Source: Oscillospiraceae bacterium
GTDB lineage: Bacteria; Bacillota; Clostridia; Oscillospirales; Ruminococcaceae
Length of the DNA stretch: 56,173 nt
Assembly (NCBI GenBank): GCA_017547245.1
Contig: JAFYQD010000001.1
Span: 1 to 56,173 of the forward strand
Reading direction: 5' to 3'
The position numbers and the translations under genes were made by a program. Below, piece after piece: positions 1 to 56,173 of this stretch. The first letter of the stretch is position 1, and each line of letters starts with the position of its first letter. The notes under the pieces are model-generated. The model saw only the letters and a list, made by a program, of their open reading frames with translations, had not been told where the DNA came from and did not search any database.

Positions 1-1
1 C

Positions 2-343
2 CTGACCCTCACCAAGGCCAAGGTGGAACAGAGCGCAAAGGCAGTCACCCTTTATCCCAATGACCGTTTCAGCACCGCTGTGGTGGAACTGAAGCTCAAA
101 GACAACAGCCTGCCTGCCATTGCAGCAGTAGAAGCTATAGTGGATGCAAAGAAGCCTTCTGCCTATGAAGCCACATATCTTGGCAACGGCAAGGTGGAAA
201 TCAGCTTTATGAACAACCAACTGACCACCAAGGACGGCAGTGTAAAGCTGAATGTATATCTGGAGGGTAATGACTCCAAGCATACTCAGCCCAATGCCAC
301 CGTAACCGTCAGTGTAAAACTGGCAAAGTTCAAAAACAAATAA
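2..343 (+). CDS. C-terminal fragment of a putative surface protein
   Basis: This is the 3' end of a gene whose start lies outside the window; the frame is open from base 2 to the TAA at 341-343. About 113 residues are visible. They are rich in Val, Thr, Asn and Lys, with alternating hydrophobic residues typical of beta-sandwich (Ig-like or cohesin-like) extracellular domains, and end in a short basic tail. There is no LPXTG motif or membrane anchor in the visible part. A strong terminator follows directly. I do not recognise the family, and the surface-protein call is inferred from composition only. Confidence 0.45.
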   Translation: MTLTKAKVEQSAKAVTLYPNDRFSTAVVELKLKDNSLPAIAAVEAIVDAKKPSAYEATYLGNGKVEISFMNNQLTTKDGSVKLNVYLEGNDSKHTQPNATVTVSVKLAKFKNK

Positions 344-357
344 GCGTTAAAAGCGAA

Positions 358-391
358 AAAAACCGCCTGAGGATTTCCTCAGGCGGTTTTT
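358..391. terminator. Rho-independent terminator, probably bidirectional
   Basis: An 11-bp GC-rich inverted repeat (CCGCCTGAGG / CCTCAGGCGG) with a 4-nt loop is flanked by an A run on the left and a T run on the right. It can end the upstream plus-strand gene, and may also end the minus-strand XRE gene. Confidence 0.85.
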
Positions 392-407
392 ATTGTTAAT
401 GGATGTA

Positions 408-800
408 TTATTTTTTACTCATGATATGTTCCAAACCCATGCATCCAAGCCCGATGCCCAGCATGCCAAAGGCGGAGGTGGAATCGATTTGATTCAGCAA
501 GGAAAGCACAGCAACAGCGATGCCAAGAGCTGTTGAAACCGCATGTAAAACAAAAGATAGCGGTGACAAGTTGTTTGGCTTTACAGTTGGATTCTGGGTT
601 GCTTGAAGGAGCTCATCTACCGTTACACCAAAAATTTCGGATAAACGGGGGAGAAGCTCAATGTCGGGGCAGGAAAGGTTGCGTTCCCATTTGGAAACCG
701 CTTTGTCTGTAACACCAATCATTTCGGCCAATTGGGCTTGTGTAAGGTTTTTCTCTTTGCGCAAAGCGGCAATTTTGCTGCCTATGGTTTGCTTTTCCAT
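408..800 (-). CDS. XRE-family HTH regulator with C-terminal membrane-like segment
   Basis: A 130-residue protein. Residues about 5-60 form a Cro/C1-type helix-turn-helix with the motifs LRKEKNLTQAQLAE and VSKWE typical of XRE DNA-binding domains. The C-terminal half has a hydrophobic stretch of about 30 residues and a Gly-rich one, suggesting membrane association. I chose the ATG at 800 because a GGAGGAG ribosome site lies 6-7 bases upstream; a longer frame reaching 833 lacks this. The gene is monocistronic, and its target is unknown. Confidence 0.8.
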   Translation of the reverse strand: MEKQTIGSKIAALRKEKNLTQAQLAEMIGVTDKAVSKWERNLSCPDIELLPRLSEIFGVTVDELLQATQNPTVKPNNLSPLSFVLHAVSTALGIAVAVLSLLNQIDSTSAFGMLGIGLGCMGLEHIMSKK

Positions 801-971
801 ATAATCTCCTCCGTTCTGAAATAATTCTAACATCGATTTGGATTTTGCTCAACCGACTTGTGGTTTCTTTCTCTCAACTGTTGGTTTACAGGGTATTTGT
901 GTTCAAAAAATGCTTTCAAAGCTCAGCCGTGTGGTGTATAATAATCTTAGAAAAATTCAGGAGGTTCTGTT

Positions 972-1358
972 ATGGAAATTGGAAAAATTGCTTCGATCAC
1001 TGTAACCTGTGATAAAACCAACGTTGCCGGTAATCTGGGCAGCGGTGATGTTGATGTATTTGCCACCCCCAGCATGATTGCCAATATGGAATATGCTGCA
1101 GCCAAGTGTGTTACCGAGTTTCTGGAAGAAGGCCAGACCACCGTTGGCACTCACCTGGATGTAAAGCATACCGCAGCCACCCCCATTGGCATGAAGGTAA
1201 CCTGCTATGCCCAGCTTACCGCTGCCGAAGGCAAAATGCTCAGCTTTAAGGTATGGGCCGAAGATGAATGCGGTCCCATTGGTGAAGGAACCCATGGCCG
1301 TGCCATTATCAACCGTGAAAAGTTCCTTGCCCGTGTAAACGCAAAGAAGGCTCAGTAA
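972..1358 (+). CDS. Hotdog-fold thioesterase (FlK-like)
   Basis: A 128-residue single hotdog domain resembling the fluoroacetyl-CoA thioesterase FlK family, which hydrolyses small acyl-CoA thioesters in the cytosol. The signature region FATPSMIANME near residues 30-40, followed by the GTHLDVKH segment near residues 59-66, matches the Thr/His catalytic layout of the family. The start is supported by CAGGAGG eight bases upstream, and a TATAAT-like hexamer lies at 937-942. Substrate specificity cannot be read from the sequence; in gut Clostridia these proteins are usually generic housekeeping thioesterases. Confidence 0.75.
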   Translation: MEIGKIASITVTCDKTNVAGNLGSGDVDVFATPSMIANMEYAAAKCVTEFLEEGQTTVGTHLDVKHTAATPIGMKVTCYAQLTAAEGKMLSFKVWAEDECGPIGEGTHGRAIINREKFLARVNAKKAQ

Positions 1359-1396
1359 GCAACCCTGACAGATTTTTGCACAGAAGGAGAATGACC

Positions 1397-2053
1397 ATGA
1401 AAAAGCTTGCAGTTTTTGATCTTGATGGAACTTTGCTGGATTCGTTGACTGACATTGCACGCTGCACCAATCAGGTGTTGGAAGCAAATGGTCTGCCTAC
1501 CCATCCCGTTGATGCCTACCGCCAGTTTGTTGGTGGTGGTGTAAAGGTTTTGCTGGATAAGGCTATTGCTGAAGAAGACAGAACCCCCGAGGTATACGAA
1601 AAGGTTAAGGCCGAATATGTGGAGCTGTATAACTATGTTTGTGCCCACGAAAGCCATGCCTTTGACGGCATTATTGATATGCTGAAAAACCTTAAGGAAA
1701 AGGGGATTATTACAGCTGTTGCAACCAACAAGCCTGATGGCATGTGCAAACTGGTTCTGGAAGATGTTTATCCCGGCTGCATTGATATTGCCTATGGTCA
1801 GCGTGAAGATATTGCCAAAAAGCCTGATCCCGAGGTTGTATATCGCATTATGAAGGATGCCGGAATCGAGAACAAGGAAGATGTCATCTATGTTGGTGAC
1901 TCCAATGTGGATATCTTTACCGGCCTGAACGCAGGTGTTACCACCGTTGGCGTTCTTTGGGGCTTCCGTGACAAGCAGGAGCTTGTTGATGCCGGCGCAC
2001 AGATCCTTTGCGATACCGTTGACCAGCTTTACAACGCTATTATTGCCGATTAA
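1397..2053 (+). CDS. HAD-superfamily phosphatase, phosphoglycolate phosphatase-like
   Basis: A 218-residue HAD subfamily IA hydrolase. Motif I FDLDGTLLDS sits at the N-terminus, motif II is around VATNKPDG, the motif III lysine is in KKPDPE, and motif IV is YVGDSNVDI. The family hydrolyses phosphoglycolate or other small phosphate esters using an aspartyl-phosphate intermediate. AGAAGGAGA lies 7 bases before the ATG at 1397, which favours it over the in-frame ATG at 1391 and TTG at 1376. It sits 38 bp downstream of the thioesterase and is probably cotranscribed. The physiological substrate is not determined. Confidence 0.82.
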   Translation: MKKLAVFDLDGTLLDSLTDIARCTNQVLEANGLPTHPVDAYRQFVGGGVKVLLDKAIAEEDRTPEVYEKVKAEYVELYNYVCAHESHAFDGIIDMLKNLKEKGIITAVATNKPDGMCKLVLEDVYPGCIDIAYGQREDIAKKPDPEVVYRIMKDAGIENKEDVIYVGDSNVDIFTGLNAGVTTVGVLWGFRDKQELVDAGAQILCDTVDQLYNAIIAD

Positions 2054-2060
2054 ATTTGAT

Positions 2061-2086
2061 GCCCCTGTGCCTGAGGTACAGGGGCT
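2061..2086 (+). terminator. Terminator-like hairpin after the HAD gene
   Basis: An 8-bp perfect stem GCCCCTGT/ACAGGGGC is followed by TGTTCGTTGC. The T tract is poor, so termination is probable rather than certain. Confidence 0.55.
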
Positions 2087-2128
2087 GTTCGTTGCTTTAA
2101 ATTGCTAAAAAATTTTTTAGAAAAACTA

Positions 2129-2157
2129 TTGACATATAGATATTGGGGCGTTAAAAT
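2129..2157 (+). promoter_or_regulatory. Sigma-A-type promoter for the T-box operon
   Basis: TTGACA at 2129-2134 and TAAAAT at 2152-2157 are separated by exactly 17 bases, just upstream of the T-box leader. Confidence 0.75.
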
Positions 2158-2164
2158 ATAGAAA

Positions 2165-2430
2165 AATTAAACCCTATGCAAAGGCAATGACGGGGACGGC
2201 GGTTTCTTGATCGTTTTCAGAGAGTCGGTGGTTGGTGCGAACCGACAGCGTGTGAAACTTGCTTATCACCCCCGAGCTTGGCTCCGAAGTTTATATTGAG
2301 GCGGCCACGCAGGAACAGCGTTAACGGTTCAGGATTTGTTGGAATCCGTAAAGTGGCACATCTGTGCAAGTTGGGTGGTACCGCGGGTAATATATCCCGT
2401 CCCATGTTTTTACATGGGGCGTTTTTTTTT
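2165..2430 (+). promoter_or_regulatory. T-box leader, probable Ile specifier (ATC 2265-2267), with terminator
   Basis: The conserved T-box core TGGGTGGTACCGCGG lies at 2372-2386. It is followed by a 10-bp terminator stem (2398-2407 / 2412-2421) and nine T residues. Stem I shows the distal CAGAGAG element and a GGTGCGAACC apical part. Aligning the specifier loop with the Tyr T-box near 51.4 kb places ATC (Ile) at 2265-2267, followed by the expected purine and the closing CCCCC/GGGG helix. T-boxes bind uncharged tRNA and then antiterminate. The T-box call is firm; the Ile assignment is an alignment by eye. Confidence 0.88.
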
Positions 2431-2453
2431 ATTTTGAAAAGGAGGACTGTATT

Positions 2454-3020
2454 ATGGAATTGAAACTGGTTGAAGTAGCAGAACGAATTAGAACTCTGCG
2501 AGACATTATGGAGTTTACCGAAGAAGAAATGGCCGAAAAGACCCACGTTTCTGTGGAGGAATATCGTGCATTTGAAAGCGGCAACGCTGATTTTACCTTT
2601 ACTTTTATTTTTAAGTGCGCCGAAGCCTTTGGTGTTGATATGATTGAAATTCTTACCGGTGAAAAACCCAAGCTTTCCTTCTACAGCATCGTACGCAGCG
2701 GCACCGGCCTTCCCATCAGCCGCCGTGCAGGCTTCAGCTATCAGCATTTGGCCTATCGTTTTACCGGCAAGAACAGCGAACCTTTCCTGGTAACTGCGCC
2801 CTATAACGAAGAAGATCAGAATAAACCCATCCACCTTTCGCACCACGAAGGACAGGAGTTTGACTTTGTCATTTCCGGCCATCTTAAAATCGCCCTGGAA
2901 GATAAGATTGAAATTCTTGGCCCCGGCGATGCCATTTACTACGACTCCAGCCATGGCCATGGCATGATTGCTACCGGCGGCGAACCCTGTACCTTCCTTG
3001 CGATGATCCTGAAAAAATAA
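2454..3020 (+). CDS. XRE-cupin transcriptional regulator
   Basis: A 188-residue protein with an N-terminal Cro/C1-type helix-turn-helix (about residues 8-65) and a C-terminal cupin-2 barrel (about 100-188). The cupin shows the metal/ligand-binding pattern HHEGQEFDFVISG and PGDAIYYDSSHGHG. The architecture is that of regulators that sense small organic ligands through the cupin. AAAGGAGG precedes the ATG. It lies 13 bp upstream of an acyl-CoA synthetase and behind a T-box leader, so it probably regulates, or is induced together with, use of the carboxylic acid that the synthetase activates. The ligand is unknown. Confidence 0.85.
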   Translation: MELKLVEVAERIRTLRDIMEFTEEEMAEKTHVSVEEYRAFESGNADFTFTFIFKCAEAFGVDMIEILTGEKPKLSFYSIVRSGTGLPISRRAGFSYQHLAYRFTGKNSEPFLVTAPYNEEDQNKPIHLSHHEGQEFDFVISGHLKIALEDKIEILGPGDAIYYDSSHGHGMIATGGEPCTFLAMILKK

Positions 3021-3033
3021 GAGGTGTGCTTCT

Positions 3034-4701
3034 ATGGATATGAATAATTTCTATCAGCGTTTTGTTGATGTTACCTTTGATCAAAAAGGTGTTTTGAAGA
3101 CCTTTGTGCCCAACTATCCCGAAAACTTTAACTTTGGTTATGACGTTGTTGACGCCGTTGCAGCCGAAGACCCCAACCGCCGTGCCATGATTTGGTGCGA
3201 CAGCGACGGAAATGAGCGCGAATTTACTTTCGCAGAAATGAAGTACTACAGCGATAAGACCGCCAACATGTTCCTGCGCCATGGCATCAAAAAGGGCGAT
3301 GCCGTTATGCTGGTGCTCAGAAGACACTATGAATTCTGGTTCAGCATTGTTGCCCTGCACAAAATCGGTGCCATTGTTGTGCCTGCCAGTTTTCTGCTGA
3401 CCAAAAAGGACTATGTCTATCGTTTTGAATCTGCAGGCATCAAGGCTGTTGTTTGCTCTTCGGTGGGCGAAATTGCCGAACAGGTTGATCTTGCCTGCAA
3501 GGAATATACCGACATTACCTGCAAATTCCTTGTAAACAAGGGTGAAACGGCAGGGGAGGGCTGGCTGGACTTTACCCAGGAGATGGAAGCCTCTGACGAT
3601 AAGCTGGAGCGTGTTTCTACTCTTTCCACCGATCCTATGCTGATGTACTTCAGCTCCGGCACCACCGGTTACCCCAAGATGGTTCTTCACGACTACACCT
3701 ATCCCATTGGCCACATCATCACTGCCAAGTTCTGGCATAATGTTGATCCCGAGGGTATTCATCTGACCTACTCCGACACCGGTTGGGGCAAATCAGTTTG
3801 GGGCAAACTGTATGGTCAGTGGACCTGCGGCACCACCGTTTTCGTATATGACCATACCAAGTTCGCACCCAGCGACCTGCTTCATATGATCGAAAAGTAC
3901 CGCATCACCACCTTCTGTGCACCTCCTACCATTTACCGTTTCTTCATCAAGGAAGGCATGGAAAACTATGATCTTTCTTCGTTGAAGTATGCCACCACCG
4001 CTGGCGAAGCACTCAATCCCGAAGTTTTCAACCGCTTTAAGGATTATACCGGGCTCAGCCTGATGGAAGGCTTTGGTCAGACCGAAAGCACCCTGCTGAC
4101 TGCAAATCTGGTAGGCACAACCCCCAAGCCCGGCAGCATGGGCAAGCCCACTCCTCTTTACAACATCGACATTGTTGATGAGGACGGAAATTCGGTAGAA
4201 CCCGGTACTGTTGGTGAAGTTGTTGTACGCACCAAGGGCGACCGCAATGTAGGTGTATTTGTAGAGTACTACCGCAACCCCGAAAAAACCCATGAAGCAC
4301 ATCATGATGGACTTTACCACACCGGTGATACCGCATGGATGGACGAAGATGGCTATCTGTGGTATGTCGGCCGTACCGATGACGTTATCAAGGCTTCGGG
4401 CTACCGCATCGGGCCTTTCGAAATCGAAAGTGTTCTGATGGAACATCCCGCCGTTTTGGAATGTGCTGTTACCGGTGCTCCCGACCCCATCCGCGGCACT
4501 GTTGTTAAGGCCACCATCATTCTTACCAAGACTTATACCCCCAGCCCTGAACTGGTTAAGGAACTGCAGGACTATGTAAAGAAGCAGACCGCTCCTTACA
4601 AATATCCCAGAATTGTGGAATTTGTGGATGAACTGCCCAAGACCATCAGCGGCAAAATCATGCGCAAAGATCTGCGTGCAAAGGATGGCCAGAAGTCCTG
4701 A
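3034..4701 (+). CDS. AMP-forming acyl-CoA synthetase (acetyl/medium-chain family)
   Basis: A 555-residue ANL-superfamily ligase that converts a carboxylate, ATP and CoA to acyl-CoA, AMP and pyrophosphate. Visible motifs are the P-loop YFSSGTTGYPKMV near residues 205-217, the TGDTAWMDEDGYLWYVGRTDD region, the hinge GYRIGPFEIE, and the C-terminal catalytic lysine in SGKIMRK near residue 539. Length and motifs fit acetyl-CoA or medium/branched-chain acyl-CoA synthetases. It lies in the T-box operon with the XRE-cupin regulator. If the T-box responds to tRNA-Ile, the substrate may be 2-methylbutyrate, used for Ile synthesis by reductive carboxylation, as known physiologically in rumen anaerobes; this is inference. 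Confidence 0.88.
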   Translation: MDMNNFYQRFVDVTFDQKGVLKTFVPNYPENFNFGYDVVDAVAAEDPNRRAMIWCDSDGNEREFTFAEMKYYSDKTANMFLRHGIKKGDAVMLVLRRHYEFWFSIVALHKIGAIVVPASFLLTKKDYVYRFESAGIKAVVCSSVGEIAEQVDLACKEYTDITCKFLVNKGETAGEGWLDFTQEMEASDDKLERVSTLSTDPMLMYFSSGTTGYPKMVLHDYTYPIGHIITAKFWHNVDPEGIHLTYSDTGWGKSVWGKLYGQWTCGTTVFVYDHTKFAPSDLLHMIEKYRITTFCAPPTIYRFFIKEGMENYDLSSLKYATTAGEALNPEVFNRFKDYTGLSLMEGFGQTESTLLTANLVGTTPKPGSMGKPTPLYNIDIVDEDGNSVEPGTVGEVVVRTKGDRNVGVFVEYYRNPEKTHEAHHDGLYHTGDTAWMDEDGYLWYVGRTDDVIKASGYRIGPFEIESVLMEHPAVLECAVTGAPDPIRGTVVKATIILTKTYTPSPELVKELQDYVKKQTAPYKYPRIVEFVDELPKTISGKIMRKDLRAKDGQKS

Positions 4702-4730
4702 ATGACAGGCTAACCGTATGCCAAAATAAA

Positions 4731-4763
4731 ACCCGTACAGCCCTTTGGGGCTGTACGGGTTTT
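4731..4763. terminator. Terminator hairpin after the acyl-CoA synthetase gene
   Basis: A 13-bp near-perfect stem with a 4-nt loop is flanked by AAAA on the left and a short T run on the right. Confidence 0.75.
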
Positions 4764-4834
4764 GGTGCGAAAAAGGAGAGAAAATCACACGCCTTTTTCA
4801 TAGATATTGACAATGGCAAAACCCCTGTATTTTG

Positions 4835-4863
4835 TTGCAGTTTTGCTGTTTTCGTGGTATATT
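4835..4863 (+). promoter_or_regulatory. Candidate promoter for the miaB operon (extended -10)
   Basis: TTGCAG at 4835-4840, a 17-base spacer, and TATATT at 4858-4863 preceded by TGG (extended -10) lie 58 bases upstream of the chosen miaB start. Confidence 0.5.
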
Positions 4864-4920
4864 AAACTATATATAGTTATGCCTAAAATAGGTGAATTTT
4901 ATGTTTCAGGAGGACGAGCC

Positions 4921-6348
4921 GTGGCCGCAAATCGCAGCGAAATTGAATATCTTCAGCTGGATGAGCAGCAAAGCTTTGTTCAGAAGGTTCAGGCCTATTT
5001 GGCCGACAAATCCACCCGTGCCGCCTATGTGCATTCTTATGGATGCCAGGCCAACGTGGCCGAGGGCGAAAAGATAAAAGGTGTTTTGTCTCAGCTTGGG
5101 TTTGGTTTTACCGAAAACATTGAAGAAGCTGATTTGATATTGCTGAATACCTGTGCGGTGCGCGAAGGCGCAGAGGACAGAGTGTTCGGCAATGTTGGTG
5201 CGCTTAAGCACAACAAACGCCGCAACCCCGAGCTTATCATTGGTCTGTGCGGCTGCATGATGCAGCAAAAAAGCGTGGTGGAACGTCTGCGCCGCAGCTT
5301 TCCCCATGTTGACCTTGTGTTTGGTACCAATGCCATCCACCGTCTGCCCCAGATGCTGTATGGCTGTTTGACCCAGGGCAGAGTGATTGAAAAGCCCGAG
5401 GACGAGATTGACACCACCGTTGTGGAAGAAATACCCACCCGCCGTGACAATACCCTTAAGGCATGGCTGCCCATTATGTATGGCTGCGACAATTTCTGTT
5501 CCTACTGCATTGTACCCTATGTCCGCGGCAGAGAACGCAGCCGTTCGCCCCAGCGTGTTCTGGAAGAAGCGAAAAGAATTGTAGAAGGCGGAGCCAAGGA
5601 AATTACGCTGCTTGGACAGAATGTCAACTCTTATGGCAAGGGACTTTCGGAAGAAGAACGCATCAACTTCTCTGAACTTTTGCGAAGAATTAACGATATT
5701 CCGGGTGATTTCAGAATTCGCTTTATGACCTCGCATCCTAAGGATTGCACCAAAGAACTGATTGATACCATTGCCGAATGCGAAAAGGTTGCGCCTTTTC
5801 TTCACCTGCCTGTTCAGTCGGGCTCTGACCGTGTGCTTGATGTAATGAACCGTCGTTATACGGCAGAGCACTATCTTTCGCTGATTGATTATGCCAGAGA
5901 AAGAATACCCGGAGTGGCTTTTTCCAGTGATATCATTGTTGGTTTTCCCGGAGAGAGCGAGCAGGACTTTGAAAAGACCATGGAACTGATCCGAAAGGTT
6001 CGTTACAGCAATCTGTTCACCTTTATCTATTCGCCCCGTGGCGGAACAAAGGCGGCAGAAATGGAAGACCCTGTTCCTGCAAAGGAAAAGTCCCGTTGGT
6101 TCCAGAGTATGCTGAAAGAACAGGAACAAATTGTTCGTGACCTGCACGAGGAAATGGTTGGTACCGTACACCGTGTTCTGGTTGAAGATGACAACGGCCC
6201 TGCCGAAAACGGAAGCCACAAGCTTGCCGGCAGAACTGGAAGCAATGTTTTGACCGAGCTGTATGGTTCGCCCGATCTTGTGGGAAACTTTGTAACGGTT
6301 AAGATAACAAAGGCCTATAATCGCTCGGTCGATGCCGAAATGATATAA
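4921..6348 (+). CDS. miaB: tRNA 2-methylthio-N6-isopentenyladenosine-37 synthase MiaB
   Basis: A 475-residue radical SAM methylthiotransferase that adds a methylthio group to i6A37 of tRNAs reading UNN codons. The N-terminal UPF0004 domain has three cluster cysteines (SYGCQAN near 42, NTCAVRE near 78, CGCMMQ near 109). The radical SAM triad C-x3-C-x2-C is at about 189-196 (CDNFCSYC). A TRAM-like domain forms the C-terminus. I chose the GTG at 4921 because CAGGAGG lies 7 bases upstream; the longer open frame from 4807 would begin with a spurious hydrophobic segment. Its substrate tRNA is produced by MiaA, encoded downstream at 11642. Confidence 0.95.
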   Translation: MAANRSEIEYLQLDEQQSFVQKVQAYLADKSTRAAYVHSYGCQANVAEGEKIKGVLSQLGFGFTENIEEADLILLNTCAVREGAEDRVFGNVGALKHNKRRNPELIIGLCGCMMQQKSVVERLRRSFPHVDLVFGTNAIHRLPQMLYGCLTQGRVIEKPEDEIDTTVVEEIPTRRDNTLKAWLPIMYGCDNFCSYCIVPYVRGRERSRSPQRVLEEAKRIVEGGAKEITLLGQNVNSYGKGLSEEERINFSELLRRINDIPGDFRIRFMTSHPKDCTKELIDTIAECEKVAPFLHLPVQSGSDRVLDVMNRRYTAEHYLSLIDYARERIPGVAFSSDIIVGFPGESEQDFEKTMELIRKVRYSNLFTFIYSPRGGTKAAEMEDPVPAKEKSRWFQSMLKEQEQIVRDLHEEMVGTVHRVLVEDDNGPAENGSHKLAGRTGSNVLTELYGSPDLVGNFVTVKITKAYNRSVDAEMI

Positions 6349-6420
6349 ATAATCTGCGTAAACAGGCTTAGACCCGCAAACGTAGTAAAAAATAATACTG
6401 ATTTTTCAGGAGGATAAAAA

Positions 6421-6828
6421 ATGGATATTATCACTATGGCTCGTGAACTTGGCAAAGAGATCCAGAAGGATCCCCGTTATGCTGCATACAAGGCTGCAGA
6501 GGCCAAAGCAGATGCTGACCAGCACCTGCAGGATCTCATCGGTCAGTTTAATCTGAAGAAGATTGATTTGCAGAATGAAATTCAGAACCCCGACAAAACT
6601 CAGGAATCCCTGCATGCCATTGACACCAAGCTGAAAGAACTGTATGCAGAAATTATGGGTAATGAAAGCATGGCAGATTACGAAGCCGCCAAGAGTGAAA
6701 TGGAAAGAATGTTTGGCTTTGTTCAGCAGATTCTTAACGCTTCCATCAACGGACAGGATCCCGACACCGTTGAAGAAAACACCGCCGGCTGCAGCGGCAG
6801 CTGCTCCACCTGCGGCGGCTGCAGCTGA
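6421..6828 (+). CDS. YlbF/YmcA (RicF/RicA)-family protein with Cys-rich tail
   Basis: A 135-residue, mostly helical protein of the Com_YlbF family. In Bacillus, YlbF and YmcA form a complex with YaaT that carries Fe-S clusters and affects RNase Y-dependent mRNA processing. The last 12 residues contain four cysteines (CSGSCSTCGGC), consistent with metal or Fe-S binding. Its position between miaB and mutS matches the ymcB-ymcA-(cotE)-mutS-mutL order of Bacillus, supporting a RicA-like role. The start has AGGAGG 9 bases upstream. Assignment to RicA rather than RicF is uncertain. Confidence 0.82.
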   Translation: MDIITMARELGKEIQKDPRYAAYKAAEAKADADQHLQDLIGQFNLKKIDLQNEIQNPDKTQESLHAIDTKLKELYAEIMGNESMADYEAAKSEMERMFGFVQQILNASINGQDPDTVEENTAGCSGSCSTCGGCS

Positions 6829-6872
6829 GAATCTAAATTGATTATTTGAAAAGCAGAAGGGGATGAGGAACC

Positions 6873-9500
6873 ATGCTTACACCTGAGGAAATGCAGCGCA
6901 TCACACCTATGATGAAGCAGTATTTTGCCATCAAAGAAAATCACAAAGATCATATTTTGTTCTATCGTCTCGGCGACTTTTACGAGATGTTCTTTGATGA
7001 TGCGCTCAAGGTATCCAAAGAGTTAGAGTTGACCCTGACCGGCCGCGACTGCGGTCTTGATCATCGTGCGCCCATGTGCGGTGTTCCTCATCACGCCTGC
7101 GAAACCTATATCTCCAAACTGATCAAGAGGGGATATAAGGTTGCCATTTGCGAACAGCTGGAAGACCCCTCCACCACCAAGGGAATGGTGCGTCGCGGTG
7201 TCATCCGTGTTGTAACTCCCGGTACTCTGATTGAATCCAGCATGCTGGATGAAGGAAGCAACAACTATATTTGCTGCATTGGCTGTACCGATGAAGGTTA
7301 TGGTCTTGCTTTTGCCGATATTTCTACCGGTGAAATCAAGCTGACTGCGTTGGACAAAGGCGATGATAACGGTGTTATCAACGAACTTGGTCGTTTTTGT
7401 CCCAGCGAAATTATTTTTAACAGTGCCTTTTTGGACAAGCAGAAAATTGCAAAATTCATCAAGGATCGCTTGGCCTGCACCGCAGACCTGGCCGATGATT
7501 ATGATTTTGAATATGCACGTGCATCCGATTTATGCATGAGCCACTTCAAGACAGATTCTTTGGAGTCGCTTGGCCTTTCGGAGCGCAGAAGCATGGTTTG
7601 CACCCTTGGCGGCCTGCTTGGTTATCTGCACAACACACAACAGGTTGGCGTGGAACGCCTTATGACCCTTGATATGTATGCTGAAGATCAGTTTATGGAT
7701 CTTGGGCTTATCACCCGTCAAAACCTTGAGGTAACCCAGACCATAAGAGGCGGAGAACGCCGTGGTTCGCTGCTGTGGGTGCTGGATGAAACCAACACCG
7801 CTATGGGCAAACGTCTGCTTAAGGCCTGGATTGAACAGCCGCTGAAGAACCCTGCAGCCATCAGCAAGCGCCTTGCCGCAGTGGATGAACTGTTTGGCAA
7901 TACCGTCCTGTTGGGTGAGGTTAAAAACCAGCTGACCGGTATCTATGATATGGAACGTCTTATGACCCGTATCATCTATGGCAATGCAAGTCCTCGTGAC
8001 GTGCGTGCCTTTGGCGGTGCTATTTCAAGACTGCCCGGTCTGGTGGATCTTCTGTCGGTATGCAATTCGGGTGCCCTTCAGGAAATACATAAGGAAATTG
8101 ATCCCCTGCATGAACTGTGCGATTTGATTGACCGTGCTGTTATAGAAGAGCCTCCTGTCAACCTGAAGGACGGCGGTGTAATTAAGGCAGGATACAATGC
8201 CGAACTGGATGGTTACCGTGAACTAAGCAGCAACACCCGTGAAGTGATTGCCGCTATGGAGGCCACCGAGCGTGAGCGCACCGGAATCAAAGGCCTGAAA
8301 ATTGGCTATAACCGTGTGTTTGGATACTATATTGAAGTAACCAAGTCTTATCTTTCCATGGTGCCGGCAGAGTATATCCGCAAGCAGACCCTTGCGGGTG
8401 CTGAACGTTATATCACCGAAGAGTTGAAAACTTTGGAAGAGAAGGTTTTGACTGCTCACGAACGGATTCTGTCTTTGGAATCCGCCTTGTTCCAGGAATT
8501 GCTGCATACCATTGCAGGTCAGCTTCCTAAAATTCAGCGCACAGCTTCGGCCGTTGCCCGTTTGGACGTTTTGGGCAGTTTTGCACAGGTGTCTTCCCGT
8601 TTTGGATACTGCAGACCTGAGGTTGACCTCTCGGACGAAATTAACATTCGGGATGGCCGCCACCCTGTGGTAGAGCGTATGATGGACGGCATGCCCTTTG
8701 TGCCCAATGACACCAAACTGGATTGTGAAAGCAATCAGATTGCAATCATTACAGGCCCCAACATGGCAGGTAAATCCACCTATATGCGTCAGACAGCATT
8801 GATTGTTCTGATGGCCCAGATTGGCTGCTTTGTTCCTGCAAAGTCGGCGCACATCGGTGTTGTGGATGGCATCTATACCCGTGTTGGTGCGTCGGACGAC
8901 CTTTCGGCCGGTCAATCCACCTTTATGGTAGAAATGAGCGAAGTGGCTTCTATCCTGAAAAACGCCACCCGCAACAGTCTGCTTATTTTGGATGAAATTG
9001 GCCGTGGTACCTCTACCTTTGACGGTATGAGCATTGCCCGTGCTGTGGTGGAATACATTGCCGACCAACGCAAGCTGGGTGCAAAAACCCTTTTTGCCAC
9101 CCATTATCATGAGCTTACCGATTTGGAAAACGTTATTTCCTGCGTTAAGAACTATAACATTGCCGTAAAGAAAAGGGGAGATGACATCACCTTCCTGCGG
9201 CGTATTATTCCCGGCGGTGCCGATGACAGCTATGGCATTGAGGTTTCCAAGCTGGCCGGCATTCCTGAATGGGTTATCAAACGTGCCCACGAGGTGCTTT
9301 CTCAGCTGGAAGAAGGTCAGGCTGTGTCTGCTCCCAAGATTAAGGCTCGGTTTGTTTCGGATGAAGAAGATTCCGGACAGCTTAGCTTCTCTAATCCTGC
9401 CGCAGACCGCATCATGGAACGTCTGAAGGGAATAGATGAGAATACTGTCAGCCCTCTTGAGGCTTTGGGTATTCTGTTTGAACTGAAAAAGATGATGTAA
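6873..9500 (+). CDS. mutS: DNA mismatch repair protein MutS
   Basis: An 875-residue mismatch-recognition ATPase of usual length. The N-terminal mismatch-binding motif GDFYEMF lies near residues 32-38, followed by connector, core and clamp regions. The ATPase domain has Walker A GPNMAGKST near 628-636 and Walker B LDEIGRGTSTFDG near 705. The C-terminal helix-turn-helix ends in LEALGILFELKKMM. It is followed by mutL 69 bp downstream and preceded by the YlbF-like gene in the same direction, so an operon is likely. MutS recruits MutL to mispaired DNA. Confidence 0.98.
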   Translation: MLTPEEMQRITPMMKQYFAIKENHKDHILFYRLGDFYEMFFDDALKVSKELELTLTGRDCGLDHRAPMCGVPHHACETYISKLIKRGYKVAICEQLEDPSTTKGMVRRGVIRVVTPGTLIESSMLDEGSNNYICCIGCTDEGYGLAFADISTGEIKLTALDKGDDNGVINELGRFCPSEIIFNSAFLDKQKIAKFIKDRLACTADLADDYDFEYARASDLCMSHFKTDSLESLGLSERRSMVCTLGGLLGYLHNTQQVGVERLMTLDMYAEDQFMDLGLITRQNLEVTQTIRGGERRGSLLWVLDETNTAMGKRLLKAWIEQPLKNPAAISKRLAAVDELFGNTVLLGEVKNQLTGIYDMERLMTRIIYGNASPRDVRAFGGAISRLPGLVDLLSVCNSGALQEIHKEIDPLHELCDLIDRAVIEEPPVNLKDGGVIKAGYNAELDGYRELSSNTREVIAAMEATERERTGIKGLKIGYNRVFGYYIEVTKSYLSMVPAEYIRKQTLAGAERYITEELKTLEEKVLTAHERILSLESALFQELLHTIAGQLPKIQRTASAVARLDVLGSFAQVSSRFGYCRPEVDLSDEINIRDGRHPVVERMMDGMPFVPNDTKLDCESNQIAIITGPNMAGKSTYMRQTALIVLMAQIGCFVPAKSAHIGVVDGIYTRVGASDDLSAGQSTFMVEMSEVASILKNATRNSLLILDEIGRGTSTFDGMSIARAVVEYIADQRKLGAKTLFATHYHELTDLENVISCVKNYNIAVKKRGDDITFLRRIIPGGADDSYGIEVSKLAGIPEWVIKRAHEVLSQLEEGQAVSAPKIKARFVSDEEDSGQLSFSNPAADRIMERLKGIDENTVSPLEALGILFELKKMM

Positions 9501-9569
9501 AGTTAAAACGCTTTACACAAAGGAAAGCGTGATAATAACAGAGTTTTTCCTGTGAAAGGAGGCGCAGAT

Positions 9570-11618
9570 ATGGCACAGATACAGGTTTTGCCCCGCCATG
9601 TGGCTGAATTGATTGCCGCAGGCGAAGTGGTGGAACGTCCCTCTTCGGTTGTAAAAGAATTGTGCGAAAACGCAATCGATGCAGGAGCAACTTCTGTTAC
9701 GGTAGAGCTGAAAAGAGGCGGTGTCTCTTATCTACGCATCACCGATAACGGCTGCGGCATTCCCCGCAATCAGGTGGCTACTGCCTTTTTGCGTCATGCT
9801 ACCAGCAAGGTTCAGACTGCCGACGACCTGGCAGCCATCGGAACCCTTGGCTTCCGTGGTGAGGCTTTGGCTTCTGTGGCGGCCATGAGCCGTACCGAAA
9901 TGCTGACCCGCACCGAACAGGAAGCGGTTGGCACCCGTTATGTTATTGAAGGTGGGGAAGAACAAAGCTGTGAAGATGCCGGCTGCCCTGTGGGCACCAC
10001 CATCGTTGTGCGCGATTTGTTCTATAACACCCCGGCCCGTATGAAGTTTTTGAAAAAAGACGTGACCGAAGGCAATGCAGCTTCCGCTGTGGTGGAAAAG
10101 CTTGCCCTTTCTCATCCCGAGGTGGCTTTCCGTCTGATCCGTGATGGCGACGAAAAATTGCGCACCCCCGGTGACGGCAAGCTGGAATCGGCGGTTTATG
10201 CTGTATGTGGACGTGATTTTGCGGCAGGTCTTATTCCTGTTCAGGGCGGCAGGGGCGGCCTTACCATTCATGGTCTTATCAGCAAACCCGAATGCTGCCG
10301 TGCCACCCGTGGGCAACAAAGCTTTTTCATTAATGGTCGTTTTATTCACAGCAGAACTGCTGCGGCTGCTTTGGATGAAGCGTACCGCAACAGCCGCATG
10401 GTGGGCAAATTTCCCGGTTGTGTGCTGTTTATCACGGCCGAACCCCACAGTGTGGATGTAAACGTTCACCCTGCCAAAACCGAAGTGCGTTTTTCTGACG
10501 AAAAGGCCATTTTTGATTTGGTATATTACGGTTGTAAAACCGCTTTGCAGCAGATGGGCAACATTACCCAAGCTGCAGACCGCAAGCCCTCAAAGCAGAA
10601 TGTGGTAAATCCCTTTACCATTCACAATGCTCCCATTTCGGGGGAACAGCAGCGCATGTCTGCGCAGGAGTTCCGCCGTATGGTCGAACAGGAAGAACAG
10701 CCTGCCAAAAAGGCTGCCCCGGCTCCAAAGCCTTTTACTCCTGCCCCCAAGGCGCAGGAAGGACTGCGTGACAGCGGTTTTGTGCTGAAAAAGAAAGAGA
10801 AGCCCAAGCCTGTGCCTCAGCGCAGTGCTCCTTCTGATTTGGATTTGTGGAGCGGAAGGGCTGTTCGTCGTGCTGCCAAGCAGGAAGAGCCTGTTGCTGC
10901 ACAACCCCAAAATGAAATTCCGGTTGTTGCAAAGCCTGTTAAGGTTGAAGAAAGAATCGTTCCGGAACCCACTGTTGTGACAGAGCCTGCCCCCATGGTG
11001 GAAAAAGCTCAGGCTGAAGAAATCAAATCTCAGCCCAAGGCTTCTTTGAGCGCTTGCCGCATGATTGGTGAACTTCTGCAGACCTATATTCTGCTGGAAT
11101 ATGCAGGAGGATTGCTGCTTGTGGATAAACATGCTGCCCACGAGCGTATCCTGTTTGAAAAGCTCAAGAAGGATAACCAAAATCTGATGCGCCAGATGCT
11201 GCTGGAGCCTGTTTCGGTTCGTTTGAGCCGTGAACAATACAGCGCCGCCATGGAGCATATTGACGTATTTGAACCACTTGGCTTTGCTGTTGAAGATTTT
11301 GGTGAGGGTATGCTGCTCATCCGTGAAGTGCCGCTGATTCTGCCCCGTGCCGATGCAGCCGCACTTGTGGAAGAAATTGCACAAAACCTTGCCGAAAACA
11401 ATACTGCGCCCACCCCCCATATGCTGGACGATTTGCTCCATTCGGTGGCCTGCCGCTCTGCCGTAAAGGCAGGAAACCAGAGTCATACTGTGGAACTTGA
11501 AGCCATTATTGAAATGCTGGACCAAGACCCCAGCATGCGTACCTGTCCTCATGGCCGACCCATTGCGGTATCCATGAGCAAGCGTGATATTGAAAAGATG
11601 TTTGGAAGAATCGATTGA
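9570..11618 (+). CDS. mutL: DNA mismatch repair protein MutL
   Basis: A 682-residue GHKL ATPase. The N-terminal domain shows IAAGEVVERPSSVVKEL, DNGCGI and GFRGEAL, the ATP-binding motifs of MutL/HSP90 proteins. A long Pro/Ala/Lys-rich linker (about residues 375-500) joins the C-terminal dimerisation domain. The latter has the putative endonuclease and zinc motifs DKHAAHERI and ACRSAVKAG and ends with CPHGRPI, as in MutL proteins with latent nicking activity. I chose the ATG at 9570 because AAAGGAGG lies 8 bases upstream; an in-frame GTG at 9552 precedes that site. Confidence 0.97.
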   Translation: MAQIQVLPRHVAELIAAGEVVERPSSVVKELCENAIDAGATSVTVELKRGGVSYLRITDNGCGIPRNQVATAFLRHATSKVQTADDLAAIGTLGFRGEALASVAAMSRTEMLTRTEQEAVGTRYVIEGGEEQSCEDAGCPVGTTIVVRDLFYNTPARMKFLKKDVTEGNAASAVVEKLALSHPEVAFRLIRDGDEKLRTPGDGKLESAVYAVCGRDFAAGLIPVQGGRGGLTIHGLISKPECCRATRGQQSFFINGRFIHSRTAAAALDEAYRNSRMVGKFPGCVLFITAEPHSVDVNVHPAKTEVRFSDEKAIFDLVYYGCKTALQQMGNITQAADRKPSKQNVVNPFTIHNAPISGEQQRMSAQEFRRMVEQEEQPAKKAAPAPKPFTPAPKAQEGLRDSGFVLKKKEKPKPVPQRSAPSDLDLWSGRAVRRAAKQEEPVAAQPQNEIPVVAKPVKVEERIVPEPTVVTEPAPMVEKAQAEEIKSQPKASLSACRMIGELLQTYILLEYAGGLLLVDKHAAHERILFEKLKKDNQNLMRQMLLEPVSVRLSREQYSAAMEHIDVFEPLGFAVEDFGEGMLLIREVPLILPRADAAALVEEIAQNLAENNTAPTPHMLDDLLHSVACRSAVKAGNQSHTVELEAIIEMLDQDPSMRTCPHGRPIAVSMSKRDIEKMFGRID

Positions 11619-11641
11619 TTTAACCCAAAGGAGGGGAGAAC

Positions 11642-12601
11642 ATGACTGAACAGAATATTCAGCCCAGGCTGCCCCTTCTTGTTGTGGCGGGTCCCACGGC
11701 TTCGGGAAAAACCGGCTTTGGGGTTGAGCTTGCCAAACGCTGGAATGGCGAAGTAATTTCGGCCGATTCCATGCAGATATATAAAAATATGAATGTTGGT
11801 ACCGCCAAGGCCACAGAAGAGGAAATGCAGGGCATTCCTCATCATATGCTGGACTTTTTGGAACCCAACGAACAATTTTCGGTGGCCGATTTTGTGGCCA
11901 TGGCATCGGCAAAAATTGAAGAGATTGTTGCACGGGGAAAGCTGCCCATCGTGGTTGGCGGAACAGGGCTTTACATCTCTTCGCTGGTGGATAATCTTAC
12001 CTTTTCGCCCATGCCCCAATCGCCCGAACTGCGAGAACAGTTGAAGCGCAAAGCTGCCGAAGAGGGTAACGATGCCGTTTTGGAAGAACTGCGCAGCTTT
12101 GATCCTGAAGCGGCCGAGAAACTTCATGCCAACAACCTTGGGCGTGTCATCCGTGCCATCGAGGTTTATCGTTTAACCGGTGTTACCATGACCGAAACGG
12201 TAAAGAATTCCCACAAAGAACCTTCGCCTTATCGGCTTTGCATGATTGCCCTTACGGCAGAAGACCGCCAGTTCCTTTATGACCGCATCGACCGCCGTGT
12301 GGATATTATGGTGGAGCAAGGGGTTGTTGAAGAGGCAAAACAGCTTTACAATATGCCCCTTTCCAGTACCGCAAGGCAGGCCATTGGTTACAAAGAGTTT
12401 GATGGCTTTATCGAAGGAACGGCTTCCTTGCAGGAATGCATTGAAAAGCTGAAGATGGAAACCCGAAGATACGCCAAACGTCAGCTTACCTGGTTCCGCA
12501 GAGATGAGCGTTATCATTGGCTTGAGGTTGACCACTATACTTCGGCAGCCCGGATGGCAGAGGCGGCGGAAGAATGGATCAGGAATGACCTTGGAATATA
12601 G
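11642..12601 (+). CDS. miaA: tRNA dimethylallyltransferase MiaA
   Basis: A 319-residue enzyme transferring a dimethylallyl group to N6 of A37 in tRNAs reading UNN codons, the substrate step for MiaB. The P-loop GPTASGKT is at residues 17-24, DSMQIYK near 42-48, and the GGTGLYI motif near 104. A catalytic and tRNA-binding region follows, with the C-terminal motif KRQLTWFR. AAAGGAGGGGAG precedes the ATG. It lies 23 bp downstream of mutL, within the repair and modification operon. Confidence 0.97.
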   Translation: MTEQNIQPRLPLLVVAGPTASGKTGFGVELAKRWNGEVISADSMQIYKNMNVGTAKATEEEMQGIPHHMLDFLEPNEQFSVADFVAMASAKIEEIVARGKLPIVVGGTGLYISSLVDNLTFSPMPQSPELREQLKRKAAEEGNDAVLEELRSFDPEAAEKLHANNLGRVIRAIEVYRLTGVTMTETVKNSHKEPSPYRLCMIALTAEDRQFLYDRIDRRVDIMVEQGVVEEAKQLYNMPLSSTARQAIGYKEFDGFIEGTASLQECIEKLKMETRRYAKRQLTWFRRDERYHWLEVDHYTSAARMAEAAEEWIRNDLGI

Positions 12602-12631
12602 TTTTTGAAGAAAAGACAGGGAGGTGATGGT

Positions 12632-13846
12632 ATGAAAAACTGGACCGGTAGAATTGTTTCTGTTTTGGCAGTACTGTTTCTGCTTATTTATGCCGGTTAC
12701 CAGGGCTACCGTTATATGTACACCCCATACCGCACCGAAACTGCCTATGAATATACCGTAAGCGACACCCTGCAGACCAAGGGTCTGATTGTAAGAGATG
12801 AAATATTGATAGAAGGCAGCACCGAAGGTTCGCCCAGCTATTGCGTAAACGAAGGCGAAAAGGTCAAAAAGGGAACCGAGATCATTCGATATTACGACAA
12901 CGCCCAACAGGCCAGAAATGCCGCCCACGCCGAACAGCTTGACCATGAAATTGAACTGCTTACCAAGGCTCAGGATCCGGGTTCCTATATGTTTGCCAAC
13001 AGCGAATCCCTTTCGGGGCAGATTGATGAACTGATTGGTCAGATGGTGGATGAAACCGCCCTTAACGATGCTTCCGGCATTCAGGAAATCCGCACCCATC
13101 TTCTTGAAAATTTGTGTAAACGCCAGCTTTCGGTGGATGAGGCAGAGGATTTTAACGAGCGTATTTCTCATCTTCAGGCTCAGCGTGATTCTTTCAGCAA
13201 TAATGTTGCCGAAAACAACGGAAGCCTGTACGCTCCCAAACAGGGATACTTTTCCCGTTACAGCGATGGATGTGAAGCTCAGTTTTCTTCCAAGATTCTT
13301 TTTGACATGACGGCGGATGATTTGTCGGCTGCCATTGCCCGTGATTACTTGCTCAGCCACAATTCCCCGGGAAAAATCATGACAGAGCATACCTGGTATT
13401 GTGCCATGGTTTTGCCCGAAGAAGATGGCGAGCGCTTCCGTGAAGGAAGAAAGGTAGAGGTCAATTTTGATACCGAAGCCATTTCGGGCGTTGTAATGGA
13501 AGTATTCCGTGTTGAAAAAGATGACTCGGGCAGAACGATAGTCATTCTTTCCAGCAAAGAGATCATTCCCGGCATACTGTCTGCACGCAGCGTTTCGGTA
13601 AGCGTTCATTTTTCGACCTATAAGGGCCTTCGTGTCAGCGACAGTGCCGTTCGCCTTATTGACGGACAAATCGGTGTTTATATCAGCACCGGGTATGAAG
13701 TTCGCTTCCGTCCCATTGATGTGCTTTATCAGGGGGACGGTTATCAGATTTGCCGTGAAGACATTACGGCCGAAAATGGATTGAAGATGTTCGACCAGGT
13801 TATAGTGAAAGGAACCGATTTGTATGATGGAAAACCATTGCTGTGA
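12632..13846 (+). CDS. HlyD-like membrane adaptor protein in the division cluster
   Basis: A 404-residue protein with one N-terminal membrane segment (about residues 8-25) and a large extracytoplasmic part. A lipoyl/barrel-sandwich-like segment follows the membrane helix (TLQTKGLIVRDEIL), then a coiled-coil-prone middle (about 90-185), then a second barrel half with YAPKQGYFSRY and a beta-rich end. This is the layout of HlyD/RND adaptor proteins. No transporter lies beside it. It overlaps the next gene (yggS) by 23 bp and precedes sepF, so a role at the envelope during division is possible. GGGAGGTGATGG supports the ATG at 12632. Confidence 0.7.
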   Translation: MKNWTGRIVSVLAVLFLLIYAGYQGYRYMYTPYRTETAYEYTVSDTLQTKGLIVRDEILIEGSTEGSPSYCVNEGEKVKKGTEIIRYYDNAQQARNAAHAEQLDHEIELLTKAQDPGSYMFANSESLSGQIDELIGQMVDETALNDASGIQEIRTHLLENLCKRQLSVDEAEDFNERISHLQAQRDSFSNNVAENNGSLYAPKQGYFSRYSDGCEAQFSSKILFDMTADDLSAAIARDYLLSHNSPGKIMTEHTWYCAMVLPEEDGERFREGRKVEVNFDTEAISGVVMEVFRVEKDDSGRTIVILSSKEIIPGILSARSVSVSVHFSTYKGLRVSDSAVRLIDGQIGVYISTGYEVRFRPIDVLYQGDGYQICREDITAENGLKMFDQVIVKGTDLYDGKPLL

Positions 13847-14552
13847 GCAGGCTGCCCGGCGTGTAGAGACCATCCGTAAAAATATTGACAAAACTGCCGT
13901 GGAAGCACAAAGAGATCCTGCCGAAGTTCGTCTGATGGCTGTTACAAAAACAAGAACAGCCGAAGAGGTTAACGAGGTAATTGCCGCCGGCATTGATCTT
14001 TTGGGCGAGAACCGTGCACAGGAGCTTTGCGCCCGTTATGAGCAGTATGACCTTGACCGCTGCGAGATTCATTTTATAGGCCGTTTGCAGACAAACAAGG
14101 TTCGCCAGATCATTGACAAGGTAACCATGATCGAGTCGGTGGATAGCGAAAGACTGGCCCAAGAGATAAGCCGTCAATGCCGGAAGCATGGTATTGAAAT
14201 GGACATTCTGCTGGAAGTGAATATCGGGGAAGAAGAGAGCAAGGGCGGCTTTCCTCAAAACGAGCTGGAGGAAGCAGCACGCCGCATCGCACAGCTTCCC
14301 GGACTGCATATAAAGGGGCTTATGGCCATTCCTCCAATAGAAGATGAAGAGGAAAAAGCAAGGGCCTATTTTGCCGCAACAAAGCGGATATTTATTGACA
14401 TAAAGCACAAAAACATAGATAATGTTAGTATGGAAATTTTGTCGATGGGCATGTCTGGAGATTACTCTCAGGCCATTCTGGAAGGCAGCACACAGGTGCG
14501 CATCGGCACGGCTTTGTTTGGGCCGCGCAATTATCCCGCTGCACAACTATGA
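13824..14552 (+). CDS. PLP-binding protein YggS/YlmE
   Basis: A 242-residue member of the alanine racemase N-terminal-like PLP homeostasis family (YggS, YlmE, PLPBP). The PLP lysine lies in VTKTR at residue 42. Other family signatures are LLGENRAQE, HFIGRLQTNK, MGMSGDY and VRIGTALFG. The protein buffers pyridoxal phosphate and affects amino-acid balance rather than catalysing racemisation. It starts inside the 3' end of the preceding gene and is followed 35 bp later by sepF, the usual ylmE-sepF order of Gram-positive division clusters. Confidence 0.93.
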   Translation: MMENHCCEQAARRVETIRKNIDKTAVEAQRDPAEVRLMAVTKTRTAEEVNEVIAAGIDLLGENRAQELCARYEQYDLDRCEIHFIGRLQTNKVRQIIDKVTMIESVDSERLAQEISRQCRKHGIEMDILLEVNIGEEESKGGFPQNELEEAARRIAQLPGLHIKGLMAIPPIEDEEEKARAYFAATKRIFIDIKHKNIDNVSMEILSMGMSGDYSQAILEGSTQVRIGTALFGPRNYPAAQL

Positions 14553-14587
14553 TTATGCTTTATAAAGAATAAACGGAGGTAAACAAA

Positions 14588-15058
14588 ATGGGTTTGATGG
14601 ACAAGCTTCAGAAAATGATGGGTATGCCCGATGACGAATTCTATGATGAATACGACGAGCAGATGGATGATGTTGTGGATGAAACCCCCATTCAGACCAA
14701 CAGCGTTTATCAGGAACAGGAAGATTTGAGTTTCCTCGAAAATTCCAACAAGCGTAACAAGGTGGTAAATATCCACGCCACTACCCAGCTTCAGGTTGTA
14801 CTGGTAAAGCCTGAGCATTTTGAAGATGCCAGCACCATTGCTGACCACCTGAATGCCAAGCGTACTGTTGTACTTAACCTTGAATCTGCCAGCAAGGAAA
14901 TTTCCCGCCGTTTGATCGACTTCCTCAGTGGTGTTGCCTACGCCAACGAAGGTCAGATCAAAAAGGTTGCAAACTGTACTTACATCATCACCCCCTATAA
15001 TGTTGGCATTATGGGCGAAGATCTGTTGGATGAACTTTCCAACAGCGGTCTTTACTAA
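14588..15058 (+). CDS. sepF: Cell division protein SepF
   Basis: A 156-residue protein with a short amphipathic N-terminal helix (MGLMDKLQKMMGM) that anchors to the membrane, an acidic linker, and a C-terminal DUF552 domain (about 70-156) with the motif RTVVLNLE...RRLIDFLSG. SepF tethers FtsZ filaments to the membrane and shapes the division ring. The ATG has ACGGAGG 9 bases upstream. The stop overlaps the ATG of the next gene (TAATG), suggesting translational coupling. Confidence 0.95.
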   Translation: MGLMDKLQKMMGMPDDEFYDEYDEQMDDVVDETPIQTNSVYQEQEDLSFLENSNKRNKVVNIHATTQLQVVLVKPEHFEDASTIADHLNAKRTVVLNLESASKEISRRLIDFLSGVAYANEGQIKKVANCTYIITPYNVGIMGEDLLDELSNSGLY

Positions 15059-15825
15059 TGGTTGATCTTTCCCGTCTTACGGGGGATGAAAAACTGTTCT
15101 GTGCCCATATTGAGGATTTAATCGAACGATGTGAAAAAAAGTACATTCCTCAGTTTACACACTTTCTGGATGAACGACAGGTCATGATTGCCCAACAGGT
15201 GATGAACCGTGTGGGCTGGCAGGATCATATATTCTGGGGCGGATATCCCGAAGCTGGCCGCAGCATTTTGGGTGTCTTTCCTCCTTACAGCGAGTATGGT
15301 CCGGAGGATTTTCCTCTTCAGCCGATAACCTTTTCCTATCGTGCCGAAGACAGCCTTTCTCACCGTGATTTTCTCGGTTCACTGATGGCCCTGCAAATCA
15401 AGCGCGAGGCCCTTGGCGATATTCTGGTGGGGAAGGGAAGTACGGTTGTTTTTACCGCTCCTGCAGTTGCTTCGTTGATTGTAAACGAAGTCAAAAAAGT
15501 GGGATCGGTGGGAGTTAAAGTTTCGGACACGCTTCCGGAAAAACTACCGGCAGCGCACGAGTTCCAAAACATCTCCGGCACAGTAAGTTCTCTTCGTTTG
15601 GATTGTGTTGCTTCTTTGGTTACCAAACTCAGTCGGGAAAAGGCTGCACAGCTTATTCGCTCCGGACTGGTTATGGTGGACCATGCTCCCTGCATCCACG
15701 TGGATTATGTGGTAAAAGAAGGGGAGAAGCTGAGTATAAGAGGACATGGAAAGTATATGATAGGCGGCACTGACGGCCTTTCCAAGAAAGGCAGGATTCG
15801 CCTTACCGTTCAAAAATACATTTGA
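15058..15825 (+). CDS. YlmH-family RNA-binding protein with S4 domain
   Basis: A 255-residue protein of the YlmH family. The N-terminal part (to about 170) is the YlmH-specific domain with FWGGYPEAGR and a G-D-I-L-V-G segment. The C-terminal S4 domain (about 178-240) has LRLDCVASLVTKLSR and ends with a beta strand. Homologues bind RNA or the ribosome, and YlmH has been linked to rescue of stalled ribosomes in Bacillus. The ylmH gene lies between sepF and divIVA, as in other Firmicutes. Confidence 0.9.
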   Translation: MVDLSRLTGDEKLFCAHIEDLIERCEKKYIPQFTHFLDERQVMIAQQVMNRVGWQDHIFWGGYPEAGRSILGVFPPYSEYGPEDFPLQPITFSYRAEDSLSHRDFLGSLMALQIKREALGDILVGKGSTVVFTAPAVASLIVNEVKKVGSVGVKVSDTLPEKLPAAHEFQNISGTVSSLRLDCVASLVTKLSREKAAQLIRSGLVMVDHAPCIHVDYVVKEGEKLSIRGHGKYMIGGTDGLSKKGRIRLTVQKYI

Positions 15826-15844
15826 AAGGATAGGAGTACTGAAT

Positions 15845-16573
15845 ATGACTATTCCGGAAGAACTGCGCGACATTACATTTGATAGATCCGCCTTTGGCTA
15901 CCGTGCAGATGATGTCGATGACTATGTGGACAAGGTGACCGCTGTTATTACTGCTCTGTTGGAAGAAAACAGAGATTTGGAAGAAAAGCTGGAAGTTCTT
16001 GCCGCAAAGGTTGCCGAGTATAAAGAAGACGAAAGCAGTCTTCAGTCGGCCATCATCGGTGCACAGAAGCTGGGTGACAGCATCGTTCGTGATTCCAAGC
16101 TGAAGGCAGAAAGCATTTTGCGCGAAGCCAATGTGCGTGCCGAGCGTTTGGTAGAAGCCGCACAGCGCAAGGTTGAATTGGAACAGCAGAACTATGTGCT
16201 TATCCATAAGGAAGTTGCCGACTTCCGCAACAGTTTGATGGGACTGTACAAAAACCACATCGACCTGATTACCAACCTGCCTACCTTTGAAGAAGTTGAG
16301 GCCGAAAAGCCCCAGCAGGAGGAGGTTCAGCCCGAGGAACCTGTGGTGGAAGAACCGGTTTATGAAGAACCTGTTGTTGCCGCAGAACCCGAAATTGATG
16401 TTGTGGCAGAAGAATATGAAGAACCTGCCGAACAGGATTTTGAAGTGGTTGAAGAAGTAGCTGAACAGGTTGAAGAAGAACTCTATGACGAAGATTATCA
16501 GCAGGATTTCCAGCCCAGACGTTCGTCCCGGTTTGGCGATCTGCTGTTTGGTCAGAATATTGACATTAAATAA
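15845..16573 (+). CDS. divIVA: Septum site/polarity protein DivIVA
   Basis: A 242-residue DivIVA-family coiled-coil protein. The conserved N-terminal lipid-binding segment includes FGYRADDVDDYVDKV, followed by a long coiled coil (about 30-140). The region from about 150 to 220 is extremely acidic, dominated by repeated Glu-Pro-Val patterns, and the protein ends with a short basic/hydrophobic tip (RRSSRFGDLLFG). DivIVA localises to negatively curved membranes at septa and poles. The acidic tail is longer than in Bacillus DivIVA and may recruit partners. Confidence 0.92.
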   Translation: MTIPEELRDITFDRSAFGYRADDVDDYVDKVTAVITALLEENRDLEEKLEVLAAKVAEYKEDESSLQSAIIGAQKLGDSIVRDSKLKAESILREANVRAERLVEAAQRKVELEQQNYVLIHKEVADFRNSLMGLYKNHIDLITNLPTFEEVEAEKPQQEEVQPEEPVVEEPVYEEPVVAAEPEIDVVAEEYEEPAEQDFEVVEEVAEQVEEELYDEDYQQDFQPRRSSRFGDLLFGQNIDIK

Positions 16574-16605
16574 AGAAGATTTCTATTGCAAGGAGCGTAA
16601 TAAAA

Positions 16606-19392
16606 ATGGCCCAGGATTATAACAGCACAATGAATCTTCCCAAAACAAGCTTTGACATGCGTGCTGCGCTGCCCAAGCGTGAACCCGAAATGCTGAAGGG
16701 TTGGGAAGAAAAGAACATCTATAAGAATATGGTTGCCCGCAACGAAGGCAAGCCCCTGTACGTTCTGCATGACGGCCCTCCTTATGCCAACGGCGATATC
16801 CATCTGGGTACTGCCCTGAATAAGGTTCTGAAGGACTTTATCGTGCGTTCCAAGAACATGATGGGCTTCCAGGCTCCCTATGTTCCCGGTTGGGATACCC
16901 ACGGCCTGCCCATCGAACTGAAGGCTTTGAAAAAGCTGGGCGTAGAATCCATTCCTTCCAAGGTTGAACTGCGCAAGCACTGCCGCGAATTTGCCATGTT
17001 CTATCTGGATAACCAGCGCAATCAGTTCAAGCGTCTGGGCTCTTTGGGCGATTACGCTGATCCTTACATCACCCTGAAGCCTGAGTTTGAAGCACGTCAG
17101 ATTGAAGTTTTTGGCGAAATGGCAAAGAAGGGCTATATGTATAAGGGCCTGAAGCCCGTTTACTGGTGCCCCGAATGCGTAACTGCTTTGGCCGAAGCCG
17201 AAATTGAATACGCCGAAGATCCCTGCACCTCTATCTATGTTAAGTTCCAGATCAAGGATGACAAGGGCGTGCTGACCGCTATGGGCGCCGACCTTGCCAA
17301 GACCTATGTTGTTATCTGGACCACCACCACCTGGACTCTGCCCGGCAACACCGCCATCTGCCTGGGCCCCAACTATGAATACAATCTGGTAAAGGCCAAC
17401 GGTGAATTCTACGTAATGGCTTCCGAACTGACTCCTGCCGCCATGAAGGCTGCCGGTATCACTGAATGGGAAGTTGTTGGCACCATGCCCGGCACCGATC
17501 TGGAACTGATTTCTTATCAGCATCCCTTCCTGGATCGTGAAGGTCTTTTGATTCTTGGCGACCACGTAACTCTGGAAAGCGGCACCGGCTGTGTTCACAC
17601 TGCTCCCGGCCATGGTCTGGAAGACTACGAAGTATGCGTACAGCATTATCCTCAGGTTCCCATCGTTGTTCCTGTTGATGATAAGGGCGTTCTGACTGCC
17701 GAAGCCGGCCAGTTTGCCGGTCTTACCACCGATCAGGCCAATGTTACCATCCTGGAATTCCTGAAGGAAAACGATATTCTCTTCACCAGCGAAAAGATTA
17801 TCCACCAGTATCCTCACTGCTGGCGCTGCAAGAAGCCTGTTATCTATCGTGCCACCGAACAGTGGTTCTGCTCGGTAGAAGACTTCAAGAAGGACACCAT
17901 CAAGGCCATTGAAGATGTTGAATGGATCCCCGGCTGGGGCGAAGGCCGCATCACCGGCATGGTGCGTGACCGTAGCGACTGGTGTATTTCCCGTCAGCGC
18001 ACCTGGGGCGTTCCCATTCCCATCTTCTTCTGCGAAGATTGCGGCGAACCCCTGATCACCGACGAAAGCATCAAGTCTGTTTCCGACCTGTTCCGTGCCG
18101 AAGGTTCTGACGCATGGTTCACTCGTGAAGCTTCTGAAATTCTGCCTGCAGGCACCAAGTGCGGCAAGTGCGGCGGCACCAGCTTCCGCAAGGAAAAGGA
18201 CATCATGGACGTATGGTTCGACTCGGGCTGCTCTCATGCTGCTGTTCTGCTGGAACGTCCCGAACTGCATTGGCCTGCCGACCTGTATCTGGAAGGTGCT
18301 GACCAGTACCGTGGCTGGTTCCAGTCCTCGCTGCTGACCTCGGTTGCATGGCGCGGAACCGCTCCCTACAAGGCTGTTTGCACCCACGGTTGGGTAGTAG
18401 ACGGCGAAGGCCGCAAGATGAGTAAGTCTTTGGGCAACGGTATTCTGGCCGAAGAAATCATCGAACAGTACGGCGCTGACATTCTGCGTCTGTGGGTTGC
18501 TTCTTCCGACTATCATGCCGATATCCGCATCTCCAACGACATTCTGAAGCAGCTTTCTGAAACCTACCGTAAGATCCGCAACACCGCCCGTTACATTCTG
18601 GGCAACCTGAATGGTTTTGATCCCAACAAGGATATGGTGGACGAAAAGGATCTGTTTGACCTTGATAAGTGGGCTCTGGCCAAGTGCAACGACCTTGTTG
18701 CCACCGCTCGCGAAGGTTACGAAAAGTTTGACTTCCATGTTGTTTACCATGCAGTAAGCAATTTCTGCACTGTAAACATGTCCAACTTCTACCTGGATGT
18801 TATCAAGGATCGTCTGTATGCCGAAGGCACCGATTCTCTCAGCCGCCGTGCAGCTCAGACCACCATTTACCGCATTCTGCGCGATATGACCCTGCTGCTG
18901 GCACCCATCCTTGCTTTCACCGCACAGGAAATTTGGGAAAACCTGCCCAAGCAGGATGGCTACAATGCCGAAGCAGCCGTTTACAATGATATTCCCGAAG
19001 TTGTTACCGATCTGGTTGACGCTGAGTTTGTTTCCCGTTGGGACCGCATCCATGCAATCCGTGACGTTGTAAACAAGGCCCTGGAAAAGGCCCGTGCCGA
19101 AAAGTTTATCGGTAAGCCTCTGGAAGCTAAGGTTGAACTGCATGCCACCGGCGAACTCAACGAGTTCCTGTCCGGTCTGGTTGATCAGATGGCTGACATC
19201 TGCATTGTTTCTCAGGTTGAACTGAAGAACGACACCGAAGGCGCCTTTGCCGATGATGTGGAAGGCCTTTCCGTAACCGTTCTGCGTGCCGAAGGTGAAA
19301 AGTGCGTCCGCTGCTGGAAGTACAGCACCTCGGTTGGCACCAATGAGGAACATCCTCAGCTGTGCGCCCGCTGCGCCGCAGTTGTAAAGTAA
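16606..19392 (+). CDS. ileS: Isoleucyl-tRNA synthetase
   Basis: A 928-residue class I synthetase that charges tRNA-Ile and edits Val. The HIGH motif appears as HLGT near residues 66-69, and KMSKS is at about 604-608. The CP1 editing domain (about 190-390) is present, with TWTLPGN and HTAPGHG. The C-terminus carries a zinc finger with CVRCWKY and CARC. Length and the zinc finger match the bacterial-type enzyme. It follows divIVA by 32 bp. There is no T-box directly in front of it. Confidence 0.98.
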   Translation: MAQDYNSTMNLPKTSFDMRAALPKREPEMLKGWEEKNIYKNMVARNEGKPLYVLHDGPPYANGDIHLGTALNKVLKDFIVRSKNMMGFQAPYVPGWDTHGLPIELKALKKLGVESIPSKVELRKHCREFAMFYLDNQRNQFKRLGSLGDYADPYITLKPEFEARQIEVFGEMAKKGYMYKGLKPVYWCPECVTALAEAEIEYAEDPCTSIYVKFQIKDDKGVLTAMGADLAKTYVVIWTTTTWTLPGNTAICLGPNYEYNLVKANGEFYVMASELTPAAMKAAGITEWEVVGTMPGTDLELISYQHPFLDREGLLILGDHVTLESGTGCVHTAPGHGLEDYEVCVQHYPQVPIVVPVDDKGVLTAEAGQFAGLTTDQANVTILEFLKENDILFTSEKIIHQYPHCWRCKKPVIYRATEQWFCSVEDFKKDTIKAIEDVEWIPGWGEGRITGMVRDRSDWCISRQRTWGVPIPIFFCEDCGEPLITDESIKSVSDLFRAEGSDAWFTREASEILPAGTKCGKCGGTSFRKEKDIMDVWFDSGCSHAAVLLERPELHWPADLYLEGADQYRGWFQSSLLTSVAWRGTAPYKAVCTHGWVVDGEGRKMSKSLGNGILAEEIIEQYGADILRLWVASSDYHADIRISNDILKQLSETYRKIRNTARYILGNLNGFDPNKDMVDEKDLFDLDKWALAKCNDLVATAREGYEKFDFHVVYHAVSNFCTVNMSNFYLDVIKDRLYAEGTDSLSRRAAQTTIYRILRDMTLLLAPILAFTAQEIWENLPKQDGYNAEAAVYNDIPEVVTDLVDAEFVSRWDRIHAIRDVVNKALEKARAEKFIGKPLEAKVELHATGELNEFLSGLVDQMADICIVSQVELKNDTEGAFADDVEGLSVTVLRAEGEKCVRCWKYSTSVGTNEEHPQLCARCAAVVK

Positions 19393-19400
19393 ACTATACT

Positions 19401-19438
19401 GTTGCGGTCGGCAGGTTAAAAAGCCTGCCGACCGCAAC
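19401..19438 (+). other. 15-bp intercistronic inverted repeat (ileS-lspA)
   Basis: A perfect 15-bp GC-rich stem (19401-19415 / 19424-19438) with an 8-nt loop lies between ileS and lspA. No T run follows, so it is not a typical intrinsic terminator. It may protect the upstream mRNA or reduce downstream expression. Confidence 0.7.
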
Positions 19439-19453
19439 CGAAACGAGGAACTT

Positions 19454-19933
19454 ATGTCCATTGCTATGATTTCGCTCATTGCAGTAATTGTTCTGATTGT
19501 TCTGGATCAGATCATCAAGTATTGGGCCGTTGGTGCTTTGGCCACCGGAAGCATTACTCTGATAGATAAAGTGCTTTCTTTTACCTATTACGAGAACCGT
19601 GGTGCAGCCTTTGGTCTGATGCAGAATATGCAGACCTTTTTGATTATTGCATCGGTTATTATCCTGATTGGTATTATGGTGCTTGTCTGCCTTGGCAGAA
19701 TTAAGGGCAATTTGTTGATCAGCAGTATTTCTCTTATTGTTGCAGGCGGCATTGGCAACCTGATTGACCGTGTAACCAACGGATATGTTATCGATTTCAT
19801 TTATTTTGAATTGATCGATTTCCCCATTTTTAACTTTGCAGATTGCTGCATTGTTGTTGGCTGTGGTTTAATGATCCTTTATGTTATGATGGATGACCTT
19901 AAGCCCAAAAAAGAGAAGGAGCAGAAGTCGTGA
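19454..19933 (+). CDS. lspA: Lipoprotein signal peptidase II LspA
   Basis: A 159-residue membrane aspartic protease with four predicted transmembrane helices. The two catalytic aspartates lie in the conserved NLIDR...VIDF and FNFADC regions. The motif YYENRGAAFG is the hallmark N-R-G-A-A-F box. It cleaves the signal peptide of diacylglyceryl-modified lipoproteins, such as the binding protein encoded at 37.4 kb. Its last codons overlap the GTG of the next gene by 4 bases. Confidence 0.95.
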   Translation: MSIAMISLIAVIVLIVLDQIIKYWAVGALATGSITLIDKVLSFTYYENRGAAFGLMQNMQTFLIIASVIILIGIMVLVCLGRIKGNLLISSISLIVAGGIGNLIDRVTNGYVIDFIYFELIDFPIFNFADCCIVVGCGLMILYVMMDDLKPKKEKEQKS

Positions 19934-20862
19934 CCGAGTATCGCGAAAAAATCTCGCTGCCTGTGCCAGAGCAATACAACGGAGTGCGTATTGACCGCTT
20001 TTTGGCAGAAGAGGCTGAAAACCTTACCCGCAGTATGGCACAGAAACTGTGCGACAGCGGTATGGTTGAGGTTGACGGCAAGCCGGTAGGGAAGAGCTAT
20101 AAGCTTTCGACAAACGAAATTGTTATGGCTTGTGTTCCCCAACTGGAAGAACTTGAAATTTCCCCTGAAAATATTCCGTTGGATGTTGTTTATGAAGATG
20201 CATCCCTGCTGGTGGTCAACAAACCCAAAGGCATGGTGGTTCATCCTGCTCCCGGCAACCCCAATGGAACCCTTGTCAATGCACTGTTGTGGCACTGCGG
20301 CGAAAGTCTTTCGGGAATAAACGGCGTGATCCGTCCCGGCATTGTTCATCGCATCGACAAAGACACCAGTGGATTGCTGATTGTTGCAAAAAATGACAAG
20401 GCTCATGTTGGCCTTGCCAAGCAGATCAGCGAGCACAGCTTTACCCGTGAATATGAGGCCATTGTATATTATGGCTTCAATCAGGACGAGGGAACGGTGG
20501 ATGCTCCCATTGGACGCCACCCCAAAGAACGAAAAAAACAGGCCATCAACGGCAGCAATGCCCGTAAAGCTGTAACCCATTACACCGTATTGGGCCGTTA
20601 TGATGGCTTTACCCATATGAAATTGCGCCTTGAAACCGGACGCACCCATCAGATTCGTGTGCACATGGCTCACATACACCATCCTGTGGTGGGCGACCCT
20701 GTATATGGTCCGCAGAAGGTTATTGCCGAAACGCAGGGTCAATGCCTGCATGCACGCAAAATCGGGTTTGTTCATCCCGAAACAGGGGAGTATCTTGAAT
20801 TTGTAAGTGATCTTCCAGAGTACTTCACAAATTTTCTTGCAAAACTCAAATCCAAGGAGTGA
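19930..20862 (+). CDS. 23S rRNA pseudouridine synthase, RluD/RluA family
   Basis: A 310-residue enzyme with an N-terminal S4 domain (about 12-65) and a RluA-type catalytic domain. The catalytic aspartate lies in HRIDKDTSGLLIVAKN near residue 143. The downstream motifs RTHQIRVHMAHI and VGDPVYG are typical. It isomerises uridines in 23S rRNA, by homology probably in helix 69. The GTG start at 19930 overlaps the lspA stop, which is the common lspA-rluD arrangement in Firmicutes. Confidence 0.92.
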   Translation: MTEYREKISLPVPEQYNGVRIDRFLAEEAENLTRSMAQKLCDSGMVEVDGKPVGKSYKLSTNEIVMACVPQLEELEISPENIPLDVVYEDASLLVVNKPKGMVVHPAPGNPNGTLVNALLWHCGESLSGINGVIRPGIVHRIDKDTSGLLIVAKNDKAHVGLAKQISEHSFTREYEAIVYYGFNQDEGTVDAPIGRHPKERKKQAINGSNARKAVTHYTVLGRYDGFTHMKLRLETGRTHQIRVHMAHIHHPVVGDPVYGPQKVIAETQGQCLHARKIGFVHPETGEYLEFVSDLPEYFTNFLAKLKSKE

Positions 20863-20868
20863 TTACCG

Positions 20869-21675
20869 GTGTCCGGTATCTTTGAAAAATATGTGATCCT
20901 TACCGATTTGGATGGTACGGTTTTTGATGAGCACCTTAATCTTCTGCAAAAAGATGTTGAGGCAATCAAGTACTTTACCGCAAATGGCGGTACCTATGGT
21001 GTTTCTACCGGACGCACCATGGTTTCGGCCAATCCCCTTATCAGACGCTTGCCCACAAATGCACCCTGCATTTATAATAATGGGGGAGTCATCATTGATC
21101 CTGCCACCAATGATGTAAAATACTGCAACTACATTCATCCCGATGCACGAAAAGCTTTGAAGAAGATTATGGCGCGTTTTCCCAATCTGAGAGCCGCCGT
21201 GCTGTTGGGAGATCATTTTTACAATGTTACCGAGTTCAATGATGGCGAAAAGCCTTTCTGTCTGGATGTTCCCGAAACCGTTGCGGCTGATATTGACGAT
21301 CTGCCCGACGGCTGGTACAAGGTTTTGATGAACATTATGGATCATCCGATGGAAGAAATTGATGCCTTCTGCAAAACTCTTGATTATTCTGAAATTGCTT
21401 TTATGGCAACAACAAGCTATTATTATGAAGTACTGCCCAAACAAAACTCCAAAGCAAGCGGCAATCGTAAGCTGATGGATGTTATGGGGTGGCAGGATAA
21501 AACTTTGGTTGCAATCGGTGACTTTTACAACGACCTTGAAATGATCCGTACAGCCGATATTGGTGTAGCGGTTGCCAATGCACCCGATGACATCAAGGCG
21601 CAGGCAGACATGGTGGTTTGCAGTGTGCTGGAAGGTGCCACCGCTGATTTGATTTCCAGACTGGAAAAGATGTAA
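20869..21675 (+). CDS. Cof-type HAD phosphatase
   Basis: A 268-residue HAD type IIB (Cof) hydrolase. Motif I is LTDLDGTVFDE, motif II is in GVSTGRT, the motif III lysine lies near NRKLMDV, and motif IV is IGDFYNDLEMI. The large C2 cap domain covers about residues 85-195. Such enzymes dephosphorylate sugar phosphates or flavin precursors; the substrate is unknown. The GTG at 20869 has AAGGAG 10 bases upstream. It is 6 bp after rluD and likely cotranscribed. Confidence 0.85.
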   Translation: MSGIFEKYVILTDLDGTVFDEHLNLLQKDVEAIKYFTANGGTYGVSTGRTMVSANPLIRRLPTNAPCIYNNGGVIIDPATNDVKYCNYIHPDARKALKKIMARFPNLRAAVLLGDHFYNVTEFNDGEKPFCLDVPETVAADIDDLPDGWYKVLMNIMDHPMEEIDAFCKTLDYSEIAFMATTSYYYEVLPKQNSKASGNRKLMDVMGWQDKTLVAIGDFYNDLEMIRTADIGVAVANAPDDIKAQADMVVCSVLEGATADLISRLEKM

Positions 21676-21750
21676 CAAAGTATCAAAACTTCTGTGGAAA
21701 CAGAGTTACGATAAATTATTTATGTAATATTTTATTGGGAGGTTAACAGC

Positions 21751-22590
21751 ATGAACCAAGCAGATAAGAAGCAGCTTATTGCTTTGGCTACCGAAGTTCG
21801 TATGGGCGCCATTGAAGCTGTTCATTCGGCCAAGTCCGGCCATCCGGGTGGATCTTTGTCCGCATCCGACATCCTGACCTATCTCTACTTCAAGGGTATG
21901 AATGTTGATCCTCAGGATCCCAAGAATCCTGATCGCGATCGTCTCGTTCTTTCCAAGGGTCATGTATGCCCCGGCTATTACTCCACTCTGGCACAGCGCG
22001 GCTACTTCTCTAAGGAAGAGCTGAAGGGCTTCCGTCAGATCGGTTACATCCTGCAGGGTCACCCCGATATGAAGAAGATTCCCGGTGTTGATTTCTCTGC
22101 CGGCTCTCTTGGTCAGGGCGTTTCCGCTGCCTGCGGCATGGCTCTGGCTGGCAAGCTGGATAACAAGGACTACAACGTATTCGCTATCTGCGGCGACGGC
22201 GAAATTCAGGAAGGCCAGATTTGGGAAGCTGCAATGTTTGCAGGCGCCAAGAAGCTGGACAACCTGTGCGTATTTGTTGACAACAACAATCTGCAGATTG
22301 ACGGCACCGTTGAAGAAGTAAACTCTCCTTACCCCATCGACGCCAAGTTTGCTGCTTTCAACTTCCATGTAATCGTTATCGACGGTCACGACTTTGACCA
22401 GATTGAAGCTGCTGTTGAAGAATTCAAGCAGACCACCGGCAAGCCCACCGCCATCATCGCCAAGACCGTTAAGGGCAAGGGCGTTTCCTTCATGGAAAAC
22501 AATGTTGGCTGGCACGGCAAGGCTCCCAACGATGAACAGTATGAAATCGCAATGAACGACCTGAATGCGATTCTGGCGGAGGTGAAATAA
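21751..22590 (+). CDS. Transketolase, N-terminal (TPP-binding) subunit
   Basis: A 279-residue subunit carrying the thiamine diphosphate-binding domain of transketolase. Motifs include HSAKSGHPGGSLS near the N-terminus and the TPP/Mg signature GDGEIQEGQIWEAA near 150-163. It lacks the pyrimidine-binding and C-terminal domains, which the next gene encodes. Together they transfer two-carbon ketol units in the non-oxidative pentose phosphate pathway. GGGAGG precedes the ATG. Split transketolases are common in Clostridia. Confidence 0.95.
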   Translation: MNQADKKQLIALATEVRMGAIEAVHSAKSGHPGGSLSASDILTYLYFKGMNVDPQDPKNPDRDRLVLSKGHVCPGYYSTLAQRGYFSKEELKGFRQIGYILQGHPDMKKIPGVDFSAGSLGQGVSAACGMALAGKLDNKDYNVFAICGDGEIQEGQIWEAAMFAGAKKLDNLCVFVDNNNLQIDGTVEEVNSPYPIDAKFAAFNFHVIVIDGHDFDQIEAAVEEFKQTTGKPTAIIAKTVKGKGVSFMENNVGWHGKAPNDEQYEIAMNDLNAILAEVK

Positions 22591-22591
22591 G

Positions 22592-23539
22592 ATGGCTGAA
22601 ATGATGAAGAAGGCTACTCGCCAGAGCTACGGTGAAGCACTGGTTGAACTTGCAAAAACCAATCCTAAGGTAGTTGTAATGGACGCCGACCTGGCCCATG
22701 CTACCCAGACCGTTATGTTTAAGGAAGCTTGCCCCGAACGTTTCTTCAACGCCGGTATTGCTGAAAACAACATGGTCGGTGTTGCTGCCGGTCTTTCTAC
22801 CTGCGGCTACATTCCTTTCGTCAGCACTTTTGCAATGTTTGCTGCCGGCCGTTCTTACGACCAGGTCCGCAACATGCTGGGCTATCCCCACAACAATGTA
22901 AAGATCTGCGCTACCCACGCCGGCATCTCTGTTGGTGAAGACGGCGCTACCCATCAGTGCAACGAAGATATTGCTCTGATGCGTGTTGTTCCCGGTATGG
23001 TTGTTATGAACCCCGCCGACGACACCGAAGCCAAGGCCTGCATCAAGGCTGCTGTTGATTACCAGGGCCCCGTATACATCCGTCTGGGCCGTATGGCTTG
23101 CCCCATCTTCAACGATCCCGCTACCTATGAATTTGAAATTGGTAAGGGCGTACAGCTGAAGGAAGGCACCGACGTTACCATCGTTGCCACCGGTCTGATG
23201 GTTTACGAAGCTATCGTTGCTGCTGAAAAGCTGGCCGAAGAAGGCATCAGCGCTGCTGTTGTAAACATCCACACCATCAAGCCTCTGGATACCGAAATCA
23301 TTCTGAAGAATGCTGCCGCTACCGGTGCTGTTGTAACTGCTGAAGAACATTCCATCATTGGTGGTCTGGGCTCTGCTGTTGCCGAAGCTCTGGCTGAAGG
23401 CTGCCCCGTTCCTCTGGTACGTCTGGGTGTTAACGATGAATATGGTCATTCCGGCCCTGCCGGCGCTCTGCTGAAGGAATTCGGCCTGACCGCTGACAAC
23501 ATTGTTGCTAAGGCTAAGGAAGCTATCGCCAAGAAGTAA
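22592..23539 (+). CDS. Transketolase, C-terminal subunit
   Basis: A 315-residue subunit with the pyrimidine-binding domain (FNAGIAENNMVGVAAGLS near 50-68) and the C-terminal domain. It starts 1 bp after the stop of the N-terminal subunit gene. The glutamate of AENNM corresponds to the residue that activates the TPP pyrimidine ring. Both genes use a strongly biased codon set (many GCT, AAG, GTT), consistent with high expression. Confidence 0.95.
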   Translation: MAEMMKKATRQSYGEALVELAKTNPKVVVMDADLAHATQTVMFKEACPERFFNAGIAENNMVGVAAGLSTCGYIPFVSTFAMFAAGRSYDQVRNMLGYPHNNVKICATHAGISVGEDGATHQCNEDIALMRVVPGMVVMNPADDTEAKACIKAAVDYQGPVYIRLGRMACPIFNDPATYEFEIGKGVQLKEGTDVTIVATGLMVYEAIVAAEKLAEEGISAAVVNIHTIKPLDTEIILKNAAATGAVVTAEEHSIIGGLGSAVAEALAEGCPVPLVRLGVNDEYGHSGPAGALLKEFGLTADNIVAKAKEAIAKK

Positions 23540-23551
23540 GTTTAATGGATC

Positions 23552-23584
23552 AAGGGGCATGGGCTTAGGGCCTGTGCCCCTTTG
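23552..23584 (+). terminator. Terminator-like hairpin after transketolase
   Basis: A 13-bp stem with G-T wobbles (AAGGGGCATGGGC pairing with GCCTGTGCCCCTT) is followed by TTTGTC. The T tract is weak. Confidence 0.6.
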
Positions 23585-23607
23585 TCAATATAAGGCGGTT
23601 TGATGTA

Positions 23608-23988
23608 ATGGAAGATAAACTGACAAAATTGATTTTAGGTTTCTGCGGTGTTATGGCCGCGCTTGTTGTAATTTTGAATGTGGTGGATCGTCCTGTTACA
23701 CTTGTGCCGCATGGAACTGAGTATGGTGATTTCTCGGTGATCGCTCAAAATGAAGCAGAAGAGGCTTCTGTTCCTGTAAGAATGGATTCTGTTCAAACCA
23801 ATCGTGTCAATGTGAATACGGCTGACAAAGAAACCCTGATGTCTTTGGACGGAATAGGGGAAACCCTTGCACAGCGCATCATTGATGAACGTAATTTTAT
23901 GTCGTTTGACAGTGTCGAAGATTTGCTGCGTGTTGACGGCATCGGAGAAAAAATTTTAGAAAAATTGCGGCCATATATTGTGGTTTAA
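23608..23988 (+). CDS. ComEA-like helix-hairpin-helix membrane-anchored protein
   Basis: A 126-residue protein with one N-terminal membrane helix (about residues 8-26), a short spacer and a tandem helix-hairpin-helix domain (about 66-126) containing RVNVNTADKETLMSLDGIGETLAQRII and VDGIGEKILEKLRPYI. The layout equals a shortened ComEA, the extracellular DNA receptor for transformation. It lacks the SLBB domain of longer ComEA proteins. No other competence genes are nearby, so its role in DNA uptake is unproven. Confidence 0.82.
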   Translation: MEDKLTKLILGFCGVMAALVVILNVVDRPVTLVPHGTEYGDFSVIAQNEAEEASVPVRMDSVQTNRVNVNTADKETLMSLDGIGETLAQRIIDERNFMSFDSVEDLLRVDGIGEKILEKLRPYIVV

Positions 23989-24079
23989 GGATAAAAAAGC
24001 CCAAAAAACCGCATAAATAAAGGGTTTTTCGGCTCTGAAAAAATATTTAAAAAATTTCGAAAAAAAGTGGATTTAGGTG

Positions 24080-24108
24080 TTGACATTTTCGAAAATTCGG
24101 TATATAAT
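24080..24108 (+). promoter_or_regulatory. Consensus promoter of the tRNA cluster
   Basis: TTGACA at 24080-24085 and TATAAT at 24103-24108 are separated by 17 bases. This perfect sigma-A-type promoter lies 41 bp before the first tRNA. Confidence 0.92.
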
Positions 24109-24149
24109 AATCAAGTCGCGTGAGGGAAGTTCACCGACAGCCCAGACGT

Positions 24150-24225
24150 GGGAGCATAGCTCAGCTGGGAGAGCACCTGCCTTACAAGCAGGGGGTCACA
24201 GGTTCGAGCCCTGTTGTTCCCACCA
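24150..24225 (+). tRNA. tRNA-Val (anticodon TAC)
   Basis: A 76-nt cloverleaf with acceptor GGGAGCA/TGTTCCC, D loop GCTCAGCTGGGAGAGC, anticodon loop CTTACAA, T loop GTTCGAG, and an encoded CCA end. Confidence 0.96.
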
Positions 24226-24230
24226 AATTT

Positions 24231-24307
24231 GGCCCGGTAGTACAGTCGGTTAGTACGCCAGCCTGTCACGCTGGAGGTCGTGGGTTCGAGCCCCATTCGG
24301 GTCGCCA
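24231..24307 (+). tRNA. tRNA-Asp (anticodon GTC)
   Basis: A 77-nt cloverleaf with anticodon loop CTGTCAC between CCAGC and GCTGG, T loop GTTCGAG, and an encoded CCA. Confidence 0.96.
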
Positions 24308-24313
24308 GTTCGT

Positions 24314-24389
24314 GGCTCTGTAGCTCAGTTGGTAGAGCAGGGGACTGAAAATCCCCGTGTCGTTGGTTCGATTCCGACCGGAGCCACCA
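24314..24389 (+). tRNA. tRNA-Phe (anticodon GAA)
   Basis: A 76-nt cloverleaf with acceptor GGCTCTG/CGGAGCC, anticodon loop CTGAAAA between GGGGA and TCCCC, T loop GTTCGAT, and an encoded CCA. Confidence 0.96.
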
Positions 24390-24396
24390 GCTTTTT

Positions 24397-24472
24397 GCGG
24401 GTTTAGCTCATCTGGTAGAGCGCCACCTTGCCAAGGTGGAGGTAGCGAGTTCGAGTCTCGTAACCCGCTCCA
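24397..24472 (+). tRNA. tRNA-Gly (anticodon GCC)
   Basis: A 76-nt cloverleaf with acceptor GCGGGTT/AACCCGC, anticodon loop TTGCCAA between CCACC and GGTGG, and an encoded CCA. Confidence 0.96.
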
Positions 24473-24478
24473 ATACAA

Positions 24479-24508
24479 AGAAGACACTTGTGAAAGTGTC
24501 TTTTTTGT
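24479..24508 (+). terminator. Terminator inside the tRNA array
   Basis: A 9-bp stem AAGACACTT/AAGTGTCTT with a GTGA loop is followed by TTTTTTG. It separates the first four tRNAs from tRNA-Gly(CCC). Confidence 0.85.
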
Positions 24509-24513
24509 TTTAT

Positions 24514-24587
24514 GCAGGTATAGTTCATCGGTAGAACGGCAGCTTCCCAAGCTGCATAGGAGGGTTCGATTCCCTTTACCTGCTCCA
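24514..24587 (+). tRNA. tRNA-Gly (anticodon CCC)
   Basis: A 74-nt cloverleaf with acceptor GCAGGTA/TACCTGC, anticodon loop TTCCCAA between GCAGC and GCTGC, T loop GTTCGAT, and an encoded CCA. It lies 6 bases after an internal terminator. Confidence 0.95.
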
Positions 24588-24588
24588 A

Positions 24589-24621
24589 AAAAATGCCTGT
24601 CTTTTCAGACAGGCATTTTTT
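24589..24621. terminator. Bidirectional terminator
   Basis: A perfect 9-bp ATGCCTGTC/GACAGGCAT stem is flanked by A and T runs. It ends the tRNA array and the convergent MaoC-like gene. Confidence 0.9.
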
Positions 24622-25049
24622 TATGCTTCTTTTCTTTTTACCACCATCTCGGTCAGGTTGGTCATTACATGCTCGCCATTCTGGTTTTTAATGGTAAAGG
24701 TCAGTTCAACGATTCCTGTGCGTTTGCCGGGGGTTTTGCTGCTAACAACTGCCTGACTGTACAGCACATCGTTGGCATAAACAGGTTTGTGCCATTCCAT
24801 GCCGGTCGATTTACCTGCCACAAGTTCTTCTCCGCAAAGGTCAACCTTCAGATAGTTGGCCCAAACGGCCATAAAAGCCATAACTCCGGGGGCTATTATA
24901 TGGCCAAAACGAGTGCCTTTGCAGTATTCTTCGTCGGTGTGCAGGGGAATGTTGTCGTATCGTTTGGCAAAGTCCAACATTTCCTGCTCATCAATGACAG
25001 TAGGTTCTATATCAATAACATGATTCAGCTCAATATCTTCAAAATACAT
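24621..25049 (-). CDS. MaoC-like hotdog dehydratase
   Basis: A 142-residue single-hotdog protein of the MaoC/(R)-specific enoyl-CoA hydratase type. The hydratase signature is visible as DNIPLHTDEEYCKGTRFGHIIAPG (about residues 30-53), with the catalytic Asp and His. Such enzymes add water to 2-enoyl-CoA or related thioesters. AAAGGAG lies 8 bases before the ATG at 25049; the frame upstream to 25106 has no ribosome site. It is monocistronic, and the substrate is unknown. Confidence 0.83.
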   Translation of the reverse strand: MYFEDIELNHVIDIEPTVIDEQEMLDFAKRYDNIPLHTDEEYCKGTRFGHIIAPGVMAFMAVWANYLKVDLCGEELVAGKSTGMEWHKPVYANDVLYSQAVVSSKTPGKRTGIVELTFTIKNQNGEHVMTNLTEMVVKRKEA

Positions 25050-25077
25050 GTTTATTCTCCTTTGAAAATTTGAAAAA

Positions 25078-25106
25078 ATTATAGCACAGCAATATGAAAA
25101 GGGCAA
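25078..25106 (-). promoter_or_regulatory. Promoter of the MaoC-like gene
   Basis: On the minus strand, TTGCCC (25106-25101) and TATAAT (25083-25078) are separated by 17 bases and lie 29 bp upstream of the start. Confidence 0.7.
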
Positions 25107-25184
25107 ATAAACGATTCCTGTTAGCCACCTTCAAAACACATCTGTCATATGATATAGCATCATTGCTTTTGGGAGGGACAGAAT

Positions 25185-25553
25185 ATGGAATTTTGGGATA
25201 ACATAAATGATGTGGTAAAGAATATGGGCGACAGAGCCATTGATTTAATTGAAACCGCAAAACTTTCAGCCAGAATCATGGCGGAAAAGAAAGAAGTAAG
25301 TGATGAGCTTGAGAAGATTGGCACATATTATTACGAGCTTTACGCCAGAGGCGGCATAGTTGCCCCAGAGGTGGCCGAACTGAGTAAAACGGTAAAGAAC
25401 CACTATGATGCCATCGACCGCTTTCAGGCCGAAATTGACCGTCTCAGAGCAGATCAGCAGGTAAAGAAAACCAAGTACTGTCCTGCCTGCGGAATAAAAG
25501 TTTCTTCCTCAACCAGATACTGTTCGGGTTGCGGTGAATTGCTGCTAAAATAA
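25185..25553 (+). CDS. Small zinc-ribbon protein with helical N-terminus
   Basis: A 122-residue protein. Residues 1-90 are predicted helical and coiled-coil-like, with many Glu, Lys and Ala. The C-terminus has a C4 zinc ribbon with CPAC and CSGC (about 102-117). GGGAGGGAC precedes the ATG. Such zinc-ribbon proteins occur widely in Clostridia, but no function is established. It appears monocistronic. Confidence 0.75.
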   Translation: MEFWDNINDVVKNMGDRAIDLIETAKLSARIMAEKKEVSDELEKIGTYYYELYARGGIVAPEVAELSKTVKNHYDAIDRFQAEIDRLRADQQVKKTKYCPACGIKVSSSTRYCSGCGELLLK

Positions 25554-25555
25554 AG

Positions 25556-25683
25556 CGGTAATATGTTTCTCCATAATGGAATGCTGCCAAACCGTCGTAT
25601 TTTGCCTCCAGAATGCTTTTGTATTTAAGCCTGCCCCTTTCACGAATATAATCTAAAAGTCGATTGCAGGGGAAAACAGGGGG
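25556..25683 (-). pseudogene. Possible gene remnant
   Basis: The 230-bp gap between the zinc-ribbon gene and the ACT gene contains a minus-strand open stretch of about 43 codons without a start or ribosome site. It reads as a protein-like string including NRLLDYIRERG and ILEAKYDGLAAFHYGE. It begins right after a stop at 25684-25686 and runs antisense into the zinc-ribbon gene. It may be a degraded gene end or chance; the family is not recognised. Confidence 0.25.
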
Positions 25684-25743
25684 TTAAAAGCAAAGATGTG
25701 TTCCTAGATCCAAAGAGGGGATTCATAGCATACTGGATATATC

Positions 25744-25782
25744 AAAAAAGGTGTGGATCAAGTTGATCCACACCTTTTATCA
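25744..25782. terminator. Bidirectional terminator
   Basis: A 14-bp stem AAAGGTGTGGATCA/TGATCCACACCTTT with a short loop is flanked by A and T runs. It terminates the minus-strand lysine operon. Confidence 0.9.
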
Positions 25783-25783
25783 C

Positions 25784-26242
25784 TTATTCTGCTTTTACAG
25801 CAAAGTCTCGTTCCAAAGCCTCCACAACCTCATGCAGAAGGGCAGAGCTGATCAACATGGAGATATCCACTTCGGAAGTGGTAATCAGCAGCAGTTCGGC
25901 ATCGGTGGTGGACACCGAGGACATTACTTTGGCAAAAACACCATGCATCTGGGGCATTTCTTCACCGTACAGCTGAATTTTACAGTTGCCGGTGCTTACC
26001 ATGGGCTTGATTTTCAAGGAGTTGGCCAAAGAAAGAACCTTGATGGTATCGTCGTTGCCAACAGTAAAGGAAAAGTTGACATGCTGTCCCTGAGGGGCGG
26101 TCTGGGAAACCATATCGATATTGATGCCTGCTTCCGAAACTGCCTCAAAAATACCGGAAATGATTTTCAGGTCGTTGGGAACCTTGATAAAAGTAATCAG
26201 AGAAACGTCTTCGGTGACCGAAATCTGTGTTACACCATTCAT
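25784..26242 (-). CDS. Stand-alone tandem ACT-domain protein (aspartokinase regulatory-like)
   Basis: A 152-residue protein with two ACT domains (about 10-75 and 85-148). It resembles the C-terminal regulatory part of aspartokinase (VSLITFIKVPNDLKIISGIFEA..., MPQMHGVFAKVMSSVSTTDAE) without the kinase domain. ACT pairs bind amino acids such as lysine or threonine. It is the last gene of the asd-dapA-dapB operon under a lysine riboswitch. It may regulate an aspartokinase encoded elsewhere, or be an independent sensor; this is inferred from context. Confidence 0.82.
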   Translation of the reverse strand: MNGVTQISVTEDVSLITFIKVPNDLKIISGIFEAVSEAGINIDMVSQTAPQGQHVNFSFTVGNDDTIKVLSLANSLKIKPMVSTGNCKIQLYGEEMPQMHGVFAKVMSSVSTTDAELLLITTSEVDISMLISSALLHEVVEALERDFAVKAE

Positions 26243-26264
26243 GTCATATCCTCCTTAAAACAGG

Positions 26265-27011
26265 TCAATCGACCAGGCTGCCCATATTATACATGCCTGC
26301 AGGCTGTTCGGCAAGAAAAACAGCAGCATTTACTGCGCCAACTGCAAAAATTTCTTTGGAAGCGGCACTGTGCGAAATGGTAAGAACTTCGTCACGGCCT
26401 GCAAAAATCACTTCGTGTTCACCAACAATGGTGCCGCCGCGCACTGCATGGATGCCAATTTCGTTCTTATCACGTTTCTGACGTCTGCTGTGGCGGTCAT
26501 ATTCATACAGCGAGGGGTGGGGAAGGGCTGAAGCAACGGCATCTGCCAGCATCAATGCGGTGCCGCTGGGAGCATCTATTTTTTGATTGTGGTGCTTTTC
26601 AATGATTTCCACATCAAAATCTGCGCCAAGCAATGCAGCAGCCTTTTTGCACAGTTCTGCCATAAGGTTTACACCCAACGACATATTGGCTGAGAAAAAG
26701 ACAGGAATTTCTTCAGCGGCAGCGTTAACTGCAGCAAGCTGAACTTCGGCAAGGCCGGTGGTGCAGATGACTGCAGGGGTTTGGGTCTTTTTTGCGTAAT
26801 CCAGCAGGGGAATGATGCAGGAAGGATGGGAAAAGTCGATGATTACATCGGCTTTGGGGCACTCGGCAACAGAAGAATAGACGGGAAAAGCTGCTTCGAT
26901 GGGATGAATATCAACTCCGGCAACGATTTCGCAATCATTGCGTCCGTCTATGATATTTGCTACGACCCGGCCCATTTTTCCACTGCAGCCGGAAAGAATG
27001 ATCTTTTTCAT
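26265..27011 (-). CDS. dapB: 4-hydroxy-tetrahydrodipicolinate reductase
   Basis: A 248-residue NAD(P)H-dependent reductase of the diaminopimelate/lysine pathway. The N-terminal Rossmann motif is GCSGKMGR, and the catalytic/DHDP-binding signature EKHHNQKIDAPSGTA lies near residues 150-164. It acts on the DapA product. It is located between dapA and the ACT gene on the minus strand, with short intergenic gaps (22-27 bp). Confidence 0.97.
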   Translation of the reverse strand: MKKIILSGCSGKMGRVVANIIDGRNDCEIVAGVDIHPIEAAFPVYSSVAECPKADVIIDFSHPSCIIPLLDYAKKTQTPAVICTTGLAEVQLAAVNAAAEEIPVFFSANMSLGVNLMAELCKKAAALLGADFDVEIIEKHHNQKIDAPSGTALMLADAVASALPHPSLYEYDRHSRRQKRDKNEIGIHAVRGGTIVGEHEVIFAGRDEVLTISHSAASKEIFAVGAVNAAVFLAEQPAGMYNMGSLVD

Positions 27012-27038
27012 TTCAAACTCCTTTTTGGCTCAAAAGGG

Positions 27039-27929
27039 TTACTTCGAAATACCGCAGCGGGTCATCTGGCTGCGCAGAAGCTCAACAACCTTTTCATCGG
27101 GTTCAACCAGAGGCAGACGGCAGGGGCCTGCTTTCCAACCCAGCATGTTCATGGCCTTCTTTACAGGAATGGGGTTTACATCGGCAAACAAGGCATCTAC
27201 CAGACCCATCATCTTGATCTGCAAAGCAGCGGCTTCGGCAGTCTTTCCGTTAAAATAGAGCTGGCACATATCGTGAGTTTGCTGAGGGGCCACGTTGGAA
27301 AGAACCGAAATAACACCCTTACCGCCCAAAGAGAGCACAGGAACGATCTGGTCATCGTTGCCGGAATAAATGTCAAGGTTATCACCGCAAAGGGCACGGG
27401 TGCGTGCAATCGAGGTGATGTTGCCGTTGGCTTCCTTGGCGGCTACGATATTGGGATGCTTGGAAAGAATGGCGTAGGTTTCGGGCTTGATGTCCACACC
27501 GGTACGTCCGGGAACATTGTAGAGAACGATGGGAAGATCGGTTGCATCAGCAATGGTGTGGAAATGTGCCAACAGACCCTTCTGGCTGGTCTTGTTGTAA
27601 TAGGGGGTTACCTGAAGCTGAGCATCAGCACCGGCCTGCTTTGCTTCCTTGGCAAGCCATACGGCATATGCGGTGTCGTTACTGCCGGTACCTGCAATAA
27701 CAGGCACACGATGGTTAACCTTTTCAACCGCAAAACGGATGGCCTCTACATGTTCTTCATCGGTAAAGGTAGAAGCTTCGCCGGTGGTGCCGCAAATAAC
27801 AACGGCGTCGGTACCATGATCGATCTGATGGTCAATAATTTTTCCCAGTTCTTCATAATTGATGGAACCGTCGTTGTTCATAGGGGTAATAACCGCAACG
27901 GCAGCACCGGTAAATATAGTCTTCTTCAT
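27039..27929 (-). CDS. dapA: 4-hydroxy-tetrahydrodipicolinate synthase
   Basis: A 296-residue class I aldolase-type enzyme that condenses pyruvate with aspartate semialdehyde. ITPMNNDGSINYEEL lies near the N-terminus, GTTGEASTFTDEEH near 46-59, YYNKTSQKGL near 134, and the Schiff-base lysine is in VAAKEANG near 163. It is the second gene of the lysine operon, 30 bp after asd. Confidence 0.97.
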   Translation of the reverse strand: MKKTIFTGAAVAVITPMNNDGSINYEELGKIIDHQIDHGTDAVVICGTTGEASTFTDEEHVEAIRFAVEKVNHRVPVIAGTGSNDTAYAVWLAKEAKQAGADAQLQVTPYYNKTSQKGLLAHFHTIADATDLPIVLYNVPGRTGVDIKPETYAILSKHPNIVAAKEANGNITSIARTRALCGDNLDIYSGNDDQIVPVLSLGGKGVISVLSNVAPQQTHDMCQLYFNGKTAEAAALQIKMMGLVDALFADVNPIPVKKAMNMLGWKAGPCRLPLVEPDEKVVELLRSQMTRCGISK

Positions 27930-27959
27930 AAAAGGACCGCCTCCTGTTAGGGTTTGGAT

Positions 27960-29042
27960 TTATCGATCAAAATAGCCCTGACTGGCGTACAGTTCAGCCA
28001 TCAGAATTGCACCGCCAGCGGCGCCGCGCTTGGTGTTATGGCTCAGGCAGACAAACTTATAGTCATACTGGGTGTCGGGACGCAGACGACCGATCGAAAC
28101 AGCCATGCCGCCTTCCAGATCACGCTGAAGCTTGGTCTGAGGCATATTGTCTTCTTCAAAATAGTGCAGGAACTGCTTGGGAGCAGAGGGAAGCTCCAGT
28201 TCCTGAGGCATTCCGCTGTAGGCAGCCCACTTTTCCTTGATTTCTTCAATGGTGGGCTTCTTTTCAAAGGACATGAAAACAGCAGCCATGTGGCCATCCG
28301 AAACAGGTACACGCAGGCACTGGGCGGTAATGGAGGGGGTGGAAACGGGAACGATTTCGCCGTTTACAACGTCGCCCCAAATCTTCATGGGTTCCTTTTC
28401 ACTCTTTTCTTCTTCGCCGCCAATATAGGGGATTACGTTATCCACCATGTCGGGCCAGGTTGCAAAGGTTTTGCCGGCACCCGAAATGGCCTGATAGGTG
28501 CAGACCAAAGTTTTGGTAATGCCAAATTCCTTCAGGGGATGCATGGCAGGAACATAACTCTGCAGCGAGCAGTTGGACTTGACCGAAATAAAACCACGGG
28601 TGGTGCCCAGACGCTTTTTCTGGTCAGCAACAACGGCCATATGGCCGGGGTTGATTTCGGGAATGATCATGGGAACATCGGGGGTAAAACGATGAGCCGA
28701 GTTGTTGGACATTACGGGGCATTCCAGCTTGGCATATCTTTCTTCCAGTGCACGGATTTCATCCTTCTTCATATCGACGGCACAGAAGATAAAATCCACC
28801 GAAGAAGCTACCTTTTCGGCATCGGCAGTAGCATCAAGCACTACCATCTTTTTAATTTCCTCGGGAATGGGAGTGGTCATAGCCCAACGGCTGCCCACGG
28901 CTTCTTCATAAGTTTTGCCTGCGCTGCGGGAAGATGCTGCCAAAGTAGTCACCTTGAACCAGGGATGGTTTTCCAGCAAGGAAATAAAACGCTGGCCAAC
29001 CATGCCGGTTGCGCCTACAATGCCTACCTGATAAGTCTTCAT
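27960..29042 (-). CDS. asd: Aspartate-semialdehyde dehydrogenase
   Basis: A 360-residue enzyme reducing aspartyl phosphate to the semialdehyde for lysine, threonine and methionine synthesis. The NADP motif is [10 protein letters not shown]. The catalytic cysteine lies in VKSNCSLQS near residue 156, and the active-site histidine in VSDGHMAAV. Its length and motif set are those of the archaeal/fungal-like Asd subfamily found in many Clostridia. It is the first gene after the lysine riboswitch. Confidence 0.96.
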
Positions 29043-29089
29043 GTTGATCGGCTCCTTTTATGGTTTGAATAGAATTGACGGTTATTTTT

Positions 29090-29335
29090 GGACAATAAAA
29101 AAACCGGTTGAAAACCGGCAGCGATTATCCTATAATAAGAACGTTGCCTTATCATGGGAAGAAAGGATAGCTCAACACCCTGTTGGATGACAGTTGCAGG
29201 CCTGTTCGGACAGTGCAACCAGGTGAACAGCTGCCGGGCTGTTCCCTTCGGCGACGTTGCCTTTTGCTGGTGCATTGATGTGGCCTGGCAGCCTGCGTGG
29301 CAGCTACTCATCAACGACGCGCCTCTATCTCATTC
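29090..29335 (-). promoter_or_regulatory. Lysine riboswitch (L box) with terminator
   Basis: Read on the minus strand, the leader contains the L-box landmarks AGAGGCGCG (5' end near 29328), ATGAGTAG, and GGCAACGTCGCCGAAGG, close to the conserved GUCGCCGAAG core. A later CTGTCATCC helix partner follows, then a terminator CCGGTTTTCAACCGG with seven T residues at 29097-29118. High lysine should stabilise the aptamer and terminate transcription of asd-dapA-dapB-ACT. Aptamer boundaries are approximate. Confidence 0.9.
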
Positions 29336-29359
29336 CTATTATTTATATTGTCTTGTTAC

Positions 29360-29388
29360 ATATTATCATTGCTGCCCTTTGTTGTCAA
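29360..29388 (-). promoter_or_regulatory. Promoter of the lysine operon
   Basis: On the minus strand, TTGACA (29388-29383) and TAATAT (29365-29360) are spaced by 17 bases, just before the riboswitch. Confidence 0.85.
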
Positions 29389-29432
29389 TGTGGCAGTAGG
29401 ACAGAAAAGTGTATGCCACTGGGAGAATCTTT

Positions 29433-30461
29433 ATGAAAAAAAGCGATTTTTACTTTGATTTGCCGGAAGAATTGATTGCGCAGATTCCGTTGGAACAGCG
29501 AGATCAGTCCCGTTTGATGTGTGTTGACCGTGAAAGCGGTGCTTTGGAGCATAAGCATTTCTATGACATCGTTGATTTGCTGCAGCCCGGAGATCTTCTG
29601 GTTATGAACAACTCCAAGGTTTTGCCTGCACGTCTTTATGGCGTAAAGGAAGGCCCCGGCGGTGCAGTGTGTGAATTTTTGCTGCTGGAACAGAAGGAAC
29701 AGGATGTTTGGGAAATTCTTGTTCATCCCGGCCGCCGTCTCCGCACCGGTGCTCGTGTAAGCTTTGGCGAAGGTCTGCTGATTGGTGAGATCATTGATTG
29801 CCTGCCCAATGGCAACCGTCTGGCTCGATTTGAATATGAAGGAAACTTCTATAATATTCTGGACGAAATCGGCCAGATGCCCCTGCCTCATTACATCACC
29901 GCTGAACTGAAGGACAAAAACCGCTATCAGACCGTCTATGCCAAGGATCTTGGCTCGGCTGCAGCACCCACCGCGGGCCTGCATTTTACCAACGAGCTGT
30001 TGGAAAAGCTGCGCAGCAAGGGAGTACGCACCGCCTTTGTCACTCTTCACGTTGGTTTGGGCACCTTCCGCCCTGTAAAGGCAGATAACATTACAGACCA
30101 TCATATGCACTCGGAACACTACTATATGCCCCAGGAAACTGCCGATTTGATCAAACAAACCAAGGCAGAGGGCGGCCGGGTCATTTGTGTGGGAACCACA
30201 AGCTGCCGCACCCTTGAAACAGTAGGCAGCCGTCATGGTGTTATTGAGGAGTGTGAAGGTTATACTGATATTTTTATTTATCCCGGATATCAGTTTACCA
30301 TTATGGATGGTCTTATCACCAACTTCCATCTGCCTGAAAGCACTTTGATTATGCTTGTTTCTGCCTTTGCCGGAAGAGAAAACGTACTGAATGCTTATGA
30401 AACCGCAGTAAAAGAAAAGTATCGTTTCTATTCCTTTGGCGATGCAATGTTCTTAAGATAA
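29433..30461 (+). CDS. queA: S-adenosylmethionine:tRNA ribosyltransferase-isomerase QueA
   Basis: A 342-residue enzyme that adds an epoxycyclopentane moiety from SAM to preQ1-tRNA in queuosine synthesis. Signatures are [13 protein letters not shown] near 54-66, [10 protein letters not shown] near 176-185, [19 protein letters not shown] and [14 protein letters not shown] lies 7 bases before the ATG at 29433; an in-frame GTG at 29409 is less likely. It acts after Tgt, which is encoded at 48.7-49.8 kb but not cotranscribed with it. Confidence 0.97.
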
Positions 30462-30465
30462 TGCA

Positions 30466-30498
30466 GGAAAGAACAGCCGTTTCTGGCTGTTCTTTTTT
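30466..30498 (+). terminator. Terminator after queA
   Basis: An 11-bp stem AAAGAACAGCC/GGCTGTTCTTT is followed by TTTCTTT. Confidence 0.9.
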
Positions 30499-30531
30499 CT
30501 TTCCAATAATATACTTATGCTGTCAAGATTA

Positions 30532-30560
30532 TTGACGAAAATTTGAAATTGTGGTATAAA
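30532..30560 (+). promoter_or_regulatory. Promoter of the nitrogenase-like operon
   Basis: TTGACG at 30532-30537 and TATAAA at 30555-30560 are separated by 17 bases and lie upstream of a structured leader. Confidence 0.78.
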
Positions 30561-30596
30561 TAAGATGTAACCTGACATCGAAAAGAAATTTGAGAT

Positions 30597-30677
30597 GGAA
30601 GATACAGTATATCACGATATAAGGGGGACTTGTGTCCTCTTATTCGACTGCATCTTTCTACAGGTGCAGTCTTTTTT
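30597..30677 (+). promoter_or_regulatory. Candidate attenuator leader (terminator/antiterminator)
   Basis: A 7-bp terminator stem GACTGCA/TGCAGTC (30646-30652 / 30665-30671) followed by six T residues lies 25 bp upstream of the first gene. The upstream segment 30597-30607 can pair at 10 of 11 positions with 30648-30658, which includes most of the left terminator arm. A separate hairpin at about 30616-30641 sits between them. This mutually exclusive pairing is typical of a riboswitch or protein-controlled attenuator. No known riboswitch class was recognised. Confidence 0.6.
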
Positions 30678-30701
30678 ATTTGCAGAAAAGGGGAAATTAA
30701 A

Positions 30702-30959
30702 ATGGAGACAAGAGTAGCGCTGATTGGTATTATCGTAGAAAATGTGGACTCGGCCGAGCCCTTGAATGTGATCCTGCATGAGTATGGTCAGTACATTATT
30801 GGCCGTATGGGCATTCCTTACCGCAAAAGAGACATCAGTATTCTCAGTATTGCGGTGGATGCTCCCCAGGATGTGATCAGTACTCTTTCCGGACGTATTG
30901 GACAGCTGAAGGGCGTAAGTGCCAAAACAGCCTATTCCAATATCATTTCCAAGGAATGA
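30702..30959 (+). CDS. TM1266-type iron-only hydrogenase system regulator
   Basis: An 85-residue ferredoxin-fold protein of the TM1266 family, often annotated as an iron-only hydrogenase system putative regulator and structurally like the ligand-binding ACT/NikR C-domain. Visible signatures are VALIGIIVENVDSAEPLN and IIGRMGIPYRKRDISI. The family normally lies beside hydE, hydF and hydG. It is the first gene of the 30.7-39.7 kb operon. AAGGGG precedes the ATG at 30702, and its stop overlaps the next ATG (ATGA). It has no DNA-binding domain of its own. Confidence 0.85.
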   Translation: METRVALIGIIVENVDSAEPLNVILHEYGQYIIGRMGIPYRKRDISILSIAVDAPQDVISTLSGRIGQLKGVSAKTAYSNIISKE

Positions 30960-31978
30960 AGAGCCATCTGGCAGGCACCCTTTCAAGGCAGAGCCGGGTG
31001 CTGCTGATTCTTTTGCCATTTGTTGCTGCCTTTGCCGCACTTTGCATCGGACGCTATAGTTTTATTTCGCCTGCGCAGTTTTTAGCATCTGCAAAGGAAT
31101 TTATCCTTGGGCTTAAACCCCAGGACGGCAATACTTATACCGTTCTTTGGTCCATTCGTTTCCCTCGTATTCTTACCGCTCTGCTGGTGGGTGCCGGTCT
31201 TTCGGCTGCAGGCTGTGCCTTTCAGGGGCTCTTTTCCAATCCGTTGGCCACTCCGGACACCCTTGGTGTAGCAAGCGGCGCAAGCTTTGGTGCAGTGCTG
31301 GGCCTGCTGTTCGGTTTTGACCTCATCGGTGTACAGCTTCTTGCAATTCTGATGGGCTTTGCTGCCATTGTGCTGACCTATGTTACCGGCGCAGGGCGTG
31401 AATTCCGCATGAATACTGTTGTTCTTGCAGGCATCATGATTGGTTCGTTGTTTAACGCCCTTGTTTCGCTGGTCAAGTATGTTGCCGATGCCGAAAGTCA
31501 GCTTCCTGCCATCACTTATTGGCTGATGGGCAGCTTGGCTTCCACCGGATACCGCTCATTGGCCATGTGTGCACCTGTTATTATTGTTGGATTGATTATT
31601 TTGTTTGCGCTTCGCTGGAGGCTCAATCTGCTTCCGCTTACCGAAGATGAAGCAAGAGCGACAGGCACCAATATCATGGCTTTGCGTCTTGTGACCGCAG
31701 TATGTGCGGCAGCCATCACTGCTGCCTGCATTTCGCTGTGCGGACAGGTTGGCTGGGTTGGTTTGCTTATCCCTCACATCTGCAGAATGAAATATGGCAA
31801 CAACAATATGTCCATTATTCCTGCTTCCATCAGCTTGGGTGCCGTTTTTATGGTAGTGGTTGACACTGCCGCACGCACTCTTTCTGCGGCAGAAATTCCT
31901 GTTTCTATTCTTACGGCAATTATTGGTGCACCCTTCTTTATTGCACTTATGAGAAAAAGCGGGGGGTGGCGTCTGTGA
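30956..31978 (+). CDS. FecCD-family ABC transporter permease
   Basis: A 340-residue polytopic membrane protein with about 8-10 hydrophobic helices. It contains FecCD/BtuC-type signatures such as RFPRILTALLVGAGLSAAGCAFQGLFSNPLATPDTLG and GQVGWVGLLIPHICR. Relatives import iron-siderophores, haem or cobalamin through a BtuCD-type complex. It overlaps the preceding gene by 4 bases (ATGA). The partner ATPase follows immediately, and the binding protein lies six genes downstream of this one. The transported compound is unknown. Confidence 0.92.
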   Translation: MKSHLAGTLSRQSRVLLILLPFVAAFAALCIGRYSFISPAQFLASAKEFILGLKPQDGNTYTVLWSIRFPRILTALLVGAGLSAAGCAFQGLFSNPLATPDTLGVASGASFGAVLGLLFGFDLIGVQLLAILMGFAAIVLTYVTGAGREFRMNTVVLAGIMIGSLFNALVSLVKYVADAESQLPAITYWLMGSLASTGYRSLAMCAPVIIVGLIILFALRWRLNLLPLTEDEARATGTNIMALRLVTAVCAAAITAACISLCGQVGWVGLLIPHICRMKYGNNNMSIIPASISLGAVFMVVVDTAARTLSAAEIPVSILTAIIGAPFFIALMRKSGGWRL

Positions 31979-33084
31979 GAATGTCGGTAAACAACGGCGT
32001 TTTTTCTTATGAAAAAAACGGTAGGATTATTCTGAATGAGATCAACTTTTCCACCAAAGAAGGGGAGATTATGGCCATCCTTGGTCCTAACGGGGCGGGG
32101 AAAACCACTCTACTTCGCTGCATGATGGGCTTTTTGAAGTGGAACAGCGGAACAAGCAAACTGGATGATACCGATATCCGCTCCATTCCTGCACGTGAGC
32201 TTTGGAAACATGTTGCCTATGTTCCTCAGGCCCGACAGGCTTCTTCGGCCTATTCGGTGCAGGAAACGGTTATGCTGGGCCGCGGCAGCCATTTTGGTTT
32301 GTTGGCACAGCCTTCGGAAAAGGACATCAAAAAGGTTAACGAAGTGATGGAGCGTCTGCACATTGCCCATTTGGCAGATAAACGCTGTTCGGAAATAAGC
32401 GGCGGTGAACTGCAGATGGTACTGATTGCCCGTGCCCTTGCTTCTGAACCTCAAATCCTCATTTTGGATGAACCCGAATCCAATCTGGATTTTCGTAATC
32501 AGCTTCTGGTGCTCAACACCATGTCCGAACTGGCAGTAGAAGGCATGAGCTGCATTTTTAACACTCATTTTCCTTCTCATGCGCTTCAGCGTGCCGCCAA
32601 ATCGTTGCTGTTTTGCGGAGATGGCAAAACACTTTTTGGTGACACCAATGAGATTGTTACCGAAGAGAATATAGAAAAGGCCTTTGGTGTTAAGGCAGTT
32701 ATTGGTGAGATTGAAACCCCCGAAACGGTTCTTCACGATGTTTTGCCCATCAAACTTGCCGATTTGAACGAATCGGCTGAAGAAAAAGGCAGTAACGACA
32801 AGCGGCTTGCCGTTGTTGCCATTATCACCGGAAGTTACGAATCGGGCGAAAAAATCAATCGTCTTATGCACGAGTATGCTCGCTGCATTGTCGGCAGAAT
32901 GGGCATGCCGTACCACCAAAATGGTGTATATATCATCAATGTTATTTTGGATGGCGCTGAAAAAGACATTCAGACATTGTCTCATAAACTCAGCATTCTG
33001 CCGGGTGTAAGTGTAAAAACAACCTATGCAAAAAAAGATTCTTCAGAACAGGGAGGTGCCCTAACCTTTGAACAGTATATCTAA
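31975..33084 (+). CDS. ABC ATPase (FecE/BtuD-like) fused to a TM1266-like domain
   Basis: About 369 residues. The ATPase domain (about 1-250) has Walker A GPNGAGKTT, signature SGGELQMVLIARAL, Walker B ILILDEPESNLD, and a switch histidine in FNTHFPSH. The C-terminal 80 residues repeat the fold of the operon's first gene (RLAVVAIITGSYESGEKIN, CIVGRMGMPYHQNG, KLSILPGVSVKTTY). Such a fusion is unusual for importer ATPases and suggests that transport is gated by the ligand the regulator senses. I chose the GTG at 31975 (overlapping the permease TGA); GTG 31966 and ATG 31981 are alternatives. Confidence 0.9.
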   Translation: MRMSVNNGVFSYEKNGRIILNEINFSTKEGEIMAILGPNGAGKTTLLRCMMGFLKWNSGTSKLDDTDIRSIPARELWKHVAYVPQARQASSAYSVQETVMLGRGSHFGLLAQPSEKDIKKVNEVMERLHIAHLADKRCSEISGGELQMVLIARALASEPQILILDEPESNLDFRNQLLVLNTMSELAVEGMSCIFNTHFPSHALQRAAKSLLFCGDGKTLFGDTNEIVTEENIEKAFGVKAVIGEIETPETVLHDVLPIKLADLNESAEEKGSNDKRLAVVAIITGSYESGEKINRLMHEYARCIVGRMGMPYHQNGVYIINVILDGAEKDIQTLSHKLSILPGVSVKTTYAKKDSSEQGGALTFEQYI

Positions 33085-34138
33085 CATTGCTTTGATTGAT
33101 AAACTGAATATAGAAAAGACCCTGACAAAGGAGGAATGGGTACAGCTCATCCGTTCCTATACTGAAGAGGATGCAGCATATGCCGCAGCGGCAGCGCGAA
33201 AGATTGCCGATCGTCGTTTTGGCAACAAGGTGTTTTTCCGCGGCATCATCGAGTACTCCAATATCTGCAAAAACAACTGTTACTACTGCGGCATCCGCTG
33301 TGGAAACGCCAATTTGGAACGATACAGATTGGATAAGGATACCATTCTGGAATGTTGTTACCAGGGATATCAAAGCGGTTACCGCACCTTTGTGCTGCAG
33401 GGCGGCGAAGACCCCTTCTTTACCACCGATAAGATGGTTGATATTGTTTCTTCCATTCGCAGCCGATATCCCGATTGTGCCATTACCCTTTCAATAGGCG
33501 AGCTTGAGCGTGAAGACTATCAGCGGCTTTATGATGCCGGAGCCAATCGTTTTTTGCTTAGACATGAGACGGCAAACAGCTGTCACTACAGTCGGCTGCA
33601 CCCCGAGAATATGACTTTGGCAAAACGCATTCAGTGTTTGAAAGACCTGAAAGAGATTGGATTCCAGACCGGCTGCGGAATGATGGTTGGCTCACCCTTC
33701 CAGACGGCAGAGCATCTTGCCGAAGACATGATGTTTATTGCCGATTTTAAGCCCCATATGATTGGTGTCGGTCCCTTTATTCCACATCATGATACCCCTT
33801 TCCGTGATGAAAAGCCCGGAAGCGTTGCGCTTACATTGTTCCTGTTAAGCCTCTGCCGCATTCTGCTTCCCGATGTGCTGCTGCCTGCAACCACCGCATT
33901 GGGAACTTTGAGCACCGACGGTCGAAAAGCCGGTGTTCTGGCAGGTGCAAATGTAATAATGCCAAACCTTTCGCCTGTTGCACAACGTGAAAAATACATG
34001 CTGTATGACAACAAAGCCATCACCGGCGATGATGCAGGGGAAAGCCTTAAGGCACTGCAAGCCAGCATGGCAGAGATAGGATTTGAACTTGAAATCGGTC
34101 GCGGCGACTATAAAGAAGGAAGTGATCGGAATGATTAA
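33068..34138 (+). CDS. hydE: HydE-like radical SAM enzyme
   Basis: A 356-residue radical SAM protein of the HydE/BioB-like group. The cluster motif C-x3-C-x2-C appears as CKNNCYYC near residues 73-80, followed by GIRCGNANLERYRL, then GYRTFVLQGGEDPF, LRHETANSCHYSRLHP and IGVGPFIPHHDTPF, typical of HydE. HydE makes an iron-carbonyl/cyanide/cysteine intermediate in [FeFe]-hydrogenase H-cluster assembly. The TTG start at 33068 has GGGAGGTG about 9 bases upstream and overlaps the ATPase gene by 17 bp. Because its neighbours are nitrogenase-like proteins rather than a hydrogenase, it might be a HydE paralogue with another substrate. Confidence 0.82.
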   Translation: MNSISNIALIDKLNIEKTLTKEEWVQLIRSYTEEDAAYAAAAARKIADRRFGNKVFFRGIIEYSNICKNNCYYCGIRCGNANLERYRLDKDTILECCYQGYQSGYRTFVLQGGEDPFFTTDKMVDIVSSIRSRYPDCAITLSIGELEREDYQRLYDAGANRFLLRHETANSCHYSRLHPENMTLAKRIQCLKDLKEIGFQTGCGMMVGSPFQTAEHLAEDMMFIADFKPHMIGVGPFIPHHDTPFRDEKPGSVALTLFLLSLCRILLPDVLLPATTALGTLSTDGRKAGVLAGANVIMPNLSPVAQREKYMLYDNKAITGDDAGESLKALQASMAEIGFELEIGRGDYKEGSDRND

Positions 34139-34901
34139 AATTGCAGTATATGGCAAAGGCGGCATCGGTAAGTCCACCACCGTCTCCAATCTTTCGGCCG
34201 TTCTGGCCAAAAATGGTTTTAAGGTCATGCAAATTGGCTGCGACCCCAAAGCCGACTCCACTTCCACCCTCCGTGACGGAAAACCGATGAATACGGTTTT
34301 GGATTTGGTGCGAACCAAAAAGAATGATTTTGCGCTGGAAGATATGGTGACCGAAGGCTTTGGCGGAGTTATTTGCGTTGAAGCAGGAGGCCCCACTCCC
34401 GGACTTGGCTGCGCAGGCCGCGGCATCATTGCCGCCTTGGAAAAGCTTAAGGAAAAAGGTGCCTACGAAACCTATCAGCCAGACATTGTCTTTTATGATG
34501 TTTTGGGTGACGTTGTTTGCGGAGGTTTTACCATGCCCATGCGTGATGGTTATGCCGACAAGGTGTTTGTTGTTACCTCGGGCGAAAATATGTCCATCCA
34601 TGCAGCGGCCAATATTGCTGTGGCGGTGGATCAGTTTAAGGACCGTGGATATGCACAGCTGGGCGGTCTTATCCTCAACCGCAGGAATGTAAAGAACGAA
34701 GAAGAAAAGGTTCAGGAGCTTGCCGAAGATATTGAAAGCAAAATTGTAGGTTCGCTGAGCCGCAGCGAGTATGTTCAGGATGCCGATGCAATGCACAAAA
34801 CGGTTATTGAAGCTTTCCCCGAAAGCGACATGGCAAAGGAATATACTCTTCTTGCACAAAGTATACTTGCCGAATGTGGGAGGGAGGTCTCTCTTTGCTG
34901 A
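34131..34901 (+). CDS. Nitrogenase iron-protein-like reductase (NifH superfamily)
   Basis: A 256-residue P-loop ATPase of the NifH/BchL/CfbC superfamily. Walker A KGGIGKSTT is near 9-17 and switch I GCDPKADST near 37-45. The two [4Fe-4S] ligand cysteines are conserved in GLGCAGRG and DVVCGGFTMPMR. The homodimer would use ATP to pass single electrons to the NifD/K-like complex encoded next. It overlaps hydE by 8 bp. Its C-terminus is shorter than that of true NifH. No nifE, nifN or nifB genes are present. Confidence 0.93.
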   Translation: MIKIAVYGKGGIGKSTTVSNLSAVLAKNGFKVMQIGCDPKADSTSTLRDGKPMNTVLDLVRTKKNDFALEDMVTEGFGGVICVEAGGPTPGLGCAGRGIIAALEKLKEKGAYETYQPDIVFYDVLGDVVCGGFTMPMRDGYADKVFVVTSGENMSIHAAANIAVAVDQFKDRGYAQLGGLILNRRNVKNEEEKVQELAEDIESKIVGSLSRSEYVQDADAMHKTVIEAFPESDMAKEYTLLAQSILAECGREVSLC

Positions 34902-36226
34902 AGTCTGTTTGGAACTTTACCGATGACAGCGGCGCTGCCGTAAAAATAAGCGAAGCGATGTTTCCTTCGCCGTTCCATTCCGGGCTTGAGTATGGTGCGC
35001 CTGCACGCGGCTGTTGGAATATTGTTCATACAGGTATGCTGATTCCCGAAGCACATCAGGTTTTTGTCTGTGCTTCCGGCTGTCTGCGCGGTGTAGTGCT
35101 TACTGCTGCAGAAATGGGCGCTGCCCATCGTTTTTCTACGGTAGAAATTCGAGAAAACAACGTACTGGACGGCGACATGGAAGAGCTTATCATCGATGGT
35201 GTCAGTGACGTTCTTTCCCGTTTGCCAAAACTTCCTCCGGCTGTGCTTATTTACACCAGCTGTATCCATCACTTTATGGGCTGCGACCTTCCCAGAGTGT
35301 ATCGTATTTTGCGTGAAAAGTTTCCCGGTGTTGCGTTTACCGACTGCTATATGAATCCCATAATGCGAAAAAGCGGTGCAACCCCCGATGAACTGATGCG
35401 TCGTCAGCTGTATAGCCTTCTTGAGGAAACAACCAAAGACCCCAAGTCGGTCAATATCATCGGCAATGACCTTGCCTTTGAACAGGATAGCGACCATATT
35501 GAGCTTATCAAAAACAGCGGTTGGACACTTCGTGATATCACTGCCTGCAAAAGTTATGATGAATACAAAGAAATGTCCAAGGCAAGCTTTAACATCTATA
35601 ACATTCCGGCAGCCCGTCTTTCGGCCATGCAGTTAGAGCGCCGTTTGGGACAAAGCTGTTTGTATATGCCTCAGTGCTTTGGTTACGATGAAATCTCGCG
35701 CAGCATGGAACAGCTTGCCGAAATGCTTGGCATAAAGCCCTTGAATGATGCCGCCAAACGCAAGGCTGCCGATAATTCTCTCGAAAAGGCTCTTTCGGTG
35801 ATTGGTGATACTCCCATTGCCATTGACTATACCTTCAGCTTCCGTCCATTAAGCTTGACCAGACTTTTGCTGGAAAAGGGCTTCCGTGTAACCGAAGTGT
35901 ATGCAGACGGCTTTATCGCCGAAGAGAGGGCAGATTTTGAGTGGCTGCAGCAAAACCATCCTGAACTTAAAATCTGCGCCACCTTGCATGCCAAACGCCG
36001 TGTACTTTCAAGACAAAGGGAAGAAAAGATACTTGCCTTGGGTCAGAAAGCAGCCTACTTTACAGGCACCGATTATTTTGTAAATCTGGTTGAAGGCGGG
36101 GGACTGTATGGTTTTAACGGAATAATCAAGCTGGCCGGACTTATGGCCGAAGGCTACCTTACCCCAAAAGACACCAGAAAGCTGATTCAAATTAAAGGCA
36201 TGGGAAGCGAGGGATGCTGTTTATGA
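34895..36226 (+). CDS. NifD-like catalytic subunit (oxidoreductase/nitrogenase component 1)
   Basis: A 443-residue protein of the nitrogenase component 1 family. Three cysteines (about residues 40, 63 and 123; ARGCWN, CASGC, YTSCIHH) match the alpha-subunit P-cluster ligands. Alignment by eye of NIYNIPAARLSAMQLE with the NifD Cys275 region puts Ile at the cofactor cysteine. GGLYGFNG at the end aligns with the NifD His442 region with Tyr in place of His. No FeMo-type cofactor is therefore expected. The TTG at 34895 has GGGAGG 7 bases upstream and overlaps the nifH-like stop; an ATG at 34874 precedes that site. Confidence 0.87.
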   Translation: MLKSVWNFTDDSGAAVKISEAMFPSPFHSGLEYGAPARGCWNIVHTGMLIPEAHQVFVCASGCLRGVVLTAAEMGAAHRFSTVEIRENNVLDGDMEELIIDGVSDVLSRLPKLPPAVLIYTSCIHHFMGCDLPRVYRILREKFPGVAFTDCYMNPIMRKSGATPDELMRRQLYSLLEETTKDPKSVNIIGNDLAFEQDSDHIELIKNSGWTLRDITACKSYDEYKEMSKASFNIYNIPAARLSAMQLERRLGQSCLYMPQCFGYDEISRSMEQLAEMLGIKPLNDAAKRKAADNSLEKALSVIGDTPIAIDYTFSFRPLSLTRLLLEKGFRVTEVYADGFIAEERADFEWLQQNHPELKICATLHAKRRVLSRQREEKILALGQKAAYFTGTDYFVNLVEGGGLYGFNGIIKLAGLMAEGYLTPKDTRKLIQIKGMGSEGCCL

Positions 36227-37383
36227 AACAAACTGCAAGTATTATCTCTACCTATGCGTCTGATGTTTCCGGTGTGTGTTCCGCTCTTTATGAATTGGGC
36301 GGCATGACCGTTATGCATGACCCTTCAGGCTGCAATTCCACCTATAACACCCATGATGAACCCCGATGGTATGATTTTGACAGCCTTATCTTTATCTCAG
36401 CCCTGTCCGAGATGGAGGCAATCATGGGCGATGACGATCGCTTGATTGAGGAAGTGGTGGAAACCGCCCTTCAGCTAAAACCAAAGTTTATTGCGATTGC
36501 GGGTTCACCTGTTCCAATGGTGATAGGAACCGATTTCAAGGCCATTGCCCGTGTGATTGAAAAAAAGTCCGGTATTCCTTGCTTTGGTTTTACCACCAAT
36601 GGAATGCACTCTTATCTTTCGGGTGCAGGCATGGCCTTTGAGGCATTTGCCCAAAGAATGGTTGACCCTGCCGATAAGGCCGAGGGAAAGCATCGAGTAA
36701 ATATTCTTGGTGCAACACCGCTGGATTTTTCGGTAAACGGCAGCGTTGATTCCATAAAAATATGGCTTGAACAGAATGGATTTGAAGTAAACAGCTGTTG
36801 GGCCATGGGCAGTGAACTGGAGGACTTGGTTCACTCCGGTCGGGCAGATGTTAATCTGGTTGTATCCCAAAGCGGCTTAAAGGCTGCCAAAGTTCTAAAC
36901 AAACAATTTGGAACGCCATTTGTTATGGGTGTGCCGGTTGGTCTTGATTGCTCAAAGCTTCTTGCAGAAAGACTGATACAGGCAGAACAAAGCGGTCAAT
37001 GCAGCACTTCTTTCACAAGAAATGTGGTAAATGGGGAAGAGGATATCGTTTTGATTGCAGAAAGCATTTATGGTTGTTCGCTTGCTTCTGCCATTGAGCA
37101 AAAAACGGGCAAAAATGTCCGTGTTATCTGTCCCTTGGAGGGCGAAAAGGATATTCTTATGCCGCATGATGTTTTTGCCACAGACGAAGTGGAACTGATG
37201 CCTGTTTTGGAAAAAGCGAAGATTATCATTGCCGATCCACTTTATCAGCCCATTTGCCCCAAAGATGCAAAGTTTATTCCCCTTGCCCACGAGGCTTTTT
37301 CGGGCAGAATATATCGTTCAGAGATTCCCAATATGATAGGGGAAGGCTTTAACCACTGGTTCGCTGAACATATTGGAGGTTGA
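36223..37383 (+). CDS. NifK-like subunit (oxidoreductase/nitrogenase component 1)
   Basis: A 386-residue component 1-family protein that would form the heterotetramer with the NifD-like subunit. HDPSGCNSTY (Cys37) matches the GC ligand of NifK. The positions of the other two beta-subunit P-cluster cysteines appear lost (Tyr/Ala near residue 11 and Pro in AGSPVPMVIGTD). The complex may therefore carry a single [4Fe-4S] cluster ligated mostly by the D-like subunit. The ATG at 36223 overlaps the previous stop (ATGA). It contains a C-terminal Rossmann-like domain. The substrate is unknown. Confidence 0.85.
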   Translation: MKQTASIISTYASDVSGVCSALYELGGMTVMHDPSGCNSTYNTHDEPRWYDFDSLIFISALSEMEAIMGDDDRLIEEVVETALQLKPKFIAIAGSPVPMVIGTDFKAIARVIEKKSGIPCFGFTTNGMHSYLSGAGMAFEAFAQRMVDPADKAEGKHRVNILGATPLDFSVNGSVDSIKIWLEQNGFEVNSCWAMGSELEDLVHSGRADVNLVVSQSGLKAAKVLNKQFGTPFVMGVPVGLDCSKLLAERLIQAEQSGQCSTSFTRNVVNGEEDIVLIAESIYGCSLASAIEQKTGKNVRVICPLEGEKDILMPHDVFATDEVELMPVLEKAKIIIADPLYQPICPKDAKFIPLAHEAFSGRIYRSEIPNMIGEGFNHWFAEHIGG

Positions 37384-37387
37384 TTTT

Positions 37388-38524
37388 ATGAAAAAGATAA
37401 TGTCCCTTGTATTATCGCTTGTTATGGTTCTTTCCCTTACTGCTTGCGGCTCCGGGAAAGCTCCGCAGACAAACCAACCTGCGATAGAAAACAATCAGGA
37501 AGAAACCATTACGGTAGTTGATCATCTGGATAACTCTGTTGCGGTTCCTAAAAAGATAGATCGCATTGCTGTCTGCAGCATTTGGCCTCTGCCTTCGGTT
37601 CTTAGTGTATTCTTTAATTCGGCCGAAAAGATTGTTGCCATGCCGGAGCCGAGCCTTAGCGCAGCACAAAACAGTCTGCTGGGCGAGCTTTATCCCGAAA
37701 TTCTTGATGTAAACACAAGCTTTATGACCGGTAACGAAGTAAACGTAGAAGAACTGCTTAAACTTGCCCCCGATGTTGTTTTTTACAGCGCTTCGTTGCC
37801 TGCTTTGGGTGAACAGCTTACCAATGCAGGTTTCAGCGCCGTGGCTGTTTCGGTCAACAAGTGGGATTATAACTGTATTGAAACCCTGAACAATTGGATT
37901 GCGCTGCTTAGCGAGATTTTCCCCGAAAATGATAAGAGTGCCATTGTTGAAGATTACAGCAACAAGGTATACGATATGATTCAGCAACGTGTATCCAAGA
38001 TTGAAAAGGATGACCGTCCGTCTGCATTGTTCCTTTACCGTTATGATGATACCGAGATTGTTACTTCTGGCAGCAAATTCTTTGGACAGTGGTGGGCAGA
38101 TGCCTCCGGTGCCGAAAATGTTGGGGAAGAAATCAATCAGGATAACGCTGTAACTGTAAATATGGAGCAGGTTTATGCCTGGGATCCCGACATTGTGTTC
38201 CTGACCAATTTCACTTCTGCCCAGCCCGATGATCTGTATCACAACACCATCGGTAACTATGACTGGAGTGACATTGACGCCATTGAAGATTCTCGTGTAT
38301 ACAAGTGTCCTCTGGGCATTTACCGCAGCTATACTCCCGGTGCCGATACCCCGGTAACACTGCTGTGGTATGCAAAGACCATTTATCCCGAACTTTTTAA
38401 GGATATTGACCTTACCAAAGAGGCAAAGGACTACTACAACACCGTGTTTGGAATTGAGCTGACCGATGAACAGATTGAAACCATGTTTGCACCTCCTTCC
38501 GAGGCTGCCGGCGGTGTATTCTAA
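37388..38524 (+). CDS. Lipoprotein substrate-binding protein (FecB/BtuF family)
   Basis: A 378-residue periplasmic-binding-type protein. It has a lipoprotein signal peptide with lipobox LTAC (cleavage before Cys about 20), then TVVDHLDNSVAVPKKIDRIAV, the usual start of the TroA/FecB fold. The clefts of such proteins bind metal chelates, haem or cobalamin. GGAGG lies 7 bases before the ATG at 37388. It presumably serves the FecCD/ATPase pair encoded upstream and so completes an importer in the same operon. It has several aromatic residues (Trp, Tyr) but no His-rich metal loop. Confidence 0.9.
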   Translation: MKKIMSLVLSLVMVLSLTACGSGKAPQTNQPAIENNQEETITVVDHLDNSVAVPKKIDRIAVCSIWPLPSVLSVFFNSAEKIVAMPEPSLSAAQNSLLGELYPEILDVNTSFMTGNEVNVEELLKLAPDVVFYSASLPALGEQLTNAGFSAVAVSVNKWDYNCIETLNNWIALLSEIFPENDKSAIVEDYSNKVYDMIQQRVSKIEKDDRPSALFLYRYDDTEIVTSGSKFFGQWWADASGAENVGEEINQDNAVTVNMEQVYAWDPDIVFLTNFTSAQPDDLYHNTIGNYDWSDIDAIEDSRVYKCPLGIYRSYTPGADTPVTLLWYAKTIYPELFKDIDLTKEAKDYYNTVFGIELTDEQIETMFAPPSEAAGGVF

Positions 38525-38542
38525 GAAAAGGAGAGACAGAAT

Positions 38543-39748
38543 ATGGGTCTGAATGATACTCCTTCCGCCAATCGTGTCCACATAGGATTCTTTGGGCGCA
38601 GAAACGCAGGCAAATCCAGCCTTGTGAACGCTGTAACAGGTCAGCAGTTGGCCATTGTTTCCGACACAAAGGGTACAACCACCGACCCTGTTTACAAGGC
38701 GATGGAACTGCTGCCTCTTGGCCCTGTGATGATCATCGACACCCCCGGTTTTGATGACGAAGGGGAACTGGGTCTTCTGCGTGTAAAAAAGACCAGACAG
38801 GTTCTATACAAGACCGATGTGGCTGTGCTGGTAATTGATGCAACCGTTGGCCTGCAGCAAAGCGAGCAGGAAATGATCGACCTGTTTGAAAAGAAAGAAA
38901 TCGCTTATATTGTTGTATACAACAAGTCGGACCTTCTTGTCGGCATTCCCGAAGCAGATGAGAAAAGCATTTATGTTAGTGCCGAAAAGAATATTGCTGT
39001 CCACGAGCTGAAGGAACGCATGGCCAGACTTGCCAAAACCGAAGATACAGATAAAAAAATCGTAGGAGATTTGCTTGTTCCCGGCGATGTTGTTGTTCTG
39101 GTTACCCCAATAGATGAAGCTGCACCCAAGGGTCGTTTGATACTGCCTCAACAGCAGACAATTCGCGATATTCTTGATTCCAATGCAGTTTCTGTGGTTG
39201 TAAAGGAGAATGCCTTGCCGGAGGTTTTTGAGAAATTTTCGGTCAAACCAAAGCTGGTCATTACCGACAGCCAGGCCTTTGCTTTGGTCAATCGTGCAAC
39301 TCCGGAGGATATCCCTCTTACGTCTTTTTCGATTTTGATGTCCCGCTATAAAGGCCAGCTTACCGATGCAGTCAAGGGTGTTGTTGCCATAGATCAGCTT
39401 AAAGATGGTGACACTGTGCTTATTTCAGAAGGGTGTACCCACCATCGCCAGTGCGGAGATATCGGCAGTGTAAAAATTCCCGCATGGCTTAACAAATACA
39501 CCGGCAAAAAGCTGAACATTGTCACAACCTCCGGAACAGAGTTTCCCGATGATCTTTCGCCCTATGCTCTTGTAATTCATTGCGGCGGCTGTATGCTGAA
39601 TGAAAGAGAAATGCGGTATCGAATGAAAACTGCCATCGATCAGGGCGTCCCCATGACCAATTATGGCATTGCAATTTCTTATATGAATGGCATTCTGAAA
39701 AGAAGTGTTGCCATGCTTCCCGAAGTAAACAGCATTTTAGAAAAATAA
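38543..39748 (+). CDS. hydF: [FeFe]-hydrogenase maturation GTPase HydF
   Basis: A 401-residue protein with an N-terminal GTPase domain (GRRNAGKSSLVNA near 14-26, DTPGFDDEG near 67-75, NKSDLL) and a C-terminal Fe-S scaffold domain with the conserved cysteines and histidine of HydF (EGCTHHRQCGDIG and HCGGCMLNE). HydF acts as the scaffold on which the diiron subcluster is completed before transfer to the hydrogenase. It is the last gene of the operon and is followed by a strong terminator. HydG and the hydrogenase are not in this window. Confidence 0.92.
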   Translation: MGLNDTPSANRVHIGFFGRRNAGKSSLVNAVTGQQLAIVSDTKGTTTDPVYKAMELLPLGPVMIIDTPGFDDEGELGLLRVKKTRQVLYKTDVAVLVIDATVGLQQSEQEMIDLFEKKEIAYIVVYNKSDLLVGIPEADEKSIYVSAEKNIAVHELKERMARLAKTEDTDKKIVGDLLVPGDVVVLVTPIDEAAPKGRLILPQQQTIRDILDSNAVSVVVKENALPEVFEKFSVKPKLVITDSQAFALVNRATPEDIPLTSFSILMSRYKGQLTDAVKGVVAIDQLKDGDTVLISEGCTHHRQCGDIGSVKIPAWLNKYTGKKLNIVTTSGTEFPDDLSPYALVIHCGGCMLNEREMRYRMKTAIDQGVPMTNYGIAISYMNGILKRSVAMLPEVNSILEK

Positions 39749-39756
39749 AAATAGAA

Positions 39757-39787
39757 ACTCCTTCGGTAAAAACGAAGGAGTTTTTCT
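39757..39787 (+). terminator. Terminator after hydF
   Basis: An 11-bp stem AAACTCCTTCG/CGAAGGAGTTT is followed by a T run. Confidence 0.92.
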
Positions 39788-39795
39788 TTATGCTG

Positions 39796-39824
39796 TCGAC
39801 AAAAAAGAACATTTGTGCTACAAT
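39796..39824 (+). promoter_or_regulatory. Promoter for the DUF5131 gene
   Basis: TCGACA at 39796-39801 and TACAAT at 39819-39824 are spaced by 17 bases, 26 bp upstream of the start codon. Confidence 0.65.
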
Positions 39825-39850
39825 TGTTATACAACAAAGGAGGTGGCGGT

Positions 39851-40570
39851 GTGGCTAATTGGAATCCCTGGCATGGATGCCATAAATATTCGCCGGGCTG
39901 CCGCCATTGCTATGTCTACCGCAGCGATGCCGCACACGGAAAGGATAGTTCCATTGTTGCCAAAACCACTTCCTTTGGCTTGCCTGTTGCCAAAAACAGG
40001 GCAGGGGAATATAAGATTCCTTCGGGAGAAAGGGTTTGGACCTGTTTTACTTCGGATTTCTTTTTAGAGGATGCGGATGAATGGCGTCCCCAAGCCTGGG
40101 AAATGATGAAGGAACGTTCCGACTTGGATTTTCTATTTATTACCAAGCGCGTTCTTCGTTTTTATGACTGCATTCCCGATGATTGGGGAGAGGGTTACCC
40201 AAACGTTCACATTTGTTGTACAGCTGAAAACCAGGCCTGTGCGGACGAGCGGTTGCCATTATTCAAGACGCTGCCCATAGCGCATAAAAGTATCATATGC
40301 GAACCCATTCTGGAGCAGATTGATCTTTCTCCCTATCTTGGCAGTTGGGTAGAAGAGGTTGTGGCAGGCGGAGAATCGGGTCCCAATGCTCGCCTTTGTC
40401 GTTACGAGTGGATTACCCAACTGCGCCGTCAGTGCGATTCTGCTAATGTTCCGTTTTGGTTCAAGCAAACCGGTGCCATTTTTGAAAAGGATGGGAAAAT
40501 CTATCGTGTTGCACGCAAACACCAACATAGTCAGGCACACAAAGCCGGGCTGAATACATCACAACGATAA
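39851..40570 (+). CDS. DUF5131 (phage Gp37/Gp68-like) protein with Cys triad
   Basis: A 239-residue protein of the DUF5131/Gp37-Gp68 family. The N-terminal WNPWHGCHKYSPGCRHCYVYR contains a C-x6-C-x2-C triad resembling atypical radical SAM clusters; SDFF and FLFITKR are further family landmarks. The C-terminus has GESGPNARLCRYEWI and FWFKQTG. Members are found in phages and in stand-alone chromosomal positions; the function is not established. I chose the GTG at 39851 because AAAGGAGGTG lies about 6 bases upstream. Confidence 0.8.
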   Translation: MANWNPWHGCHKYSPGCRHCYVYRSDAAHGKDSSIVAKTTSFGLPVAKNRAGEYKIPSGERVWTCFTSDFFLEDADEWRPQAWEMMKERSDLDFLFITKRVLRFYDCIPDDWGEGYPNVHICCTAENQACADERLPLFKTLPIAHKSIICEPILEQIDLSPYLGSWVEEVVAGGESGPNARLCRYEWITQLRRQCDSANVPFWFKQTGAIFEKDGKIYRVARKHQHSQAHKAGLNTSQR

Positions 40571-40634
40571 AGAGCATATCCAACAACCTTATCGGCATAA
40601 ACAGAAATATATTCTGTTTTGCGGAGGGTGTTCT

Positions 40635-41369
40635 ATGAAAATAGGTTGGAAACTGGCTGTTCTTTTGATGCTATGCAGTTTTTCTTTGGTTCTTGGTGTG
40701 GTATATATTGCCGACACGCCGTTGGCTGCGCAGGCTTATGCTTCCGACGCTTGCTTTCCCACCATAGTCATAGACCCCGGCCATGGTGGGTTTGATGGGG
40801 GCGCTGTTGGAATAAACGGTGTAATTGAAAAGGATATCAATCTTTCGCTTTCCTTGGATTTGGCAGAGATGTTCCGTGTTGTGGGTTATCAGGTTGTAAT
40901 GACACGAACAGACGACCGTTCCATTCATGACCAGAGTGTGGAAGGAATCAAAAAGCAAAAAACCTCTGATATGCACAACCGTTTGGCCATTATGCAGCAA
41001 TACCCAAACGGAATTGTTCTTTCCATCCATCAAAACCAGTTCAGCCAGTCAAAATACAGCGGCGGCCAACTTTTTTATGGAATCCAAAAGGAAGAAAACA
41101 GCCGTTTATTGGCAGAAACAATGCAGAATAATCTGAAAGATTTTCTTCAGCCGGAAAACAATCGACAAATCAAGCAGGCTTATGATAATCTATATCTAAT
41201 GAAAAACGCACCGTCCACCGCCGTTTTGGTGGAATGCGGTTTTTTGTCCAATCCTGACGAGGCGGAGCTTTTATCGCAGGAAGAATATCGGCGAAAAGTA
41301 GCCTTTGTCATTTGTTCTTCAACCCTTCAGTTTATACAGGAGGAAATGATTCATGGCAATCAAATCTAA
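40635..41369 (+). CDS. N-acetylmuramoyl-L-alanine amidase, CwlD-like
   Basis: A 244-residue Amidase_3 enzyme with an N-terminal signal/anchor helix (about 7-26). Zinc/catalytic motifs are IDPGHGGFDGG, the metal-binding Glu in VIEKDIN, SIHQN and VECGFLSN. CwlD homologues remove peptide side chains from cortex muramic acid during sporulation to form muramic lactam. GGAGGGTG precedes the ATG. Its 3' end overlaps radA by 17 bp. Confidence 0.9.
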   Translation: MKIGWKLAVLLMLCSFSLVLGVVYIADTPLAAQAYASDACFPTIVIDPGHGGFDGGAVGINGVIEKDINLSLSLDLAEMFRVVGYQVVMTRTDDRSIHDQSVEGIKKQKTSDMHNRLAIMQQYPNGIVLSIHQNQFSQSKYSGGQLFYGIQKEENSRLLAETMQNNLKDFLQPENNRQIKQAYDNLYLMKNAPSTAVLVECGFLSNPDEAELLSQEEYRRKVAFVICSSTLQFIQEEMIHGNQI

Positions 41370-42726
41370 AACCATCTTTGTTTGTTCACAGTGCGGCTGC
41401 CAACTGCCCAAATGGCAGGGGAGATGCCCCGACTGTGGTGAGTGGAACAGCATTGTTCAGGAAGAGCTTCAGGTTTCTTCGGCTGCATCAACACGCCGCG
41501 GCCCTTCTGTTATGATGGAAACACAACCCCTTAGTTCGGTTACAGCTGACGAGGGGCAGCGCCTTAAAACAGGAATAGGGGAGTTTGACCGTGTTTTGGG
41601 CGGAGGCATTGTTCCGGGCTCGGTGGTTCTTCTTTGCGGTGATCCCGGCATCGGCAAATCTACCATTCTGCTGCAGGTCTGCCATCATGTATGCCGTCAG
41701 AATAAGGTTTTGTATGTTTCGGGCGAAGAAAGCCTCCGTCAGATCAAGCTGCGAGCCAATCGCCTTGGAATAAATGGGGACGATCTGCTTCTTTCTGCGG
41801 CAACAGATGCTGCCACCATAGTGGAAAGCATTAAAGCTTTACAGCCCGACTTGGTTGTAATTGACTCGATTCAGACCATGAATCTTCAGGAAATCTCCTC
41901 GTCCTCGGGCAGCGTGACACAGGTTCGTGAATGTACCCAACAGTTTATTGCTGCGGCCAAATCCAGCGGTGTGCCTGTCTTTTTGGTTGGCCATGTAAAC
42001 AAGGATGGCGGCATTGCAGGCCCCAAGGTTTTGGAACACATGGTGGATACTGTTCTTTATTTTGAAGGGGACAGAAACCTCTCCTACCGTATTCTCAGAG
42101 CAATCAAGAACCGATTTGGTTCCACCAATGAGATTGGTGTGTTTGAAATGGGATCTGTGGGCCTTTCCGAGGTAGAGAATCCTTCGAAAATGTTGTTGGA
42201 AGGCCGTCCCGAGGGTGTTTCGGGAACTTGTGTGGTCAGTCTTTTGGAAGGTACAAGACCAATTTTGGCCGAAGTTCAGGCGCTGGTTGCCAAGAGTGCG
42301 CTGAATGCCCCAAGAAGAGTGACCACAGGCTTTGATTTTAACAGAACAAACCTGTTGCTTGCCGTTCTTGAAAAACGTGCAGGTTTTCGCTTTGGCACTT
42401 TGGATGCCTATATAAATGTGGCCGGTGGTTTGCGTATAGACGAACCTGCTGCCGATTTGGCGGTTGCCATGGCTTTGATATCCAATTTGTTAGACAAACC
42501 TTTGCCCACCGATGCTGTAGCCTTTGGCGAACTGGGCTTAACAGGAGAAATACGTGCCGTTTCTCAGCCCCAACAGCGCATCAACGAAGCATATCGCCTC
42601 GGTTTGCGTACCTTTATTCTGCCTAAACAGAACCTGAACACAGTCAAGCAATCGGAATTTCCCGATGCAATTTTCTATCCCGTTACCAATCTTTCTCAGG
42701 CATTGAATCTATTTTCAAAAAATTAA
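41353..42726 (+). CDS. radA: DNA repair protein RadA (Sms)
   Basis: A 457-residue RecA-like branch-migration helicase. It has an N-terminal C4 zinc finger (CSQCGCQLPKW...CPDCGEW), Walker A CGDPGIGKST near 95-104, the RadA-specific KNRFGSTNE motif near 255, and a C-terminal Lon-like domain with GGLRIDEPAADLA. It acts in recombination-dependent repair. CAGGAGG precedes the ATG. It ends at a strong terminator. Confidence 0.97.
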   Translation: MAIKSKTIFVCSQCGCQLPKWQGRCPDCGEWNSIVQEELQVSSAASTRRGPSVMMETQPLSSVTADEGQRLKTGIGEFDRVLGGGIVPGSVVLLCGDPGIGKSTILLQVCHHVCRQNKVLYVSGEESLRQIKLRANRLGINGDDLLLSAATDAATIVESIKALQPDLVVIDSIQTMNLQEISSSSGSVTQVRECTQQFIAAAKSSGVPVFLVGHVNKDGGIAGPKVLEHMVDTVLYFEGDRNLSYRILRAIKNRFGSTNEIGVFEMGSVGLSEVENPSKMLLEGRPEGVSGTCVVSLLEGTRPILAEVQALVAKSALNAPRRVTTGFDFNRTNLLLAVLEKRAGFRFGTLDAYINVAGGLRIDEPAADLAVAMALISNLLDKPLPTDAVAFGELGLTGEIRAVSQPQQRINEAYRLGLRTFILPKQNLNTVKQSEFPDAIFYPVTNLSQALNLFSKN

Positions 42727-42747
42727 CCAAATCAATCTCATAAAAAG

Positions 42748-42799
42748 AAAGTTGTCCGCCAAAATACAGATGTGATTATCTGTGTTTGGCGGACTTTTC
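42748..42799 (+). terminator. Terminator after radA
   Basis: A long stem (GTCCGCCAAA with inner ACAGAT / ATCTGT then TTTGGCGGAC) is followed by TTTTCT. It overlaps the start of the next reading frame region. Confidence 0.85.
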
Positions 42800-42817
42800 T
42801 ATTTCGAGGTGATGGTT

Positions 42818-43864
42818 TTGGGAAGAAAAATGAGGTGTTTTTTCATGTTGTTTGGGGTAATGGTATGGGCTGTTTCGGGTTATTTGCCTAAGATGTTCTT
42901 TCGTTCGGTTTCAACGGCAGAGGTTATTTTACCGGTTACATCCATAAACACGCCTTATGTGGTTGGCACCGGCGTTTTGCAGACAGCAAACCTGAAAGAG
43001 CGGTATGCAACCAGCTCTTTGATGGTGGAAGAGGTGTATGTGTGGAGGGGAGAGCAGGTAGAAAAAGGCGATGTAATTGCCAGAATTGATGTGGAAACAT
43101 CTCTTTCGGTTACCAATAATACCTCACCAGCAGAGATTACTGCTGAAGACATGGCTTCTTATCGAAAACTGGCGGAACAATATGGATATGAAGAAGAATT
43201 ATCACAATATTTAAGTAAGATGCAGCAGACAGAATCACCACAGGAAGCCCTTGAAATAGCTGAATTCATCTATGCAGAAGAAAGCGGAAAGATTCTTGAG
43301 CAAAATTTGCGTCCGGGAAAGCTTTGCAGCGCGGGGGAAAGGATCTATTCCATCGATACCAACGAAGGAAAAATGGCTAAAATTGAAGTCAGTGAAAATG
43401 ATATTACAAAGGTAAGCTTAGGAAATCGTGTTATTCTCAACGGAGCAGGATTGGGCGGAGAAAACTATTATGGTGTCGTTTCTGAAATTTCTCCGACAGC
43501 GACAACCAAGAAAGACTTGATAAGTCAGACAACAACGGTTGATGTGATGGTAGATCTTTTGGACGTTGATAATAATTTTCGTCCGGGTTTGACCGTTACC
43601 GCACAAATAGCCACAGGGGATACATCAGAAATGGTGCTGTTACCTTATGAAACAGTTTCTCAGGATGAAAACAACCGTGAATTCATCTATCAAATAGAGC
43701 AGGGGAGTCCGGTCAAAAAGTATGTAACGGTGAAAAATGAACTGACAGACCATATTGAGATTTCCCCCGATATTGATTTGTCTCAGCCTGTTTTACTAAA
43801 TGCGGAAGGTTTTGATGGCTCAAAAAGAATAAAAATGGAATACCGGGGAGAATGGTATGGCTGA
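42818..43864 (+). CDS. HlyD/MacA-like membrane adaptor
   Basis: About 348 residues. An N-terminal membrane helix is followed by a lipoyl-like segment (VVGTGVLQTANLKERYATSSLMVEEVYVWRGEQVEKGDVIARID), a short helical insert (about 95-155), and a beta-barrel with LRPGLTVTAQI and a C-terminal MP domain. This matches adaptors of MacAB-type ABC exporters. The permease is encoded next, overlapping by 8 bp. GAGGTGAT fits the TTG at 42818; the ATGs at 42812 or 42830 are alternatives. The region appears AT-richer than its neighbours. Confidence 0.78.
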   Translation: MGRKMRCFFMLFGVMVWAVSGYLPKMFFRSVSTAEVILPVTSINTPYVVGTGVLQTANLKERYATSSLMVEEVYVWRGEQVEKGDVIARIDVETSLSVTNNTSPAEITAEDMASYRKLAEQYGYEEELSQYLSKMQQTESPQEALEIAEFIYAEESGKILEQNLRPGKLCSAGERIYSIDTNEGKMAKIEVSENDITKVSLGNRVILNGAGLGGENYYGVVSEISPTATTKKDLISQTTTVDVMVDLLDVDNNFRPGLTVTAQIATGDTSEMVLLPYETVSQDENNREFIYQIEQGSPVKKYVTVKNELTDHIEISPDIDLSQPVLLNAEGFDGSKRIKMEYRGEWYG

Positions 43865-45038
43865 TTTATTGTATGGATGTTTTGTTTCTCTTTGCAGAAA
43901 AGGCAAACGAACACTTTTAACATCAATCAGTATTGCAATTGGAGTGTGTTCGGTTATTTTAATCTCTTCTTTGGGGTCAACAGGAATAGAAATGATCAAT
44001 GAAGAGGTAAAACATTTGGGGTTAAACGGAATTGTAGTATCTTCAGACAGCAAAGTATCAGATTTTCGGCTTACCGACAAAGAAGTGGAAGCAATTTTGA
44101 AGATAGAAGAGATAAATGGTGCCGCAGGAATGAGTATCAACACAGGGTTGGTAAGAATGCATGGGCTGATTTCCAATGCAGTGGTGTGGGGTGTGGGGCC
44201 CGATTATCAACAGGTGATGAGCATACCCCTCAAGTACGGCAGATATTTTGGATCAGACGATATATCAGACAGCGAAATGGTGTGCTTGTTGGATATTCAA
44301 AGCGCAAAAGAGTTCTATAAACGGGGAAACATTGTGGGTAAACAGCTATCCTTGGAATATGCGAACAAAAGATATAACTTTGAGATTGTTGGAATCGTGG
44401 AAGCCGGCGGACAGGGAATACAGGGTGCCTTGGGCGATTATTTGCCCACTTTTTTATATATTCCGGCAACAACAATGCAAAATATTACCGGAAAAGCCGG
44501 ATACAGCCAGATTTCGGTCGATACAGCACAAAATGCATCGGTAGACATGACCAAAATCCTTGAATTAACCGAAAAAACATCAGGAATCTATGGTATATTT
44601 ACAATTGATAATTTGTCAGAACAGAACAAACGTTTAACAGATATGCTTAACGGAGTTTCATTGACGTTAAGTTTGATTGCAGGCATTTCACTGGTTGTTG
44701 CTGCGGTTGGCACAATGACCATTATGATGTCTTCGGTAAAAGAACGCACCAAAGAAATTGGAATAAAGAAATCAATTGGTGCCAGCAACAAACGAATCAT
44801 GTCAGAATTTCTTTTGGAATCGATCATGATATCTTGTTTGGGTACGTTGTTTGGAGTAATTGTTTCGGTTAGTCTGATTTTGTTGGCAGGGAAGTCTTTT
44901 CAGGGAATTTCTGTTGTAATCAATGGTATTGGACTTGCTGCAATAATTTGTATTGGATTGGGAGCAATTTTTGGAATGATTCCGGCATACCAGGCTGCAA
45001 AGCTGAATCCAATAGATTCGCTGCGTAGTGATAGTTGA
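43857..45038 (+). CDS. FtsX/MacB-type ABC transporter permease
   Basis: A 393-residue permease with one N-terminal transmembrane helix, a large extracytoplasmic MacB-PCD domain (about 45-260) and three C-terminal helices. The cytoplasmic motif VKERTKEIGIKKSIGASNKRI is the signature of MacB/LolC-like permeases. It pairs with the adaptor encoded upstream. The ATP-binding subunit expected for such a system is absent from the window. Exported substrate could be a lipid, peptide or drug; nothing in the sequence decides this. Confidence 0.88.
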   Translation: MADLLYGCFVSLCRKGKRTLLTSISIAIGVCSVILISSLGSTGIEMINEEVKHLGLNGIVVSSDSKVSDFRLTDKEVEAILKIEEINGAAGMSINTGLVRMHGLISNAVVWGVGPDYQQVMSIPLKYGRYFGSDDISDSEMVCLLDIQSAKEFYKRGNIVGKQLSLEYANKRYNFEIVGIVEAGGQGIQGALGDYLPTFLYIPATTMQNITGKAGYSQISVDTAQNASVDMTKILELTEKTSGIYGIFTIDNLSEQNKRLTDMLNGVSLTLSLIAGISLVVAAVGTMTIMMSSVKERTKEIGIKKSIGASNKRIMSEFLLESIMISCLGTLFGVIVSVSLILLAGKSFQGISVVINGIGLAAIICIGLGAIFGMIPAYQAAKLNPIDSLRSDS

Positions 45039-45039
45039 A

Positions 45040-45078
45040 AAAAGCCGTTCCGATTTATGGTCGGGATGGCTTTTTGTA
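45040..45078 (+). terminator. Terminator after the permease gene
   Basis: A stem AAAAAGCC...GGCTTTTT with an inner ATCCCGA/TCCGA-like pairing is followed by a T run. Confidence 0.85.
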
Positions 45079-45081
45079 ATA

Positions 45082-45110
45082 TTGACATTTCAGGGGAAGT
45101 GGTATATTAT
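45082..45110 (+). promoter_or_regulatory. Upstream promoter of the xerD-like gene
   Basis: TTGACA at 45082-45087 and TATTAT at 45105-45110 are separated by 17 bases. A second extended -10 (TGGTATAAT, 45176-45184) lies nearer the gene. Confidence 0.7.
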
Positions 45111-45119
45111 TTTGATATA

Positions 45120-45151
45120 CTATTTCGCTAAATGAAAATTTAGCGAAATAG
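45120..45151 (+). repeat. 14-bp perfect inverted repeat in the xerD leader
   Basis: CTATTTCGCTAAAT, a GAAA loop, then its exact complement lie 10 bases after the promoter -10. They may be an operator for a dimeric repressor or an RNA hairpin; there is no T run, so it is not a terminator. Confidence 0.8.
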
Positions 45152-45225
45152 AGGGAGGCGTTTTTGAGAAAAGTATGGTATAATATCAATTAAGAAACGC
45201 CTAAGCTTGCAGCGAGGTATTTATT

Positions 45226-46236
45226 ATGGCACAGATAATCAAAACAGATTTTTCAGATTGCCCACAGATTGCACAGGACTTTCTCTTTTATATGATGACC
45301 ATCAAAGGTCGTTCTGTGCGCACTGTTGAAGCTTATCATGTGGATCTCAGACTCTACTTTAGATATCTGAAATGTATTAAGGTTCTGCGCAGCTTTTCGG
45401 ATGACATTGAAAGTTTGCGCTGTGATGATTTGGATCCCAACATCATTCTGTCGGCATCGCTGTCTGATGCTTATGCGTATCTGCATTATTTGCAGCAACA
45501 ACGTGACAACAGCGCTGCAACACGTTCACGCAAGGTTTCTGCCTTAAAATCTTTTTATAAGTACCTGAATACCAAAACAACACTGCTAAAAGAAAATCCT
45601 TTAAAGGATCTTGAGGTTCCGTCGCTTAAGAAATCTATGCCCAAATACCTTACATTGGAACAATCCATCCAGCTGTTATCGGTTGTTGATGGGCCGCATC
45701 GGGCGCGTGATTACTGCATTATCACGTTGCTTCTTAATTGTGGAATGCGCTTATCTGAGCTTGTGGGCATCAATTTGCAGGATATTCGCGAAGATACCAT
45801 TAAACTGCTTGGTAAAGGCAACAAAGAACGCATCATTTATATCAATCAGGCCTGTAAAACAGCCATAGAAGACTATTTGCGTGTGCGTGAAACACCAATT
45901 AAGGAAGCTGATAAGCACGCATTGTTGCTTTCGGGACGCAATACACGCCTTACAGGACGCCGTGTTGAGCAGATTGTAGAAGAAAATTTGAAGAAAGCCG
46001 GCCTTTCCGGTATGGGATTTTCGCCCCATAAGCTGCGTCATACAGCCGCTACATTGATGTACCAGCATGGCAATGTTGATATCAGAGTCTTAAAAGAGCT
46101 TCTTGGCCACGCAAATTTGGGTACGACTGAAATTTACACCCATGTTTCCAATGAACAGCTGGAAAAAGCCGCTACAGCTTCTCCCCTTTCTGATATGAAA
46201 CCGGTAAGGAAGAAAAAGATCGATTCGGAAGATTGA
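45226..46236 (+). CDS. Tyrosine recombinase, XerD/XerC family
   Basis: A 336-residue site-specific recombinase. It has an N-terminal SAM-like core-binding domain (about 15-125) and a catalytic domain with Arg in CGMRLSELVG, Lys in GKGNKERIIYI, HKLRHTAATL, LLGHANLGTTEIYTH (His and nucleophile Tyr). The C-terminus has a 20-residue basic/acidic extension beyond typical XerD. The likely role is chromosome dimer resolution at a dif site, but no dif was located here. A structured leader precedes it. Confidence 0.88.
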   Translation: MAQIIKTDFSDCPQIAQDFLFYMMTIKGRSVRTVEAYHVDLRLYFRYLKCIKVLRSFSDDIESLRCDDLDPNIILSASLSDAYAYLHYLQQQRDNSAATRSRKVSALKSFYKYLNTKTTLLKENPLKDLEVPSLKKSMPKYLTLEQSIQLLSVVDGPHRARDYCIITLLLNCGMRLSELVGINLQDIREDTIKLLGKGNKERIIYINQACKTAIEDYLRVRETPIKEADKHALLLSGRNTRLTGRRVEQIVEENLKKAGLSGMGFSPHKLRHTAATLMYQHGNVDIRVLKELLGHANLGTTEIYTHVSNEQLEKAATASPLSDMKPVRKKKIDSED

Positions 46237-46237
46237 G

Positions 46238-46834
46238 TTAAATAAGAGGTAATTTGACCCTGAAAAAGGTGAAAATGAGTGCGCAAACCGATAAAATGAC
46301 TGTAATGCAAAATAACTTTACAGCACTGTTTTTTGCACTGTTTAAGCCATTTTTGCGTTGTTTTGATCCACTTATTGTTCTAAGCATTCGCTTGGAGTCT
46401 TGTATGACCATTTCTGCCTGGTAAATATAACAGCAAGACGTTAAAAAGCAATATACAATCAGCGTGATCATTGTCAGCATCATGTTTTCGGTGGTTTTTA
46501 CGCTCATTGCGGCCACAGTCAGGCAGGTTCCAATGCCCATACCGTAACATAACAGGAAAACCCCAGCAAATGGCAAAGCACATATTGAGAAAACACATAA
46601 CTCCAGTATTAGTTCCAATGCAAAATTTGTGCTGAAAAGTGATACATAAGATTGGAAAAACCCAGTGTCTGAGGTGTTTATCCCATCCATAATAATTTGC
46701 CGAACAATCTGCCAAAGCTCTGCAGACAGCCATTTGAAGCTGTTTCGACCAATCATCAGGCCAAAGGCGAAACATGCAAGAAAGAATATTCTTTCTTTGT
46801 TTAGGATTCTTCTTTTTACAATGGTTGTCCGCAT
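46238..46834 (-). CDS. spoIIM: Stage II sporulation protein M
   Basis: A 198-residue membrane protein with about five hydrophobic helices and the SpoIIM/DUF95 signature region FSTNFALELILELCVFSICALPFAGVFLLCYGMGIG. SpoIIM acts with SpoIID and SpoIIP in peptidoglycan remodelling during engulfment. It is convergent with the xerD-like gene (1 bp apart) and lacks a visible terminator. The long C-terminal part is basic. Confidence 0.9.
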   Translation of the reverse strand: MRTTIVKRRILNKERIFFLACFAFGLMIGRNSFKWLSAELWQIVRQIIMDGINTSDTGFFQSYVSLFSTNFALELILELCVFSICALPFAGVFLLCYGMGIGTCLTVAAMSVKTTENMMLTMITLIVYCFLTSCCYIYQAEMVIQDSKRMLRTISGSKQRKNGLNSAKNSAVKLFCITVILSVCALIFTFFRVKLPLI

Positions 46835-46861
46835 ACTGTATCAAGCATCCTTTTTAAAAAA

Positions 46862-46905
46862 TGAAAAACCACCTGTTCAATCCTATTGCACAGGTGGTTT
46901 TTTTA
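46862..46905 (-). terminator. Terminator between proC and spoIIM
   Basis: A 10-bp stem ACCACCTGT/ACAGGTGGT is flanked by A and T runs. It ends proC on the minus strand. Confidence 0.8.
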
Positions 46906-46914
46906 TGCAAGGTT

Positions 46915-47715
46915 TTATTTACCCAGTTCGTATGCTCGTTTTGTGGTGGCATCATAACAATTGATCAGTGTCTGGTCAAAGTTTCCTTCATCCAAAGCAT
47001 GCAGACCTTCAAAGGTGGCTCCTTTGGGAGATGTAACCATATCAATCAGCTGCTGATGAGACATACCGGTTTCCATCATCATGTGGGCGGAGCCGATCAA
47101 AGCCTGGCAAAACAGCCTGTTGGCACACTCGGCATCAATACCAAGCGAAACAGCATGCTCGCAGATTACCTTGGCAAAACGATAAATATAGGCTGGGCTG
47201 CTGCCGTTCAGTGTGATTACTTCATTCATCAGGCTGTTGTCGATTTCCTCCACAAGGCCGGCGGAAGAAAACAGCGATTTTGCAAAGTCAAATTCTTGGT
47301 CAGTGGTGGGTGCTACACGGCTGACGGCAACCGAGCCCTGACCAATCAGCAAAGGTGTGTTGGGCATAACCTGAACGACCTTACAGGTTTTTCCCACCTG
47401 TTCATTGATATATGTGGGAGAAATTCCTGCGGCGATGGAAACAAAAACAGTTTGATCTGTTACTTCGTTTTTAATTTGAGGAAGCACTTCATCAAAGTTC
47501 TGAGGTTTGATGGAAAGCAGTACATATTTGCTGTGTTTTACAACCTCTGCAGCATCCTTGCAGGCAATCAAACCTTTATGCGCATATTCTTTTACTTTTT
47601 CCTCAAAACGATCGTACACGCAAATTTCAGCGGGTTTCAGCAGGCCGGAGCCCAAAATACCCGAAATAATGGCACCTGCCATATTGCCTGTTCCGATAAC
47701 ACCCAGTTTTTCCAT
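46915..47715 (-). CDS. proC: Pyrroline-5-carboxylate reductase
   Basis: A 266-residue enzyme making proline from P5C with NAD(P)H. The N-terminal Rossmann motif is GTGNMAGAIISG, the mid-region has VMPNTPLLIGQGSVA near 117-131, and the C-terminal ProC signature is SPKGATFEGLHALD near 230-243. AAAAGAGG lies 8 bases before the ATG at 47715; the in-frame ATG at 47721 lies too close to it. Monocistronic. Confidence 0.97.
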   Translation of the reverse strand: MEKLGVIGTGNMAGAIISGILGSGLLKPAEICVYDRFEEKVKEYAHKGLIACKDAAEVVKHSKYVLLSIKPQNFDEVLPQIKNEVTDQTVFVSIAAGISPTYINEQVGKTCKVVQVMPNTPLLIGQGSVAVSRVAPTTDQEFDFAKSLFSSAGLVEEIDNSLMNEVITLNGSSPAYIYRFAKVICEHAVSLGIDAECANRLFCQALIGSAHMMMETGMSHQQLIDMVTSPKGATFEGLHALDEGNFDQTLINCYDATTKRAYELGK

Positions 47716-47776
47716 ATCCATCCTCTTTTCACAACGGCTATTTTATTCATTATACCATATATGCACTGTGTTTTCA

Positions 47777-48181
47777 TCAGCGTCTGTAGTTTACCCCAAA
47801 TATTCCGCCTATCATTCCTGCTGTTATCATCATAAGTGCTTTGGATAAAGCGCCCATACCCAAAACTGGTTCGGGATAAAGAAAGCTTGAGAATAATAGT
47901 CCAATGAACAACATGCTTGCGCAAATTCCGCCCCACAGCATACCCTGCTGGTTCATTATTCTTGCACAGATAAAACCCGAAACAATGCAGCCAACCAAAA
48001 GAATGACAACGCTTATCGGCAGGAATAATTCCAAAGGCAAATCTTTGACCGAAAAAAGAAACGAGAAAGAAAACAGCAGTATGGCAGCTATGCCGGAACC
48101 GCATAGGTCTGCAATGGCAATAGATTTGAGTTTGAAATGCTGTTCGTTTCTTTGAAGGGCTCTTCCCTTTTTATTTTTCAT
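47777..48181 (-). CDS. TIGR04086-like four-helix membrane protein
   Basis: A 134-residue membrane protein with four hydrophobic segments (about 28-48, 55-75, 83-105 and 113-130) and a basic N-terminus. It resembles the TIGR04086 family found next to yajC and tgt in Clostridia. No function is established. The ATG at 48181 has AAAAAGGGG upstream; the frame upstream extends into yajC without another ribosome site. Confidence 0.7.
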   Translation of the reverse strand: MKNKKGRALQRNEQHFKLKSIAIADLCGSGIAAILLFSFSFLFSVKDLPLELFLPISVVILLVGCIVSGFICARIMNQQGMLWGGICASMLFIGLLFSSFLYPEPVLGMGALSKALMMITAGMIGGIFGVNYRR

Positions 48182-48199
48182 GCACACACCCCTTTTTTG

Positions 48200-48247
48200 C
48201 AAAGAAAAAGAGGAAATCCTGTTTAGGATTTCCTCTTTGTTTTCTGT
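48200..48247 (-). terminator. Terminator after yajC
   Basis: A 13-bp stem AAAGAGGAAATCC/GGATTTCCTCTTT with a short loop is followed by a T run on the minus strand. Confidence 0.85.
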
Positions 48248-48281
48248 TAAATTGAATATGCGCCGATGAAGTAATCTATGC

Positions 48282-48602
48282 TTACTTCTTGGAAGCTTCG
48301 TGAGCGGTGTTGTTCTGCTGAACAGCCCAGCGAGCCAGACGAATCTTGCAGCGGTCGCCGCCGGTTTCGATAACCAGCATATCTTCACGAATGCTTACTA
48401 CGGTGCCGATAATGCCGCCGATGGTAACGATTTCATCGCCTACTTCGATGGAAGAACGCATCTGCTGGGTTTCCTTATCGCGCTTGCGCTGGGGACGAAT
48501 CAGGAAGAAGTAGAAGAAAACAATGATGAGAACCAGGGGCAGGAAAGAAGTGAGCATACCGCCGGTAGAATCAGCAGCAGCATCGGTCAGAATCTGAAAC
48601 AT
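48282..48602 (-). CDS. yajC: Preprotein translocase subunit YajC
   Basis: A 106-residue single-pass protein. The N-terminal transmembrane helix (about 14-35) is followed by the YajC signature FFLIRPQRKRDKE and EIVTIGGIIGTVVSI. YajC associates with SecDF. The C-terminal 30 residues extend past the core domain. It lies in the usual tgt-yajC order on the minus strand. Confidence 0.95.
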   Translation of the reverse strand: MFQILTDAAADSTGGMLTSFLPLVLIIVFFYFFLIRPQRKRDKETQQMRSSIEVGDEIVTIGGIIGTVVSIREDMLVIETGGDRCKIRLARWAVQQNNTAHEASKK

Positions 48603-48690
48603 AATTAATTACCTCCGAAAAATAGATACAAGAAGTATTATACCGTTTGAAGTCGCTATTTGCAAGCAATTCAAAGTGTTTTTACAAATT

Positions 48691-49821
48691 TTAGATGCGT
48701 TTGCCCAAAATGGGAACCATTTCTTCGCGGAACTGCTGGAATGTACCGTTTTCCAGCTCCTCACGGATGCGTTCCATCAGGGTGTTGTAGAACCAAAGGT
48801 TGTGCATAACGGTAAGACGCTGACCCAGCATTTCGCCCGATTTCAGCAAATGACGCAGATATGCACGGGAATGGTTGCGGCATACGGGACACTGGCACTG
48901 CTCGTCCGCAGGAAGCATATCACGCTCATATTTTGCGTTGTTCAGATTGATGATACCCTTCCAGGTAAACAGATGTCCGTGACGGGCATTACGGCTGGGC
49001 ATTACACAGTCAAACAGGTCAACGCCACGTGCTACGCCTTCAATAATATTGACAGGAGTGCCTACGCCCATCAGATAGCGGGGCTTATCTTCGGGCATAA
49101 AGGGTTCTACCACATCAATAATGCGGTACATTTCTTCGTGGGTTTCCCCCACTGCCAAACCGCCAATGGCATAACCGTCCAGATCAAGCTTGGCAATTTC
49201 CTTCATATGTTCGGCACGCAGGTCATCAAAGGTGCAGCCCTGATTGATGCCAAACAACAGCTGGTTTTTGTTGATGGTATTTTCCAGGGAATTGAGTCGC
49301 TTCATTTCTGCCTGGCAGCGCTGCAGCCAACGGGTGGTACGTGCTACTGACTTCTTGGCATATTCATAGGTGGCGGGGTTCTCTACACATTCGTCAAAGG
49401 CCATGGCAATGGTGGATGCCAGATGGGACTGAATCCGCATGCTTTCTTCAGGACCCATAAAAATGCGTTTGCCGTCCACATGGGACTGAAAATGAACGCC
49501 CTCTTCCTTGATTTTACGCAGCGAGGCCAACGAGAACACCTGGAATCCGCCGCTGTCGGTAAGGATGGGACGGTTCCAGCCTGTAAACTTGTGCAGGCCA
49601 CCCATGTCGTAAACCACATCATCGCCGGGACGAACATGAAGATGGTAGGTATTGCAAAGCATAACCTGACACTTCAGGTCTTCCAGGTCAAAGGCAGAAA
49701 TACCGCCCTTGATTGCGGCAGAGGTGGCAACATTCATAAAAGCAGGGGTTTGCACAGTGCCGTGTACCGTGGTGAATTCGCTGCGGCGTGCTTTTCCCTC
49801 TTTCTTCAGAACCTTAAACAT
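48691..49821 (-). CDS. tgt: Queuine tRNA-ribosyltransferase
   Basis: A 376-residue enzyme exchanging G34 for preQ1 in tRNAs for Asn, Asp, His and Tyr. Key motifs are DSGGFQVFSL near 88-97, GGLAVGE, the nucleophile Asp in DLFDCVMPSRNARHG near 260-275, and a C-terminal zinc site CQCPVC...H. AGGAG lies 8 bases before the ATG. It works upstream of QueA, encoded at 29.4 kb. Queuosine genes for preQ1 synthesis are not in the window. Confidence 0.97.
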   Translation of the reverse strand: MFKVLKKEGKARRSEFTTVHGTVQTPAFMNVATSAAIKGGISAFDLEDLKCQVMLCNTYHLHVRPGDDVVYDMGGLHKFTGWNRPILTDSGGFQVFSLASLRKIKEEGVHFQSHVDGKRIFMGPEESMRIQSHLASTIAMAFDECVENPATYEYAKKSVARTTRWLQRCQAEMKRLNSLENTINKNQLLFGINQGCTFDDLRAEHMKEIAKLDLDGYAIGGLAVGETHEEMYRIIDVVEPFMPEDKPRYLMGVGTPVNIIEGVARGVDLFDCVMPSRNARHGHLFTWKGIINLNNAKYERDMLPADEQCQCPVCRNHSRAYLRHLLKSGEMLGQRLTVMHNLWFYNTLMERIREELENGTFQQFREEMVPILGKRI

Positions 49822-49909
49822 TCCAAAACTCCTATCATAAAGCCGAAAAACACTCCGGCTGTTTTAGCTGAAACGATTATACCCTATCGCATAGTCTATT
49901 TCAAGGCAA

Positions 49910-49942
49910 GAGCCTCTGTCAGTATGTTATGACAGAGGCTCA
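49910..49942. other. Inverted repeat between tyrS and tgt
   Basis: A 12-bp GAGCCTCTGTCA/TGACAGAGGCTC stem with an 8-nt loop. The T run is poor on both strands, so it may terminate tyrS only weakly. Confidence 0.5.
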
Positions 49943-49958
49943 CTGAAAAACAGAAACT

Positions 49959-51179
49959 TTACAGGGTAACCTTGTGGAATACCTTTTTGCCCTTCTTGAC
50001 AATAATGCCATTGGCAACGGAATCCTTGGCAATGTTGTGGGCAAAGTCGGTGATCTTTGCATCGTCGACCGAGATACCGCCCTGCTGAACCAGACGGCGA
50101 GCTTCGCCCTTGGAGGCGGTCAGGCCGGCCTTTACCAGCAGATCCATGATGTTGATGACACCATCGGTGAAATCTTCATCAGCCAAAGCGGTGGTGGGCA
50201 TGTTTTCATTGTTTGCGCCGCCGCCAAACAGGCTCTTGGCAGTTTCCTGGGCACGTTCGGCTTCTTCCTTGCCATGTACCAGAGCAGTCAGTTCAAAGGC
50301 AAGAATTTCCTTGGCCTTGTTCAGCTGTGCGCCTTCCCAGCCATCCATTTCGTCAATCTGTTCCAAAGGCAGGAAGGTCAGCATACGGATACACTTAAGA
50401 ACGTCGGCATCTTCAACATTGCGCCAGTACTGATAGAAATCGTAGGGAGAGGTCTTGGCAGGATCCAGCCAAACAGCACCGCTGGCGGTTTTGCCCATCT
50501 TTTTGCCTTCGCTGTTCAGCAGCAGGGTGATGGTCATGGCGTGGGCATCCTTGCCCAACTTGCGGCGGATCAGTTCGGTGCCGCCCAGCATGTTGCTCCA
50601 CTGGTCGTTGCCGCCAAACTGCATGTTGCAGCCGTAGTGCTGGAACAGATGATAGAAGTCGTAAGACTGCATGATCATATAGTTAAATTCCAGGAAGCTC
50701 AGACCCTTTTCCATACGCTGCTTATAGCATTCGGCACGCAGCATGTTGTTTACGCTGAAGCAGGCGCCTACTTCACGCAGAACATCAACATAGTTCAGGT
50801 CCAACAGCCAGTCGGCATTGTTTACCATCTGGGCCTTGCCTTCACCAAATTCGATAAAACGTTCCATCTGCTTTTTAAAGCAGTCGCAGTTGTGCTGGAT
50901 GGTTTCCTTGGTCATCATGGAGCGCATATCGGTTCTGCCGGAAGGGTCACCGATCATGGCAGTGCCGCCGCCAATCAGGGCGATGGGCTTGTTGCCGGCC
51001 ATCTGCAGACGCTTCATCAGGCACAGTGCCATAAAGTGGCCTACGTGCAGGCTGTCGGCGGTGGGGTCAAAGCCAATGTAGAAAGTGGCCTTGCCGTTGT
51101 TTACCATTTCGCGGATTTCTTCTTCGTTGGTTACCTGGGCAATAAGACCACGGGCAACCAGTTCGTCATAAACTGTCAT
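49959..51179 (-). CDS. tyrS: Tyrosyl-tRNA synthetase
   Basis: A 406-residue class I synthetase. The HIGH-like motif is HVGHFM near residue 47, the tyrosine-binding and dimer regions GGNDQWSNMLGGTEL near 192-206, and the KMSKS-like loop KKMGKTASG near 230. A C-terminal S4 domain (about 335-406) ends with the typical RRLVQQGGISVDD. It is controlled by a Tyr T-box directly upstream. Confidence 0.97.
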   Translation of the reverse strand: MTVYDELVARGLIAQVTNEEEIREMVNNGKATFYIGFDPTADSLHVGHFMALCLMKRLQMAGNKPIALIGGGTAMIGDPSGRTDMRSMMTKETIQHNCDCFKKQMERFIEFGEGKAQMVNNADWLLDLNYVDVLREVGACFSVNNMLRAECYKQRMEKGLSFLEFNYMIMQSYDFYHLFQHYGCNMQFGGNDQWSNMLGGTELIRRKLGKDAHAMTITLLLNSEGKKMGKTASGAVWLDPAKTSPYDFYQYWRNVEDADVLKCIRMLTFLPLEQIDEMDGWEGAQLNKAKEILAFELTALVHGKEEAERAQETAKSLFGGGANNENMPTTALADEDFTDGVINIMDLLVKAGLTASKGEARRLVQQGGISVDDAKITDFAHNIAKDSVANGIIVKKGKKVFHKVTL

Positions 51180-51212
51180 GATGTTTCCCCTTTCAGTTAC
51201 ATCTTATTTTAC

Positions 51213-51480
51213 AAAAATAAAACGCCCCCATGCCGTTCTGGCACAGAGGGCGAAATAAATACTTCGCGGTACCACCTCAGTTTCCCTGTAAAACAGGGCT
51301 TTGGCGGGCTGTAAAACCCGACACGCTGTAACGTGCGCTCACGGCTAACCCTACACAGAAAAAATCCTTCAGGCAGCGGCTCCAAGATGTATTCGCTTCG
51401 TCAGCAGGCCTTTTTGCACCAACCAAAGGCTCTCTGTACTGCATGGTCGAAGTTACTGGTTCTTTTCATCGCCATTCAAT
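51213..51480 (-). promoter_or_regulatory. T-box leader of tyrS, Tyr specifier
   Basis: On the minus strand the T-box core AGGTGGTACCGCG lies at 51277-51265, followed by a terminator stem CGCCCTCTGTGCC...GGCATGGGGGCG and TTTTATTTT. Stem I has CAGAGAG, GGTTGGTGC and GCGAATACATC; the specifier TAC (51391-51389) is preceded by GAA and followed by A, matching tyrosine. Confidence 0.93.
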
Positions 51481-51496
51481 ATTCGCATTGCGATAA

Positions 51497-51525
51497 ATTA
51501 TAGGATATTCCGCAAAATCTGTCAA
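51497..51525 (-). promoter_or_regulatory. Promoter of tyrS (overlaps recN stop)
   Basis: On the minus strand, TTGACA (51525-51520) and TATAAT (51502-51497) are separated by 17 bases. The -35 overlaps the recN stop codon at 51522-51524. Confidence 0.9.
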
Positions 51526-53207
51526 TCCCCCAGCTGCTGGCGGCTGTTTGCCAACAGCTCTGCGGCAGCATCCAATGCGGCAGGAGTGATGTTATCACCG
51601 GCAGTGATTCGTGCCAGTTCCACCATGCGTCCCTGACGGTCAAGAGGATCAATTTTGGTAAAGGTGCGGCCATTCTCTTCTTCTTTGTGGATAAAAAGAT
51701 GATGAGAGCCAAATGCGGCAACGGGAGCCAGATGGGTAACGCAAAGAACCTGTCGGTTTTGTGCCACCTGACCCAGTTTAAGGCCGATTTTGGTTGCTGC
51801 GCGGCCGCTGACACCTGCATCCACCTCGTCAAAAATGAGGGTTTCGGCCCCTTCCCTGTTGTTGCTCAAAACATTTTTGATGGCAAGCATGATACGGGAA
51901 ATTTCACCGCCCGAGGCAATTTTGGCCAGGGGTCTGGGTGTTTCACCGGGGTTGGGCGAAATCAGGAATTCCATATCGTCACAGCCATTGGCAGAAAGAG
52001 CCTTGGGTCGAGCCAACAGCGACAAGCGCACTCTGGGCATATCCAGGAAGGTCAGTTCTTCCTCTACCTTCTGTACAAAGGCTTCGGCAGCGGCGGCTCT
52101 TTTCTGGCTCAATTCGTCGGCCAATTCCTGTGCAAGATTTTCGGCATCGATCATTTCCTGTTCCAGCTGTGCTGCACGTTCTTCCGAAAAGCTCAGGGTA
52201 TCCAGTTCTTCCTGGCAACGTTCACTGTGTGCCAGAATTTCGGCAACAGAAGCACCATACTTCTTTTTCAAGCGATAGATAAGGTCCAGGCGTCTTTCAA
52301 TCTGATCCAGACGGCGGGGATCAAAATCGATGTTTTCCAGATAATCACGCAGAGTTACCGACAGTTCTTCCAGCTCATAACCAAATTCCTGAAGCTTGTC
52401 GGAATAGCCTGCAAAATCTTCGATATAGCGTGCTGCATTTTCAAGGTTGCCAGACAGTTCATCCAGCTGCTCCAGAATGCCCTGCTGTTCTTCACCGCCT
52501 GTCAGCAGCTCCTGTGCACCGCCCAAAGATTCGGTTACACGCTCGGCATTGCGTATCAGTTTGCGCTGTCCGTCCAGTTCTTCCTCTTCCCCATCCACCA
52601 GATTTGCATTGGCAATCTCATTGATCTGATAGGTAAGCATATCCAGACGCTGTGCCTTGATGGATTCATCCATGTTCAGGCTTTCCAGCTGCTTTTTAAT
52701 TTCAGTATAACGATAATAGGCCGAACGGTACTCGGCAAGAAGCTCTTCAAGACAGCCAAAGCTGTCCACATAGTCTATATGATTTATGGTGGACAACAGC
52801 TGCTGGTTATCCTGCTGACCATGGATGTTGATCAGCAAAGAACCAAGCTGGCGCAGAGTAGATACAGTCACATTGCGTCCATTTACCTTGCAGTAGCCCT
52901 TGCCTGCTTCCTGGGTAATTTCCCGTTCGATGGTCAAAGAACCTTTCTGAGGGAAAAATCCCTGGCTTTCCAGCAAAGCAACGGTATGAGGCTGTAAGTC
53001 GGTAAAAACACCCCGTACAACTGCTGCGTTTTCACCGGTTCGGATGATATCTTTGGAAACTCTGGCGCCAAGCACAGCATTAATCGCACCGATCAAAATG
53101 GTCTTGCCTGCACCGGTTTCGCCGGTGAAGACATTCAAACCTTTGGTCAGTGTGATTTCAGCTTCGCTTATAACAGCAATGTTACGTATGGAAAGTGTTG
53201 CTAACAT
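51522..53207 (-). CDS. recN: DNA repair ATPase RecN
   Basis: A 561-residue SMC-like ATPase. Walker A is GETGAGKTIL near residues 29-38. A long coiled coil (about 150-370) has GAQELL and the zinc-free hinge, and the C-terminal ATPase half has ASGGEISR and FDEVDAGVSGRAA. RecN acts early in double-strand break repair. It lies at the end of the tlyA-nadK-argR-recN operon, the conserved order in Gram-positive bacteria. Confidence 0.96.
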   Translation of the reverse strand: MLATLSIRNIAVISEAEITLTKGLNVFTGETGAGKTILIGAINAVLGARVSKDIIRTGENAAVVRGVFTDLQPHTVALLESQGFFPQKGSLTIEREITQEAGKGYCKVNGRNVTVSTLRQLGSLLINIHGQQDNQQLLSTINHIDYVDSFGCLEELLAEYRSAYYRYTEIKKQLESLNMDESIKAQRLDMLTYQINEIANANLVDGEEEELDGQRKLIRNAERVTESLGGAQELLTGGEEQQGILEQLDELSGNLENAARYIEDFAGYSDKLQEFGYELEELSVTLRDYLENIDFDPRRLDQIERRLDLIYRLKKKYGASVAEILAHSERCQEELDTLSFSEERAAQLEQEMIDAENLAQELADELSQKRAAAAEAFVQKVEEELTFLDMPRVRLSLLARPKALSANGCDDMEFLISPNPGETPRPLAKIASGGEISRIMLAIKNVLSNNREGAETLIFDEVDAGVSGRAATKIGLKLGQVAQNRQVLCVTHLAPVAAFGSHHLFIHKEEENGRTFTKIDPLDRQGRMVELARITAGDNITPAALDAAAELLANSRQQLGD

Positions 53208-53211
53208 CTGT

Positions 53212-53673
53212 TTACCTCTTCTGATCGATCAGCTTGTTCAGCTGTTCCACAAATTCCTGTGCGCCTGCTTCATCACGCATCAGGATAAAAATAGTGTCGT
53301 CGCCGGCAAGTGTGCCCACAACACCGCGCCAATGGATGGAGTCCAAAGCGGCACAAGCGGCGTTGGCCATACCGGTATAGCACTTAACAACAACGGTATT
53401 CATGGCATAATCCACGCTGTTTACCGATTCCGAGAAAATGGCATGGAACTTAAAGGACATATCAACGCTGTTGGAGTGGGTACCGGTGGTATAGTGATAG
53501 CCGCCGTCGGGAGCCTGAGTTTTGATAAGGCGCAGTTCCTTGATATCGCGGGATACGGTGGCCTGAGTCACCCGAAATCCGCATTCATTCAATTTGCGCA
53601 GCAGTTCTTCCTGGGTATCGATAGAATGATTGGAGATGAGCTCCAGGATTTTGCTATGTCTTTTGGATTTCAT
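53212..53673 (-). CDS. argR: Arginine repressor ArgR/AhrC
   Basis: A 153-residue regulator with an N-terminal winged helix (about 1-70, with TQEELLRKLNECGFRVTQATVSRDIKEL) and a C-terminal hexamerisation/arginine-binding domain (GTLAGDDTIFILMRD). It represses arginine synthesis and activates catabolism when Arg binds. AGAGG precedes the ATG at 53673. The next gene, recN, starts 4 bp after its stop. Confidence 0.95.
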   Translation of the reverse strand: MKSKRHSKILELISNHSIDTQEELLRKLNECGFRVTQATVSRDIKELRLIKTQAPDGGYHYTTGTHSNSVDMSFKFHAIFSESVNSVDYAMNTVVVKCYTGMANAACAALDSIHWRGVVGTLAGDDTIFILMRDEAGAQEFVEQLNKLIDQKR

Positions 53674-53677
53674 GGTA

Positions 53678-54535
53678 TTACCTCTTTTGCACGATTTTTT
53701 CAGAAAAGACCTCAAAGAATTCCCGTTCGCCAAAACTAATGAAGCGGGCAGCCCTTGGGGCTTTGTGTATGGTTACATATTCATTGCTTTCCAGCGGAAT
53801 GGGAATGCCGCCATCCAGCGACAGGAAAAGCTGCTGCTCTTCCGGCTGGGTGGAACGAACGCTCAAAGATTTGCTGGCCGAAAAAATAAGCGGACGTGTT
53901 GTCAGCTGATGCGGACAGATGGGTGTCATCAAAATGGCATCCAGCAGCGGATCGACAATGGGGCCCCCTGCAGACATGGAATATGCGGTTGAACCGGTGG
54001 GGGTGGCAAAGATTACACCGTCAGCCCTGAATCGATCCAAATACTTTTCGTCGCAATACAATGCAAGGTCAATCAGACTGCAGGCAAACCCTTTGGCTAC
54101 CACCGCATCGTTAAGGGCATAGCCTGTGAATGACCGTTTGCCGCCTGCAATCTGCACCGAAAGAACAAAACGTGGTTCAACTTCGTAATTGGCGGATATA
54201 ATGCGGCTGACCATTTCGGGCATCTTTTCGGGTTCGGCCTGAGCCAGAAAACCAAGATGTCCTGCATTGACGCCCAAAATAAGCTTGTCATAATCCAAAG
54301 CATGTTTGGCTGCGTGTATGATGGTCCCGTCACCGCCAACGGCAATAACAATATCACAATCCTTTACACAGTCATCTCTTTGGTTGTAAACCAGAGCATG
54401 CTTTATCTGAAGAGCCGTTTGTTCCTGTTCCATGACAGAAATGGTACAGCCTGCAGCCTGAAGCAGTTCGGCAAGCTTTAAAGAGCACTCCAATGCATGG
54501 GGCTTATCCAGATTTGTCATCAAATGGATTTTCAT
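53678..54535 (-). CDS. nadK: NAD kinase
   Basis: A 285-residue enzyme phosphorylating NAD to NADP. The GGDGT motif is near residues 69-73, the LNDAVV region near 141, and the Gly-rich PTGSTAYSMSAGGP near 178-191. The substrate-binding fold is typical of the bacterial ATP-NAD kinase. It overlaps tlyA by 4 bp upstream and lies 4 bp before argR, within the conserved operon. Confidence 0.96.
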   Translation of the reverse strand: MKIHLMTNLDKPHALECSLKLAELLQAAGCTISVMEQEQTALQIKHALVYNQRDDCVKDCDIVIAVGGDGTIIHAAKHALDYDKLILGVNAGHLGFLAQAEPEKMPEMVSRIISANYEVEPRFVLSVQIAGGKRSFTGYALNDAVVAKGFACSLIDLALYCDEKYLDRFRADGVIFATPTGSTAYSMSAGGPIVDPLLDAILMTPICPHQLTTRPLIFSASKSLSVRSTQPEEQQLFLSLDGGIPIPLESNEYVTIHKAPRAARFISFGEREFFEVFSEKIVQKR

Positions 54536-55341
54536 GAGTTGCCTCCCAGTGCGTTATGGGCAGTCGATACAACATTCTGAATATCCTGCTGGGTCACAAG
54601 GCATTCCCCTTCTCCCTTTTGCAGGAACAGAAGGAATTCGATATTTCCTTCGGGGCCTTTTACCGGGGAATGATCCAGACCAAGAGGGGTAAAGCCAAGG
54701 GAAATGGCCTCAGCAATAACATTTTCAATTACTTCTTTATGTACAGAAGCCTCTCTTACAACGCCTTTTTTACCCACCTTTTCGCGTCCTGCCTCAAACT
54801 GAGGCTTGACAAGGGTTACAGCTTTACAGCCGTCTTTCAACAAACGATGCAGAGTGGGAAGAATAAGTTTCAACGAAATAAAGGAAACATCAACCGAAAT
54901 AAAGTCCAGTTCTTCGGGAACCTGTTCGTGGTCAATATAACGGGCATTGGTTCGTTCCAGATTTACCACTCTGGGATCGGTGCGCAGGCTCCAGGCAAGC
55001 TGGCCGTACCCAACATCGACGGCATATACTTTCTGTGCGCCGTTTTGCAGCATACAGTCGGTGAAACCACCGGTGGAAGCACCGATGTCGGCACAGATAG
55101 TATCCTTAAGGTCGATGGGAAAAGCCTGCATGGCCTTTTCCAGCTTTAAACCGCCGCGGCTGACATAGCGCAGGGTCTCCCCTCTTACCTCTATCTGGTC
55201 GGTTTCAGATACATCCTGACCGGGCTTATCGGCCTTTTGGTTATTCACATATACAATTCCGGACATAATAACGGCTTTGGCTCGTTCACGGCTTTGCATC
55301 AATCCGCGTTCCACCAGTGCAATATCCAGCCGAGTCTTCAT
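54532..55341 (-). CDS. tlyA: TlyA-family rRNA 2'-O-methyltransferase
   Basis: A 269-residue protein with an N-terminal S4 domain (RLDIALVERGLMQSRERAKAVIMSG) and a FtsJ-like SAM methyltransferase domain with ADIGASTGGFTDCML near 90-104, VDVGYGQL and KPQFEAG. TlyA methylates cytidines in 16S and 23S rRNA. GGAGG lies 7 bases before the ATG at 55341. It is the first gene of the tlyA-nadK-argR-recN unit. Confidence 0.93.
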   Translation of the reverse strand: MKTRLDIALVERGLMQSRERAKAVIMSGIVYVNNQKADKPGQDVSETDQIEVRGETLRYVSRGGLKLEKAMQAFPIDLKDTICADIGASTGGFTDCMLQNGAQKVYAVDVGYGQLAWSLRTDPRVVNLERTNARYIDHEQVPEELDFISVDVSFISLKLILPTLHRLLKDGCKAVTLVKPQFEAGREKVGKKGVVREASVHKEVIENVIAEAISLGFTPLGLDHSPVKGPEGNIEFLLFLQKGEGECLVTQQDIQNVVSTAHNALGGNS

Positions 55342-55360
55342 TTTCTGTCCTCCATAGTTT

Positions 55361-55918
55361 TTATGCAATGGGCCAAACGGTTCCAATCAATACACCAAGC
55401 AAGGCACCGCCCAAAACTTCAAGCGGAGTATGACCCAAAAATTCTTTCAGAAGTCTGGCGGGGTCGTTGTCTTCCTCGCCTTCTTCTTTTATTTCTTCCA
55501 ATATTTCAGCAGACTCCTTGTCCTTCAGCAGGTCAGATTTGCCGCTTAAAGTGGCAAAAAGATGGGCCAGATCACGGCTGAGATCGTTGAAGTCAAACTG
55601 CATGCGGTTAAGCACCTTTGCGTGTTTGCCTGCTTCGCGGCGCACACCCATTGCGTCATACATGACAATGGCGGCCAAAGCAACACATAAAGCAAAAATA
55701 GGGCTTGCAAATCCCTGGCTGCGTGCCATGCCAACTGTCAGCGAGCACACCAGCGAAGAGTGGGAGCTTGGCATTCCGCCTGCACCAAACAACCGCTCGG
55801 GATCAAACTTTTTGGTAAGAATGAAGGTAAGCAGTGTTTTGATAAGCTGTGCGGAAGCCCAGGCAACAAATGCAATATTAATAAGGGGATTGGAAGTTAT
55901 GGTACTGAAAAATGACAT
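55361..55918 (-). CDS. Divergent PAP2-family membrane protein (DUF212/YuiD)
   Basis: A 185-residue membrane protein of the DUF212 type, remotely related to phosphatidic acid phosphatases. The motif GGMPSSHSSLVCSL near residues 46-59 and GVRREAGKHAKVLN near 90-103 correspond to the family's conserved Ser/His/Arg positions. A central acidic cytoplasmic loop (about 120-155) is unusually rich in Glu and Asp. GGAG precedes the ATG at 55918. Its product probably acts on undecaprenyl or lipid phosphates; context near a prenyl synthase agrees but does not prove this. Confidence 0.88.
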   Translation of the reverse strand: MSFFSTITSNPLINIAFVAWASAQLIKTLLTFILTKKFDPERLFGAGGMPSSHSSLVCSLTVGMARSQGFASPIFALCVALAAIVMYDAMGVRREAGKHAKVLNRMQFDFNDLSRDLAHLFATLSGKSDLLKDKESAEILEEIKEEGEEDNDPARLLKEFLGHTPLEVLGGALLGVLIGTVWPIA

Positions 55919-55930
55919 TGTGTTCTCCAA

Positions 55931-56173
55931 TCAATATTCTCTTACAGCCAGCATTTCGGCAAGATCGTAAAGGAACGAATCATCCAAAATGCTGCCTCGA
56001 ATGGCGTTATAGGCATCCTCTGCCAGCTGCTTGACAATTTCGCGGGATTTTTCGATGCCAAAAAGGGTGATATAGGTTGTCTTTTCGTTTTCGGCATCGC
56101 TGCCGATGGGTTTGCCCAAAGCGGCCTGATCGGCGGTGACATCCAGAATGTCGTCAACAATCTGGAAAGCAAG
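55931..56173 (-). CDS. Polyprenyl (farnesyl/geranyl) diphosphate synthase, C-terminal part
   Basis: The last 80 residues of a trans-isoprenyl diphosphate synthase; the start is outside the window. The second aspartate-rich motif DDILD is followed by TADQAALGKPIGSDAENEKTTYITLFG, typical of IspA, where the Lys-Thr-Thr-Tyr segment closes the active site. It makes farnesyl diphosphate for undecaprenyl synthesis. It precedes the divergent PAP2 gene by 12 bp, presumably in one operon. Confidence 0.92.
   Translation of the reverse strand, partial: LAFQIVDDILDVTADQAALGKPIGSDAENEKTTYITLFGIEKSREIVKQLAEDAYNAIRGSILDDSFLYDLAEMLAVREY

Follow-up and report, generated by a model that had tools for sequence, protein, structure and literature searches.

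Evidence that a nitrogenase-like system probably takes the place of HydG in an operon for [FeFe]-hydrogenase H-cluster maturation

HydG is a radical SAM tyrosine lyase that produces CO and CN- from tyrosine and is held to be the source of the CO and CN ligands of the H-cluster. Here we describe an operon, contained in a stretch of 56,173 nucleotides from an Oscillospiraceae bacterium (the window), that is very probably an [FeFe]-hydrogenase H-cluster maturation operon from which HydG has been displaced by a nitrogenase-like system. We assign it this role because HydG is swapped at a syntenic locus, because HydG and the nitrogenase-like system exclude each other among genomes, and because close homologues of the system have HypFCDE as partners. 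The earlier note on this DNA had proposed that the genes form one unit processing an importer-supplied metal chelate or organic cofactor precursor; the single unit stands and such processing of an imported chelate is possible, while the function, which that note left open, is now directed by the evidence to H-cluster maturation.

Results

Organization of the operon

The nine tightly packed or overlapping genes reported earlier are indeed present, all on the plus strand, neighbours either overlapping or lying no more than 18 nt apart, in the order TM1266, FecCD permease, ABC ATPase-TM1266 fusion, HydE, NifH-, NifD- and NifK-like proteins, binding lipoprotein and HydF (Table 1). The one promoter-leader and one terminator said to bound them were both found, while an internal hairpin and an RNA element in the leader had gone undescribed. 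Permease, ATPase and binding protein of the FecCD-type importer each score above their Pfam cut-off, the lipobox-like Cys20 of the binding lipoprotein is nearly invariant, and the importer is tied to hydrogenase maturation by the TM1266 domain that its ATPase carries.

Table 1. Positions of the operon's features in the window
Feature	Position	Strand	Basis
Sigma-70-like promoter	30532..30560	+	TTGACG 30532-30537, 17 nt spacer, TATAAA 30555-30560; read from sequence
Conserved leader-RNA element	30560..30618	+	Model R1 match, 51.8 bits
Intrinsic-terminator-like hairpin, in leader 5' of first gene	30646..30677	+	Sequence reading, hairpin scan
TM1266-family putative hydrogenase-system regulator	30702..30959	+	TIGR03959 112.5 bits (cut-off 60.8), PF21699 109 bits
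FecCD/BtuC-type ABC permease	30956..31978	+	PF01032 267 bits
ABC ATPase with C-terminal TM1266 domain (residues 280-352)	31966..33084	+	PF00005 120 bits, PF21699 73 bits
HydE, H-cluster radical SAM maturase	33068..34138	+	Equivalog TIGR03956 551.9 bits (cut-off 254.6)
NifH-like ATP-dependent reductase	34131..34901	+	PF00142 (Fer4_NifH) 303 bits; P-loop, Cys94, Cys130 kept
NifD-like subunit	34874..36226	+	PF00148 (Oxidored_nitro) 68 bits; Cys66, Cys70, Cys130 invariant (alignments A1, A4)
NifK-like subunit	36214..37383	+	PF00148 (Oxidored_nitro) 119 bits; Cys40 invariant (alignments A2, A5)
Importer substrate-binding lipoprotein	37388..38524	+	PF01497 71 bits
HydF, H-cluster scaffold GTPase	38543..39748	+	Equivalog TIGR03918 571.3 bits (cut-off 325.55)
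Operon-end terminator-like hairpin with T-run	39757..39785 (about)	+	Read from sequence

Among the best 80 of 522 homologous loci, all 80 hold NifH, NifD and NifK homologues (in locus L048 the sole NifH belongs to a second set), and the gene combination is thus not due to chance. The genome-context check for NifD/K-like genes near hydE and hydF, carried out on these 80 loci, placed HydE at 33 and HydF at 29, with TM1266 at 48 and FecCD at 50, counts that cover the fetched flanks only, many of which stop at contig ends. The NifHDK-like proteins, HydE/HydF and the importer make up one conserved functional unit, as the earlier note had it. A phage origin was dismissed, two IMG/VR candidate stretches containing no related locus and the NifD-like protein having no PHROG.

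HydG is replaced at one locus

A congener of the window's bacterium carries, at the same locus and amid the same neighbouring genes, asd, queA, TM1266-HydE-HydG-HydF, DUF5131, amidase and radA. The two sequences match over window positions 28183-30877 (82% DNA identity, ending inside TM1266) and again over 38549-41780 (73%, starting at hydF); between these blocks, where the window holds importer, HydE, NifHDK and binding protein and the congener HydE-HydG, only a 442-bp patch of hydE aligns (67%). Amino acid identity falls from 93% in QueA and 84% in HydF to 56% in HydE. An operon-level swap has thus occurred at one locus between two species of one genus.

HydG and the nitrogenase-like core exclude each other

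In a class sample of 392 genomes, core NifD (E<1e-120, a threshold chosen after the scores were seen) occurs in 23 of the 30 genomes with HydF but without HydG, in none of the 228 that have both (p about 5e-27, kinship ignored) and in none of the 134 without HydF; HydF is present in all 23 carriers and HydG over cut-off in none of them. The remaining 7 of the 30 must therefore have another solution or owe their status to assembly gaps. Eight more distant NifD matches (216-373 bits) fall in six genomes with HydG and two without it. Carriers span nine families, eight of which also contain HydG-bearing genomes, and a single genus of 16 genomes comprises eight carriers without HydG, six non-carriers with HydG and two genomes devoid of both HydF and HydG. 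In a panel of 80 genomes that includes every carrier found, 11 of 11 carriers possess HydF and lack HydG; the window's own genome, 56% complete, has no HydG over cut-off. Mutual exclusion of HydG and the nitrogenase-like core thus holds in the genomes sampled. Among 50 carriers picked by similarity, HydG is present in nine, including C. drakei, C. thailandense and Intestinibacter. The only HydG-model match of C. ljungdahlii (68 bits) is to a 347-aa HydE-like frame, and the top score in C. carboxidivorans, 198 bits, lies below the 312-bit cut-off.

These results bear on a published survey in which five of eight Clostridium acetogens had HydE/HydF without detectable HydG, and five had HypCDEF without HypA/HypB, four of these also being HydG-less; a motif-based HydG candidate was given for C. 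autoethanogenum and atypical candidates for the other acetogens (PMC9431212). That paper gives no explanation for the absence of HydG in acetogens, and we found none in the literature.

HydE and HydF stay canonical

Fifteen HydEs of HydG-bearing genomes (20 HydG loci less one that lacks HydE and four whose HydE scores <=250 bits against that of the window) share 102 invariant positions, of which 86 are conserved in 90% or more of 46 carrier HydEs. Canonical HydE and HydF are retained in the carrier operons. In H-cluster maturation they would act in their normal role, not a new one, with the nitrogenase-like enzyme in HydG's place.

The nitrogenase-like proteins fall outside modelled families

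The FeMo-cofactor ligands of nitrogenase are alpha-Cys275 and His442. Against NCBIfam equivalogs, scores stay below cut-off for nifH (326.6 bits vs 394.35), CfbC (323.6 vs 402), CfbD (33.7 vs 268.4), BchL (204.0 vs 345.15) and BchX (166.4 vs 331.2), and far under it for nifE, nifD, nifK and the N, B and Z models of BchLNB/BchXYZ. NifE is the top-scoring named model for both the D-like and the K-like protein, and the best solved match for the former. As no NCBIfam cut-off is reached, a role in nitrogen fixation or in F430 or bacteriochlorophyll synthesis was rejected, and the system lies outside the nitrogenase-like families modelled in NCBIfam, among which methylthio-alkane reductase is not found.

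A shared leader RNA

The leader RNA, described by a model with 31 training rows (the window among them), has its core hairpin at 30572-30601 and a covarying 4-bp helix between two tandem G-A motifs; an outer helix, P1, is half supported (50% of cells paired) and was kept out of the model. It is common to the window-type operon and to hydEGF operons, being present at 4 of 20 HydG loci, one of them weakly scored. Over the leader, Rfam yielded no family at gathering and none credible at E<=10, and identity with a known Rfam leader was rejected. The 5' arm of the leader's terminator-like hairpin is complementary to the end of the RNA element at 9 of 10 pairs, with one A-C mismatch (AAGATACAGT with ACTGCATCTT), and judging by this complementarity the two could pair.

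A two-set variant carries HypFCDE

HypFCDE is the cyanide machinery of [NiFe]-hydrogenase. In C. ljungdahlii and others, homologues of the system adjoin NifHDK2-HypF-HypC-HypD-HypE, and in C. ljungdahlii HypF (772 bits), HypD (391.6) and HypE (417.4) are above their equivalog cut-offs. HypD is above cut-off in 35 of 35 two-set genomes, the C-terminal Cys of HypE is kept in 38 of 40, and by reading a variant HypC (MCVG...) lies between HypF and HypD at 34 of 34 distinct loci; Hyp clusters without HypC are ruled out by this short variant, which already figures in Table 4 of PMC9431212. Two-set carriers have the same NifHDK1 with no importer adjacent, and importer (44 carrier genomes) and HypFCDE (35) are mutually exclusive.

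The target hydrogenase

A PF02906 hydrogenase is found in 10 of 11 panel carriers, that is, in every one except the window's 56% complete genome, where none was detected. The H-cluster Cys motifs are present in the 11 hydrogenase sequences read from panel carriers, the first motif being unusual in the matches read from two of them (G034 and G127). Since HydA-like genes occur in HydF-less relatives as well, with the Cys motifs intact in the seven read, the presence of HydA alone proves little, and with a PF02906 match in 76 of 80 panel genomes it is uninformative as a simple test.

Discussion

In the HydG pathway, HydE takes the HydG synthon, [Fe(Cys)(CO)2(CN)]. We propose that the NifHDK-like complex acts as an ATP-driven low-potential reductase, probably with a single Fe-S cluster at the interface of D and K, and that it would complete an Fe(CO)2(CN)-type unit which HydE would accept instead of the HydG synthon, the usual HydE and then HydF steps following. 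In the C. ljungdahlii type, carbamoyl phosphate would pass through HypF-HypE to give cyanide on the HypC-HypD iron, perhaps assisted by the second NifHDK set, and a Hyp origin of cyanide in this variant is likely. CO may arise from CO2 reduced by the nitrogenase-like enzyme, a source that we regard as evenly balanced between right and wrong. In the window variant the upstream Hyp half is missing and a FecCD-type importer appears in its stead; therefore the importer would most likely bring an equivalent iron or cyano-iron precursor. That it takes up an Fe-CN/CO species as such is put forward tentatively, and we consider it somewhat more doubtful still that these bacteria, instead of building the diatomic-ligand iron unit themselves, acquire by way of this dedicated importer a cyano- or carbonyl-iron precursor that other microbes release, with the nitrogenase-like enzyme finishing it.

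A competing and possible, if uncertain, account of the import part alone, which fits HydG replacement, is that the importer carries a simple inorganic ion (molybdate/tungstate, or an iron or nickel chelate) for the NifDK-like enzyme rather than an intermediate of the pathway. The best solved-structure match of the binding protein, 4ovk (169 bits), is named just "periplasmic binding protein", and the second, HI_1472 (65 bits), which we take to be the molybdate-binding MolA, is followed by chains named iron or nickel binders; the conserved Lys158, Lys306, Arg313 and several Trp/Tyr would likewise suit a small anion. However, an inorganic ion leaves the exclusion between importer and NifHDK2-HypFCDE (44 vs 35 genomes) unexplained, and the two-set carriers manage the same NifHDK1 without an adjacent importer.

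It is improbable that the nitrogenase-like complex serves the azadithiolate bridge or iron reduction, with CO and CN drawn from free cellular pools or supplied by a radical SAM enzyme so far overlooked. Such an arrangement could draw on the roughly 1% activation obtained in vitro with HydE and HydF alone, recounted in PMC9431212, which raises a ligand-incorporation mechanism not yet identified. Yet a passage of PMC11736057 links the bridge to aminomethyl-lipoyl-H-protein instead. Moreover, the displaced gene encodes HydG, the enzyme that yields CO and CN, and HypFCDE serves to make cyanide.

Other nitrogenase-like groups perform chemistry on corrinoids, tetrapyrroles, methylthio compounds or metals. 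That the enzyme and importer serve such a substrate here, their shared operon being incidental and HydG lost independently, gains from this precedent (a passage of PMC9147875 presents group IV-C MarDK as such an other-group enzyme) and from distant NifDK relatives with an importer in HydG-bearing genomes (G256), but is highly improbable in view of the HydG exclusion, syntenic swap, HypFCDE partners and shared leader RNA, which tie the system to CO/CN supply, and of the core's absence from HydF-less genomes (0/134).

On the present evidence, many bacteria of the gut and many acetogens seem to assemble the H-cluster's iron-carbonyl-cyanide core without HydG, by a nitrogenase-like enzyme together with either an importer or a borrowed cyanide pathway. 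Such a route would explain industrial acetogens such as C. ljungdahlii that have HydE/HydF but no detectable HydG, and HypCDEF but no HypA/HypB (PMC9431212). If this holds true, the nitrogenase superfamily gains a new function, the assembly of [NiFe] and [FeFe] hydrogenases is linked, and hydrogenases could be made by a non-tyrosine way; and should a precursor indeed be imported, it would be a vitamin-like organometallic that members of gut communities share and that HypFCDE-NifHDK2 strains produce.

Comparison with known systems

With the canonical TM1266-HydE-HydG-HydF operon, the window operon has in common TM1266, HydE, HydF, the leader RNA and the congener's locus; the canonical operon has HydG, whereas carriers have NifHDK plus importer, or NifHDK1/2 plus HypFCDE. 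Like NifHDK, NifEN, BchLNB, CfbCD and MarHDK, the nitrogenase-like system consists of an H-type ATPase and two D/K-type subunits with conserved cysteines, but it misses the modelled equivalog cut-offs (MarHDK having no model) and differs in its partners and probable product. The importer shares permease, ATPase and binding-protein families with FecBCD/BtuFCD-type importers and differs by the TM1266 domain added to its ATPase. Finally, the two-set variant resembles HypCDEF, the machinery behind the [NiFe]-hydrogenase Fe(CN)2CO unit, in having HypF, HypC, HypD and HypE and in conserving the C-terminal Cys of HypE and the Cys residues of HypD; it departs from that machinery in being genetically joined to NifHDK sets and in a HypC that starts MCVG(L/I) instead of MCLAIPG. 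The five Clostridium acetogens in which no HypA/HypB was detected (PMC9431212) include C. ljungdahlii and C. ragsdalei, both carriers in our data.

Replacement of HydG at one locus

The tight nine-gene operon described in the earlier note is borne out, its genes running from 30702 to 39748, each overlapping the next or separated from it by no more than 18 nt. According to family scans, they encode TM1266 (a putative hydrogenase-system regulator), a FecCD permease, an ABC ATPase with a fused second TM1266 domain, HydE, a NifH-like protein, two Oxidored_nitro proteins, a Peripla_BP_2 lipoprotein (the importer's binding protein, SBP) and HydF. HydE and HydF widely exceed their equivalog cut-offs, and the NifH/D/K-like proteins (NifHDK1) fall below the cut-off of every nitrogenase-type model listed (NifH, NifD/K/E/N, CfbC/D, Bch). 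No hydrogenase was found in the window's own genome, which is 56% complete.

At the matching place (asd, queA ... DUF5131, amidase, radA), a relative of the same genus, G001 (94% complete), holds a textbook TM1266-HydE-HydG-HydF operon. DNA homology between the two runs through queA and the leader into TM1266 (82%, ending at 30877) and starts again at hydF (from 38549, 73%), the sole aligned part in between being a 442-bp patch of hydE (67%). Protein identities are 56% for HydE, 93% for QueA and 84% for HydF. HydG has thus been swapped in place for FecCD, ABC-TM1266, NifHDK and SBP, and HydE was apparently exchanged together with these.

HydG and the nitrogenase-like genes across genomes

Our panel of 80 comprised G000-G073 and six others of 149 relatives, with every carrier of this NifD-like gene that we found included; HydF exceeded its cut-off in 43 of the genomes. 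HydG, called by an NCBIfam cut-off that a very divergent HydG could escape, was present in 30 of these (29 intact, one in pieces in G051), and 11 of the remaining 13 contained the NifD-like gene, the exceptions being G045 and G018 (55% complete). A sample of 392 genomes taken across the class (391 passing a filter of at least 95% completeness, plus the window's own) gave 258 with HydF and 232 with HydG over cut-off. When core carriers were defined by NifD at E<1e-120, a threshold set after the scores were seen, all 23 had HydF and none had HydG; the core was absent from seven genomes with HydF but no HydG, and occurred in 0/228 with both and 0/134 without HydF (tallied from tables and rechecked). 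The association gives a Fisher value of 5e-27, uncorrected for kinship, for which two observations control in part: one genus of 16 genomes splits into eight carriers without HydG, six non-carriers with HydG and two without HydF or HydG, and HydG-containing genomes are also present in eight of the nine carrier families.

Eight more distant NifD matches (216-373 bits) probably have another role, because six of their genomes contain HydG and two do not; with them included, 25/31 lack HydG. Among 50 further carriers, from 80 fetched by similarity (the best 80 of 522), HydG over cut-off was absent from 41 and present in nine. Mapped onto a HydE tree, carrier status and HydG presence require eight changes apiece, and well-supported branches force at least five of those in carrier status, so the exchange probably occurred repeatedly.

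More distant NifDK sets adjoin SBP in HydG-containing genomes at loci L208 (G256), where FecCD/ABC also lie beside them, and L209 (G401); these make up a sister system. The core nitrogenase-like cluster does not occur at the HydF loci of four of the seven core-less class genomes (G410, G469, G413 and G321; the other three are G447, G378 and G505) or of the panel exception G045. Next to HydF, HydE is divergent or undetected in G410, G469 (L165, L166), G413 (L167) and G045 (L164), possibly a third solution to HydG absence. Separately, HydA-like proteins of G010, G014, G031, G033 and G046 (L125-L128, L131) retain the Cys motifs of the H-cluster, with TSCSPGW in several; in these genomes no HydF exceeded its cut-off and the HydG model, which also catches HydE, had no match. 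They are either H-cluster-free paralogues or served by still another maturation route.

A shared leader RNA

The leader hairpin has the form CUGA-NNNN-GAAA ... UUUGA-NNNN-RAAG, and its 4-bp helix shows CG/UA and AU/GC exchanges. With the weaker outer helix included in the structure, 76.8% of cells pair, versus 26-49% with the partner slid, and the observed pairing or covariation score was reached by 0/500 shuffles; two measures (pairs changed on both sides, further pair types) were no higher than in shuffles. A model built from 31 sites and run over 2.5 Mb of loci recovered another 19 distinct sites, all, by coordinates, upstream of TM1266, FecCD, HydF or NifH2 genes. Of 20 canonical hydE-hydG-hydF loci, four, that of G001 among them, have one of these sites ahead of the operon (three clear, one weak), so the element is common to many nitrogenase-like and some HydG operons. 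It also stands ahead of operons joining a second nitrogenase-like set (NifHDK2) to HypFCDE in G180 and G185. A terminator-like hairpin lies downstream in the window and at many other loci, and its 5' arm could pair with sequence at the element's end. The leader matched no Rfam family (Rfam 15) and is possibly a new riboswitch or protein-binding antiterminator with a terminator switch. A lysine riboswitch and two T-box leaders lie elsewhere in the window.

Coordinates of RNA features in the window and of an example HypC gap
Feature	Position	Strand	Remarks
Leader element and terminator region	30560-30677		two tandem G-A motifs; also at L217, L219, L212, L193
Lysine riboswitch	29160-29335	-	
T-box leader	2178-2407	+	
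T-box leader	51243-51478	-	
Gap for HypC, locus L046	HypF end 6217, HypD start 6386		

A proposed role in H-cluster assembly

Nitrogenase-type Fe proteins are known to reduce CO2 to CO, a route that may operate here. The invariant cysteines in our alignments include Cys94 and Cys130 of H, Cys66, Cys70 and Cys130 of D, and Cys40 of K, a set that would fit a single Fe-S cluster at the interface. PMC11736057 and PMC9431212 describe [Fe(Cys)(CO)2(CN)] as the normal HydG product; HydE reduces it and has been proposed to dimerise it, with HydF as carrier. Fifteen HydEs of HydG genomes share 102 invariant positions, 86 of which are kept in at least 90% of 46 carrier HydEs (low-scoring HydEs left out), so carrier HydE probably receives a substrate like HydG's product. 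From its context we infer that the nitrogenase-like operon serves this step: NifHDK1 would supply or complete HydE's substrate, and the cyano-iron half would be supplied by the importer in one variant and by HypFCDE-NifHDK2 in the other.

PMC9431212 reports HydE and HydF in 8/8 Clostridium acetogens examined, HydG in only three, and HypCDEF without HypA/HypB in five, and offers hypotheses but no firm explanation for the absence of HydG. Its five HydG-less acetogens are C. coskatii, C. sp. AWRP and the three covered here, C. ljungdahlii, C. carboxidivorans and C. ragsdalei, all three of them carriers; C. drakei, also a carrier, has HydG both there and here. Within the parts of the PMC literature covered (subscription papers and non-PMC preprints lay outside the scope), we found no paper tying a nitrogenase-like enzyme to H-cluster assembly.

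Two variants and their relation to the known Hyp pathway

The importer adjoins NifHDK1 in 44/80 carrier genomes (43 distinct, G178 and G369 apparently being one genome). HypD is wholly absent from 42 of these, and in the other two, G173 and G190, the sole hyp operon is of the ordinary kind and lies elsewhere, with an MCLAIPG-type HypC. A further 35/80 have HypD, with NifHDK2 and/or further cluster-type Hyp genes in the fetched stretches (just part of the cluster in G167, G177 and G431), and no FecCD or SBP homologue was found in those stretches; in the 80th carrier, G024, a contig end truncates the locus. C. ljungdahlii has NifHDK1 next to NifHDK2 and to HypF, HypD and HypE, each of these Hyp proteins exceeding its equivalog cut-off, and by similarity the same genes occur in many other genomes, among them C. 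carboxidivorans, C. ragsdalei and C. luticellarii.

In the known pathway, HypF and HypE convert carbamoyl phosphate to cyanide, and HypCD bears Fe(CN)2CO. In the nitrogenase-like clusters the C-terminal cysteine of HypE is kept in 38/40 and nine cysteines of HypD in 34/34, and a short HypC lies between HypF and HypD in 34/34 distinct loci (36 rows minus two repeated genomes). In all 34 distinct clusters read, this HypC starts MCVG(L/I) in place of the ordinary MCLAIPG.
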